This document shows, one piece after another, positions 1-42,388 of a stretch of DNA of 42,388 nt. The notes under the pieces are model-generated. The model ran no database searches. It was given only the letters and a program-made list of their open reading frames with translations, and was not told where the DNA came from. A program made the position numbers and the translations under genes. This DNA is from Deltaproteobacteria bacterium. GTDB taxonomy: Bacteria > Desulfobacterota > Desulfobaccia > Desulfobaccales > 0-14-0-80-60-11. Each line of letters opens with the position of its first letter. The first letter of the stretch is position 1. The stretch lies in the NCBI GenBank assembly GCA_021813445.1, contig JAKAKP010000098.1, positions 1 to 42,388 of the forward strand, in the 5' to 3' direction.

Positions 1-140
1 TTGGATTATCCTTTAATGGAGGGTTACGTTGTCCCAGGAGCTTCACACCGAAGCGTTGCCGCTTCCGCATGTCCTGGTAGGCTACTCCTGACGGAACAGG
101 AGGTTTTGTCCTCACTCACTACGTGAGCCAAAACAATTAC
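1..140 (+). mobile_element. Probable right end of a mobile element (candidate IS200/IS605-like)
   Basis: A reading frame is open from the window edge to a stop at 124-126; its 41 residues match no family I can name. Its last part holds two perfect stem-loops: CTCCTG/CAGGAG (85-102, six-base loop) and CTCAC/GTGAG (115-127, three-base loop). A sensor gene on the other strand stops directly beyond, at 141. Stem-loops overlapping the 3' end of an ORF and running to the element boundary are typical of tnpB genes and their omega RNA in IS200/IS605 elements, so I infer such an end. The transposase body lies outside the window and the family is uncertain. Confidence 0.27.
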
Positions 141-458
141 TTATGCGACTTCACGTCGCACTTGGGCGAACAACTTGCCATCGATGCCGTAAATAGCGGC
201 TACTTCAATTTCCGACTCCGCGGCCAGGGCCGCCAGGGTTTCCCCGGCAGATTTTCTGTCATTAAACACCAGCGCCGCAGAGCTGTTGAGACCGATAACC
301 TCCGCCAGGGTCGCGGCTCTTTCCACTAATTGGTGGCGATCGAGAGTCATCTCTACCATAATAAAAGCAAACAAAGTTATGACCAACACTATGACGCTGG
401 TCAACAATGCGATAAACGTTGCTTTGCTTCTTATTGATAAATTTCGAAAGATGTTCAT
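141..458 (-). pseudogene. Truncated CHASE8-type membrane sensor, N-terminal part only
   Basis: The 105 residues have a short cytoplasmic start (MNIFRNLSIRSKATF), one membrane helix at about 13-35, and a periplasmic stretch ending in AAIYGIDGKLFAQ, characteristic of the CHASE8 sensor domain of YfiN-type diguanylate cyclases and related histidine kinases. Intact relatives continue through a second membrane helix, HAMP and an output domain. Here the frame ends abruptly at a TAA beside a probable mobile-element end. The gene follows the yfiR-like gene by 18 bases in the same direction, the usual partner arrangement. It is probably non-functional as a signalling enzyme. Which output domain was lost (GGDEF or kinase) cannot be told. 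Confidence 0.7.
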
Positions 459-476
459 GTCATCTTCCCCGCGACT

Positions 477-1052
477 TTAGTCACCTCTAAGAATAGCTAA
501 TTTTAGGAGTTGCGAACTGATCTTTAAGCCGCTTCTTCGGGCATTAGTCACATCTATGTGGAAACGGATCTTATCTTCCTGGCGGATGAGATTAATCATG
601 CCGCCGAGTCTGGCGAAATCGTCCACTTCATCGGTGACTATCAGCACCGGGAGGCCTTTGAGCGCGGCCATGGCCGCCGCCAGAGCCGGTTCCTCAGCGG
701 CGCTGGCAAAAAAGATCTGGCAGGTTTTCAACTCCTGGGCGTGCCGGCAGCGTTTGACCACCAATTTGCGGCCTTGAACCTCCTTGCCCTGCAAAGCTTC
801 CAGTGCCGGGGCCAAAGGTTCCCGTTCTAAAATGCCCAGGGTGATGGTGCCCGGGTTAGCGGCAAAGGCACTGGGAGGCCATTCCACGAATTTGGTGAAG
901 TTATATAAGAAAGCTGCTTTCACCTGAGTCTCGCTCACCTCTTGCGCGGCGGCGTGGACTGCGGCTCCCAGGGAGAAGAAAAGCCACCACCCCACCAGCA
1001 GCAAACTCAGGCATAGTCGTTTTTGCCGGAAAAATGAGGTGGTCAAGGACAT
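477..1052 (-). CDS. YfiR-family periplasmic regulator (DUF4154)
   Basis: About 191 residues with an N-terminal signal sequence (hydrophobic LCLSLLLVGWWLFF segment, Ala-rich cleavage region), then the YfiR pattern: VKAAFLYNFTKFVEWP near the mature start, ITLGIL, a central CQIFFAS strand, and a late GGMINLI...IRFHIDV stretch. YfiR proteins are periplasmic repressors of the membrane diguanylate cyclase YfiN and couple envelope state to c-di-GMP. The ATG at 1052 is preferred: GGAG lies about 12 bases upstream, whereas the TTG at 1070 has no ribosome binding site. It sits between a TonB receptor and a CHASE8 sensor fragment on the same strand, a common triad. Its cognate sensor is broken here, so it may be orphaned. 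Confidence 0.87.
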   Translation of the reverse strand: MSLTTSFFRQKRLCLSLLLVGWWLFFSLGAAVHAAAQEVSETQVKAAFLYNFTKFVEWPPSAFAANPGTITLGILEREPLAPALEALQGKEVQGRKLVVKRCRHAQELKTCQIFFASAAEEPALAAAMAALKGLPVLIVTDEVDDFARLGGMINLIRQEDKIRFHIDVTNARRSGLKISSQLLKLAILRGD

Positions 1053-1130
1053 CTGGAAGATGATCTCCAAAGTAAGGAGCTGGTCATGGCTAGCAGCGAA
1101 GAATCTGGGCGGCTGTCACCCGTGCCCTGG

Positions 1131-3209
1131 TCAATACGTATAGGTAAGCTTTACCCTGAAGGTAATGCCATCCTGGATGATGCTGTTCAGGCCTACCATC
1201 AGGTGTTCGTTGCCCCCGGGGTCGCGGAATCTTTGATTCAGGAGGTTGTAGGCGGAAGCCGACAATTCGACCCCTTTCACCAGATTTTTGTTAAACAAGG
1301 TCAGGTTGACCAGGACCACATCGCCCACGTGGCTGTTATCTATGGTTTTTCGCGGGCTATAGTATTGGACTTCCAGCCCGGAAAAGAGTTTATTCTTATA
1401 TAGGGGGACAATGAGGTTGACCTTGGGCAGGTGGGCAGGGGAGTTGCTCAGCAAATTGCCGGTCTGAAGGTTCTTGGCTTCCTGTAAGGCATAGCTGATG
1501 CGCCCTTCCCAGCCGTTGGCCCATTTGCCGCCTAGTTCCAGTTCCAGGCCTTTGGCCTCAATCCGGTCGGTATTTTTGAACACGGTGAGGCCGTCCGCGG
1601 GGTCGATCTGTTGGGTGATGAGGTCGCGCATGCGGTAATAATAGCCGGAGGCCACCAGGCGATAATGTTTGCCGAAGTATTGCTCCCAGGCCACTTCATA
1701 GGTCTGGATTCTTTCGGGTTTCAGGTCGGGATTGGATTTGGCGGTGACGCCGCCGTCCTGGTAAAACATTTCATAGGCGTTGGGGGCGCGAAAGGCCTGG
1801 CCATAGAGTAATTTGAGGGCCCCGGTCTTGATGGGGGAATAAATCAAGGCCACCCGGGGGCTGACGTTGCCCCCGAAGCTGCTGTAGTGATCGTAACGCA
1901 CCCCGGCATTGAGCTTGAGGTTGTGCAGGATGGTGAATTCGTCCTGGCCGTAAAAGGCATAAACCTGAGAATGGCGTTGATCGTCCAGGAAGCTGGTCAT
2001 CGGCGTCAGGTCGAAGTTCCGCTGTTCCAGGCGGAAATTGTCCCGGTACTCGGTGCCCAGGATCACCTTATGCCGGTTGAACAAGGTCCGGCAGACCTGC
2101 AATTCCCCGGTCCACCAATCGGCCCGGCCGATATCTCTATTTTCGCCGATACCCGTGAGGTTGCCGGCGTCATCGAACCGGTTGATAAAATAAAAGCCGT
2201 CATAGGGATAATGGTCATAAGAGAAACGGGCCAGGACCTGCCAATCACTGGCAAAAGTGTGATTGTATCTCAAATCAAGGTAGGCCCGGGCATCGATGGT
2301 GCGGTTCCGGGGATCGCCGAAAACGGTGTCGTAGGCGCCGGTGGGAATGCCCTTTTCCCGGGAATGAAAGACCCCGGTAAGGGTGAAATCCTGATAACCG
2401 AGTTTGCCGAAGGCGCTGTAAAACTGGTCATAGTCGCAATTACGGGCAATGCCTTGATGTTTTTCCGGGGTATCAAATTCCCGGAAAAAGAGCTTGGGTC
2501 CCTGACTGCTGTAATAGGAGCCGGAAACCAGCGCCTCCGCGCCGTTGGCCCATTTCTGGCCGTAGGTCCCCCGGCCTTTATAGGTGTTGAAACTGCCGGC
2601 GTCCCCGGACATTTCCAGCCCTTTAACTCCCCCGCCGCTGCGGGTGATGACATTGATGACCCCTAAAAGGGCATTGGTGCCATAAATGGAAGAGCTGGGA
2701 CCGCGGATCACCTCCACCCGCTCAATAAGATCAATATCCAGGGGGAAATCCGTGCCCAGGGGAGCCTGGTCGTATACGGGGTCATTGAGGCGATGGCCGT
2801 CAATCAATAAGAGGATGCGGGTGCTGTAATCCCCCGGCCGGTTAAAACCCCGGATTCCCAAGTAATTGTAATTACGGTCATTAGTAACGAAAAAGCCCCG
2901 GACGCTGCGCAGAATATCAGCCAGGGTGCGGTAGCCGTATTTTTTGATTTCGTTCTTATTGATGATGGTGACCGCAGCCGGGGCTTCCAGCAATTTTTGC
3001 TCAAATTTGGAGGCCCCATAAACGGAGAGGTTCATCAACTCCTGAAGGCTAAGTTCGGTGAGGTCTTGGGGAGGAGGAGCCGCGGCCGGTCGTTCTATTC
3101 TCAGAAGGAGGACGCAAAAGCAGATGAGAAACCCGAAGAAGATCTTTGCTATCAGCGGGTGGAAAGCAAAATCCGTTTTGACATCCCTGGTACAGGTAAA
3201 TTTCATCAT
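1131..3209 (-). CDS. TonB-dependent outer-membrane receptor
   Basis: 692 residues. A signal sequence around residues 20-40 precedes a plug domain with APAAVTIINKNEIKKYGYRT, GIRGFNRPGDYSTRILLLID and the hallmark VEVIRGPSSSIYGTNALLGVINVIT. A 22-strand-type barrel follows, with LKPERIQTYEVAWEQYF and a C-terminus ending in aromatic LTYTY, as outer-membrane barrels do. It would import a ligand across the outer membrane using TonB-ExbBD energy. The N-terminal DLTELSLQELMNLSVYGASK segment is typical of the receptors found next to YfiR and CHASE8 sensors. Two in-frame ATGs stand at 3209 and 3206. The ligand cannot be read from the sequence; this subgroup is often loosely annotated as siderophore or vitamin B12 receptors. 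Confidence 0.92.
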   Translation of the reverse strand: MMKFTCTRDVKTDFAFHPLIAKIFFGFLICFCVLLLRIERPAAAPPPQDLTELSLQELMNLSVYGASKFEQKLLEAPAAVTIINKNEIKKYGYRTLADILRSVRGFFVTNDRNYNYLGIRGFNRPGDYSTRILLLIDGHRLNDPVYDQAPLGTDFPLDIDLIERVEVIRGPSSSIYGTNALLGVINVITRSGGGVKGLEMSGDAGSFNTYKGRGTYGQKWANGAEALVSGSYYSSQGPKLFFREFDTPEKHQGIARNCDYDQFYSAFGKLGYQDFTLTGVFHSREKGIPTGAYDTVFGDPRNRTIDARAYLDLRYNHTFASDWQVLARFSYDHYPYDGFYFINRFDDAGNLTGIGENRDIGRADWWTGELQVCRTLFNRHKVILGTEYRDNFRLEQRNFDLTPMTSFLDDQRHSQVYAFYGQDEFTILHNLKLNAGVRYDHYSSFGGNVSPRVALIYSPIKTGALKLLYGQAFRAPNAYEMFYQDGGVTAKSNPDLKPERIQTYEVAWEQYFGKHYRLVASGYYYRMRDLITQQIDPADGLTVFKNTDRIEAKGLELELGGKWANGWEGRISYALQEAKNLQTGNLLSNSPAHLPKVNLIVPLYKNKLFSGLEVQYYSPRKTIDNSHVGDVVLVNLTLFNKNLVKGVELSASAYNLLNQRFRDPGGNEHLMVGLNSIIQDGITFRVKLTYTY

Positions 3210-3623
3210 AATTCAAAAAAATTAAAAAAATTACTGGCAGTTGCAGATTGAAATCCCGTAGTCATGCTGAAGATGCCTAAGTTGATAAAATTTATTTAAA
3301 GAAAATAAGACGTGCAGATTTTGCCATATTGCCCGGATAAGATCAAGAGGGGACTACCAATTAGAGACGACAGCCGCCGGACCTGAAGGATGGAAAACCG
3401 AACCGCTTCCCCTTTGATGAAATGACAGCTCCCCTCTGGAAAAATACGGCCGGAACCGCGTATTACTTTAGAAAATATCGAGGGGTTAAGGAGCGGCCGC
3501 AGATAGGGGAAACCCCGATTTTCAGCCCCTCTGGGCAGCACTCTTAAATTCCTAAAACAGCCGTGATTTTGCAGGGTTTTCCGAGAAGGGCAAATAGCGC
3601 GGTCCCAGGCCTGAGTTCTCGCA
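3210..3623. other. Intergenic region between divergent genes, no gene seen
   Basis: The stretch separates the minus-strand receptor from the plus-strand kinase. It is AT-rich next to the receptor start. Short frames on both strands have no ribosome binding site and no recognisable protein pattern. I see no repeat of the kind found elsewhere in the window. Confidence 0.6.
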
Positions 3624-3652
3624 TTGCATATTATGCGGATTCCGCTTATAAT
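3624..3652 (+). promoter_or_regulatory. Sigma70-type promoter of the kinase-regulator operon, with dyad in the spacer
   Basis: A -35 box TTGCAT (3624-3629) and a perfect -10 box TATAAT (3647-3652) are separated by 17 bases. The spacer contains the inverted repeat GCGGA-T-TCCGC (3635-3645), placed where a bound repressor would block RNA polymerase. Transcription would start near 3659, about 60 bases before the kinase ATG at 3719. Confidence 0.6.
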
Positions 3653-3718
3653 TTGCTGCGTTAGGGCAAGAGCCTGATTTCTGGAAGTTTATAGCCTTTT
3701 AAAGGTGTCCCCAGCCCC

Positions 3719-5215
3719 ATGAAGCAAACGACTTTCCGCATCCGCCGGCGCATCATCCAGGCCTTTCTCTTCTGTGTTCTGGGGGTCTTGATCTTTGCGG
3801 GCCTGAGCTTCCAGACGCACCGGGAAATCGGCCGGCACCTGAAGCTGGTGGAACTGGCCGATGACCTGGTGAATAATATCCTGGAAATTCGGCGGTTTGA
3901 GAAAAACTTCTTCCTTTATAAAAAACCGGACAGCCTGAGAGAGGCCCGGGCCTATCTGCTGCGGGTGGATCAGCTTTGCCGCCGCCAGGAAGCAGGCATC
4001 CTGAAGCTGACCCGGGGCCCGCAGTTGCAACAATTTCATCAAACTCTCAAACAATACCAGGAAACCTTCAAGCAAATCGAGGCCCTGATGCAAGAAACCG
4101 CCCGCGGCCCGCAATCCCCAGACCTCATGCCCCTGGAGGAGAACCTGCGGAACCTGGGCCAGGACCTCTTGAGCATGGCCGAGCACTGGGCCAGGGAGGA
4201 AAGGGCCGCCATTGACCGCCTCTTCCTCCAGGCCATGTATCTCTTTGTGGCGTCCATGGCGGTCTTTGTGATTTTGGGGGTGCTGGTGGCCTGGTACGTC
4301 TCCCGGCTCCTGGTGCGGCCGCTTTTCCAGATGCACCGGTACATGGAAAAGATCGCGCACGGCGATTACACTCCCATCCCTGAATCCGAAGTCAAATCCG
4401 AAGAGTTTTTTACCATGTTCCGGGCTTTCAACCGCATGATTCAGGAGCTGGAGCACCATCAGGAGCAACTGGTGCAATCCGGCAAGATCGCCGCTATCGG
4501 CACCCTGACCTCCGGGGTCGCACATGAATTGAACAATCCCATCAACAACATTGTGCTCACCGCGGAGGCCCTCAAAGAAGATTTCTCCCAGCTCCCCCAG
4601 GAAGAAGCCCTGGAAATGATCCAGGACATCCTGGTGCAATCCGGCCGGGCCTCGGATATCGTCAAAAACCTCCTGGACTTCTCCCGTTCCGAACAACCTG
4701 AATTTGAAGAAGTGTCCATCAACAACGTCCTGCGGGAAACCCTGAAACTGGTGCAAAACCAGGTTACCCTGGCCGGCATCGAGGTCAAGAAAGACCTGCC
4801 CCCTGATCTGCCCCATATTTTGGGAAACATAAAAACCCTGCAACAGGTCTTTTTGAATCTCTTTATCAACGCGGTCCAGGCCATGAAGGACGGGGGCATC
4901 CTCTCCATCCGCTCTTTGGAGAGCGAAGACCGGGAATGGCTCAAAGTGGAAGTGACGGATACCGGTGAGGGCATCGCGCCCGAGGATCTGCCCCACATCT
5001 TTGAGCCCTTCTACACCACCAAGGAAGTGGGGCGGGGCACCGGCCTGGGGTTGTCCGTCAGTTTCAGCATCGCCCAGAAGCACGGCGGCCATATTGAGGT
5101 GAAGAGCCAAGTGGGCCAGGGGTCCACCTTCACGGTGTTCCTGCCGGTGTTGGCGGCAGAAGAAATAATTCCCGCAAACCAGGGAGAGGCGTATGCGTCT
5201 CGCAGTGGTGGATGA
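3719..5215 (+). CDS. Membrane sensor histidine kinase (HAMP, HisKA, HATPase_c)
   Basis: 498 residues. Membrane helices lie near residues 11-33 and 178-200, flanking a largely helical periplasmic sensor of about 145 residues (NILEIRRFEKNFFLYKK region). A HAMP linker (RPLFQMHRYMEKIAHGDY) leads to the dimerisation and phosphoacceptor helix SGVAHELNNPINNI with His269. The ATP-binding domain follows: N box NLFINAVQAM, DTGEGIAPEDLPHIFEPFYTTK, and GTGLGLSVSFSI. It autophosphorylates on His269 and passes phosphate to the regulator encoded next, whose ATG lies 23 bases inside this gene, implying coupled translation. The H-box is of the NtrB/ZraS-like type that pairs with sigma54 activators. The signal sensed is unknown. 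Confidence 0.93.
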   Translation: MKQTTFRIRRRIIQAFLFCVLGVLIFAGLSFQTHREIGRHLKLVELADDLVNNILEIRRFEKNFFLYKKPDSLREARAYLLRVDQLCRRQEAGILKLTRGPQLQQFHQTLKQYQETFKQIEALMQETARGPQSPDLMPLEENLRNLGQDLLSMAEHWAREERAAIDRLFLQAMYLFVASMAVFVILGVLVAWYVSRLLVRPLFQMHRYMEKIAHGDYTPIPESEVKSEEFFTMFRAFNRMIQELEHHQEQLVQSGKIAAIGTLTSGVAHELNNPINNIVLTAEALKEDFSQLPQEEALEMIQDILVQSGRASDIVKNLLDFSRSEQPEFEEVSINNVLRETLKLVQNQVTLAGIEVKKDLPPDLPHILGNIKTLQQVFLNLFINAVQAMKDGGILSIRSLESEDREWLKVEVTDTGEGIAPEDLPHIFEPFYTTKEVGRGTGLGLSVSFSIAQKHGGHIEVKSQVGQGSTFTVFLPVLAAEEIIPANQGEAYASRSGG

Positions 5216-6539
5216 CGAGACCATCGTCCAAAAAAGACTGCAATCCGCGCTGGCCAAAGAAGGCTACCAGGTTTCCACCTTCGGCTCCGGTGAGGAGTTC
5301 CTCAAAGCCCTGACCATCCCCCCCTTCGATCTCGTTTTCCTGGACGTAATTCTGCCCGGCATCAACGGCATGGACACCCTGAAGCGCATCAAGGCCGAGG
5401 CCCCGGATACCGAGGTCATCATCATGACTGGCCGGGCCTCCCTGGACGCGGCCATCGAAGCCGTGAAACTGGGGGCTTTCCATTACATCGCCAAACCTTT
5501 CAAACTGGAGGAAGTGAGGCATTTGGCGGCTCGGGCCCTGGAACATAAAGGGCTGCTGGTGGAAAACCGGGACCTCAAGGCCCGGCTGGTGCCGCTCGAA
5601 GGCTGGGGCGAGGTGATCGGGGTCAGCCAGGGCATTAAAGAGGTCTTTGCCGTGATCCGCAAAGTGGCCCCCTTGAGCTGCCATGTCCTGATCCAGGGGG
5701 AATCCGGCACGGGCAAGGAACTGGTGGCCCGCCTCATCCACCGGGAGAGCCCCCGGCGGGACAAGCCCTTTGTCGCTTTTAACTGCGCCGGTTTTACCGA
5801 TGAGCTGATCGCCAGCGAACTCTTCGGTTACGAACGGGGCGCGTTCACCGGCGCCACCGCCACCAAGATCGGCATCCTGGAAACCGCGCACCAGGGCACG
5901 GTCTTCATGGACGAAATCGGGGATATGCCCGCAGGCATGCAGGCCAAGCTGCTCCGGGTCATCCAGGAGCAGCAGGTCTTGCGGGTGGGAGGCAACAAGC
6001 CCATTCAACTGGACCTGCGCTTCATCACCGCGTCCAATAAGGATATGAAACGGGAGGTCCAGGAGGGCAGATTCCGGGAAGACTTGTTCTTCCGCCTCAA
6101 CGTGGTGCAGATCACCATTCCCTGCCTCCGGGACCGCAAAGAAGATATCCCGCCCCTGGTGCAGCATTTCCTGGCCAAGTACAGCCGCAAGTTCGCCAAA
6201 AGGGTCAAGGGCCTGGACGCCGAGGCCCGGGACGCGCTCCTGGCTTACTCCTATCCGGGGAACGTCCGGGAACTGGAGAACATCATCGAGCGGGCCGTGG
6301 CCCTGGCGGAAAGCAGCACCCTGAGCCTGGCCGACCTGCCCCTGGACCTCCGGGAGTTCTCGGTGACCCCCTACCGGGAATGGAATACCCTGGAGGAGCA
6401 GGAGCGGGAATACATCGCTAAAATCCTCGCCTACACCGAATACAACATCGGCCAGACCGCTCAGATCCTCTCCCTGCCCCGCACCACCCTCTGGCGCAAG
6501 ATGCGCAAGTACGGGCTGGCGAAGGGGGAAGGGGGGTGA
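5193..6539 (+). CDS. NtrC-family sigma54 response regulator
   Basis: 448 residues. The receiver domain (1-120) has the acidic pair D7/D8, phosphoacceptor D51, T79 and K101. The central AAA+ domain has Walker A GESGTGKE (about 169-176), the sigma54-contacting loop GAFTGA (216-221) and Walker B VFMDEIGD, plus [17 protein letters not shown]-terminal Fis-type helix-turn-helix contains IGQTAQILSLPRTTLWRKMRKYG. Once phosphorylated by the upstream kinase it would open sigma54 promoters by ATP hydrolysis. All key residues are present. Its start overlaps the kinase gene. No target promoter with a clear -24/-12 element was found in this window, so its regulon is unknown. Confidence 0.95.
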   Translation: MRLAVVDDETIVQKRLQSALAKEGYQVSTFGSGEEFLKALTIPPFDLVFLDVILPGINGMDTLKRIKAEAPDTEVIIMTGRASLDAAIEAVKLGAFHYIAKPFKLEEVRHLAARALEHKGLLVENRDLKARLVPLEGWGEVIGVSQGIKEVFAVIRKVAPLSCHVLIQGESGTGKELVARLIHRESPRRDKPFVAFNCAGFTDELIASELFGYERGAFTGATATKIGILETAHQGTVFMDEIGDMPAGMQAKLLRVIQEQQVLRVGGNKPIQLDLRFITASNKDMKREVQEGRFREDLFFRLNVVQITIPCLRDRKEDIPPLVQHFLAKYSRKFAKRVKGLDAEARDALLAYSYPGNVRELENIIERAVALAESSTLSLADLPLDLREFSVTPYREWNTLEEQEREYIAKILAYTEYNIGQTAQILSLPRTTLWRKMRKYGLAKGEGG

Positions 6540-6580
6540 GGGGCCAGGGGGCAGAAAAAGGTCTGGCGGCCTTTTTCCCT

Positions 6581-6631
6581 GGTTCCCAAGTTGTACTTGG
6601 GAACCCAAATGGGACCCAAGCTATGCTTGGG
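6581..6631. repeat. Two TTCCCAAG-type palindromes
   Basis: GGTTCCCAAG (6581-6590) and CTTGGGAACC (6596-6605) form a perfect ten-base-arm palindrome with a five-base loop. A second, shorter one follows: CCCAAG (6615-6620) and CTTGGG (6626-6631). The same arms recur at 20849-20873, 23146-23168 and 24365-24389 with different loops, which marks a dispersed repeat family. Transcribed in either direction they form strong hairpins. Confidence 0.85.
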
Positions 6632-6699
6632 GGCCTTATCGAAACCAGGTAAGTCTGTTAACGAGATGCAATCTTGAGGGAGCGGGCAGGTCCCATGAG

Positions 6700-6721
6700 C
6701 CCCACCCCCTCCCCCCATCCC
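6700..6721 (-). other. G-rich tract behind arsM, possible G-quadruplex
   Basis: On the minus strand four runs of three to six G are separated by one or two bases, starting five bases past the arsM stop codon. This fits the simple quadruplex pattern in the arsM 3' untranslated RNA. Confidence 0.4.
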
Positions 6722-6725
6722 GAGG

Positions 6726-7553
6726 TCAAGAGGCTGGCTTCACCGCTTCGATACTGGCCGAAACGATTAAGTCTTCAATCTTTCGTCCCGGCGCCCATTC
6801 CCGGATGACCTGGCGACTTTCATCTTTAGGCTGGATGCGAATCTGCTGGAACCCGGACTCCGTCAGCATATCCTCCAGTTCGTCGATAAAAGCGGCCCCG
6901 GCAATGCAGCATGTATAAAGGGCCAGATCGTTGCGAACCTCTGGAGGCATGGGCGCGGTGGCGACGATATCAGAAATGGCCAGCCGCCCTCCGGGCCGCA
7001 GAACCCGGAAGGCTTCCCGGAATACCTGGCCCTTATCCGGGGAGAGATTGATGACGCAGTTGGAGATGATGACATCAACGCTGGCGTCGGCCGCCGGCAG
7101 GTGTTCGATTTCCCCCAGACGGAACTCGACATTGGCATAACCGGCGGTAGCGGCATTTTCCCGGGCTTTGGCCACCATCTCCGCGGTCATGTCCACCCCG
7201 ATGACCTGTCCGCTTGGCCCCACCTGCCGGGCCGCCAGGAAACAATCAAAGCCCGCGCCGCTGCCCAAATCCAGCACTCTTTCTCCCGGCTGCAACGCCG
7301 CGATGGCCTGGGGATTGCCGCAGCCCAGCCCTAAATCCGCGCCCGCCGGCACCGCCTGCAGTTCCTCCGGGGAATAACCGATCTGCAAAGAGGAAACGCC
7401 CAGGGAGGTGGCCGCGGGGCCGGAACAACACCCCGGGGAAGCGCAGCCGCAGCCCGGCTGGCCACTCTCGGCTATTTCCCCATATCTTTTCCTTACCGAC
7501 TCCCTGATCTTCCCAGGTGTTGGGTATTTCTCCTTAGAAGTTACTTCGGTCAT
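6726..7553 (-). CDS. arsM: Arsenite methyltransferase ArsM
   Basis: 275 residues, cytoplasmic. The SAM-binding fold is clear: VLDLGSGAGFDCFLAAR (motif I), IGVDMT, and RVLRPGGRLAISDIV. ArsM-specific cysteines include an N-terminal cluster (GCGCASPGCCSG), LGCGNP before motif I, SNCVINL, and LYTCCIAGA. The enzyme transfers methyl groups from SAM to thiol-bound arsenite, giving methylated and finally volatile arsines. It overlaps the end of arsR by 20 bases, so it should be induced together with it. No arsenite permease or ArsC is nearby, so the pair looks like a self-contained methylation module. All residues expected for activity appear present. Confidence 0.95.
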   Translation of the reverse strand: MTEVTSKEKYPTPGKIRESVRKRYGEIAESGQPGCGCASPGCCSGPAATSLGVSSLQIGYSPEELQAVPAGADLGLGCGNPQAIAALQPGERVLDLGSGAGFDCFLAARQVGPSGQVIGVDMTAEMVAKARENAATAGYANVEFRLGEIEHLPAADASVDVIISNCVINLSPDKGQVFREAFRVLRPGGRLAISDIVATAPMPPEVRNDLALYTCCIAGAAFIDELEDMLTESGFQQIRIQPKDESRQVIREWAPGRKIEDLIVSASIEAVKPAS

Positions 7554-7923
7554 TTGCCTTTTCCTCCATTGATCCGGTTTCTTTCTCCAACAAGGTCGGC
7601 AGTGAGCCGCCGCTTAGCAAATTCGCCAATCCGAGAACGGTTTCCCGATCAACCCAACACAGGATGTTCTTTCCACGCCTTTCCACGCGGATGAGTTCTG
7701 CCCGCCGCAGTTCCTTGAGGTGATGAGACACGGTGGAAGGATCTATCTCCAGGTCCCGGCCGAGTTCACCGACGCAGCGGCGTATCGCCGCGTCAGAACT
7801 GCATTTGGTTCCGGGGGGGCAGCAGGAAACCAGGCGCAAGAAGATATGCAAGCGGTTCGGATTGGACAGGGCCTTGAAGACCTCTGCCAAGCGGTGCACC
7901 TCATCTTTTTGATTGTTTGACAT
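7534..7923 (-). CDS. arsR: ArsR/SmtB-family arsenic-responsive repressor
   Basis: 129 residues with a winged-helix fold: AEVFKALSNPNRLHIFLRL opens the domain, and DPSTVSHHLKELRRAELI is the recognition helix region, followed by the wing RRGKNILCWV. It lacks the classical ELCVCDL arsenic site of E. coli ArsR. Instead it has C34, C35, C41 and C50 in a CCPPGTKC...RRC arrangement, a likely alternative trivalent arsenic site. It would repress its own operon until arsenite binds. The ATG at 7921-7923 sits in the middle of a perfect palindrome and only seven bases behind the -10 box, so the message is predicted to be leaderless. No later in-frame start would leave an intact domain. Confidence 0.93.
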   Translation of the reverse strand: MSNNQKDEVHRLAEVFKALSNPNRLHIFLRLVSCCPPGTKCSSDAAIRRCVGELGRDLEIDPSTVSHHLKELRRAELIRVERRGKNILCWVDRETVLGLANLLSGGSLPTLLEKETGSMEEKANDRSNF

Positions 7924-7959
7924 ATGTCAAACTATAAAGACAAGGGTTTTCTTTGTCAA
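7915..7959 (-). promoter_or_regulatory. arsRM promoter and operator overlapping the arsR start codon
   Basis: Reading on the minus strand, TTGACA (7954-7959) and TATAGT (7931-7936) are 17 bases apart, a near-consensus sigma70 promoter. The perfect 18-base palindrome GTTTGACATATGTCAAAC covers 7915-7932, overlapping the -10 box, the predicted start of transcription and the ATG. This is the natural ArsR operator. With transcription starting at about 7924, one base before the ATG, no ribosome binding site would be present. Confidence 0.8.
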
Positions 7960-8353
7960 GATTTTTTTGCGCCAACCCCATTGAGCTGGCAATACCCTCT
8001 CCAAGCCAGCTTGGTACGAGCCATTCATGAACCTTTGGCTCACCCAAAATCATGAAAGTATTGGTGGCGCAGGCTTTCCAGCCTGCGCATCATCAATTTC
8101 AGAGTAGATATAACTCCCTCCGCCAATCAGCCATAATTTTCTGGTTTCATTCTGAAACAATGCTATTAATCATATAATTTCCAGCAGTTAATCAAAATTA
8201 ATTCCTTACGGCCCCCTTCTCCAACTTTCAAAACCTTTTCAAATTGAAACAAAAATCCTTCGGGGTCCGCACCTCGTTGCATATCATGCTGATTTTTTAG
8301 TTAATTTCCTCCTGGCCCGAACCCTGCATCTCTGCATGGCAACCACGAGGGTC
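7960..8353. repeat. Intergenic region with a composite palindrome module (8021-8090)
   Basis: Between arsR and the first Usp gene no coding region is seen. At 8021-8090 a TTTGGCTCACCC module is followed by a perfect hairpin with nine-base arms GCGCAGGCT (8067-8075) and AGCCTGCGC (8080-8088). Related module pairs recur at 16804-16980, 23076-23140 and 28351-28612. The rest is AT-rich and may contain the Usp promoter; a TATAAT stands at 8173-8178 without a convincing -35 box. Confidence 0.7.
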
Positions 8354-8824
8354 ATGATGCATAAACGGGTAGTCGTCGCGGTGGATTTGCAGGAGCCTAT
8401 GCCTTGGGCGGTGCAGTATGCCCTGGGCCTGGCCGGGCGCCTCAAGTCCCCCCTCACGGTCCTGGCCGTGGCCGCGGCTAGCGGCCCCGGCGCGCCGGTG
8501 GGTGCTGACCCGGCCGGGGGCGATATCGACGCCGGCCAGAGGCAGTGGCTGGAGACGACCATGGCTCAGGGCCGGGAAGCGGGAGTCAACCTGGAACTTT
8601 TTTTGGCCGCGGGGCCTTTTCCTTCGGCCATCCATGAATTCGTGGGCTCCCGGACCGATATCCAGTTCCTGGTCATCGGCGTGGGGGCTGCGGGCCAGCC
8701 GCCGGGTCTGGCCTTGAGCAGGCTGCACCAGATTTTTACCGGGGAAATCCTGCTGGTGCGGGAACAGGGCAGGATCACCAACCTGTCGGAGATGCCCATC
8801 AAAACCAAAGGGAGGGAATCTTAG
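8354..8824 (+). CDS. Universal stress protein (UspA family)
   Basis: About 156 residues with one Usp fold: RVVVAVDLQEPMPWAVQYALGLAGRL at the N-terminus, a DIQFLVIGVGA strand and a late GEILLVREQ strand. The usual nucleotide-binding glycine motif is weak (GVGAAGQPPG), so ATP binding is uncertain. GAGGG at 8347-8351 supports the ATG at 8354 or 8357 over the one at 8336. The gene is followed after two bases by a TauE-type exporter and opens a cluster with three more Usp-type proteins. Usp proteins generally respond to starvation, redox or energy stress; the partner here is unknown. Confidence 0.8.
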   Translation: MMHKRVVVAVDLQEPMPWAVQYALGLAGRLKSPLTVLAVAAASGPGAPVGADPAGGDIDAGQRQWLETTMAQGREAGVNLELFLAAGPFPSAIHEFVGSRTDIQFLVIGVGAAGQPPGLALSRLHQIFTGEILLVREQGRITNLSEMPIKTKGRES

Positions 8825-8826
8825 GG

Positions 8827-9756
8827 ATGTGGAACCTATATCTGCCGATTGCCGGTACTAGCATCAATATCTTGCTTCTCTTCGGCCTGGGAGGGCTGGT
8901 AGGCTTCCTCTCCGGCCTTTTCGGGGTGGGCGGCGGCTTTTTAATGACGCCGCTGCTGCTGATGGCGGGGATCCCCTCCACGGTGGCCGCGGCCAGCGAC
9001 TCCAACCAGATCGTGGCCGCGTCCACCTCCGGCACCTACGCCCACTGGCGCATGGGCAACGTGGACTTCAAGATGGGGTTTTTGCTCCTGGTGGGCGGCG
9101 TGCTGGGGGGGACCGTGGGGGTCCAGATTATTAAAATCCTGCGGGCCATGGGCAACGCCGATTTCGTCATCAAGATCACCTACGTGCTCATGCTGGGCAT
9201 CGTCGGCTTTTATATGTTCATGGAAAGCCTGCAGGCCCTGCGCAAGAAAGGCGTTGTCGAGCCCAAGCGGGGGGAGCCGGGCAAGGTCTCCATTTATGTA
9301 CGCATGATCCAAGCGCTCCCCTGGCAGATGCGGTTTGAGAAATCCGGGGTCACCTTCTCCGTGCTCCTGCCCCTGATCCTGGGCGTCATGGTGGGCATCC
9401 TGGCGGCCATTATGGGGGTGGGGGGCGGCTTCGTTATGGTGCCGGTCATGGTCTATATGCTGCGGATGCCCATGCACGTGGTGGTGGGCACCAGCCTCTT
9501 CCAGATACTTTTTACCTGCATCAACGTCACGGTCATGCAGTCCATCACCAACCACAACGTCGATCTGGTGCTGGCCGTGATTCTCCTGATAGGTTCCACC
9601 CTGGGGGCGCAGATCGGGGCCAAGTTGAGCCGGCGGCTGCACGCCGACCAGCTCAAGATTTTGCTGGCTTCCATTGTGCTGCTGGTCATGGTGCAGATCC
9701 TGTTCAGCCTCATTCTCACCCCGGGTCAGTTGCTGGCCTATAAAGGAGGACACTGA
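8827..9756 (+). CDS. TauE/SafE-family sulfite or sulfonate exporter
   Basis: 309 residues, about eight membrane helices in two homologous halves, each marked by a glycine-rich signature: SGLFGVGGGFLMTPLL near residue 30 and AAIMGVGGGFVMVPVMVY near 195. A charged cytoplasmic linker of about 40 residues (KKGVVEPKRGEPGK) separates the halves. The family moves sulfite, sulfoacetate or related sulfur oxyanions across the inner membrane. The start is two bases behind the Usp stop codon, and the next gene begins two bases after this stop, so the three are translated from one message. Pairing with a TIGR02186-like protein is a recurrent arrangement. Confidence 0.92.
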   Translation: MWNLYLPIAGTSINILLLFGLGGLVGFLSGLFGVGGGFLMTPLLLMAGIPSTVAAASDSNQIVAASTSGTYAHWRMGNVDFKMGFLLLVGGVLGGTVGVQIIKILRAMGNADFVIKITYVLMLGIVGFYMFMESLQALRKKGVVEPKRGEPGKVSIYVRMIQALPWQMRFEKSGVTFSVLLPLILGVMVGILAAIMGVGGGFVMVPVMVYMLRMPMHVVVGTSLFQILFTCINVTVMQSITNHNVDLVLAVILLIGSTLGAQIGAKLSRRLHADQLKILLASIVLLVMVQILFSLILTPGQLLAYKGGH

Positions 9757-9758
9757 TC

Positions 9759-10538
9759 ATGACCGGGCCAAGCAGAGTGGGCCAAGGGGCCGCGGCGGTC
9801 TTGGCATTCCTCCTGGCGCTGGGACTGGCCGGCGCCGCAGGCGCAGCCGCAGCGGAGTTGCAGTTGGTGCCCAATGAGGTGGAGATCGGGGCGTTCTTCG
9901 ACGGCGCCCAGGTGAAACTGCAGGGCGCAATCCCCGCGGGGGCCGCGGCGGTGGTGGAGGTGCTGGGCAGCACGGCCACCGAGAAGCTGCTGCGTAAAGG
10001 CCGGCGCGGCGGGCTGTGGATGTCGGTGGGGGAAATTAAGGTGGAAAATGTCCCCTCCTTGTATATATTGCAGAGCAGTTCGCCGGAGATCCCGACGTTG
10101 ACCGCGACTGCGACGCCCTGGGGGGTGGCCGCATTGCAAAAGGTGGTGAAACTGAGCGGCAGCCTGGAGGCCAGTGAACAGGGTAAGTTTTTCCAGGAAT
10201 TTTTAGAGCTGAAGAAGCATGAGCAGGTTTACCGGGTCAGCCCCGGGGTCTTGAAACTCGCCCCCGCCCCGGATGGCGGGAGTCTGGTTAAGGGCGCCAT
10301 TGCGCTGCCCGCCAAGGTGCCCGCCGGCAACTACCGGGTACGGTTATCCGCGGTCCTGCACGGCAGCCTGCTCAGTCAAAGAGACGCGCCCCTGGAGGTG
10401 AAGATGGTGGGTTTCCCGGCCATGCTGATGAAGTTGGCCTACCAGCAAGGGGCGCTCTACGGCATTCTGGCGGTGGTCATCGCCATTGTCACCGGCTTTA
10501 TCATGGGTATTTTATTCAAAGGGAAAACGGAACATTAA
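9759..10538 (+). CDS. TIGR02186-like membrane-anchored periplasmic protein
   Basis: 259 residues: signal peptide (LAFLLALGLAGAAGAAA), a beta-rich periplasmic domain with VEIGAFFDGAQVKLQGAIP and RRGGLWMSVGEIKVENVPS, and one C-terminal membrane helix (ILAVVIAIVTGFIMGILF). This matches the TIGR02186/Alph_Pro_TM family, known mainly from its location beside TauE-type exporters; its biochemical role has not been established as far as I know. A role as accessory subunit of the exporter is an inference from the two-base spacing. The gene ends in a small hairpin with a T-run. Confidence 0.8.
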   Translation: MTGPSRVGQGAAAVLAFLLALGLAGAAGAAAAELQLVPNEVEIGAFFDGAQVKLQGAIPAGAAAVVEVLGSTATEKLLRKGRRGGLWMSVGEIKVENVPSLYILQSSSPEIPTLTATATPWGVAALQKVVKLSGSLEASEQGKFFQEFLELKKHEQVYRVSPGVLKLAPAPDGGSLVKGAIALPAKVPAGNYRVRLSAVLHGSLLSQRDAPLEVKMVGFPAMLMKLAYQQGALYGILAVVIAIVTGFIMGILFKGKTEH

Positions 10539-10559
10539 GGCCTGGGGCCTCTGTTTTTT
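10538..10559 (+). terminator. Rho-independent terminator behind the exporter genes
   Basis: AGGCC (10538-10542) and GGCCT (10546-10550) form a short stem with a TGG loop, followed by a six-T run. It overlaps the stop codon of the TIGR02186-like gene. The stem is short, so termination may be partial. Confidence 0.5.
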
Positions 10560-10611
10560 CAGGGTGATAAGATTTATGATGATAAGATGAGTTCACCCTA
10601 TTGGGATGTTG

Positions 10612-10705
10612 CCAATCTCTGCGTCCTCTTCGTCTCCGCGGTGAATTTCCTTTTTTTTCACCGCAGAGGCGCAGAGAGCGCAGAGAGAGGATACGCAGAG
10701 AAAAA
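10612..10705. repeat. Imperfect inverted repeat of CGCAGAG units
   Basis: The left arm carries CTCTGCGT, CTCTTCGTCTCCGCGGTGAA and the right arm TTCACCGCAGAGGCGCAGAG with further CGCAGAG units, around a T-rich centre. It lies between the exporter genes and the PEP-synthase-like gene. Similar CGCAGAG-unit repeats are widespread in unrelated bacterial genomes. Confidence 0.75.
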
Positions 10706-10746
10706 GACTTTTGCAAAAGCCTATTCCTGTTTAAAGGACAAAGCCG

Positions 10747-13293
10747 GTGCTGGCGGCGCTGCAGAAACTCTGGCGAAAAGTCTTTAAGCCTCCAGAGGAC
10801 CTGGTGGCCTTCCCGGAGGTCTTTGAGCATTTCCAGGAGTTGCTGCAGGATCACCAGAAGGTGATGGAAATCATCGCCGATCTGGGGGAAAAATCGGGCG
10901 GCGATTTCATCTTCGACCGCAAGTATCTCCAGGACAGCGTCAACGAGCTGCACGTCCTGCTGCTGCAACTGATTAAGGGGCTTAATTTGATTTCCTCCAA
11001 CCGCTACCTCGATCTTTATGCCACCCTGGACCGCATCTTTGTGCCGTTGGAAGCGGAACTCCGGGGCCGGCTGAGTCTGGCCGCGGAGATGCCCCTGACG
11101 GTGGCCCTGAAGGAATTGCCCGTGGATCATCCGGAGCTAAGCGGCGGCAAGGCGGCCAACCTGGGAGAAATCAGCCAACGATTACACCTGCCGGTGCCGG
11201 ACGGCTTTGTCATCACCACCCGGGCCTACCGCACCTTTCTGGAGCAAAACCGCCTGGAGAGCCGGACCCATGCCCTGATCAGCGCCTGGCTGGCCGACGA
11301 GACGGATACGCTGCACACCTCCCGGCAGCTGCAATACGGCATCCTGGCGGGGGTGGTGCCCCAGGAGGTGGCCCGGGAAATCCGGCGGTTCACGGAAAAC
11401 GTCCCCTTTTGGGCGGTCAGGAGCAGCGCCTACGGGGAAGACGGGGAGTTGTCATTTGCCGGCCTCCATGAGAGCCTGCTCCAGGTGCCGGCCAGGGGGG
11501 TCGCCGATGCTTACAAAAAAGTCCTGGCCAGTCTCTTTTCGCCGGAAGCCCTGGCCTACCGGCGGCGGATGGACATGTTGGGAGAAGAGGCCGCGATGGG
11601 GGTGCTCTGCCAGGAGGTCATTACCAGCCAGGCTAGCGGCGTGGTGCATAGCCTCACCCTGGAATGCCCTGAGACGGACTGTCTGACGATCTATGCCTAT
11701 CCGGGGCTGGGGCGCCCGGTCATGGACGGCCGGGCCCGGCCGGACCGGTTTATCGTGGCCCGGCAGGCCCCTCATCAGGTCAAATCCCGGGAAGTATTCC
11801 CCAAGGAATATATCGTCAGGCCGGCCCCAGGGGGAGGCGAGGAAGAGGTGGCGCCACCCCCGGAGGATCGGGACCGGGCGGCTATCGGCTTTGAGACCAT
11901 CCAAACCCTGGCGCATTGGGCCATGTCCCTGGAAAGATATTTTAAGCGTCCCCAGGAAATCGAATGGGCGGAAGGGCCCGCCGGCCAGATTTGGGTGCTC
12001 CAGTCCCGGCCCTTGGCGTTTTCGCAAATCCCCGATATCCCCAAGGTGGAAGTAACCCGTTTGCACGCCCAATACCCCGTCCTGCTCCAGGACCAGGGGG
12101 TGGTGGCCCATGCCGGGGTGGGTTCCGGAAAGGTTTTTCTGGTGCAATCCGACGCAGATCTGGGGCGGTTTCCCGACGGTGCGGTCCTGGTCACCCGCTA
12201 TACCGCGCCCTGGCTGGCCCGGGTCGTGCCCCAGGCTGCAGCCATCGTCTCCGAGAGGGGGTCGCCGGCGGGACACCTGGCCACCATCGCCCGGGAGTTC
12301 CGGGTACCCACCCTGGTGGGGGTGGAAGGGGCCACAGAGGTGCTCAAGCCGGGGATGGAAGTGACGGTGGACACCAATGACCGCCTGGTCTTTGCCGGCC
12401 GGGTCCAGGAACTGCTGCGCTATGAGCTGATGGAGTCCACGGCTTTTGAAGACGCCGCGGAATTCCGCTTGCTCCGCCGCATCTTGAAGCGCATCGGTCC
12501 CTTGACCCTGGTTGACCCCCAGGATCCAGGGTTCACCCCGGAAGGCTGCCGCTCGGTGCACGACGTCATCCGCTTCGTCCACGAAAAGGCGGTGCAGGAA
12601 TTGATGGACCTGCCCCGCTTTCTGAAACGCTTCAAAGGGGCACAGCTCTGGACCCTGGTGTCGGACATCCCCATCGGCCTGAAGATCTGGGACCTGGGGG
12701 GCGGCATCGGTCCGGAAGCCCGGGGCAATGAGGTGACCGCGGCCGAGATCACCTCCCAGCCTTTAAAGACCCTGTGGGAAGGAGTCTGCGCCCCGGGGGT
12801 GTGGAGCACGGAACCGATCCAGGTGGACTTTTCGGGCCTGATGTCCAGCCTCACCCGGACCACCGAAGCCGCGACCGCGGCCGGTTTTAATCTCGCGGTC
12901 ATCACCGGCACTTACCTCAATCTCCATCTGCGGCTGGGCTACCATTTCAACCTGGTGGACGCGCGCATGGACCCCGATCCCCATCACAACCATATCTACT
13001 TCCGTTTTGTGGGCGGAGTGACGGATTTGACCCGCCGCTCCCGGCGGGCCAAGCTGCTGGCCGACATCCTGAGCAAGTACCATTTCAAGGTGGATACCAA
13101 GGGGGATCTGGTCATCGCCCGGATCCTGCACCTGCCCCAGGAGGACATCAGACAGCGCCTCCTGGTGCTGGGCCGACTCATCGGCTTTACCCGGCAACTG
13201 GACATGCAGCTAAAAAGTGACGAAGACGTGCCGGTCTTTACCGAAAAATTTCTTGAGGGCATCCAATCCCAGGGGGACAAGGAAGCGCCTTAA
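10747..13293 (+). CDS. PEP-synthase-like phosphotransfer protein lacking the PEP-binding barrel
   Basis: 848 residues from a GTG start. Residues 1-105 are helical and unassigned. Residues about 115-430 are a PPDK_N/ATP-grasp nucleotide-binding domain: GGKAANLGEI, VPDGFVITTRAY, FWAVRSSAYGEDGELSFAGL, EIEWAEGP...WVLQSRPL. Residues about 450-560 are the swivelling phosphohistidine domain, with His510 in SPAGHLATIARE. True PEP synthases then have a TIM barrel with a catalytic Cys; here about 285 different residues follow, with LGYHFNLVDARMD, HHNHIYFRFVGG and FTRQLDMQL. So it could phosphorylate itself from ATP but should not make PEP in the usual way. It is followed after 10 bases by a lone receiver protein. 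An intramolecular or partner-protein phosphotransfer role is inference. Confidence 0.82.
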   Translation: MLAALQKLWRKVFKPPEDLVAFPEVFEHFQELLQDHQKVMEIIADLGEKSGGDFIFDRKYLQDSVNELHVLLLQLIKGLNLISSNRYLDLYATLDRIFVPLEAELRGRLSLAAEMPLTVALKELPVDHPELSGGKAANLGEISQRLHLPVPDGFVITTRAYRTFLEQNRLESRTHALISAWLADETDTLHTSRQLQYGILAGVVPQEVAREIRRFTENVPFWAVRSSAYGEDGELSFAGLHESLLQVPARGVADAYKKVLASLFSPEALAYRRRMDMLGEEAAMGVLCQEVITSQASGVVHSLTLECPETDCLTIYAYPGLGRPVMDGRARPDRFIVARQAPHQVKSREVFPKEYIVRPAPGGGEEEVAPPPEDRDRAAIGFETIQTLAHWAMSLERYFKRPQEIEWAEGPAGQIWVLQSRPLAFSQIPDIPKVEVTRLHAQYPVLLQDQGVVAHAGVGSGKVFLVQSDADLGRFPDGAVLVTRYTAPWLARVVPQAAAIVSERGSPAGHLATIAREFRVPTLVGVEGATEVLKPGMEVTVDTNDRLVFAGRVQELLRYELMESTAFEDAAEFRLLRRILKRIGPLTLVDPQDPGFTPEGCRSVHDVIRFVHEKAVQELMDLPRFLKRFKGAQLWTLVSDIPIGLKIWDLGGGIGPEARGNEVTAAEITSQPLKTLWEGVCAPGVWSTEPIQVDFSGLMSSLTRTTEAATAAGFNLAVITGTYLNLHLRLGYHFNLVDARMDPDPHHNHIYFRFVGGVTDLTRRSRRAKLLADILSKYHFKVDTKGDLVIARILHLPQEDIRQRLLVLGRLIGFTRQLDMQLKSDEDVPVFTEKFLEGIQSQGDKEAP

Positions 13294-13303
13294 GGAGGGA
13301 AAC

Positions 13304-13693
13304 ATGGCTCAGAATAAGTTAAGAGTGTTGATCCTGGATGACGAGCCCATTGTCTGCAAACGGTTGAAACCTTCCCTGGAAAAATTGGGGTTCGAGGTGG
13401 ACACCTTCACCCGGAGTTTCGAGGCCATGCAGGCGGTGGAGCAGGCCCGGTACGATATCATCGTCACCGACCTGAAAATGGAAGGCATGGACGGCATGCG
13501 CTTTCTCCAGGAAGCCAAGAAGTTGCATCCAGAGACGGAAGTGATCGTCATCACCGGCTTCGCCACCATGGAAACGGCCAAGGAATCCTTTAAGAAAGGG
13601 GTCTTCGATTTCATCGCCAAGCCCTTCAACCTGAATGAGATTCAGAAAGTGGTGCTGCGGGCCGCAGACAAGATCAAGGGCGCAGCCGGGTAA
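13304..13693 (+). CDS. Stand-alone response-regulator receiver domain
   Basis: 129 residues, only a CheY-like receiver: acidic pair D12/D13, phosphoacceptor D56, T84 and K106, all conserved. There is no output domain. The ATG at 13304 follows a strong AAGGAGGG (13292-13299); a longer frame upstream is not needed. Lone receivers act as phosphate relays or by binding a partner. No kinase is adjacent; the nearest is at 3719-5215. Its place between the PEP-synthase-like gene and the Usp genes suggests it belongs to the same stress circuit. Confidence 0.93.
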   Translation: MAQNKLRVLILDDEPIVCKRLKPSLEKLGFEVDTFTRSFEAMQAVEQARYDIIVTDLKMEGMDGMRFLQEAKKLHPETEVIVITGFATMETAKESFKKGVFDFIAKPFNLNEIQKVVLRAADKIKGAAG

Positions 13694-13697
13694 TTTG

Positions 13698-13732
13698 AGT
13701 TCAAAGTTCAAAGTTCAAAGTTCAAAGTCAAA
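13698..13732 (+). repeat. Heptamer array (AGTTCAA)4 behind a stop codon
   Basis: Four exact AGTTCAA units (13698-13725) and one degenerate unit begin four bases past the receiver gene stop. Related seven-base arrays follow many other stop codons in the window, nearly all in the sense orientation. Confidence 0.9.
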
Positions 13733-13804
13733 ACCGCGACGGCCAAGAACTATATTTTTGGACGAGTCAACCGCTCATAAAGGAATTAAAAGGAGGAATG
13801 ACCT

Positions 13805-14596
13805 GTGATCAAGGCATTGGTCTCCATTGACGTGGACCTGGCCGCCAGCCGGACCATTCGGTTCGCCTGCCAATTGGGGTATTTTATGCCGGTGGAATTG
13901 CACCCGGTGTACATCAAAGAATCTCCGCCCCGGGAGCTGTCCATCGGTTCGGGCTGGGCCCGACACCACTGGGAGCAGGAACTCATCCAGGAAGGGAAAA
14001 AAGAGATTTCCGAATGGATCGCCTCTGAGATTGACTATAGCCCGGAGGTCAAGCTGATGGAACCCCGGGTGGTTACCGGCGACCGGGACGCGGAGCTGCT
14101 GCGGATTATGGAGAAGGAAGCCTTTGATCTTTACGTCGAGGGCGCCCGGTTTCCCTGGAACCAGGCTATGCTCTATCAGAAGGTCCATTCCCGGCTCTTC
14201 CAGAAGGCGCAAATGCCCATCGCCCTGGCTCCGGTGTTGCGCAAGATGCATAAGCTGCTGGCGCCCTGCTTCGATGGGGCCGGGACCCAGGCCCTGGGCC
14301 GGGCGCTGCCCAAACTCTGGTCGGGCTCTTCCCTGCCGGTGGCCCTGTCCCTGCTGCAAGGACGGGAAGGGGCTTTGCAGCCGGAAGCCCAGCGGGTCCG
14401 GGAAGCCCTGGAGAAAGCCTCCTGCCAGGTGGGGCCGGATGAGGTCTTTACCGCGTTCCCGTCGCCCCCCACGGACGAGTTCCTGCGGGAATACGGCCTG
14501 ATGGCGCTGGCTTTGGAACGGGGCGTCAGCAAGGATAGTCCCCGCTTGGAATGGTTGGCCCAGTTCAAAGCGCCCCTGCTCCTGGTGCTTTATTAA
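13805..14596 (+). CDS. Divergent tandem universal stress protein
   Basis: 263 residues from a GTG start with AGGAGG eight bases upstream. The first half begins IKALVSIDVDLAASRTIRFACQLGY, a Usp-like beta1-alpha1, and ends ALAPVL; the second half ends FKAPLLLVLY, a Usp beta5-like strand. Neither half has the G-2x-G-9x-G(S/T) nucleotide motif. The fold assignment rests on this strand-helix layout and on two neighbouring genes encoding clear tandem Usp proteins. Without nucleotide motifs it is probably a non-ATP-binding Usp. It could also be a related family I do not recognise. Confidence 0.65.
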   Translation: MIKALVSIDVDLAASRTIRFACQLGYFMPVELHPVYIKESPPRELSIGSGWARHHWEQELIQEGKKEISEWIASEIDYSPEVKLMEPRVVTGDRDAELLRIMEKEAFDLYVEGARFPWNQAMLYQKVHSRLFQKAQMPIALAPVLRKMHKLLAPCFDGAGTQALGRALPKLWSGSSLPVALSLLQGREGALQPEAQRVREALEKASCQVGPDEVFTAFPSPPTDEFLREYGLMALALERGVSKDSPRLEWLAQFKAPLLLVLY

Positions 14597-14622
14597 CTGC
14601 GGGAAGAGGGAGGGGGAAAGCC

Positions 14623-15486
14623 ATGAGAATTCTCTTCGCTGGAGATGAGCAGCCTTACAGCGCTTACGCCCTCAAGGAAGCCGCGAAGCTGGCCATGAAC
14701 ACCTGGGCCGATATGACCCTTTTGGGCATCCAGCCCGGCGGCGGGGGTGCAGCCGCGGTGGACCCGGCCCTCAACCTGGCCCTGACCCGCTACCGCGAGT
14801 CTTTCCTGAACGCCTGGGAGGGCGAGGGCTCCCCTTACGCCATGGCCAACTGGCAATACGAATGGATACCTCTGAAAGAGGGCGTCCTGGAGGAGAAACT
14901 GGTCTGCCGCGGCAGCAAGAAAGATTTCAAGGTGCGCCTGCGCCAGGGCAACGTGGCCGCGGGCATCCTGGCGGAAGCCAGGGAAGAGGGTGCCGATCTC
15001 ATCGTCCTGGGCTGCTCCCGGGGTGGCGGCAGCCAGTGGGCCGGCGCCCCCGGAGTGCCCCAGAAAGTGGCCGCGGACGCGGATTGCTCCGTGCTGCTGG
15101 TGAAAGAGGAACAGCCCATCACCCGCATCCTGGCCTGCCTGGACCAGACCCACGTCAGCCAGTCTTCTCTGGAGATCTTGAACCAGATGGTCACCCTTCA
15201 CGGGGCCCAGTTGGAGGTCATCGGCCTCAACCCGGAGGGGGGCCTGAAAAAGGAAGTCTACACCCGGCTGATTGAAGTGGGGGATTATTACCAGGAGCGC
15301 AACATCAAGGTGACCACCCGCCTCACCGAGATCGCGGATTTCGAGAGTTTTATCAGCCAAGAGACGCAGCAGGATTTGCTGGCCCTGTGGATGGGCAAAA
15401 AGTCCCTGTTGCAGCGGTTTTTCCCCCGGGATTGGGTGGGCCGGTTTGTGGCCAAGTCCCAGACCTCGGTCATGGTCATGCGTTAA
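14623..15486 (+). CDS. Tandem universal stress protein
   Basis: 287 residues with two Usp domains. The first runs from MRILFAGDEQPYSAYALKEAAKLA to DLIVLGCSRGGGSQWAGAPGVPQKVAADADCSVLLV, a G-rich loop close to the nucleotide-binding motif. The second begins ITRILACLDQTHVSQSSLEIL and ends KSQTSVMVMR. The ATG at 14623 follows GAGGGAGGGGGAAAG, whereas the longer frame has no such site. It lies 26 bases behind the divergent Usp gene and ends in a heptamer array, consistent with one stress transcript. Confidence 0.82.
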   Translation: MRILFAGDEQPYSAYALKEAAKLAMNTWADMTLLGIQPGGGGAAAVDPALNLALTRYRESFLNAWEGEGSPYAMANWQYEWIPLKEGVLEEKLVCRGSKKDFKVRLRQGNVAAGILAEAREEGADLIVLGCSRGGGSQWAGAPGVPQKVAADADCSVLLVKEEQPITRILACLDQTHVSQSSLEILNQMVTLHGAQLEVIGLNPEGGLKKEVYTRLIEVGDYYQERNIKVTTRLTEIADFESFISQETQQDLLALWMGKKSLLQRFFPRDWVGRFVAKSQTSVMVMR

Positions 15487-15490
15487 AAAC

Positions 15491-15525
15491 GGTTCAAAGT
15501 TCAAAGTTCCAAGTTCCAAGTTAGG
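15491..15525 (+). repeat. Heptamer array behind a Usp stop codon
   Basis: Units GGTTCAA, AGTTCAA, AGTTCCA, AGTTCCA and AGTTAGG follow the stop codon by four bases, in the same sense as the gene. Drift between units shows expansion followed by point mutation. Confidence 0.88.
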
Positions 15526-15624
15526 CGGCAATAACCTGAGACTTTGCTTAATTTCTGGGGGAGATTGGGCTCTGGCAAGGCTGTTCGGAAAATTTTCCTG
15601 GAGGCGGTTTGGGAGGGAGGCGGT

Positions 15625-16473
15625 ATGAAGATTCTGGTGGGGGTGGAAAAAAGCGAAGAATCGCACCTGGCCCTGCGCTATACCTGTCATCTGCTGGAAC
15701 ACTTTGAAGCCGAGGTGGACGCCTTGTACGTCAAGCCCGACGTGGTGGAAATGGCCAGGGAAGGAGCCTATGCGCCTTTTACCACCAGGACGGAAATCGA
15801 GCGGCAGGTGGAGCGGGAGGCCGGCAAGGTGCTGGAAGAAATCATCGAGTCCTGCGAAGTCTGCCTGGGGGGCAAGATTCCCTGCCAGCCCCGGGTCGCC
15901 ATGGGGGACCCCGCGGAGGAGGTCATCCGGGCCGCGGATGACGGCCAATATGATCTGATTGTCCTGGGGGGCAGCGGCCGCTCGGCGCTCAAAGGTCTGC
16001 TCCTGGGGGCAGTTTCCGTCAAGGTGTTGCACCACGCCAAGCAACCGGTCCTCATCGTCCGCAATTACCGGGAAATCCAGCGCATCCTGGTGGCCTACCG
16101 GGGGTCCCGCTGCGACCAGGGGGCCCTGGAATTCATCGCCCCCCTCTTCGCCAAAAAGACCCCGGAGATCACCATCATGCACGTCCAGGAAACCGCGCGG
16201 GGAGAGTCTGAGGAGGTCGCGGAAGCCTGTGTCATGACCGGCCGGGAGACCTTGCATGAGCTGGGATATGAGCCGGTCACCAAGATGGCCAAAGGTGATT
16301 TCGAGGAGGAGGTCTTAAAGGAAGTGGCGGTGGGGCGTTACGACCTGGTGGTGCTGGGGGCCTACGGCCACCGCCAGCACAAGTACCTGCCGGTCATCAG
16401 CGACGAGGCCCTGAACCTGGCCCGCCTCACTACCCGGCCGATCCTGGTCTTTAGGGAGTTGGGGGAGGATTAA
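15625..16473 (+). CDS. Tandem universal stress protein with an intact nucleotide motif
   Basis: 282 residues. The first Usp domain (MKILVGVEKSEESHLALRYT to QPVLIVRNY) has the glycine motif GGSGRSALKGLLLGAVS, matching G-2x-G-9x-G(S/T), so ATP binding is likely. The second domain begins QRILVAYRGSRCDQGALEF and ends RPILVFREL, and its YDLVVLGAYGHRQHKYLPV lacks part of the motif. GGGAGGGAGG lies just upstream of the ATG at 15625. A 138-base gap separates it from the previous Usp gene. It closes the cluster, and a heptamer array follows the stop. Confidence 0.9.
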   Translation: MKILVGVEKSEESHLALRYTCHLLEHFEAEVDALYVKPDVVEMAREGAYAPFTTRTEIERQVEREAGKVLEEIIESCEVCLGGKIPCQPRVAMGDPAEEVIRAADDGQYDLIVLGGSGRSALKGLLLGAVSVKVLHHAKQPVLIVRNYREIQRILVAYRGSRCDQGALEFIAPLFAKKTPEITIMHVQETARGESEEVAEACVMTGRETLHELGYEPVTKMAKGDFEEEVLKEVAVGRYDLVVLGAYGHRQHKYLPVISDEALNLARLTTRPILVFRELGED

Positions 16474-16479
16474 GAAAAA

Positions 16480-16500
16480 AGTTCCAAGTTCCAAGTTAAA
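16480..16500 (+). repeat. Heptamer array behind a Usp stop codon
   Basis: AGTTCCA, AGTTCCA and AGTTAAA begin seven bases after the stop codon, in the sense orientation. The unit sequence matches the later units of the array at 15491-15525. Confidence 0.85.
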
Positions 16501-17041
16501 GCTGCTCTGTCATTCTGAACGGAGCGCCGCTTCATTACGAATCTTCCCGTTTCCTTTCCAGCTTGGGAAGGCGATTGGCGGCACCGCTCCAGCTTCCCGG
16601 TCAATGACGCCGAGAAGTTATTCCCAAACTTTCTTTATATCATTTTGAACGCCGTGAAGGATCTCGACGCCTCGAAAATGCAGATTCTTCGCGCCGCTCA
16701 GAATGACAGTTCAGGCAAGTTGAGGTTTTGATATGAAATGGCTTCGATGGAATCGCAGAAGAAGCAGGAGCTTCTTGGGCAACGCGGGTTCCCAAGCAGT
16801 TGAACATGAGCCTTTGGCTCACCCGTAAATTAAGAAAAGTTACCGGCAGTTAACCTTGAACTTTGAACTTTCCAGGGCAGTCCCTCATGGGCCATCGGCC
16901 CACCCACAAAGCATGAAAAGAATCGTAGGTGCGGGCGTCTCGCCCGCCCTGGTAATCCGCACAGGCTGGAAAGCCTGTGCTAACCCTCAGGAACTTTTCG
17001 GAGCAGGAGTTTGGGAACCGGGAGAAAAATTCCCACCCTTT
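16501..17041. repeat. Intergenic repeat cluster between convergent genes
   Basis: No gene is seen. From left to right: AT-rich unique DNA; a broken TTCCCAAG module near 16788; CATGAG-CCTTTGGCTCACCC (16804-16823); a heptamer array reading TTGAACT on this strand (16851-16872), which is sense for the minus-strand efflux gene; a GGGCCATCGGCCCACC hairpin; a GCGGGCG/CGCCCGC hairpin (16931-16947); and a nine-base-arm palindrome GCACAGGCT/AGCCTGTGC (16959-16980). The segment 16887-16980 is repeated almost unchanged at 28513-28608. Confidence 0.85.
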
Positions 17042-17120
17042 TCCCTGGTCCCTGGTCCCTGGCCCCTGCCCACTGCCCACTGCCCACTGCCCACTGATTA
17101 CTGATTACTTGTTACTGATC
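17042..17120 (-). repeat. Drifting heptamer array covering the end of the RND pump gene
   Basis: On the minus strand seven-base units drift from ATCAGTA through GGCAGTG (several copies) to ACCAGGG. The array begins inside the last codons of the efflux gene and includes its TAA stop, so the C-terminal SNK is itself repeat-encoded. Confidence 0.85.
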
Positions 17121-20100
17121 GCACCCTCACCCGCCTCCTTCTCCCGCGTCTCCCACTTGACGATCTTCAGGTCCTTCACAAAGATGCTGTAGAAGACCGG
17201 TACCAGGAGCAGGGTGATCAGGGTGGCCACCAGCAGCCCCCCGATCTGGGCGTAGCACAGGGGCTCCCAGAGCGGCCCGCCGTGCAGGGCCAGGGGAATG
17301 AGCCCGAAGACCGTGGCCCCCACGGTGATCATCACCGGCCGCAACCGGATGATGCCCGCGTCCAGCACCGCTTCCTCCAGGGGCTCCCCTTCCTCGTGCT
17401 TCTCTTCAATGAAGTCAAAGAGCACAATGACGTGGCTGACGATCACCCCCACCAGGCTGACGATGCCCAGAAAGGCCATGAAGCCGAAGGGCTGCCCCAT
17501 GATCATCAGGGAGATCAAGGCCCCCACCATACCGTAGGGGATGGTGGCAAAGACGATCAAGGGCTTGACCGCGTTCTTGAACTGGAACACCAGGGCCAGG
17601 TAGATGCAGATGACCGAGATCAGCAGGACGATGGTCAGGTCGTGGAAACCCTTTTCCTGTTCCTCCTGCTCCCCGCCGATCTCCATCTTGTAGCCCGGCG
17701 GCAGGCTCTTGCCGAATTTGGTGAGGCCCGGCCAGACCGCGTGCAGCACCTGGGAGGCCAGCACCCCGGGGGTGGGGTAGCAGGAGACTTCGATGGTGCG
17801 GAACTGCTGGCGCCGCTCGATCTTTTCCGTCTGCATGCCGTAGCGGAGGCTGGAGATCAGCCCCAGGGGCACCTTTTGCGTCCCTTCGGAGGAATAGACG
17901 TAGAGGTTGCCCAGGTCCGCCAGCCGGGCCCGCTCCCCCATGACCAGGCGGGCCTTGATGGGAATCTGCTTGTCCCTTTCCCTGAGCGTCCCCACCTGGA
18001 AGCCGTTCATGCCCACCGCCGAAGCCGCGGCCACGTCGTAATTGGAAACCCCGGCCAGGTTGGCCCGGTCCGGGTCGATCTGGAGGCGGGCCACCATGTT
18101 TTCCGCGCCCCAATTATCCCGGATCCGCTCCGCCAGGGGCGTGGCCCGGAAGAGCCTCTCCACTTCCCGGGCTAGGCCACGGAGGGTGTGGGCGTCTTCG
18201 CCGGAGATGCGGATGGATACCGGATATTTGATGGGAGTGCCGGTATCCAGCTGCTTCACGTCCACCATGGCCCCGGGGATCTCCTTCAACAGGGCCTGCT
18301 GCAGGGGGTCCACCAGGTTGTTGGTGTCGTGCTTATCCTTGACCTGGATGACGATCTGGGCATAGTTGGGCTGCTGGGGTTCGGGAGACAGGGAAAACCA
18401 GAATCTGGGGCCGCCGCCGCCCACAAAGGAAGTCAGGCAATCCAGCACCTCCCGGCCTTTTTTGTCCGTCCCCCCGTGCTCCCGCCCGTAATTGGCGGCC
18501 ACTTTCTGGAGGACCTTTTCCACCTGGCGCGCGGTCTCGTCGGTGGCGGATAAGGGCGCGTCCTCCGGCAGCCAGACGTTCACATAGGAGAGGTAGGACA
18601 GGTCCTTGGGGAAGAACGCGGTCTTGAGCATCAGCATGGCCCCGGCCCCCAGGGCCAGGAAGCCCAGGGAGCCCGCAAAAAACCGCCAGCGGTGCTCAAT
18701 GATCAAACGCCCAAATTTGTAGTACATCCCCAAAAAGCCGTGCTGGCGCCGTTCGTGGAGGGGCTGCTCCAGGGTCTTGGGCGGCCGCAGCAGGTGATAG
18801 CCCAGAAAGGGGATAAAGGTCATGGACACAATGCGGGAGGCCACCAGGGAACAGGCCATGACCACCGGCAGGCTGTAAATGAAGCGCCCGGTGTCGCCCC
18901 CCACCATGAGAAAGGGGAGATAGGCCACCACGTTGGTGACGGTGGCGTAGAGAATGGCCGTGGCCAGCTTGGTGGGGCCCAGCCAGGCCGCCACCATGGG
19001 CTGCTGCCCCATACCCAGTTCCCGTTTGATGGCGTCCCCGGCCACCACCGGGTCATCCACCAGCAGTCCCAGGGCGATGATCAGCGAGGCGATGGAGACC
19101 TGCTGCAGGTCGATGCCCAGCAGATACATCATGCCGAAGGTCATGGCCAGGGTCAGGGGGATGGACAGGGACATGAGCAGGGCCGAGCGCCAGGACCAGA
19201 AGCCCAGCCAGGAAACCAGGACCACCAGGAAGATGGCCTCGTACAGGCTCTTCATGAACAGGTCGATATTTTCCCGGACCTGCTGGGGCTGGTCCGAGGT
19301 CCGGGTCACGATCAGGTCTTCCGGGAGGATCTTTTTCAGGTCCGCCAGGGCCCCGTCCACGGCCTTGCCGAATTCGCCAATCTTTTCCCCGGCCCGCATC
19401 TGCACCGCCAGGGTGATGGCCCGGGAGCGCTGCCACTTGCCCTTGGCGTCCCGCCAACTGAAGAAATTCAGAAAACTGGGGGGGCTCTCGTAGGAGCGCA
19501 TCACGTCCACCACGTCCCGGAGGTACACCGGCACGTGGTCCGCGGTGGTCCCCATCATCACCCCGCCGATCTCTTTTTCGCTCTTGAACTCCCCGGAGGG
19601 CACCACCGTCACTTCCTTGCCCTCCACCTCCAGGACGCCGCCGGGGACCGAAATATTGCGGGCCTGCAACAGGCTCGGCAGCTTGGTGACATTGCCGCCG
19701 TAGGAGGCCAGCCGCTCCTGGGAGTATTCCAGCCAGATCTCTTCCTTGAGCACGCCGCTCCGGCTCACCTTGGTGACGATGGGCGTCTTGTCCAGGGCCA
19801 CCGTCACCCCCAGCAGGGTGCGCTCCATGAGCTTGGTGAAGTCGTCCATCTCCCGGTAGCTGTATTTGTCCCCCGGGCTCTTGGCCAGGGCCGCGGCCGT
19901 CTGTTGCGGGTCCCGGATAAGCAGGGGCTCCCAGACATCCGGGGGCAATTCCGAGGCCCGCACATTCTCCCGGACGTATTTATGCAGGAAGGCCGTGATC
20001 CGGGCGTCGCTGGCGTCCGAGGCCGAGTCCAGGGCCACAAACCCCGGCCCCTCGATGACCCGCACGTCCCGGGCCAGCCCTGATTTTTTGAGATACGCCG

Positions 20101-20746
20101 CGAACTGGTCGACCACCGGCTGCACCAGCCGGGGGCTGAGGGAGATGGGGAAGCCCAGGACCAGGGTCACCCGGGGTGTGGTTCCCCCGTTTTTGGCCTG
20201 GGCCCGGACCTTGAGGATGGCCTGCTCCAGGTCCCGGCCCCGGAGCGCGATTTCCACGTCGCTGATTTTGGGGCTGGCCACGGTGAGCATCAGGGCCGCG
20301 GTGTCGCCGTAGTCCTTGAGGAAATTGATGGGGCCCGCGCCTTCCGGCAGGTCGTGGATGGAATCCAGGCGGTACTTGATGTCGTCCAGCTGCTTGCCGG
20401 TGTCCTCCACCTTCTCGTCCAGCTCCACGGTGACCACGGACACGCCCACCCGGGTGGTGGATTCGATCTTCTTGATATGGGTGTTTTCCGCGACCTTCAG
20501 TTCGATCTTGCGGGTGACCAGCTGCTCCACCTTGTCCGTGGTCATCCCCGGCCAGGGACAGATAATCTGGGCCACCCGCACCGGGATATCCGGGTCCTTC
20601 CGCTGGGGCATGGCGTGATACCCGAAATACCCCCAGAACACCACAGCCACCAGCAAGACCCAGGAAATATGGGGATGCTCCACAAAATACCGCGCGGTAT
20701 TGTGGGTCTTCTGGATATATTCGTCGTCAGTCTTGCGATGGGTCAT
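17105..20746 (-). CDS. RND-family efflux permease
   Basis: 1213 residues, inner membrane. The standard RND layout is visible: a first membrane helix at about 30-48, a large porter loop, a helix bundle with GLLVDDPVVAGDAIKREL (TM4 region with the paired Asp of the proton relay, near residue 560), a second porter loop, and the last bundle with GIVSLVGVIVSHVIVLFDFIEE and RLRPVMITVGATVFGLIPLAL. It would work with the adaptor and TolC-type proteins encoded at 23219-25818. It is roughly 150 residues longer than common RND pumps; an extra helical stretch around residues 240-320 of the first porter loop accounts for much of this. Substrate type (drug or metal) is not evident. Confidence 0.92.
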   Translation of the reverse strand: MTHRKTDDEYIQKTHNTARYFVEHPHISWVLLVAVVFWGYFGYHAMPQRKDPDIPVRVAQIICPWPGMTTDKVEQLVTRKIELKVAENTHIKKIESTTRVGVSVVTVELDEKVEDTGKQLDDIKYRLDSIHDLPEGAGPINFLKDYGDTAALMLTVASPKISDVEIALRGRDLEQAILKVRAQAKNGGTTPRVTLVLGFPISLSPRLVQPVVDQFAAYLKKSGLARDVRVIEGPGFVALDSASDASDARITAFLHKYVRENVRASELPPDVWEPLLIRDPQQTAAALAKSPGDKYSYREMDDFTKLMERTLLGVTVALDKTPIVTKVSRSGVLKEEIWLEYSQERLASYGGNVTKLPSLLQARNISVPGGVLEVEGKEVTVVPSGEFKSEKEIGGVMMGTTADHVPVYLRDVVDVMRSYESPPSFLNFFSWRDAKGKWQRSRAITLAVQMRAGEKIGEFGKAVDGALADLKKILPEDLIVTRTSDQPQQVRENIDLFMKSLYEAIFLVVLVSWLGFWSWRSALLMSLSIPLTLAMTFGMMYLLGIDLQQVSIASLIIALGLLVDDPVVAGDAIKRELGMGQQPMVAAWLGPTKLATAILYATVTNVVAYLPFLMVGGDTGRFIYSLPVVMACSLVASRIVSMTFIPFLGYHLLRPPKTLEQPLHERRQHGFLGMYYKFGRLIIEHRWRFFAGSLGFLALGAGAMLMLKTAFFPKDLSYLSYVNVWLPEDAPLSATDETARQVEKVLQKVAANYGREHGGTDKKGREVLDCLTSFVGGGGPRFWFSLSPEPQQPNYAQIVIQVKDKHDTNNLVDPLQQALLKEIPGAMVDVKQLDTGTPIKYPVSIRISGEDAHTLRGLAREVERLFRATPLAERIRDNWGAENMVARLQIDPDRANLAGVSNYDVAAASAVGMNGFQVGTLRERDKQIPIKARLVMGERARLADLGNLYVYSSEGTQKVPLGLISSLRYGMQTEKIERRQQFRTIEVSCYPTPGVLASQVLHAVWPGLTKFGKSLPPGYKMEIGGEQEEQEKGFHDLTIVLLISVICIYLALVFQFKNAVKPLIVFATIPYGMVGALISLMIMGQPFGFMAFLGIVSLVGVIVSHVIVLFDFIEEKHEEGEPLEEAVLDAGIIRLRPVMITVGATVFGLIPLALHGGPLWEPLCYAQIGGLLVATLITLLLVPVFYSIFVKDLKIVKWETREKEAGEGAISNK

Positions 20747-20774
20747 GATTAGTTACCAGTGGTCAGTGGCCAGT
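20747..20774. repeat. Heptamer array upstream of the RND start codon
   Basis: GATTAGT, TACCAGT, GGTCAGT and GGCCAGT lie directly in front of the efflux ATG at 20746, occupying the place of its ribosome binding site. No purine-rich Shine-Dalgarno sequence is left in this position. Confidence 0.75.
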
Positions 20775-20820
20775 TTGTTTTTTTAGTCGACAGTAAGATG
20801 GGATTGGCCCACCTTGCTTC

Positions 20821-20873
20821 TCGTTCCCAAGTTGCACTTCTCATTTCTCGTTCCCAAGTTGCACTTGGGAACG
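20821..20873. repeat. Duplicated TTCCCAAG palindrome module
   Basis: CGTTCCCAAG (20849-20858) and CTTGGGAACG (20864-20873) form a perfect palindrome with a five-base loop. A partial copy, CGTTCCCAAGTTGCACTT, lies 27 bases upstream, indicating a local tandem duplication. Confidence 0.8.
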
Positions 20874-20957
20874 CCTTATTATTTGCCAAGCTTAGCTTGG
20901 CCGCGACAAGGCTCCCAATCAAAATTTATTCCCATGTACGCCAAGCAGAACCCTGCT

Positions 20958-21077
20958 TCAAACCTCAACCAAATCAATCTCCAGCACCCCATCCCGGCCC
21001 TGATAATCTCGGGCACTGGAATAGCGCCAGTCCTCAGGACGGTCCACCAACCCCGCCCTCACGGGATTATAATGCAG
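20958..21077 (-). pseudogene. C-terminal remnant of a REP-associated tyrosine transposase (RAYT)
   Basis: On the minus strand 39 codons ending in TGA read LHYNPVRAGLVDRPEDWRYS, then SSARDYQGRDGVLEIDLVEV. NPVRAGLV and P-W-Y/SSA followed by L-x-ID are the typical tail of Y1_Tnp-type transposases associated with REP elements. The catalytic HUH and Tyr parts are missing and no start codon exists, so this is a fossil. It is bordered at 21086-21129 by a large REP-like hairpin. Confidence 0.8.
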
Positions 21078-21085
21078 TTTTGTAG

Positions 21086-21129
21086 GGTGGGCATGGCCCA
21101 CCGTCTTTTATCGGTGGGCCGTGCCCACC
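21086..21129. repeat. REP-like hairpin next to the transposase remnant
   Basis: Two 18-base arms, 21086-21103 and 21112-21129, pair with a single mismatch around an eight-base T-rich loop. The core is GGTGGGC-nn-GGCCCACC. It touches the stop codon of the acyl-CoA dehydrogenase gene and could also end its transcript, although no T-run follows. Confidence 0.85.
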
Positions 21130-22296
21130 TTACTTCTGCTCCCTGAGTAGGTCCTTGGCGATGATCAGTCTCTGAATCTCGCTGGTGCCGTCGAAGATGC
21201 GGAAGGCCCGGACGTGGCGGTAGAGGCGTTCCACGGCCAGGCCTTGCTTCACTCCCAGGCCGCCGAAGATTTGCTGGGCCTGGTCCACCACCTCCTGGGC
21301 CGCCTCGCTGGCAAAGAGCTTGGCCATGGCCGCTTCCCGAGTGATCCGGGAGCCACCGGCATCATGGAGCCACGCGGCCCGGTAGACCAGCAGGGCCGCG
21401 GCGTCGATCTTCACGGCCATGTCCGCCAGTTTCGCCTGGATGAGTTGATGTTCGCTGATGGGTTTTTTAAAGGCCACCCGCTCCCGGCTGCGGGCCAGGG
21501 CCGCGTCCAGGGCCCGGCGGGCCATGCCCAGGGTGGCCGCACCCACGGTGGGGCGGAAAAGCTCCAACGCGGCCAGGGCGATGGGGAAACCCCGGCCCGG
21601 CTCCCCCAGGAGCCGGGAGGCGGGCACGCGCACCTCCTGGAAGTGAAGCACGCCCACGGTATGGGGCGGCAGCACCGGCAGCCGCTCCTCCAGGGTGATA
21701 CCCGGGAGCCCGCCGTCCACCAAAAAAGCGGAGATCCCGCCCGCGTCCGGGGCCTCAAAGGTGCGGGCAAAAAGCACGTAGACGTCAGCCAGGCCGGCAT
21801 TGGAAGTCCACATCTTGCGGCCGGTAATCACATAATCGCCGCCGTCCCGCCGCGCCGCGGTGGCCAGGGCTGCGGCATCGGACCCCACGCCCGGCTCGGA
21901 CAGGGCGAACGCCGGCAGCAGCTCGCCCCGGAGATAGCCGGGCAGCAACTCCCTTTTCTGCTGCCGGGAGCCGTATAGGGCCACCGGCATGACGGCCAGC
22001 CAGGGCTCGGAAAAGGCCACGTCGCCGATGGTGGCCCCATACCCCAGGATTTCCCGCATCAGGCAGAGGCTGCGGAGATCGTGCTTCTCCCCCGCGGCGC
22101 CGGGGCTGCCGGGGAGGGAGTGGTCCAGCCACTTATCCGCAGCCAGCCGCCGCCAAATCTCGCCTGCGGCCCGGCCATCGCCGCCCTCGTCATCTTCATA
22201 CTGCGGCAGCACCGCCCCGGCCCACTCACCGAATTCTTGGGCAAAGGTGCGGTGGAACGGATCAAAAAACGGCCAGTCCAGGTAACGATGGTCCAA
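21130..22296 (-). CDS. Acyl-CoA dehydrogenase family flavoprotein
   Basis: 388 residues from a TTG start with AAGGA seven bases upstream. Family marks: [33 protein letters not shown] (FAD and substrate binding), [26 protein letters not shown], and [43 protein letters not shown]-dependent alpha,beta-dehydrogenation of an acyl-CoA is expected. The usual catalytic Glu of the IYEGT motif is replaced by Asp (IFDGT), and the alternative Glu position used by isovaleryl-CoA dehydrogenase looks like Phe (ALELFR). The substrate is unknown. The gene sits oddly inside an efflux locus, between the pump and its adaptor. It may be transcribed on its own. Confidence 0.9.
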
Positions 22297-22421
22297 ATAT
22301 GGGTCCTTTCAGCAATGATCGGTGTGTATAACGCCCGGGACAAAGCATCTTAGCACGCAACCAGGGAGAAAAAAAGCGCTCTTATCCCCCGGAAGGCAGA
22401 TACTCCGCCTTGCTTATTGAC

Positions 22422-22460
22422 ATCGATGGTGATATCGTAAAACGAAATCATTATCGATGG
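22422..22460 (+). promoter_or_regulatory. Candidate operator of the toxin-antitoxin operon
   Basis: Two direct copies of ATCGATGG (22422-22429 and 22453-22460) flank the inverted repeat TCGT-AAA-ACGA (22435-22445), all within 50 bases upstream of the antitoxin ATG. AbrB-fold antitoxins autoregulate from such sites. A TTGACA at 22417-22422 could be the -35 box, but no good -10 box is placed correctly. Confidence 0.45.
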
Positions 22461-22468
22461 AGATAATC

Positions 22469-22675
22469 ATGAAGGCGGTCACCGTGTCCTCAAAATTTCA
22501 AGTGGTAATCCCCCGGGAGGTGCGGGAGGCCATGGAAATCCGGCCCGGCACCAGGGTCCAGGTCCTCCGATACGAGAACCGCATCGAACTCATCCCCGTA
22601 AGGGAGCCCAAATCTTTGCGGGGGTTTATCAAAGGGATTGATACGGAGGTGCCCCGGGAAGGGGACCGGGTATGA
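22469..22675 (+). CDS. AbrB/SpoVT-fold antitoxin (VapB/MazE-like)
   Basis: 68 residues. The N-terminal swapped-hairpin domain is complete: MKAVTVSSKFQVVIPREVRE, then RPGTRVQVLRYENRIELIPV. The C-terminal RGFIKGIDTEVPREGDRV tail would wrap and inhibit the toxin. GGAG at 22459-22462 sets the ATG at 22469 as start. The stop TGA overlaps the toxin ATG (ATGA, four bases), giving coupled translation. The unit lies between two minus-strand genes that do not seem related to it, as expected for a mobile toxin-antitoxin module. Confidence 0.9.
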   Translation: MKAVTVSSKFQVVIPREVREAMEIRPGTRVQVLRYENRIELIPVREPKSLRGFIKGIDTEVPREGDRV

Positions 22676-23046
22676 ACCTGGTGGATTCTTGCGGCTGGCT
22701 GGAGTACTTTGCCGACGGTCCCCATGCCGATTTTTATGCCCCGGCCATTGAAGACCCAGGCTTCCTCCTGGTGCCCACGATCTGTCTCCTGGAAGTTTTC
22801 AAACGGGTGCTGCAACAAAGGGGAGAAGATGCCGCACTCCAGGCAGCCGCAGCCATGCACCAGGGGTTGATCGTGCCTTTGGACGCCAGCCTGGCCCTGA
22901 ACGCCGCCAGGATCAGCAGTGATCTCAAGTTGCCTCTGGCGGACAGCGTCATTTTGGCTACTGCCCGCGCCCATGATGGCGTCATCTGGACTCAAGACGC
23001 CCATTTTCGGGGTCTGGAAGGCGTTAGATACACTGAAACACCGTAA
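22672..23046 (+). CDS. vapC: PIN-domain ribonuclease toxin (VapC-like)
   Basis: 124 residues with a complete PIN active site: D5 in MNLVDSCGWLEYF, E41 in VPTICLLEVFK, D91 in LPLADSVILATA and D109 in IWTQDAHF. PIN toxins cut tRNA or rRNA in a magnesium-dependent way when freed from the antitoxin. All four acidic residues are present, so it should be active. It is translationally coupled to the antitoxin gene through an ATGA overlap. Confidence 0.93.
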   Translation: MNLVDSCGWLEYFADGPHADFYAPAIEDPGFLLVPTICLLEVFKRVLQQRGEDAALQAAAAMHQGLIVPLDASLALNAARISSDLKLPLADSVILATARAHDGVIWTQDAHFRGLEGVRYTETP

Positions 23047-23075
23047 TAATTGAACCGATATAGTTAATTCTGACC

Positions 23076-23206
23076 GCACAGGCCGGAAAGCCTGTGCCAC
23101 CGATACCCCGTGATTTCGGGTTGAGCCAAAAGCTCATGAATGGCTGTTCCCAGGTTCAACTTGGGAACCAGAATGAAACTTGCCCCGGTCCCTGACCCCT
23201 GACCTC
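23076..23206. repeat. Repeat cluster behind the efflux adaptor gene
   Basis: Three module types lie in line: a palindrome GCACAGGC...AGCCTGTGC (23076-23097); a reversed TTTGGCTCA module near 23122-23138; and GTTCCCAGG/CTTGGGAAC (23146-23168, one mismatch). At 23182-23206 the minus strand shows seven-base units GGTCAGG, GGTCAGG, GACCGGG, ending about a dozen bases beyond the adaptor stop codon and in its sense orientation. Confidence 0.78.
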
Positions 23207-23218
23207 CTTCCATCAGAT

Positions 23219-24478
23219 TCACCGCTCCGGCGGCGGGATGACGCGCACCGGCTGGCCGTCGGTCACCAGGGTGGCGCCGGTGACGATCACCGGTTCCCCC
23301 ACTTTGACTCCCTTGGTCACGGTAATGACATTCCCGTAGACTTCTCCCAGCGCAATATTGTCGCGTAACCGGGCTATCTGCCTGCCGCCTTTCTCTGCCA
23401 CCACAAACAAGGCGTAACCCTCGGGGTTGGTCTGGGAGCGGACGATGGCCGTGAGCGGCACCACGGTCACGGCCAGGGGGGCCCGGCCGGTGGTCACGGC
23501 CACGGACGCGATCATGCCCACCTTTAACTCTTGTTGGGGATTGGGGATGGTGATCTCCACGTCGAAGACCCGGGATTTCGGGTCCGCGGAAGGGGAAATC
23601 GCGGTCACCAGGCCTTGGAATTCCTTGTTCCGGATGGCCTCGGTGGTAACAGTCAGTCTTTCCCCCAGCTTAAGGTGCTGCAGCATCAGGTCGGAGACGC
23701 CGAAGACCACCTTCACCTCTTCGGTATTGGCCAGTCTAAAGCCCACCGCGCCCTGGTTGGCCAGGTCACCCACTTCCACTTTGCGCTTGAGGACCAGGGA
23801 GGCCACCGGGGCTTTCAGCGAGGTGTCCTCCAGGGCGATGCGGGCTTCCCGGGTCTGGGCCGCGGCCGCGCCCGCGCTGCCCAGGGCCTCGCCATACCTG
23901 GCCTGGGCCTTGTCGTAGTCGGATTTGGTCAGGCTGTTGGCCGCGTAGAGGTTCTTGGCCCGCCGCAGGTCCAGATCCGCGTGTTCCAGGGACGCCCGGG
24001 CCGCGGCCAACTGGGACGCAGCCTGGTTCACTTTGGCCTGGTAGTCGCTTTCCCGCACCTGGGCCAGCACGGTCCCTCGTTTGACGTAATCCCCTTCCTG
24101 GACATTGCGCATCTTCCCGTCCACGCCCCGGACCTGGAAGATCTGCACCACGTAGCCTCCGGACTTAAAAGCCAGCTCCACGTGGGAATAGGGCTGGATA
24201 TTGGCGGAATAGCGCGTCTCTCCGCCGCCCCGGTAGGCCTCCGCGGCCTTCACCCCCACCGGCAGGGGGGCTTTCTCTTCCCGGGCCTTGGAGCCGCAGC
24301 CGCTGAGGCAGAGGACCAAAAGGAATAATCCCAGGACCCCGATGCAAAGCTTCGAGGACAAACGGGTTCCCAAGCGCAGCTTGGGAACCGGTAAATGGAC
24401 TCCCCCCTTTTCTAAAGGGGGGCCGGGGGGGATTATTAGGCGCCCGGATTGCCCACTTGGATAATTCGGCAGCTTCAT
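23219..24478 (-). CDS. RND efflux periplasmic adaptor (HlyD/AcrA-type lipoprotein)
   Basis: 419 residues from the ATG at 24478. A lipoprotein signal LGLFLLVLCLSGCGSK (lipobox LSGC, about residues 49-62) is followed by a split biotinyl-lipoyl domain (NVQEGDYVKRGTVLAQV), a coiled-coil hairpin (QAASQLAAARASLEHADLDL) and a beta-barrel domain (VGMIASVAV, VVPLTAIV). It would join the RND pump to the TolC-type channel. The ATG overlaps the stop codon of the TolC-type gene (ATGA). However, about 40 residues precede the lipoprotein signal, and much of this is translated intergenic repeat. The native start may be the TTG at 24361, which would give a normal signal sequence. Confidence 0.88.
   Translation of the reverse strand: MKLPNYPSGQSGRLIIPPGPPLEKGGVHLPVPKLRLGTRLSSKLCIGVLGLFLLVLCLSGCGSKAREEKAPLPVGVKAAEAYRGGGETRYSANIQPYSHVELAFKSGGYVVQIFQVRGVDGKMRNVQEGDYVKRGTVLAQVRESDYQAKVNQAASQLAAARASLEHADLDLRRAKNLYAANSLTKSDYDKAQARYGEALGSAGAAAAQTREARIALEDTSLKAPVASLVLKRKVEVGDLANQGAVGFRLANTEEVKVVFGVSDLMLQHLKLGERLTVTTEAIRNKEFQGLVTAISPSADPKSRVFDVEITIPNPQQELKVGMIASVAVTTGRAPLAVTVVPLTAIVRSQTNPEGYALFVVAEKGGRQIARLRDNIALGEVYGNVITVTKGVKVGEPVIVTGATLVTDGQPVRVIPPPER
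24365..24434. repeat. Two intergenic repeat modules inside the adaptor reading frame
   Basis: GGTTCCCAAG (24365-24374) and CTTGGGAACC (24380-24389) form the dispersed palindrome, followed by a CCCCCCTTTT...AAAGGGGGG module (about 24401-24423) and G-rich sequence. Both also occur outside genes (20849-20873 and 32967-33045). Here they fall within the first 40 codons of the adaptor frame. Confidence 0.85.
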
Positions 24479-25818
24479 TTTTCTTCGCCTGTGGCCTTTT
24501 CGAATTCCGCCTTGTCCGTCCAGAAGGACGACAAGGCCTTTTGATAGTCGCTATCGGCCTTCGCCAGTTCGGTCTGGGCCTGCAGCACGTCTTTCAGGAG
24601 TGCGGTGTCGTTTTTGAATTTATCCGTCTCTTCCTTGAGCTTCTCCCTGGCCGCTACCTGGGAGGCCCGGGCGGCCTTGAGCTGGCTCCGGCTGGCCTGG
24701 AGGTTGCGGAACTTGGTGTTGACGTCGATGAGCACCTGGGATTCGGTTTCCCGGGCCGTATTCCGGGTCTGGGCCAGGGTGGCGGTCTTGGCCTCCAATT
24801 CCTGCCTTTTCCGGCCCCAGTCCCACACCTCCCAGTTCATCATGAGGCCGGCAAACCACATATTTTCCGGGATGGGCTCCAGGTTAATGGATTTGCTGTA
24901 CGACACGCTGAAGCTGATGTTGGGAATATACTCCGCCTGCTTGAGCCAGCGGTCGTATTCCGCCTGTTTGGTCAGCAGCCGGGCCTCCCGCACCTCCGGC
25001 CGCTGTTTCAGGGCCCGGGTCCGGGCCCCCTCCAGGTCGTTTTCCAGGGCGGTGGCCTCGGGCACGGGATTGACCACGAACTCCGTGAGGATATTCCGCC
25101 CCATCAGGTCGTTGAGCTGCTCCTTCTGGGTGGCCAGGTTGTTCTTGAGGGTGACCTGCTGTTGTTCGGCCTGGGCCAGTTTGGCCTTGATCTCCAAACT
25201 CTCGGATTTCAGCTTCACCTTCTCCTGCAGATAACGTTTTTCCAGCCGGTCCATTTCCCTGAAGAATCGGATGGACTCTTCCACGGTCTCCAGCATGCTT
25301 TGGTTCTGGAGAATGCCGTAATAGAGGCGCTTGACGTCGCTCACCGTTTTTTGCCGCTGGGCCCGGAGCCTTTCCTGGGCGATTTTCACCATGATCTGGT
25401 GCATGGAGATATTCAGGCCGATCCGGTATTGCTGGCTCAGGGGCTGGGTGATGAAACCCGACATAATAACGTTGGGCTGGGTGTTCTTGGTGATGTTGCC
25501 CAGGGAAGGGGTGGAGATGGGGATAGGGATCGGCAGCACGCCGGGGATACCGCCCAGAATGTTTTGATCCTGGGGATTCAACCACCAGTCGGTAAAGGTT
25601 AATACTTCAAAGGTGGGCCAGCGCCGGGTGCGCGCGGCCGACACCAATCTTTCCGACTTCGACACCTCCAGGGAGGCGTTCTTTACCAGCCGGTTATCCC
25701 GGAGCGCGGTCTGCACCGCCTCTTCCAGGCCGAGGACGGGTCTTGGCCCCTTGCCGGGGGGCTGGGCCTGGGCCGGGGCGGCCAGGGCCAGGCAGATGCA
25801 GAAAAGGATGATGCCCAT
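24475..25818 (-). CDS. TolC-family outer-membrane efflux channel
   Basis: 447 residues. After a signal peptide (MGIILFCICLALAAPAQA) come the two OEP repeats: LGLEEAVQTALRDNRLVKNA to the DLMGRN turn, then ARTRALKQRPEVREARLLTKQAEYDRWLKQAEYIPNISF to FEKATGEEK. Both are dominated by long helices, as in the periplasmic alpha-barrel. Trimeric channels of this type discharge RND pump substrates outside the cell. GGGAG lies ten bases before the ATG. The stop codon overlaps the adaptor ATG, so channel and adaptor are one translational unit. The pump gene lies 2.4 kb further on the same strand. Confidence 0.92.
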   Translation of the reverse strand: MGIILFCICLALAAPAQAQPPGKGPRPVLGLEEAVQTALRDNRLVKNASLEVSKSERLVSAARTRRWPTFEVLTFTDWWLNPQDQNILGGIPGVLPIPIPISTPSLGNITKNTQPNVIMSGFITQPLSQQYRIGLNISMHQIMVKIAQERLRAQRQKTVSDVKRLYYGILQNQSMLETVEESIRFFREMDRLEKRYLQEKVKLKSESLEIKAKLAQAEQQQVTLKNNLATQKEQLNDLMGRNILTEFVVNPVPEATALENDLEGARTRALKQRPEVREARLLTKQAEYDRWLKQAEYIPNISFSVSYSKSINLEPIPENMWFAGLMMNWEVWDWGRKRQELEAKTATLAQTRNTARETESQVLIDVNTKFRNLQASRSQLKAARASQVAAREKLKEETDKFKNDTALLKDVLQAQTELAKADSDYQKALSSFWTDKAEFEKATGEEK

Positions 25819-26113
25819 TGCCAGATTACTCCCTTAAGGACTTGCCGCATTGTGAAGCAAAAGCCGGCATCTGCGCAAGCCCTTCCCGGCATTATTTTCC
25901 AAAATAATTTCCGGGCCGGGAAAGAGATGGGCAAACCCCTATTTCTTGCAAGCAAAGCCAATCCTGGCGCCTCATGCCGGTGTCTAATGATCTTAACCAT
26001 TTGAACAAAATTTGGTTGATATAAGTCTGCAACTAGCCGATAACCTAAGAGTGACTAGCCCCTGGCCTCCTGCCCAACTCAACCGCCCCGGCCCAGGGGT
26101 TTAGGAGATAACC
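25819..26113. other. Divergent intergenic region
   Basis: This separates the minus-strand TolC-type gene from the plus-strand phosphoesterases, so both promoters should lie here, but I could not fix either with confidence. CCCCTGG (26059-26065) and CCAGGGG (26093-26099) could pair just before the AGGAG (26103-26107) of the first phosphoesterase. Confidence 0.5.
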
Positions 26114-27181
26114 TTGACTTACAAGCTCAAGAGGACCGTCCCGGTCCTCTGTTTGGTGGCGGCCCTCTGCGCGACCGCACTCCTGCCAACCTCCAGTTAT
26201 AGCGAAAATCTGCGCTTCGTCTTTATTGCCGACAGTCGCGGCGAAACCATCGACAATCTCATTAATACGCCCATTGTCAATGCCATTATTAACCAGATCC
26301 TGGCGCTGTCTCCCCGGCCGGCATTTGTGATGTATGGGGGCGATCAGGCCTTTGCGGGCAGCATCAACGGCAGGTATACCTTCCAGTTATTTAAAGAGGC
26401 CATGGCGCCCCTGACCAAGGCCGGGATCCCCTGGTATACGGTGATGGGCAATCACGAAATCTGTGACACCAGTGATGGTTCCACCATCTATCATCTCGCC
26501 AGTCAGCGCGAATATCAAAAGACCTTTACCAATAATCCCGCCAACGGGCCGTCTCCTGATTATGACCGGCTGGTCTATTCCTTTGAATCCCCCGGCGGCG
26601 ACGCCTTTTTCGCCGTGTTGGATCAATATTTCCTCACCGGGGATGGCCCTGCCGACCTGACCGGCACTATCGATGCCCCTCAACTTGCCTGGCTCCGCGC
26701 CCAAGTCGCCCAGACCAAAGCCAGACATAAGTTCCTTTTCATTCACGGGCCCTATTACTATATCGATTTTATGCCGCCCCCGCCGGATATTACTTATACC
26801 CAGCTCTGGAAGATCCTGGATGACAACCGTTTTGACCTCTATTGTTGCGGCCATAACCATCTCTATTCCCGTAAGACCATCGACGGCAGCATCCCTCCCC
26901 TGCCCCAGCTCGACCCGCCGGTACGCTGGAAAAACAATGTGGTGCAACTGCTCACCGGCACCATGGGGGCCCCCATTGACCCCTATATCATTGTCGATCC
27001 GGTTAAATGGAATGTGCACGATGACCCCAACACTTATTATTACAGCGTGGTGGACATCCGCGGCAGCCGGGTGATGGTAAACAGTTACCAGGGAAACACC
27101 GGAGCCTACACCGTCTTTGACTCCTTTACCATCAACAAAAGTGCCGCGCTTCCCGGGCTCGACTTGCTATTGCTCCCCTGA
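26114..27181 (+). CDS. Secreted calcineurin-like metallophosphoesterase, copy 1
   Basis: 355 residues from a TTG start with AGGAG six bases upstream. A signal peptide (VPVLCLVAALCATALL) is followed by the metallophosphoesterase motifs: FIADSRGE (D40), MYGGDQAF, VMGNHEI (with His114), FLFIHGPYYY and YCCGHNHLYSR. The first motif is D-x-R rather than D-x-H, so one metal ligand differs from the textbook site, but GD, GNHE, H and GHxH are intact. A periplasmic or secreted hydrolase of phosphate esters or nucleotides is expected. It is followed after 32 bases by a paralogue of almost the same length. Confidence 0.87.
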   Translation: MTYKLKRTVPVLCLVAALCATALLPTSSYSENLRFVFIADSRGETIDNLINTPIVNAIINQILALSPRPAFVMYGGDQAFAGSINGRYTFQLFKEAMAPLTKAGIPWYTVMGNHEICDTSDGSTIYHLASQREYQKTFTNNPANGPSPDYDRLVYSFESPGGDAFFAVLDQYFLTGDGPADLTGTIDAPQLAWLRAQVAQTKARHKFLFIHGPYYYIDFMPPPPDITYTQLWKILDDNRFDLYCCGHNHLYSRKTIDGSIPPLPQLDPPVRWKNNVVQLLTGTMGAPIDPYIIVDPVKWNVHDDPNTYYYSVVDIRGSRVMVNSYQGNTGAYTVFDSFTINKSAALPGLDLLLLP

Positions 27182-27213
27182 CTGCCACAAGGCCAAGAAT
27201 TTTACGGAAAAAA

Positions 27214-28311
27214 ATGACACCCAACATCAAACGAATCGTCTCGGTCCTCTGTTTGCTGGCGGCCTCTTTTGCGGTGGCGCTCCTGCCTGCAGGGGGTTAT
27301 TGCGAAAACCTGCGCTTCGTTTTCATGGCCGATAGCCCGGTGGAAAATATTCCGCCCAACCCCACTCCTACCGACCTGATCAACATCCCCATCTTAAATG
27401 CCATAATTAGCCAAATCCTGGCGTTATCTCCCCGGCCCTCATTTGTGGTCTACGGGGGCGACATGGCCGCGTGCGGCCGTCTTAATGGCGTCTATAATTT
27501 CCAGGCCTTTAAGGATGTCATGGCGCCCCTCACCAATGCCGGCATCCAGTTATATACGGTGCTCGGCAATCGGGAGCTCCTCAACCCGCCGGACGTGACC
27601 AAATTTTACCTCGCCAATCAACAGGTCTTTCAACGGGTCTTTCACGAGAATCCCGGCAACGGCCCGGCCGGCTACGAACATCTGACCTATTCCTTTGAGT
27701 CGCCCGGAGGCGACGCCTTCTTTGCCGTGCTGGATCAATATTATCTCACCGGGGATGTCAAAAACCCCAACCTTACCGGCTCCTTTGACGATACCCAATT
27801 AAACTGGCTGGCGGCCCAAATAGCCCGGACCAAGGCCACCCATAAGTTTCTTTTCACCCATGGACCCTATTACTACGTAGTCGACCCCGCCGAGGAAGGG
27901 GGCCCGCCGCCGGGGATCACCTATACCTACCTCTGGAATATGCTGGATCAGAACCGTTTTGACGTCTATTTCTGCGGGCACATGCATCTCTTTTCCCGGA
28001 AGACCATTGACAGCGGTATCGCCCCCAACCCCCAGCTCACCCCCCCGGTCCAATGGCATAACAATGTGGTGCAGGTCATTTGCGGCACCGCGGGTGCGCC
28101 TATTGTTACCGATCCCCCCTGTGTGGACCCCGCTCTCTGGCATGTTTCTCAAGCCGCTGACACCTATTATTTCACAGTCGTGGATATTAACGGCAACAGA
28201 GTGAAGGTAACCAGCTACAAGGGAAACACCGGAGCCTACCGCGCCTTTGACACCTTTACCATTCCCCCGAATGCCGCCGGTCCTGCGGTCGACTCGCTGC
28301 TGCTCAACTGA
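27214..28311 (+). CDS. Metallophosphoesterase paralogue, copy 2, with altered active site
   Basis: 365 residues, colinear with copy 1 from the signal peptide to the GAYRAFDTFTI tail, so it arose by tandem duplication. Motifs are FMADSPVEN, VYGGDMAA, VLGNREL, FLFTHGPYYY and YFCGHMHLFSR. The catalytic His of GNH(E/D) is Arg (residue 120, CGG codon), and the first motif has Pro where copy 1 has Arg. The frame is intact and the fold should be kept, which suggests a pseudoenzyme or altered chemistry rather than a decaying gene. Its C-terminus VDSLLLN resembles the LDLLLLP of copy 1. Confidence 0.85.
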   Translation: MTPNIKRIVSVLCLLAASFAVALLPAGGYCENLRFVFMADSPVENIPPNPTPTDLINIPILNAIISQILALSPRPSFVVYGGDMAACGRLNGVYNFQAFKDVMAPLTNAGIQLYTVLGNRELLNPPDVTKFYLANQQVFQRVFHENPGNGPAGYEHLTYSFESPGGDAFFAVLDQYYLTGDVKNPNLTGSFDDTQLNWLAAQIARTKATHKFLFTHGPYYYVVDPAEEGGPPPGITYTYLWNMLDQNRFDVYFCGHMHLFSRKTIDSGIAPNPQLTPPVQWHNNVVQVICGTAGAPIVTDPPCVDPALWHVSQAADTYYFTVVDINGNRVKVTSYKGNTGAYRAFDTFTIPPNAAGPAVDSLLLN

Positions 28312-28666
28312 CTGCGGGCTAAGGCCCCTTTGGGGTCATTCTGAATATTTGCTCATGGCCTTTGGCTCGCCCCTAAAACCTGAAAAGACTGGTAAGGCGG
28401 GCCTCTGTGCAGTGGGGCGGGCGTCCCCGCCCGCCCCACCGATTCCCTCTTTTCGGAGAAGCTAAAGAAAGGTGGGCAGTGCCCACCCCACAGAAAAACT
28501 TTTCGAACCAGCTCCTCATGGGCCATCGGCCCACCCGCAAAGCCTGAAAAGAATCGTAGGCGCGGGCGTCTCGCCCGCCCTGGTAATGCGCACAGGCTGG
28601 GAAACCTGTGCTACGGCTCTTTCCCAACTTTGAACCTTGAACTTTGAATTTTGAACCTTATCGGCT
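28312..28666. repeat. Large intergenic repeat cluster
   Basis: No gene is seen. Modules in order: CATGGCCTTTGGCTCGCCCC (28353-28372); a GGGGCGGGCG...CGCCCGCCCC hairpin (about 28415-28439); a GGTGGGCAGTGCCCACC hairpin near 28470; GGGCCATCGGCCCACC (from about 28518); a GCGGGCG/CGCCCGC hairpin; and an imperfect GCACAGGCT palindrome ending near 28612. The part 28513-28608 duplicates 16887-16980. At 28628-28660 TTTGAAC-type heptamers lead to the stop codon of the next minus-strand gene, in its sense orientation. Confidence 0.85.
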
Positions 28667-29212
28667 TCAGGTCCCCTGCTCCCCCGGCTCGGGCGTGAAC
28701 AGCCCCTTGAGCTTGTCCCAGAACTCGCCGCCGGCAATGAAGAAGCTGACTACGAAGGCCATATCCGCGGCCACCAGAATCCCCAGCACCACCTGATTGT
28801 CCAGGGCCAATGGGGCTAAGGCCCGCAGGTAGGCCAGCACCCACATGGGCAGCCCGCTGGCAATGAAGATGACCACCCCTAAGCGGTAGCGGGCCGGGCT
28901 CACCCGCTGCGGCGGCCTGATCCGTTTCCAGATGCTGTGCAGCAGCGCCTTGAAGGCCGCATAGCCCTCTTTCCCGGCCAGGGCCACGCCCAGGATCATA
29001 AACACCTCCGGTCCTCCCACCAACAGGACCGTGGCCAACCCGGCCTTTACCGCCGCGGGCAGGTCCAGGAACGGCAGAACCAGACAGAAGGCCGGCAAAA
29101 TCACATCCCCAAAGACGATGATCAACAGGCCGAGACGGCAGCGCCAGGATATGCTGGACCAGGACCACTGGGCCGCGTCCGGGTGAGCAAATGGTTCTTG
29201 AGGCCTGAACAT
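28667..29212 (-). CDS. Small inner-membrane protein resembling the transporter-suffix family
   Basis: 181 residues with about five to six hydrophobic segments. The protein is internally duplicated: WRCRLGLLIIVFGDVILPAF and ARYRLGVVIFIASGLPMWVL are equivalent, as are EVFMILGVALAGKEGYAAF and AFVVSFFIAGGEFWDKL. This two-fold layout resembles transporter suffix domain proteins, whose function is not established; the assignment is tentative. GAGGAG stands eight bases before the ATG. It lies downstream of the amt-PII operon on the same strand but behind two terminators, so it is probably transcribed alone. Confidence 0.6.
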   Translation of the reverse strand: MFRPQEPFAHPDAAQWSWSSISWRCRLGLLIIVFGDVILPAFCLVLPFLDLPAAVKAGLATVLLVGGPEVFMILGVALAGKEGYAAFKALLHSIWKRIRPPQRVSPARYRLGVVIFIASGLPMWVLAYLRALAPLALDNQVVLGILVAADMAFVVSFFIAGGEFWDKLKGLFTPEPGEQGT

Positions 29213-29300
29213 AGCCTGGACTCCTCGATGAAAAATTTTACCACCGCTCCTGAGAGGGGCAGACCCGGCGCAATGTATTACAGGATTTCGGGAAATGAAA

Positions 29301-29325
29301 GAAAAACCGCCAGGGCTAGGGCGGT
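29301..29325 (-). terminator. Second terminator of the amt-PII operon
   Basis: On the minus strand ACCGCC and GGCGGT (29306-29325) form a six-base stem with an eight-base loop, directly followed by TTTTTCTTTC. This is a standard intrinsic terminator. Confidence 0.75.
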
Positions 29326-29345
29326 GGAGGTTTAATAGAGATTTA

Positions 29346-29382
29346 CAAAAATGAAAAGCTCCGGCGCCGGGACGCCGGAGCT
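29346..29382 (-). terminator. First terminator of the amt-PII operon
   Basis: A perfect ten-base stem, AGCTCCGGCG with CGCCGGAGCT (29357-29382), with a six-base loop, is followed on the minus strand by a T-rich stretch. It stands about 50 bases behind the PII stop codon. Confidence 0.8.
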
Positions 29383-29435
29383 GAGATGTAATTCAAGCAA
29401 TCGCCCTTAAGGCCTAAGGGCAACAGCCAGGAGGG

Positions 29436-29819
29436 CTAGCTCTTCGCGCCCTTGCGCTCATCAATATCGCCGGGGTACATCACCGCGTCGTAGCCCCGCT
29501 CCCGGGTGCGGATGCGGATCACCTCCTCCACCGGATAGACAAAGATGAGCCCGTCCCCGGCCTTGCCGGTATAAGCCGAGTTGAGAATGGCCTCAATGGT
29601 CTCATCCAGGTTGCGGTCGCTCAAGACGATATTCAGCTGAATCTTGGTGAGCATATCCACCTGGTAGGTGCCGGAGCGGCCCGCCAGGGTGACGCCTCCC
29701 TGGCGGCCGTGGCCGCGGATTTCGAAAACGTTCAGGCCGACGATGCCAATCTCCCGCAGGGCGTCCTTGACATCATTCAGCTTATCTTCCCGAATTATGG
29801 CTTCAATCTTTTTTAACAT
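29436..29819 (-). CDS. glnK: PII signal-transduction protein (GlnB/GlnK)
   Basis: 127 residues, slightly longer than the usual 112. It starts MLKKIEAIIREDKLNDVKDA. The T-loop GHGRQGGVTLAGRSGTYQVD keeps a Tyr (Y52) at the place of the E. coli uridylylated Tyr51, and K59 matches the 2-oxoglutarate-binding Lys58. The B-loop reads TGKAGDGLIFV, so the Lys90 that contacts ATP phosphates is Leu. The C-terminal IRIRTRERGYDAV is conserved. PII trimers read 2-oxoglutarate and ATP/ADP and plug the Amt channel when nitrogen is plentiful. The gene follows amt by 13 bases. Link to amt favours the GlnK name, but sequence alone does not separate GlnK from GlnB. Confidence 0.94.
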   Translation of the reverse strand: MLKKIEAIIREDKLNDVKDALREIGIVGLNVFEIRGHGRQGGVTLAGRSGTYQVDMLTKIQLNIVLSDRNLDETIEAILNSAYTGKAGDGLIFVYPVEEVIRIRTRERGYDAVMYPGDIDERKGAKS

Positions 29820-29832
29820 TGGACGGTACCTC

Positions 29833-31059
29833 TTAAGAATACGCTTTTTCGCCGTGGGCGCTGATGTCCAGGCCCACCTCTTCTTCCATGGTGGTCACCC
29901 GCAGGCCGATGCTCCAATCCAGGAGCTTCGCCAATACGAAGGTCACCCCAAAGGTAAAGGCCATGGTGACCACGATGGCCAAGAGCTGAATGGCCAGTTG
30001 GCCGGGATGGCCGTAAAAGAGGCCGTTGGCCCCGGCTGCATTCACCTCGGTGGTGGCAAAGAGACCGCAGGCCACCATGCCCCAGGTGCTGGCCAGGCCG
30101 TGGCAGGCCCAGACGTCCAGGGACTCATCCAATTGTTTTTTGTCCCGGAAGCGGATGCCGTAATAGCTTATGGGCGCGGCTACTGCGCCGATAACCATGG
30201 CGGCCATGGGGGTGACGAAGCCGGACGCGGGCGTCACTGCGGCCAGGCCCACGACCATGCCGGTGGCCAGGCCCAGGGGGCTGGGCCGCCCATCCAGCCA
30301 GGAAAGCACCATCCACACCAGCCCCGCGGAAGCCGCGGAAGTGTTGGTGGTGAGCAGGGCATTGACCGCCACGCCGTTGGCGGCCAGGGCGCTGCCGGCG
30401 TTAAACCCGAACCAGCCCACCCACAGGAGGCCCGCCCCCAGGATGGTCAGGGGGATGTTGTGCGGCTCAATGGGAGTCTTGCCAAAACCCTTGCGGGGGC
30501 CGATGGCCAGGGCAAAGGCCAGGGCCGAGAAGCCCGCGGCGATATGCACCACCGTGCCGCCGGCAAAATCCAGGGCGCCCATGGTGTTCAGCCAGCCGCC
30601 CTTGCCCCAGACCCAGTGGCACAGAGGATCGTATACCAGAGTGGCCCAGATCAGGCTGAAGAGGAGGAAGGACTTAAACCGGACCCGCTCCACAAACGCC
30701 CCGGTAATCAGGGCCGGAGTGATCACCGCAAACATCATCTGAAACGCGGCAAAGAGCCCCTGGGGAATGTTCTTGGAATAATCGGGATTAGGCGCCGCCC
30801 CCACCCCATGCAGACCCAGGAAATTCAAGCCGCCGATGAGGCCGCCGATGTCCTTCCCGAAGGCCAGGGAGTAGCCGTAGAGGACCCACTGCACCCCGAT
30901 GAGGGCCATAAAGACGTAACTCAGGGTCAGGGTGGACAAGACATTCTTGCGCCGGACCATGCCCCCGTAAAACAGGGCCAGGGCCGGAGTCATCAACAAA
31001 ACCAGAGAACAGCAAACCAGCAGCCAGGCAGTATCACCAGTGTTAATGGCACCATCCAT
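29833..31059 (-). CDS. amt: Ammonium transporter (Amt/MEP/Rh)
   Basis: About 408 residues with eleven membrane helices. MDGAINTGDTAWLLVCCSLV starts the mature protein; LALFYGGMVRRKNVLS, GTVVHIAAGFSALA and ACHGLASTWGMVACGLFA carry the Amt signatures and the twin pore histidines. The tail ends VGLDISAHGEKAYS, the usual PII-interacting C-terminus. AGGAGG eight bases before the ATG at 31059 fixes the start; a longer frame reaching 31149 has no such site. It imports ammonium and is controlled by the PII protein encoded 13 bases downstream. Confidence 0.96.
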   Translation of the reverse strand: MDGAINTGDTAWLLVCCSLVLLMTPALALFYGGMVRRKNVLSTLTLSYVFMALIGVQWVLYGYSLAFGKDIGGLIGGLNFLGLHGVGAAPNPDYSKNIPQGLFAAFQMMFAVITPALITGAFVERVRFKSFLLFSLIWATLVYDPLCHWVWGKGGWLNTMGALDFAGGTVVHIAAGFSALAFALAIGPRKGFGKTPIEPHNIPLTILGAGLLWVGWFGFNAGSALAANGVAVNALLTTNTSAASAGLVWMVLSWLDGRPSPLGLATGMVVGLAAVTPASGFVTPMAAMVIGAVAAPISYYGIRFRDKKQLDESLDVWACHGLASTWGMVACGLFATTEVNAAGANGLFYGHPGQLAIQLLAIVVTMAFTFGVTFVLAKLLDWSIGLRVTTMEEEVGLDISAHGEKAYS

Positions 31060-31498
31060 CCTCAACTCCTCCTGATGCTTATGAGTAAAAAAATAATGCA
31101 GCTTGTGACTCAGGCCCGGCGTCTTTCCGGGCATTTGCAGGACCGCCAAAGCCGATTTGACAAATATGTCAGTCCCTAAAACCCCTTGGGCCAGGCCAAA
31201 ATTAATAAGAAAAAATCACAAATTGTGCCAAATTATTTACTAATAAATTCAACAAATTAGACAAACCTTCCCTTACATTATTGTTAATAATAAATATTTT
31301 ATTGACATAATTGTCAATAATGATTTAAAATAAAATGATTTCATTTTTGTAAACCAGGGGGAAAATTCCGGGCAGTTAAGAATACTGAACAGGGGAAAGG
31401 AGGCGCCGGGGTGAGTAGAAGCCCTGGGGCGGGAAAGCGCTGCGCCTCCCGCCCTTTAACGGCAAATTCATATTGACTTGCAAGAGACTGACGGAATC
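31060..31498. promoter_or_regulatory. AT-rich control region upstream of amt, with palindromes
   Basis: No gene is seen. The region 31196-31345 is far richer in A and T than its surroundings. It holds a perfect palindrome with nine-base arms TTATTGACA (31299-31307) and TGTCAATAA (31312-31320) around TAAT, and a smaller TGACA-AATA-TGTCA at 31158-31171. On the minus strand the larger palindrome provides a TTGACA 17 bases from TTTATT, a weak promoter for amt. I found no sigma54 -24/-12 element with correct spacing. Confidence 0.6.
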
Positions 31499-31565
31499 AA
31501 CGGCGTGCATCTGCGTTTATCGGCGGTTGAACATTAGCCGCCGATGCACGCAGATAAACGCCGTT
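31499..31565. repeat. Long inverted repeat with two exchanged triplets
   Basis: Two 28-base arms (31499-31526 and 31538-31565) pair at 24 positions around an eleven-base loop. The four mismatches come from two triplets, TGC and TTT, that stand in opposite order in the arms. It lies 40 bases behind the phenylacetate-CoA ligase stop codon and may fold as its 3' hairpin. Confidence 0.85.
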
Positions 31566-31605
31566 CTTCTGGATAGATTGCACGAAACAGCGAACCTGGT
31601 ATAAG

Positions 31606-32892
31606 CTAGCGCCGGTCCACGACGCGCAGGGCCTTGCCTTCGCTGCGGGGCAGGGTGTGGGGCTCCACCAGCTCCACCTTGGGGGTGACCAGCAGTTCGC
31701 TCTTTAAGGCCGCGGTGATCTTTTTCTGCAGCGATTTAAGGTATTTCAGGTCTTCCTGGAAGAATTCCTGCTGCACTTCCACCTTGACGCACATCAGGTC
31801 ATTAAAATTTTCCCGGCTCAATTCCACCAGGTAATTGCTTTCCACCTCCGGCATGGCCATGAGCACCCGCTCGATCTGCATGGGGAAGATGTTCACCCCT
31901 TTGACGATGAGCATGTCGTCGGTGCGGCCCTGAATGCGGGAGAGCCGCCGGTGGCTGCGGCCGCAGGGGCAGTCGCCCGGCACCAATGCAGCCAGGTCCC
32001 GGGTGCGGTAGCGCAGAATCGGCATGCCCCAGCGGCTGAGATTGGTGAGGACCACCTCCCCCACCTCCCCCGGCGCCACCGGCTTCAGGGTCTGGGGCGA
32101 GATCACTTCCAGGAGGAAGTGGTCTTCCCAGACATGCATGCCGTTTTGCTCCGGGCACTCGAAGGCCACCCCCGGCCCGTTCAGTTCCGACAGGCCATAG
32201 GAGTTGTAGGCTTTCAGCCCGTAGGCCTCCTCGATGCGCCGCCGCACATCCTCGGTGTGGGGCTCCGCGCCGATGAAGGCCAGGCGCAGGGGCAGATCCC
32301 GGGGGTCCACCCCCAGGTGGGCGAAGGTGGTGAGGAGATAAAGGGCGTAGCTGGGGATGATGTGCACCGCGGTGGTGGAAAACTGCTGCATCAACTGCAC
32401 CTGGCGCTGGCTGTTGCCCGCGCCCACGGGGATGGTGAGTGCGCCCAGGCGCTCGGCCCCGTAATGAAACCCCAGGCCGCCGGTGAATAAGCCGTAGCCC
32501 ATCATGTTCTGGAAGACGTCCCCGGGCCTTAAGCCCGTCATGTACATGGAGCGGGCCACCAGTTCGGCCCAGGTCTCGATATCCTCCCGGGTGTAATAGA
32601 TGACCGTGGCCTGGCCCGTGGTGCCGGAGGAGGCGTGCAGCCGCACCATTTCGCTTAGCGGCCGGGCCAGCAGGGCCTGGCCCTGGGTCCGCAGGTCCTC
32701 CTTGGTGGTGAAGGGAATTTTGTCTGCGTCCGCCGGGCTTTTAATCTGCTCCGGGGTCACTCCCGCCTGCTGCAGCCGCTGCCGGTAAAAAGGGCTATTT
32801 TGCGCCACCCGCAGCATCTCCCGGAGGCGCTCCACTTGCAAGGCCTCCAGTTGCGCCCGGTCCATGGTTTCGTGTTTTTTATCCCGATACAT
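31606..32892 (-). CDS. paaK: Phenylacetate-CoA ligase
   Basis: 428 residues, usual PaaK length, adenylate-forming superfamily. The P-loop is LHASSGTTGQATVIYYT; further motifs are MMGYGLFTGGLGFHYGAE, YNSYGLSELNGPGVAFEC (A5-like), RYRTRDLAAL (A7) and GRTDDMLIVKGVNIFPMQIE (A8 hinge). It converts phenylacetate or a related aryl acid to its CoA thioester with ATP. AGGAG seven bases before the ATG supports the start. No other paa genes are beside it. In anaerobes such solitary copies serve aromatic amino acid degradation or indoleacetate activation. An inverted repeat ends the gene. Confidence 0.95.
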   Translation of the reverse strand: MYRDKKHETMDRAQLEALQVERLREMLRVAQNSPFYRQRLQQAGVTPEQIKSPADADKIPFTTKEDLRTQGQALLARPLSEMVRLHASSGTTGQATVIYYTREDIETWAELVARSMYMTGLRPGDVFQNMMGYGLFTGGLGFHYGAERLGALTIPVGAGNSQRQVQLMQQFSTTAVHIIPSYALYLLTTFAHLGVDPRDLPLRLAFIGAEPHTEDVRRRIEEAYGLKAYNSYGLSELNGPGVAFECPEQNGMHVWEDHFLLEVISPQTLKPVAPGEVGEVVLTNLSRWGMPILRYRTRDLAALVPGDCPCGRSHRRLSRIQGRTDDMLIVKGVNIFPMQIERVLMAMPEVESNYLVELSRENFNDLMCVKVEVQQEFFQEDLKYLKSLQKKITAALKSELLVTPKVELVEPHTLPRSEGKALRVVDRR

Positions 32893-33277
32893 CCCAATTC
32901 TCCTGAAGAGTTCAAGGTTGAGACCTCTGCGAAAAAGGTTTTGGGCCTGATAAGAAGCAATTATATCCCCCCTTTGTCAAAGGGGGTAAGGGGGGATTTT
33001 ATAAGCGCCTGAAATCCCCCTAAATCCCCCTTTTACAAAGGGGGACTTGGAATGCCCTTCGCTTCGCTCAGTGATGACAACCTGCTGTTTGGCAGAGGTC
33101 TTTAATTCAAGGTTTAGCCTATCTTGGTAAATTTCTCTGATTTAGAAGTGTGTGTCAAGGAAGGTCGAGGTAGCCCAGGCTTTCCAGCCCGGGCCGGAGC
33201 GGGCGGTCTAAACTTTGAACTTTGAACCTTGAACTTTGAACTTCTGCTGACAGATGATCGCTGATAGCTGTCAGCTC
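32893..33277. repeat. Intergenic region with CCCCCTTT modules and heptamer array
   Basis: No gene is seen. At 32967-33045 two facing CCCCC...TTT...AAAGGGGG modules form an inverted pair, the same module as inside the adaptor gene at 24401-24423. GCCCAGGCTTTCCAGCCCGGGC near 33173 is a degraded palindrome. From 33213 to 33277 the minus strand shows seven-base units, first AGCTGAC-like next to the stop codon of the TPR gene, then AGTTCAA-like, in the sense orientation of that gene. Confidence 0.8.
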
Positions 33278-34138
33278 TTACCCCTTGGCGCCGTTGCCCT
33301 TCTTTAACAGCTTTTGCAACTTCGCCGCTTCCTTGTCCTGGCCCCGGGCCTGGTAGATTTTGAGCAGCCGCTCGCCATAGTCCCGGGCCGCGGCCCGGTC
33401 CCCCAGGGCCAGGGAGAGGCGCGTCAGGGAATCCAGCGCGTCCACGATACCCCCCGTGTCTTCGCAAACGCGAAAGGTCCGCAGGGCCTCGTGCAGATAA
33501 ACCCCGGCCGCGCTGTAGTTCTGCAGGGCCAGGTAGGTGCGGCCCAGGCGCTCCCGGCGCACGGCCTGGCCCTGGCGGTCCTTCCGGGCTTCATCCAGCC
33601 TCAGGGCCTGATTGTAGAGGTCCAGGGCCGAGATAAAATCCCCCCGGGCCCGGGCTATGTCCCCCTGATGGGTCAGGGTCAGGGAGAGAAGCGGCCCCGG
33701 CGGCATCTGGCGCGCATAAACCATCGCCTCCGAGTAGGCCTTGGCCGCAGCCTCCAGCCGCCCCTGGGCTTGGTAGAGGGAGCCCAGGTTGTTCAGGGTC
33801 TCGCAGATCCCGGCCGGGTCCCCCAGGGGCCGCAGGATCTCCAGGGCCTGGTCGAAACACTTTTGGGCCCGGGGCAGGTCCCCCTGCTCCTGGGCCAGGG
33901 CCCCCAGGTTGTTGAGGTTGGCGGCGATGCCGTCCTGACGGTCGATGAGGCGATTCAGGGTCAGGGCCTGGGTGAACTTTTCCTCCGCCAGGTCCCACTT
34001 GCCCTGGCGATAATACTGGTAGCCCGCGTCATTGGTAGCCACCGCCTTCTCCAGCAGCCCCACCCCGGGGGTCTTGGCCGCGGCGCAACCAAGTCCCACC
34101 AGACAAAGCAGCCAAATTCCCCAACGCCATCCGCTCAT
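33278..34138 (-). CDS. TPR-repeat lipoprotein linked to the Mla genes
   Basis: About 286 residues. The start MSGWRWGIWLLCLVGLGCAAA gives a lipoprotein-like signal with the acceptor Cys near residue 18. Then follow about six TPR-like helix pairs: NDAGYQYYRQGKWDLAEEKF, AANLNNLGALAQEQGDLPRA, ETLNNLGSLYQAQGRLEAAA, LTHQGDIARARGDFISALDL, ERLGRTYLALQNYSAAGVYL and DYGERLLKIYQARGQDKEA. AAGGA stands nine bases before the ATG at 34138. The gene begins five bases past the mlaD stop codon and is probably cotranscribed. A periplasmic scaffold for the lipid-transport complex is a reasonable inference, not shown by sequence. Confidence 0.82.
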   Translation of the reverse strand: MSGWRWGIWLLCLVGLGCAAAKTPGVGLLEKAVATNDAGYQYYRQGKWDLAEEKFTQALTLNRLIDRQDGIAANLNNLGALAQEQGDLPRAQKCFDQALEILRPLGDPAGICETLNNLGSLYQAQGRLEAAAKAYSEAMVYARQMPPGPLLSLTLTHQGDIARARGDFISALDLYNQALRLDEARKDRQGQAVRRERLGRTYLALQNYSAAGVYLHEALRTFRVCEDTGGIVDALDSLTRLSLALGDRAAARDYGERLLKIYQARGQDKEAAKLQKLLKKGNGAKG

Positions 34139-34143
34139 CCCTG

Positions 34144-35115
34144 TTAATCCTTTTGCTGATCCCCTTGGATACTGATGGTGCGCTCCTGCGGTTTGGGCAC
34201 GTTGCGGCGCAGGAGCCAAGATTTTTGCATGGCCTTGGTCGTTTTATCCACGTCGTCCGTCATAGTCGTTGCGGAGTTCACCAAACCCGGCAGCCCCTTG
34301 CTGGCCCGCTGCAGTTGCTCCACCAGGGCCTCCGCTTTTTTCACCAGGGCCGGGAAGCGGGAGGTGGTTTCCTGCAAATTGGTCATGGTCTTCAGAAATT
34401 CCGCCTTAAAGGCCGGATCGTTAACCAGAGCGCCCAACGTGCCTTTGTTTTCCCCCAGGGCCCCAGTGATTTTGCCAATGTTGGCCATGGCCTGGACAGA
34501 ATCCCGGTACAGGGCCGGATCATTAAGAAGCTGGCCCAGGCTCCCCTGCCCCTTGTTGACCTTGGCCACGATCTGGTTGACCTCGTTCATGAACTTGTTG
34601 AAAGCGCTGTTGGGCTTGGCCAGCGCCGCGGAAATGCTGGCCAGGTTGTTTAAGATCGTCTGGATCTTCTCCCAGCTGGGCGCGGCCTTGGCTAACATCT
34701 CGGTAATATCCCACGGTTCTATGGAAGCCACTGTGCCTCCGGGAGGAATCTCCGGCTGGCTCGGAGAGCCCGCGGACAGGTCCAGGCTCTTATCTCCCAG
34801 GAGGCCTTGAAAGCCGATGGTGGCCCGGGAATCCTCTCGCACCCGGCTGCTGTATTTCCCGATCACTTCAAAAGTAACGATGATCTGGCCCTGTGGGTTG
34901 ATGACGATCTTCTTGACGTTGCCCACCGTTACTCCGGCCAAGCGTACTTCGGAACCCTCTTTCAGACCGCTGATATTTTTGAAAACGGCCTTGTATTCCA
35001 CATGTTTTTCCCAGAGCCGCTCTTGCTGGGCGATGATCAAAACCATCACCAGCAAGGCGATCAGGGAGCCCACGACGAAGAGACCCACAATGGTTTCATA
35101 CCTGCGTTGGATCAT
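34144..35115 (-). CDS. mlaD: MlaD-type MCE-domain lipid transport protein
   Basis: 323 residues. One N-terminal membrane helix (YETIVGLFVVGSLIALLVMVLII) is followed by the MCE domain: YKAVFKNISGLKEGSEVRLAGVTVGNVKKI and ATIGFQGLLGDKSLDLSAG. A long helical C-terminal region (LAKAAPSWEKIQTILNNLAS onward) is typical of longer MCE proteins and may extend the channel through the periplasm. It binds and shuttles phospholipids between the membranes. The ATG overlaps the mlaF stop codon by four bases (ATGA). Confidence 0.93.
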   Translation of the reverse strand: MIQRRYETIVGLFVVGSLIALLVMVLIIAQQERLWEKHVEYKAVFKNISGLKEGSEVRLAGVTVGNVKKIVINPQGQIIVTFEVIGKYSSRVREDSRATIGFQGLLGDKSLDLSAGSPSQPEIPPGGTVASIEPWDITEMLAKAAPSWEKIQTILNNLASISAALAKPNSAFNKFMNEVNQIVAKVNKGQGSLGQLLNDPALYRDSVQAMANIGKITGALGENKGTLGALVNDPAFKAEFLKTMTNLQETTSRFPALVKKAEALVEQLQRASKGLPGLVNSATTMTDDVDKTTKAMQKSWLLRRNVPKPQERTISIQGDQQKD

Positions 35116-35942
35116 TCTTGTTTCTCCTCTTGGCCCGCATGGAGAAAACGCCGCACTTCCGGATGGGAAGACTTGAGAAACTCTGCAAAAGTCCCCAGGA
35201 AGACCATGCGGCCCTGGTACATCAGGGTGAGGCGATCCGCCACCAGCTCGGTGAGGCGCATGTCATGGGAGACGACAATGGAAGTGACTTTCAGGGTCCT
35301 TTGCATGCGGCGGATCAGGTGGCCGATTTCATCGCAGGTAATGGGGTCCAACCCCGCGGTTGGCTCGTCATAGATGATGAGGTGGGGGTCCAGGGCCAGG
35401 CTGCGGGCCAATGCGGCCCGGCGCATCATGCCCCCGGAGAGCTCCGCGGGCTCCTTGCCCTCCGCTTCCGCCAGGCCCACCGAATCCAGCTTTTCATGCA
35501 CCCGCCGGCTGATCTCCTCGTGACTCCAATCCGTATGCTGCTCCATGGGGAAGGCCACGTTCTCACCCACGGTCATGGAATCGTAGAGCGCCGACCCCTG
35601 GAACAGATAGCCCGTTTTCAGGCGCAGCTCCCGCCAGTCGAGGTCGGTCTTGAGCTTCGTGATCTCCAGGCCGCCCACGGTAATGCGGCCCCGGTCCGGC
35701 CGGGTCAGGCCCACCAACATGCTGGTCATCACCGTTTTGCCGGAGCCGCTGCGCCCCAGAATCACCAGGGTTTCCCCTTCAAAAACCTCCAGATCGATAC
35801 CCTGGAGTACGGGCTTGTCATCAAAAGATTTATAGACGCCCCGGTAGGTGATCAGGGGCGCGGCCGGAGCCGGGCCGCGGCCGGGGGCCTCTTCCCGGGT
35901 CTCAGGGCCAGAGGAGGAGAGTGAGTTTGGTGAGGAAGACAT
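35112..35942 (-). CDS. mlaF: MlaF-type ABC ATPase
   Basis: 276 residues. Walker A is LGRSGSGKTVM, the Q-loop is GYLFQGSALYDSMTV (typical of MlaF), the signature is ELSGGMMRRAALARSLA, Walker B is HLIIYDEPTAGLD, and the switch His lies in IVVSHDM. A Pro/Ala-rich N-terminal stretch of about 30 residues precedes the domain. It powers phospholipid transport with MlaE and MlaD. Its start lies 41 bases inside mlaE and its end overlaps mlaD, so the three genes are tightly coupled. Confidence 0.95.
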   Translation of the reverse strand: MSSSPNSLSSSGPETREEAPGRGPAPAAPLITYRGVYKSFDDKPVLQGIDLEVFEGETLVILGRSGSGKTVMTSMLVGLTRPDRGRITVGGLEITKLKTDLDWRELRLKTGYLFQGSALYDSMTVGENVAFPMEQHTDWSHEEISRRVHEKLDSVGLAEAEGKEPAELSGGMMRRAALARSLALDPHLIIYDEPTAGLDPITCDEIGHLIRRMQRTLKVTSIVVSHDMRLTELVADRLTLMYQGRMVFLGTFAEFLKSSHPEVRRFLHAGQEEKQE

Positions 35943-36687
35943 CGGCTATCAGAATCAGCAGAATGGCGGCCACCACCGCGGTCTTGGTGGATTGGCCCAC
36001 GCCGAAAGTCCCGTGTTCGGTGTTATAGCCATGGAAACAGCCCACCGTGCCGATGATGATCCCGAAGATCGCAGTCTTGCCGATCCCCGGCAGCACATCC
36101 CTTAAGGTCAGGTACTTAATAGTTAAAGTATAATAATAGGTGGAAGTCATGCCCACCTGGACGACGCCGATGATCATGCCTCCCAGGATGCCGATGATAT
36201 TGGCTCCCACCGTCAGCAGGGGGAGAATGAGCATACAGGCCATGACCCGGGTCACCACCAGATACTTCATGGGGTTGACCGCGGACACGGTGAGCGCGTC
36301 AATCTGGCTGGTCACCCGCATGGAGCCCAGTTCCGCGCCGATGCCCGAGCCCCCCCGCGCGGCCAGCATGATGCCCGCCAGTAAAGGCCCCAGCCCCCGG
36401 ACAAAAGTGAAGCAGACGCTGGTGGCGATGTAGTTGGCCGCACCAAATAGTTTCAAGACCTGGATGCCCTGCATGGCCAGAACCAGGCCCACTGCGAAGG
36501 AGGCCACGGCCACCAGGGGGAAGGATTTCACCCCCAGGTGGAACATCTGCGCGATTACTTCCCGGATAAACCAGGGGGGATGGGGCAAAGTACGGCAGGC
36601 ATCCGCGAAAAAGAGGAAGAGATTCCCCATGTAATCAATGAAGCCCATGACCCGGTGGCCGGCGCGATAGAAAAAGGTATCCTGCAC
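35902..36687 (-). CDS. mlaE: MlaE-type ABC permease
   Basis: 261 residues from a GTG start. Five to six membrane helices and the MlaE signatures are present: GFIDYMGNLFLFF, KSFPLVAVASFAVGLVLAMQ, GPLLAGIMLAARGGSGIGAELGSMRVTSQIDAL (the conserved coupling region) and DVLPGIGKTAIFGIIIGTVGCF. It forms the inner-membrane part of the lipid transporter. It is the first gene of the operon, with a good promoter about 35 to 65 bases upstream. mlaC and mlaB homologues are not present in the window. Confidence 0.95.
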   Translation of the reverse strand: MQDTFFYRAGHRVMGFIDYMGNLFLFFADACRTLPHPPWFIREVIAQMFHLGVKSFPLVAVASFAVGLVLAMQGIQVLKLFGAANYIATSVCFTFVRGLGPLLAGIMLAARGGSGIGAELGSMRVTSQIDALTVSAVNPMKYLVVTRVMACMLILPLLTVGANIIGILGGMIIGVVQVGMTSTYYYTLTIKYLTLRDVLPGIGKTAIFGIIIGTVGCFHGYNTEHGTFGVGQSTKTAVVAAILLILIADVFLTKLTLLLWP

Positions 36688-36723
36688 CCATCTACCCCAT
36701 TTGGGAAAAATATTCAGTAATTA

Positions 36724-36752
36724 AAGATATATATTGGCAGAAACCATGTCAA
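36724..36752 (-). promoter_or_regulatory. Sigma70-type promoter of the mla operon
   Basis: On the minus strand TTGACA (36747-36752) and TATCTT (36724-36729) are separated by exactly 17 bases. Transcription would begin near 36717, about 30 bases before the mlaE GTG. Confidence 0.6.
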
Positions 36753-36956
36753 GCAGAAAGCCGGGAGCGGGAAGCTGTCGTTCTGAGGTTCGCAATTAGA
36801 ACGGGTGTGGAGGAGGAGAACGATTTTAGGTAGCTGCAGGAAAAGTAAACCTTGAACATCCGGTAGGTAACAGAAAGAAATTATTCAGACACAAAAGCCA
36901 GTCAATTCCTCCGGTATTACGACTCTCATCCCCCGTGATACTGAAGATGCAGAAAA
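36753..36956. other. Intergenic region, nothing recognised
   Basis: No open frame with a ribosome binding site and no repeat module of the types seen elsewhere is present between the mla promoter and the terminator of the small gene. Confidence 0.5.
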
Positions 36957-36993
36957 GGGTTCCCCCATGCCTTTTCCCGGCAAAAGGAAACCC
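36957..36993 (-). terminator. Terminator of the small alanine-rich gene
   Basis: On the minus strand GGGTTTCC pairs with GGGGAACCC, enclosing an inner CCTTTT/AAAAGG stem, and TTTTC follows. It stands about 20 bases behind the stop codon of the gene at 37014. Confidence 0.65.
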
Positions 36994-37013
36994 TCATCAT
37001 GGGTAATTCTCAA

Positions 37014-37244
37014 TTAGGCGTGGGTGTCTACTTTAGTTCCCTTCCCGAGCGCAGCCGCCAAAGCCGCCTGTTGGGCCGCATCATCCGAGTCGCCGTCGTT
37101 AGCCGCGACCTTGGCTGCTCTAATGTCAGCCTCGCTGGCGTTCGGATTTCTTACTACCTTTTGAACTAAAGCATTCGCCCGATCCTGGTTAGGATTTACC
37201 GCAGCCGCGGCATGCGCACTGCTGTGGACCATTGAAACATCCAT
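37014..37244 (-). CDS. Small hypothetical Ala-rich protein
   Basis: 76 residues, not recognised. The start MDVSMVHSSAHAAAAVNPNQ is followed by a helical, charged stretch (DRANALVQKVVRNPNASEAD) and an acidic, Ala-rich end (NDGDSDDAAQQAALAAALGK). There is no signal peptide, membrane helix or cysteine. A strong GGAGGAGG five bases before the ATG at 37244 and a terminator behind the gene argue that it is real. A stem partly covering the ribosome binding site may regulate it. Composition suggests a soluble helical protein. Confidence 0.6.
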   Translation of the reverse strand: MDVSMVHSSAHAAAAVNPNQDRANALVQKVVRNPNASEADIRAAKVAANDGDSDDAAQQAALAAALGKGTKVDTHA

Positions 37245-37250
37245 GTTTGC

Positions 37251-37276
37251 CTCCTCCAATCATCCATTGATTGAGG
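37251..37276 (-). promoter_or_regulatory. Hairpin covering part of the ribosome binding site
   Basis: On the minus strand CCTCAATCA pairs with TGATTGGAGG (one bulged base) around a five-base loop. The right arm contains the first AGG of GGAGGAGG of the small gene. The hairpin could hold back translation, for example in a temperature-dependent way; this is inference. Confidence 0.45.
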
Positions 37277-37559
37277 TTTAGCCTCTGCATTTTATCTATC
37301 GGTATCATGGCAGCAGGATATTAATCCCGGCACAAATGAAAAAAGTCCTCGGGGCGGCCCAAGCCATGAAAGGTATGGCTGCGCAATACCCAGAGAAAAA
37401 GGCCCAAAGCCATGCCTGCCAAGTCATTGAAAGGAACTGCTTGTTGGACTCCGCCCTGACCCATCCAGCGATTAAAGAAAGGGGTAGGAACGGCTGGCTT
37501 TGAGGGGAAATGCCAAAAGATCACTATCATTCCCCGTTTTTGACGCACTCCAAGAGACG
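37277..37559. other. Intergenic region without a convincing gene
   Basis: A 75-codon minus-strand frame at 37321-37548 has no ribosome binding site and no pattern I recognise, so it is not called. No repeat module is present. The polysaccharide export gene ends at its right border. Confidence 0.5.
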
Positions 37560-40118
37560 TTATCTTTTCAAACCTATAAACACGATTCCATGGGTTACAG
37601 CCATTGTTGCCACAAGGGAAGAGAGGCCTTTAAGCTCCTTGGCCCAGGCGATCTTCTCCAGTCGTTCCGGCACTACGATAGTATCTCCGGGGTCGAGGGA
37701 CATAGATTTAATCCCGCCTGGGAAAAAGCCATATTTAGTCCCATTCCAACCCGTTCCCAGCCAGGAGAATCCCTTGCGGCTTACGGCGCTGCCATTGACT
37801 TTGATCACATAGATTTCTTTTTCGTCGGCTATTTCCGTCGTGCCCCCGGACATGGTGAGGTAATCATTTACTGTTCTATTCGGTGTATAGGTTATGGCCG
37901 TGGGGGCGGAGACTGCCCCGACGACATTTACCGTATTTTGCAGTTGAGGAATCATCAATCTGTCACCCGCTTCCAAAGTGATGTCATCAGGAGTTCCCCG
38001 CAGGTGCGGCAGGTCACGCGGGTTGATTACCACCCTTCCCAAGGGTTCCACTTTTCTCAAGGAGGCGATCAGCATTTGCTGTTGCTTAGCTGCCACCTCA
38101 GCGTCTTTGGCCTCTTCGGTCCCGCTGCCGGCGGTGGCTAATGCCTGGGTCTCGAGGCGGTCGATGGCCACTTGCATTTGCTGTCTCTGGATCTCTTTGG
38201 TAGATTCCCGCAGGAGCACTGCCCCCAGCAGATAAGCCTTATTTGTGAACCCTCCTGCCCGGGCCAGCATCGAACTCAGGGTCTCTCCTTTCTTCAGGGC
38301 ATAGGTCCCCGGACTCTTTACCTCCCCGGCAATTTCTACGGTTTGATAGATATTCCAATCCGCCACGGTGCGAATAAAGAGATAGTCGTTGGGTTTGAGG
38401 ACCAGATTATCCCTGGGCACATTATTTAAAGCGCCAGAAAGCCGGATATAAAGGTGCGTCGTTTCCGGCCCTTGGGGGGTAATGGTCACCCGGGTAATTT
38501 CAGCCTTGCCCTTATCGGCCTGCTGCAATAATCCGCCCGCGTAGGTCACTAGATCACTGACCCGCATGTGATCCCGATACCCGAATTCGCCGGGATTCTT
38601 GACGGCCCCGGCGATGGCTACCTTCGTTTCCACCTGGCTGGGGACCGGGAAGATTTCCACCAGATCGCCGTCTACCAGGCGAAAGTCTTGGCGGGATTCT
38701 ACCTTGCCCAAATCCTCATCCACCAGGATCATTTTCTGCCGCCCTTGCACCCGGAGCACCTGCACTCGACCCTTGAAGGCTGTATCCCCCAAGCCTCCGG
38801 CCAGTCGCAGCAAGTCCTTTAGATTTCTCTCATTTTTCAGCTCATAGATTCCAGGTACTTTGACAGGTCCACCGAAATCCACCTCTTTGTTCATAGCCAG
38901 TTTGTTCACGGCCTCGGCCAAACTGATGCCGAACTGCTCCTCAAACTTAGCCTCTTTTCTCTCAAGGTCTTGATCCAGCCAGCCTTTGGGAGACGGTTTA
39001 ATCTGGAAAGGTTTTATTTCCGCTTGCTTCAGTTTCTTATCCTCAATTTCCTCGGCGGTCTTCCTGCCGCTGATGATTCTCTGGTCTTCCCGCTGTTGCC
39101 AAGCTTTGGCGGATAACGCTTGCCCCGCCCCTCCCGTAAAAGCAGATGAGGGAGCAGCGGTAGAGAGGATTTTTTTGGCACCTTTCTGTAATTCAGCCCG
39201 GGCCATGGCCGCCAGCGCCTGCCCTATCTCTTTCGGGTTCTTGGGGGTGCCGATGGCCACCAATGGGCCGATAGCAGGAATAAAAATGACATCCCCGGAC
39301 TGCAACCTGATGTCTTTACTCTTATCAGCACGTAGGAGAAAGTCGTAAAAGTCGAAATTGGTTACTACCGTACCGCCGCGACGCACCTGAATATTGCGAA
39401 GAGAACCGGACTTACTAGGCCCGCCGGAAGCAAACAAAGCATTAACCAGAGTTGAAAGGGACGATATCGCATAACTTCCCGGAAATCTGGCCTGCCCGAC
39501 TACAAATACCTGGATAGTGCGCAGGTTATCCAGGGTCACATTCATTTGGAAATTGGTATATTGGCGGGCAAACTCCTGGTCCATTATCTGGCGTAATTGC
39601 CCAAAGGTGAGGCCGCTGACATGCACTGCTCCCACTTTGGGGATATCTATTTGACCGTCGCGATTCACCGTGAGGTTGTATTCCCCTTGGACGCTTCCCC
39701 AAATAACAATTTTAATCGAATCGCCAGGGCCGATAATATAGTTCGGCCCCACCGGCACTTCCTGAACCGGCAGAAAGGAAGCCTGCGGCTGGTTAAAGAA
39801 ACTATAGCCGAATTGTTTTATAAACATACGTTGTGCCCATGCCTGCCTTTCTGCATTCGAAATCTCTTCGGGCTGGCGCGGGACGGTAGTCAAGATCCGC
39901 TGGGACGATGGTGCAGAAGTGGCCTGGGTGGGCAATGCCGGTCTGGTCTGAACTGCCTGGGGCAGCGCTTGCCTTTGTGCTGGACTGGGAACCTGCCCCG
40001 CCCCTATCTGCTGCCAATAAAACGGTGTCTGGTCTGCATTTGTCTGCCCCCAGCCCTGTGTGGACGGCACCAGGATGAAAAGACATATCAAAATGCTGAT
40101 TAACTGCTTGCCCCTCAT
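37560..40118 (-). CDS. Wza-type polysaccharide export protein with several SLBB domains
   Basis: 852 residues. A signal peptide (LISILICLFILVPSTQGWG) and a Gln/Pro-rich spacer precede the polysaccharide export domain: YIIGPGDSIKIVIWGSVQGE, VNRDGQIDIPKVGAVHVSGLTF. SLBB domains follow: VVGQARFPGSYAI, VKVPGIYELKNERNLKDLLRLAGGL, IAGAVKNPGEFGYRDHMRVSDL, IAGEVKSPGTYALKKGETLSSM and VVGAVSAPTAITYTPNRTVND. It would form the outer-membrane or periplasmic conduit for exopolysaccharide. An insertion of about 125 residues interrupts the second SLBB domain. The C-terminus ends in a hydrophobic segment (LVATMAVTHGIVFIGL). No other capsule genes are in the window. Confidence 0.92.
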   Translation of the reverse strand: MRGKQLISILICLFILVPSTQGWGQTNADQTPFYWQQIGAGQVPSPAQRQALPQAVQTRPALPTQATSAPSSQRILTTVPRQPEEISNAERQAWAQRMFIKQFGYSFFNQPQASFLPVQEVPVGPNYIIGPGDSIKIVIWGSVQGEYNLTVNRDGQIDIPKVGAVHVSGLTFGQLRQIMDQEFARQYTNFQMNVTLDNLRTIQVFVVGQARFPGSYAISSLSTLVNALFASGGPSKSGSLRNIQVRRGGTVVTNFDFYDFLLRADKSKDIRLQSGDVIFIPAIGPLVAIGTPKNPKEIGQALAAMARAELQKGAKKILSTAAPSSAFTGGAGQALSAKAWQQREDQRIISGRKTAEEIEDKKLKQAEIKPFQIKPSPKGWLDQDLERKEAKFEEQFGISLAEAVNKLAMNKEVDFGGPVKVPGIYELKNERNLKDLLRLAGGLGDTAFKGRVQVLRVQGRQKMILVDEDLGKVESRQDFRLVDGDLVEIFPVPSQVETKVAIAGAVKNPGEFGYRDHMRVSDLVTYAGGLLQQADKGKAEITRVTITPQGPETTHLYIRLSGALNNVPRDNLVLKPNDYLFIRTVADWNIYQTVEIAGEVKSPGTYALKKGETLSSMLARAGGFTNKAYLLGAVLLRESTKEIQRQQMQVAIDRLETQALATAGSGTEEAKDAEVAAKQQQMLIASLRKVEPLGRVVINPRDLPHLRGTPDDITLEAGDRLMIPQLQNTVNVVGAVSAPTAITYTPNRTVNDYLTMSGGTTEIADEKEIYVIKVNGSAVSRKGFSWLGTGWNGTKYGFFPGGIKSMSLDPGDTIVVPERLEKIAWAKELKGLSSLVATMAVTHGIVFIGLKR

Positions 40119-40482
40119 AAAATTGCTCTTCTCTCTGCTACCCGAAGTCGTTGGTGATCATACACCAAATCTCAATAACCCTCGGATGGAGATAAGTAAA
40201 CAAAAAATTATGGCATATCCTCTCAGAACTCTGATATTCCCGGCTGCGAAGCCTATGAACCCCGGGCAAGAATACCTCGGCCGCGGTACGTCAGGAGAAC
40301 TGCCAGGGCTACAACACAGGTCCCTGCCAGGCGTGGCTTAGCCTTCTGCCCCAGAGGTTCCTCTTTTCTTTCCTTGTAGGGTTCCTGAATACTATACAAA
40401 TATGATAAAAATATGTTGCGAAAATGTATAATTATGAGAAGATAGTCTCATAATGTTTTACTCGGAGGGCTAATAGCCGCAC
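40119..40482. promoter_or_regulatory. Divergent control region with a perfect dyad before the NifA-like gene
   Basis: The region separates two divergent genes and becomes strongly AT-rich near 40390-40460. A perfect inverted repeat with nine-base arms ATTATGAGA (40431-40439) and TCTCATAAT (40446-40454) lies 29 bases before the activator ATG, overlapping a TATAAT (40427-40432). It is a likely operator, perhaps for autoregulation. No correctly spaced -35 box is present. Confidence 0.6.
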
Positions 40483-42051
40483 ATGAGTAATTTATCCTTA
40501 TTGTACGAAATCACCCAGGCCCTGGCCGCGCCCGGCCCCCTGCCCCGCAGCCTGAACCAGGTGCTGCAGATTTTGGCCCAGACCATGGGCATGAGCCGGG
40601 GCACCATCACCATCCTCAACCCCGAGACCTCGGAGCTGCAAATCGAGGTGGCCCACGGCCTCACCGCCGAAGCCCGGCGCCGGGGCCGCTATAAGCTGGG
40701 GGAAGGCATCACCGGCCGGGTGGTGGAGACCGGAGAACCCATGGTGGTGCCCCGGGTGAGCCAGGAGCCTTTGTTCCTGAACCGCACCCGCTCCCGGGGC
40801 CGGGAAAAAGACGAACTCTCCTTCCTGTGCGTGCCCATCAAGATCAATCAGCAGACCATCGGCGCCCTGAGTGTGGACCGCCTGCACCGGGACCTGAACT
40901 TGGACCAGGACTTGCGGCTCCTCACCATCATCGCCTCCATCATCGCCCAGACCGTGAACAGCCTCCTCCTCATCGACCGGGAGAAAGACCGGCTGCGGGA
41001 CGAGAATTTAAAATTGAAGGGAGAGTTGCAGGAGCGCTACCAGGTGGGCAACATCATCGGCACCTCCAGCCGCATGCGCCAGGTGTTCGAGATGATTCAA
41101 CGGGTGGCCAAGAGCAACGCCACCATCCTCATCCGGGGGGAATCCGGCACCGGCAAGGAATTGGTGGCCTCCGCGCTCCATTACAACAGCCAGCGCGCAT
41201 CCAAGCCTTTTGTCAAAGTGAACCTGGCGGCGCTGCCGGAAACCCTGGTGGAAAGCGAGCTCTTCGGCCACGAACGGGGCGCGTTCACTGGCGCCTTGCA
41301 GCGCAAACAGGGCCGCTTCGAACTGGCCCAGGGCGGCACCATCTTTCTCGATGAAATCGGGGACCTGACGCCCAACGTCCAACTCAAGCTCCTGCGGGTG
41401 ATCCAGGAGCGGGAGTTCACCCGCCTGGGGGGGACCTCCACCCTCAAGGCCGACGTGCGCCTCATCGCCGCCACCCACCGGGACCTGGAACGGGCCGTGG
41501 CCGAAGGCGCGTTCCGGGAGGATCTCTACTACCGCCTCAATGTCTTCCCCATCTATCTGCCGCCGTTGCGGGAGCGCCGCGCCGACATCCCCCTGCTGGC
41601 CGAGCACTTCCTCAACAAATACAGTGCGGAACACCAAAAACCGGGGCTGCGGATGTCCGCGCCGGGCCTGGACCTGCTGATGCAATACCCCTGGCCCGGC
41701 AACGTCCGGGAACTGGAAAACATCATTGAGCGCGCGGTCCTGGTCTGCGACGAAGACACCATCTTGAGCGTCCACCTGCCCCGCAGCCTGCAGCGCCAGG
41801 AGCCCGGGGAAGGCAGCCGCAACAGCCTGGCCATGCAGGTGGCTAACCTGGAAAAGGAGCTGATCTCCGAGGCCCTGCGCCAAACCCGGGGCAATCAGAG
41901 CCAGGCCGCCAAGATCCTGGATACCAGCCTGCGCATCCTTGGTTACAAGATCAAGCAATACGGCCTGGATCACAAAAAATTCCGGGCCGCCGCCAAGCAC
42001 CCGCCTTATCCCGGCCCGGAAAAAGCCGCGAGCGAAGGCCCGGCGCTTTGA
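40483..42051 (+). CDS. NifA-like sigma54 activator (GAF, AAA+, Fis)
   Basis: 522 residues. The GAF sensor (residues about 15-165) includes [20 protein letters not shown] and [20 protein letters not shown]. The AAA+ domain has GESGTGKE (K225), the sigma54-contacting loop GAFTGA (266-271), FLDEIGDL and [19 protein letters not shown]. The Fis-type helix-turn-helix is [26 protein letters not shown], close to NifA-type tails. There is no receiver domain, so control is through the GAF domain or a partner such as PII. Domain order and tail favour NifA, and an amt-PII operon lies 9 kb away, but no nif gene is in the window. A NorR- or FhlA-like role remains possible. Confidence 0.88.
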
Positions 42052-42123
42052 TCTCGTTTTTCGTTTTTGGTTAAATTGAGAACGTAGTGAGCGTCCATTG
42101 CGGGGGGAGCGTCGCTCCCCCCG
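42052..42123 (+). repeat. Heptamer units and hairpin behind the NifA-like gene
   Basis: CGTTTTT, CGTTTTT and GGTTAAA follow the stop codon directly, again a seven-base period in the sense orientation. At 42101-42123 CGGGGGGAGC and GCTCCCCCCG form a ten-base stem with a three-base loop, without a T-run. Confidence 0.65.
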
Positions 42124-42281
42124 TCCTCCCTTACCCGCCCTCCATGAACCGGGGGCGTATCTGTAGTAAAATCCTCAATCTTTTTTACCGAAGGTATTGA
42201 TCTGAGGTGGCGTTATCCTCTGGGTGCCTATGCCCGTATTCTCGCGGGCGCGGTGGGCATGTACAGCTATATCAAGCGCAT
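42124..42281. other. Intergenic region with a possible gene fragment
   Basis: A frame without a start around 42200-42285 reads RWRYPLGAYARILAGAVGMY, then SYIKRMIP, a hydrophobic segment with a basic end that loosely resembles the last helix of CorA-type magnesium transporters. The match is too short for a firm call. Confidence 0.25.
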
Positions 42282-42346
42282 GATACCAAGTTGCCATCTA
42301 ATGAGTAATATGGTAGACTGCCCAAAAAATTTTCAAGGGGGCAGTC
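42282..42346 (+). mobile_element. Probable left end of an insertion sequence with an anti-readthrough hairpin
   Basis: A unique AT-rich stretch (from about GATACCAAGTTGCC) leads to GACTGCCC (42316-42323) and GGGCAGTC (42339-42346), a perfect eight-base stem that ends directly before an ATG. The right arm covers the AAGGGGG ribosome binding site. This lowers translation from outside transcripts and is common at transposase starts. The element ends are inferred. Confidence 0.4.
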
Positions 42347-42388
42347 ATGGGAAAAGTTACCAAGTGCATCGCCCACCTTTCCAAGGAG
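42347..42388 (+). CDS. Start of a probable transposase, cut by the window edge
   Basis: Only 14 codons are visible: MGKVTKCIAHLSKE. They stand directly behind the hairpin described for 42282-42346. The short basic beginning with HLSKE would fit the N-terminal helix-turn-helix of an IS630-like transposase, but 14 residues cannot settle the family. Confidence 0.35.
   Translation, partial: MGKVTKCIAHLSKE

Follow-up and report, generated by a model that had tools for sequence, protein, structure and literature searches.

The locus lies in a stretch of 42,388 nucleotides of a deltaproteobacterial assembly (GCA_021813445.1, contig JAKAKP010000098.1), hereafter the window. Using the list of open reading frames (ORFs) together with Pfam and profile matches, we confirmed eight genes on the forward strand between 8354 and 16473, each at the position and with the family that the first-pass annotation had given it. 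UspA, a single-domain universal stress protein (8354, or 8336, to 8824; PF00582, 7.5e-7), ends 2 bp 5’ of the gene for a TauE/SafE (TSUP) anion permease (8827..9756; PF01925, 4.6e-50, 170.9 bits against a cut-off of 32.6). Directly 3’ of TauE is the gene of a TIGR02186/PF09608 protein (9759..10538; PF09608, 6e-48, 163.9 bits against a Pfam cut-off of 24.5), predicted to consist of a signal helix, a periplasmic Ig-like beta-sandwich and a C-terminal transmembrane helix; its AF2 model (pLDDT 80) matched Ig-like folds with Z up to 9.5. This protein scored below the equivalog cut-off of TIGR02186 (90 against 255.25 bits), and we found no mention of TIGR02186 or PF09608 in the literature searched. 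Next come a PEP-synthase-like protein of 848 aa that we name PpsX (10747..13293; PPDK_N and PEP-utilizers mobile domain), a stand-alone receiver with D56, T84 and K106 (13304..13693; PF00072, 2.6e-29), and three tandem Usp-type proteins: the divergent Usp2 (13805..14596), which had zero matches in the Pfam profile search and was recognized by profile comparison with Usp4 (97%), Usp3 (14623..15486; PF00582, 5.7e-16) and Usp4 (15625..16473; PF00582, 7.2e-38 over two stretches).

As members of the unit all eight genes stood, but its limits had been drawn too narrowly, missing a pair of regulatory genes on the same strand (3719-6539). These are a sensor histidine kinase (3719..5215; HAMP-HisKA-HATPase, by Pfam) and an NtrC-type sigma-54-dependent response regulator (5193..6539; REC-AAA-Fis HTH, by Pfam and NCBIfam). 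Both belong to the conserved neighbourhood, the kinase being adjacent in loci L019, L020, L022, L023, L025 and others; in the window, an ArsM/ArsR pair lies between the kinase-NtrC pair and the remaining block.

A promoter-like match of the sigma-54 -24/-12 type, CTGGCCCGAACCCTGCA (GG-N10-GC), was found at 8312..8328 of the forward strand, with the best score among 42,372 forward-strand positions in a motif scan of the window. Because this site ends at 8328, the UspA start at 8354 is likelier than the one at 8336. In 13 of 30 loci compared, the opening gene was preceded by sigma-54-like sites (shuffle p < 0.007), and 23 of 33 ortholog loci encoded an NtrC-type regulator no more than 8 kb from PpsX. 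The locus has both a predicted -24/-12 element 5’ of the operon and a neighbouring NtrC-type activator, the putative make-up of a sigma-54 operon.

PpsX has a helical N-terminus (residues 1-116), an ATP-grasp domain (131-424; PPDK_N, 4e-66), a phospho-His domain (475-544; PF00391, 3e-17) bearing His510, and a C-terminal domain of its own (560-848). Its ATP-grasp and His residues aligned to PEP synthase 2ols, and K135, R225, E406, Q419, R421, H510 and R516 were invariant in 73 diverse homologues. No match to the PEP/pyruvate barrel PF02896 was obtained in PpsX with Pfam, and the alignment to PEP synthase ends near 544-559; PpsX thus keeps the ATP-grasp and phospho-His domains without the catalytic barrel, as had been read from the sequence. 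The PF02896 genes of the source genome are located elsewhere, and one of them, a separate frame of 957 aa, is presumably its true dikinase. By sequence, the C-terminal domain matched nothing in the PDB at E<1. AF2 applied to 8 sequences reached a pLDDT of 60.6, and none of the PDB structures matched could be trusted (best Foldseek E 0.019, VIA Z no higher than 5.4). Candidate functional residues in this domain are C601/H605/D606/R609/H612/E613 and the RRxRR motif at 763-767. We also considered His36 as an N-terminal DHp/Hpt-like phosphosite, and dropped it given that the position is Asn in 60 of 71 sequences.

The order TauE-PF09608-PpsX-single receiver was repeated in 33 PpsX-ortholog loci; its recurrence in 7 MAGs from an independent collection and in about 25 other genomes goes beyond what chance would give. 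In a sample of 198 genomes, all 27 at the ortholog tier had PF09608 immediately 5’ of PpsX (one of them across a contig break), and a single-domain receiver followed immediately 3’ in nearly every ortholog locus. The TauE-linked PpsX proteins group in a single clade with 34 members, made up of 33 and one tandem copy. Seven PpsX-family loci are present in the source genome itself, a seven-member family that the first-pass annotation had missed, and in some paralogs the protein is extended at its C-terminus by a region with weak lectin-like Pfam matches. Among 40 paralog loci, a histidine kinase was found within 8 kb in 36, a single receiver in 34 and TauE in 22, against an expectation for TauE of about 6% (15 TauE genes per 4.18 Mb). 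As had been proposed, then, the genes make up one coherent unit: they co-occur in related genomes, strictly syntenic across about 33 loci, and what lies 5’ of the block is one strong sigma-54 site rather than separate promoters.

The PpsX family marks dissimilatory sulfite/sulfate reducers, since it occurs almost only in dsrA-bearing genomes. Across 198 genomes of the phylum, 70 of the 71 with the family had dsrA, and the remaining genomes were divided into 32 with dsrA and 95 without (p=4e-27, in a test that ignores phylogeny). All 27 genomes with PpsX orthologs had dsrA (p=2e-9, likewise ignoring phylogeny). This association bears out the suggested tie to sulfur metabolism. No relatives were found in the viral contigs searched; matches in plasmid records were of the ordinary PEP-synthase type only, ending before residue 600. 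A role in anti-phage defence was dropped, PADLOC having given no meaningful match.

A similar set of genes is known from Desulfovibrio as the “nitrate cluster” (DVU0251-DVU0245 / Dde_0597-0605; Korte et al. 2014, PMC4001038). Insertions in its TauE, receiver or PPDK-like gene confer resistance to nitrate but not to nitrite (PMC4001038; PMC9723548), which the authors read as the loss of a leaky thiosulfate transporter, an importer; the accompanying thiosulfate defect was described as “mild” and is unpublished (PMC4001038). Results for mutants in the homologues of DVU0250 and DVU0245 differ between strains, and the D. vulgaris phosphatase (DSP) mutant behaved oppositely to the PPDK-like mutant, a result that D. 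alaskensis did not reproduce (PMC4001038). In the literature searched, those locus tags of this cluster that were looked for appeared only in Korte 2014 and in one biofilm omics paper. Two of our loci, L068 and L069, combine a full-length PpsX paralog with a PF12974 binding protein, a histidine kinase, a receiver and a DSP phosphatase, the composition of DVU0249-DVU0245. The block had been put forward as a coherent undescribed system; coherent and largely undescribed it is, but not wholly so, given that the related nitrate cluster is known genetically (PMC4001038).

Taken together, our results favour, with a probability of about 0.55, a module that transports a sulfur-type oxyanion under the control of a signal. 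The kinase-NtrC pair would turn on the sigma-54 promoter driving Usp-TauE-PF09608-PpsX-REC-Usp2-Usp3-Usp4. TauE and the membrane-anchored periplasmic PF09608 protein would carry the anion, perhaps thiosulfate, sulfate or a sulfite-like ion in a host that is a dissimilatory sulfite/sulfate reducer, and would probably do so inward rather than outward. PpsX may phosphorylate its own His510 from ATP and pass the phosphoryl group to a partner docked on its C-terminal domain, be it the receiver, some other protein or a small molecule; together with the receiver, PpsX would set transporter activity, with the Usps as putative nucleotide-binding adaptors. The receiver with D56, T84 and K106 adjoins a predicted phospho-His protein, the composition of a phosphorelay, and PpsX might hand its phosphoryl group to this receiver. 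ATP sensing, the other half of the circuit put forward in the first-pass annotation, is likewise hypothetical. We favour controlled uptake over export because loss of TauE, receiver or PPDK-like protein in the nitrate cluster yields nitrate resistance, a result taken to reflect a leaky thiosulfate importer. The export of a sulfur oxyanion proposed in the first-pass annotation is thus at odds with the related Desulfovibrio genetics (PMC4001038, PMC9723548); it probably had the direction inverted, and the block probably regulates uptake of a sulfate-like ion.

Export would nonetheless suit the TauE/SafE family name, which comes from putative sulfite/organosulfonate exporters, and the link to dsrA fits a pathway that produces sulfite. 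TauE could then expel excess sulfite while the Usps, which are present, and PpsX report energy stress, as a detoxification circuit. We consider this unlikely, however: losing TauE makes Desulfovibrio less sensitive to an anion supplied from outside, which is easier to reconcile with entry than with exit (PMC4001038, PMC9723548), and the literature examined yielded no sulfite phenotype. A somewhat stronger, though still tentative, alternative is that PpsX is a dikinase for a small molecule or polymer, in the manner of glucan, water dikinase or of rifampicin phosphotransferase; the cluster would then modify a metabolite, with the transporter carrying the resulting product or an anion related to it. 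The ATP-grasp and swivelling-His machinery of PpsX is complete, some paralogs have the lectin-like extension, and loci of the nitrate-cluster type pair PpsX with a DSP phosphatase whose D. vulgaris mutant is opposite to the PPDK-like one (PMC4001038). The near-constant partnership with a histidine kinase and a receiver nevertheless points to signalling, the window PpsX is without a substrate-binding domain of known kind, the lectin-like extension is limited to some paralogs and scores marginally, and the DSP result was not repeated in D. alaskensis.

Usps in general bind nucleotides, and PpsX has neither the barrel nor a known acceptor; it might accordingly be a catalytically idle scaffold that only binds ATP/ADP for the receiver and Usps. 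This is the least probable reading, because a scaffold would not need invariant catalytic residues, and all those tested, including His510, are invariant in the 73 divergent homologues. A bolder version of regulated uptake, which we regard as speculative and rather improbable, would make PpsX a new phosphodonor: a barrel-less dikinase core, mainly of sulfate reducers, that phosphorylates the adjacent receiver or a similar partner, reads the ATP/AMP/pyrophosphate state arising from sulfate activation, and gates oxyanion entry. Such a protein would stand beside the histidine kinases as a signalling class of its own and, if the receiver is its target, would open a new route into two-component signalling. 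His510, receiver D56 and the C-terminal residues listed above are candidates for testing it. The way in which sulfate reducers select and regulate what enters the cell, be it sulfate, thiosulfate or toxic look-alikes (nitrate, perchlorate), is a question with a practical bearing on oil-field souring. The present analysis connects a genetic finding in Desulfovibrio that had lacked an explanation with a dsrA-linked gene family that extends across the phylum and is often present in several copies per genome.

Compared with known dikinases, PpsX shares with PEP synthase (PpsA) and PPDK the order of ATP-grasp followed by phospho-His (residues 126-544 aligned to 2ols), but has a different conserved C-terminal domain in place of the PF02896 barrel. 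It scored below the cut-offs of the PEP synthase equivalog TIGR01418 (261.7 against 739.75 bits) and of NCBIfam RIF_Ptrans_rph (183 against 999 bits). Glucan, water dikinase and rifampicin phosphotransferase likewise reuse ATP-grasp and phospho-His without pyruvate chemistry; we take PpsX to differ from them in domain order and in having no known acceptor domain. TauE shares PF01925 with the TSUP TauE/SafE permeases, but is embedded in a kinase/receiver/PpsX operon, and the PF09608 protein belongs with TIGR02186/PF09608 (Alph_Pro_TM), an alphaproteobacterial family, while coming from Desulfobacterota. The closest likeness is to the nitrate cluster, with which the locus shares TauE, a histidine kinase (here from the upstream pair), a single receiver and a PPDK_N plus mobile-domain protein, a kinship judged through the composition-matched loci L068 and L069. 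DVU0246 has 744 aa and the window PpsX 848 aa; PF09608 replaces the phosphonate-type (PF12974) binding protein, the DSP phosphatase is absent, and a sigma-54 activator and four Usps are added. On this composition, the window locus is itself largely undescribed, but is a variant of a system that genetic work has already reached.

ORF calls and domain searches confirmed the eight plus-strand genes that the first-pass annotation had described as a sulfur-export and stress phosphorelay cluster, with the domains named for them: a Usp (8354), TauE (8827), a PF09608 protein (9759), the PEP-synthase-like protein PpsX (10747-13293), a receiver (13304), Usp2 (13805), Usp3 (14623) and Usp4 (15625-16473). 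Their source is a MAG (4.18 Mb, 97% complete, 166 contigs; the window is contig C2) whose nearest relatives carry the names Syntrophobacterales, Syntrophales, Deltaproteobacteria and Desulfobacca. Spacing is operon-like at the Usp/TauE and TauE/PF09608 junctions (2 bp each) and at PpsX/receiver (10 bp, counted from the ATG at 13304). The gaps 5' of PpsX and Usp2 measure 208 and 111 bp, versus medians of 36 and 47 bp in relatives. Three intergenic gaps of the cluster contain short tandem GTTCAAAGTT / GTTCCAAGTT repeats (13699-13720, 15492-15520 and 16481-16495). The sigma-54-type element CTGGCCCGAACCCTGCA (8312-8328) is the top score among 42,372 plus-strand positions of the window and ends 25 bp 5' of the ATG at 8354, which is therefore the preferred Usp start; the internal gaps of the cluster had no such site above 12 points. 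In 13 of 30 loci, sites of this type, each at p < 0.007 against a simple base shuffle, lie ahead of the cluster's first gene. The contig edge holds the end of a group II intron (1-103, minus strand; Rfam RF02012, 87 bits), and downstream of the cluster, on the opposite strand, lies an RND efflux set (17105-25818; AcrB-type pump, HlyD-type adaptor, OEP) whose components are interrupted by an acyl-CoA dehydrogenase.

Scanning GTDB contigs, we found seven MAGs with a PpsX 65-86% identical to that of the window. Four loci (L019, L020, L022, L023) have the order HK-NtrC-(Usp)-TauE-PF09608-PpsX-Usp2-Usp3-Usp4, the receiver following PpsX; HK-NtrC denotes the histidine kinase and sigma-54 activator found upstream in the window (3719-5215 and 5193-6539). 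Two contigs (L017, L018) begin near TauE, and L021 keeps the core with an altered flank. Among 198 genomes of the phylum, a PpsX profile placed 27, from some 20 families, in the ortholog tier (above 700 bits), many paralogs scoring below 680 bits. An independent search located PF09608 immediately upstream of all 27 ortholog genes, once across a contig break, and TauE-linked PpsX proteins group in one clade, with one tandem copy in addition. TauE-PF09608-PpsX-receiver was kept throughout the fetched neighbourhoods; Usp2 and Usp3 were partly retained and Usp4 was confined to the closest relatives. The module has TauE, PF09608, PpsX and the receiver as core, HK-NtrC as near-core and the Usps as accessories. 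In the window, an ArsM-like methyltransferase and an ArsR-type regulator on the opposite strand (6726-7923) separate the conserved NtrC gene from that of UspA; in other genomes this spot is empty or holds other inserts (L026, L035). In L021, a 313-aa protein (12491-13432), mostly a repeated 7-residue motif of LANxRTE type, is inserted, flanked by Usp2 and an additional pair of HK and receiver. Several genomes, including that of the window, also have a second TauE and PF09608 pair without PpsX, adjoining HK and NtrC or HK and receiver (L011 10069-14995, L075 9072-13849, L070 8092-13307).

The domain reading of PpsX was correct: ATP-grasp and phospho-His domains are kept and the barrel is lost. 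PEP synthase 2ols aligns with residues 126-544, and beyond about 560 there is no alignment to it. Twelve residues (K135, R225, S226, S227, E231, G239, G298, E406, Q419, R421, H510, R516) show 100% conservation across 73 homologues, although identity to the window protein drops to 33-39% already among paralogs of the window genome. Since the barrel is lost but the phospho-His machinery fully kept, the phosphoryl group may go to a different acceptor. A 957-aa PEP-utilizers_C frame occurs elsewhere in the genome, so PpsX need not supply PEP. In the same homologues the C-terminal domain has two motifs, C601-x3-H605-D606-x2-R609-x2-H612-E613 and N748...F752-x-F754-x-G756-G757...R763-R764-x-R766-R767...D787; an anionic ligand would suit its arginine-rich motif. 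Modelling of that domain gave no confident fold. The model of the PF09608 protein shows an Ig-like beta-sandwich flanked by a signal helix and, at the C-terminus, a TM helix; its structural matches are of a common kind that gives no indication of function.

PpsX is encoded at seven loci of the window genome: besides the window protein there are the six paralogs at 33-39% identity to it, one of which (L009/L010) matches in two pieces. Within 8 kb of 40 paralog loci from many genomes we found an HK in 36, a single receiver in 34, TauE in 22 (about 6% expected by chance from 15 TauE genes per 4.18 Mb, the loci not being independent) and a second PpsX in 19. In L013 (16222-16518) and L015 (8015-8539), paralog-type TauE is paired with a small Usp and a small membrane protein (about 100-170 aa), which might mean that every TauE type has a dedicated membrane partner, PF09608 being that of the ortholog type. 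Paralogs of 1060-1153 aa (L078 2298-5759, L079 2355-5729, L080 2861-6043, L081 228-3425, L082 2556-5741) are extended at the C-terminus by about 200 aa; this stretch has weak Pfam matches of lectin-like (jelly-roll) type, which hints at a carbohydrate ligand for some family members.

Of the 198 genomes, 71 encode a PpsX that includes the C-terminal domain (E at most 1e-120), and 102 have dsrA above cut-off. All but one of the 71 have dsrA (Fisher p 4e-27, in a test that ignores kinship), the exception being a MAG 80% complete (G090); for ortholog genomes the count is 27/27 (p 2e-9, kinship again ignored).

The cluster is real, conserved and coherent, and the first-pass annotation had the unit right. 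The most likely mechanism, to which we give a probability of roughly 0.55, is that HK-NtrC would induce the operon, TauE and PF09608 would move an oxyanion, probably inward, ATP would phosphorylate His510 of PpsX, phospho-PpsX and the receiver would determine how active the transporter or the downstream control is, and the Usps would bind nucleotides. Direct phosphotransfer from PpsX to the receiver seems unlikely.

The closest known counterpart is the Desulfovibrio cluster DVU0251-0245/Dde_0597-0605, where insertions make both D. vulgaris and D. alaskensis resistant to nitrate (Korte et al. 2014, PMC4001038). It comprises TauE, a hypothetical protein, a PtxB-like binding protein, an HK, a single receiver, a protein with PPDK_N and mobile domains, and a DSP phosphatase (PMC4001038). 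Isolated mutants in DVU0246, 0247, 0250 and 0251 grew equally with and without 100 mM nitrate, and none gained nitrite resistance (PMC4001038). Loci L068 and L069 share this composition, with a PF12974 protein, HK, receiver and DSP phosphatase, here beside a full-length PpsX. From composition, not from Desulfovibrio sequences, we argue that the PPDK-like protein of nitrate-type clusters is a PpsX. In D. vulgaris the phosphatase mutant behaved oppositely to the PPDK-like mutant, as would a kinase/phosphatase pair; the D. alaskensis homologue did not (PMC4001038). Korte et al. proposed a leaky thiosulfate transporter (PMC4001038), a reading repeated later (PMC9723548); together with the nitrate-resistant insertions, this makes the export direction of the first-pass annotation doubtful. 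The window cluster is a variant of a kind known genetically, its mechanism unexplained; novelty is lower than the earlier term 'undescribed' conveyed, but the PpsX family keeps it considerable.
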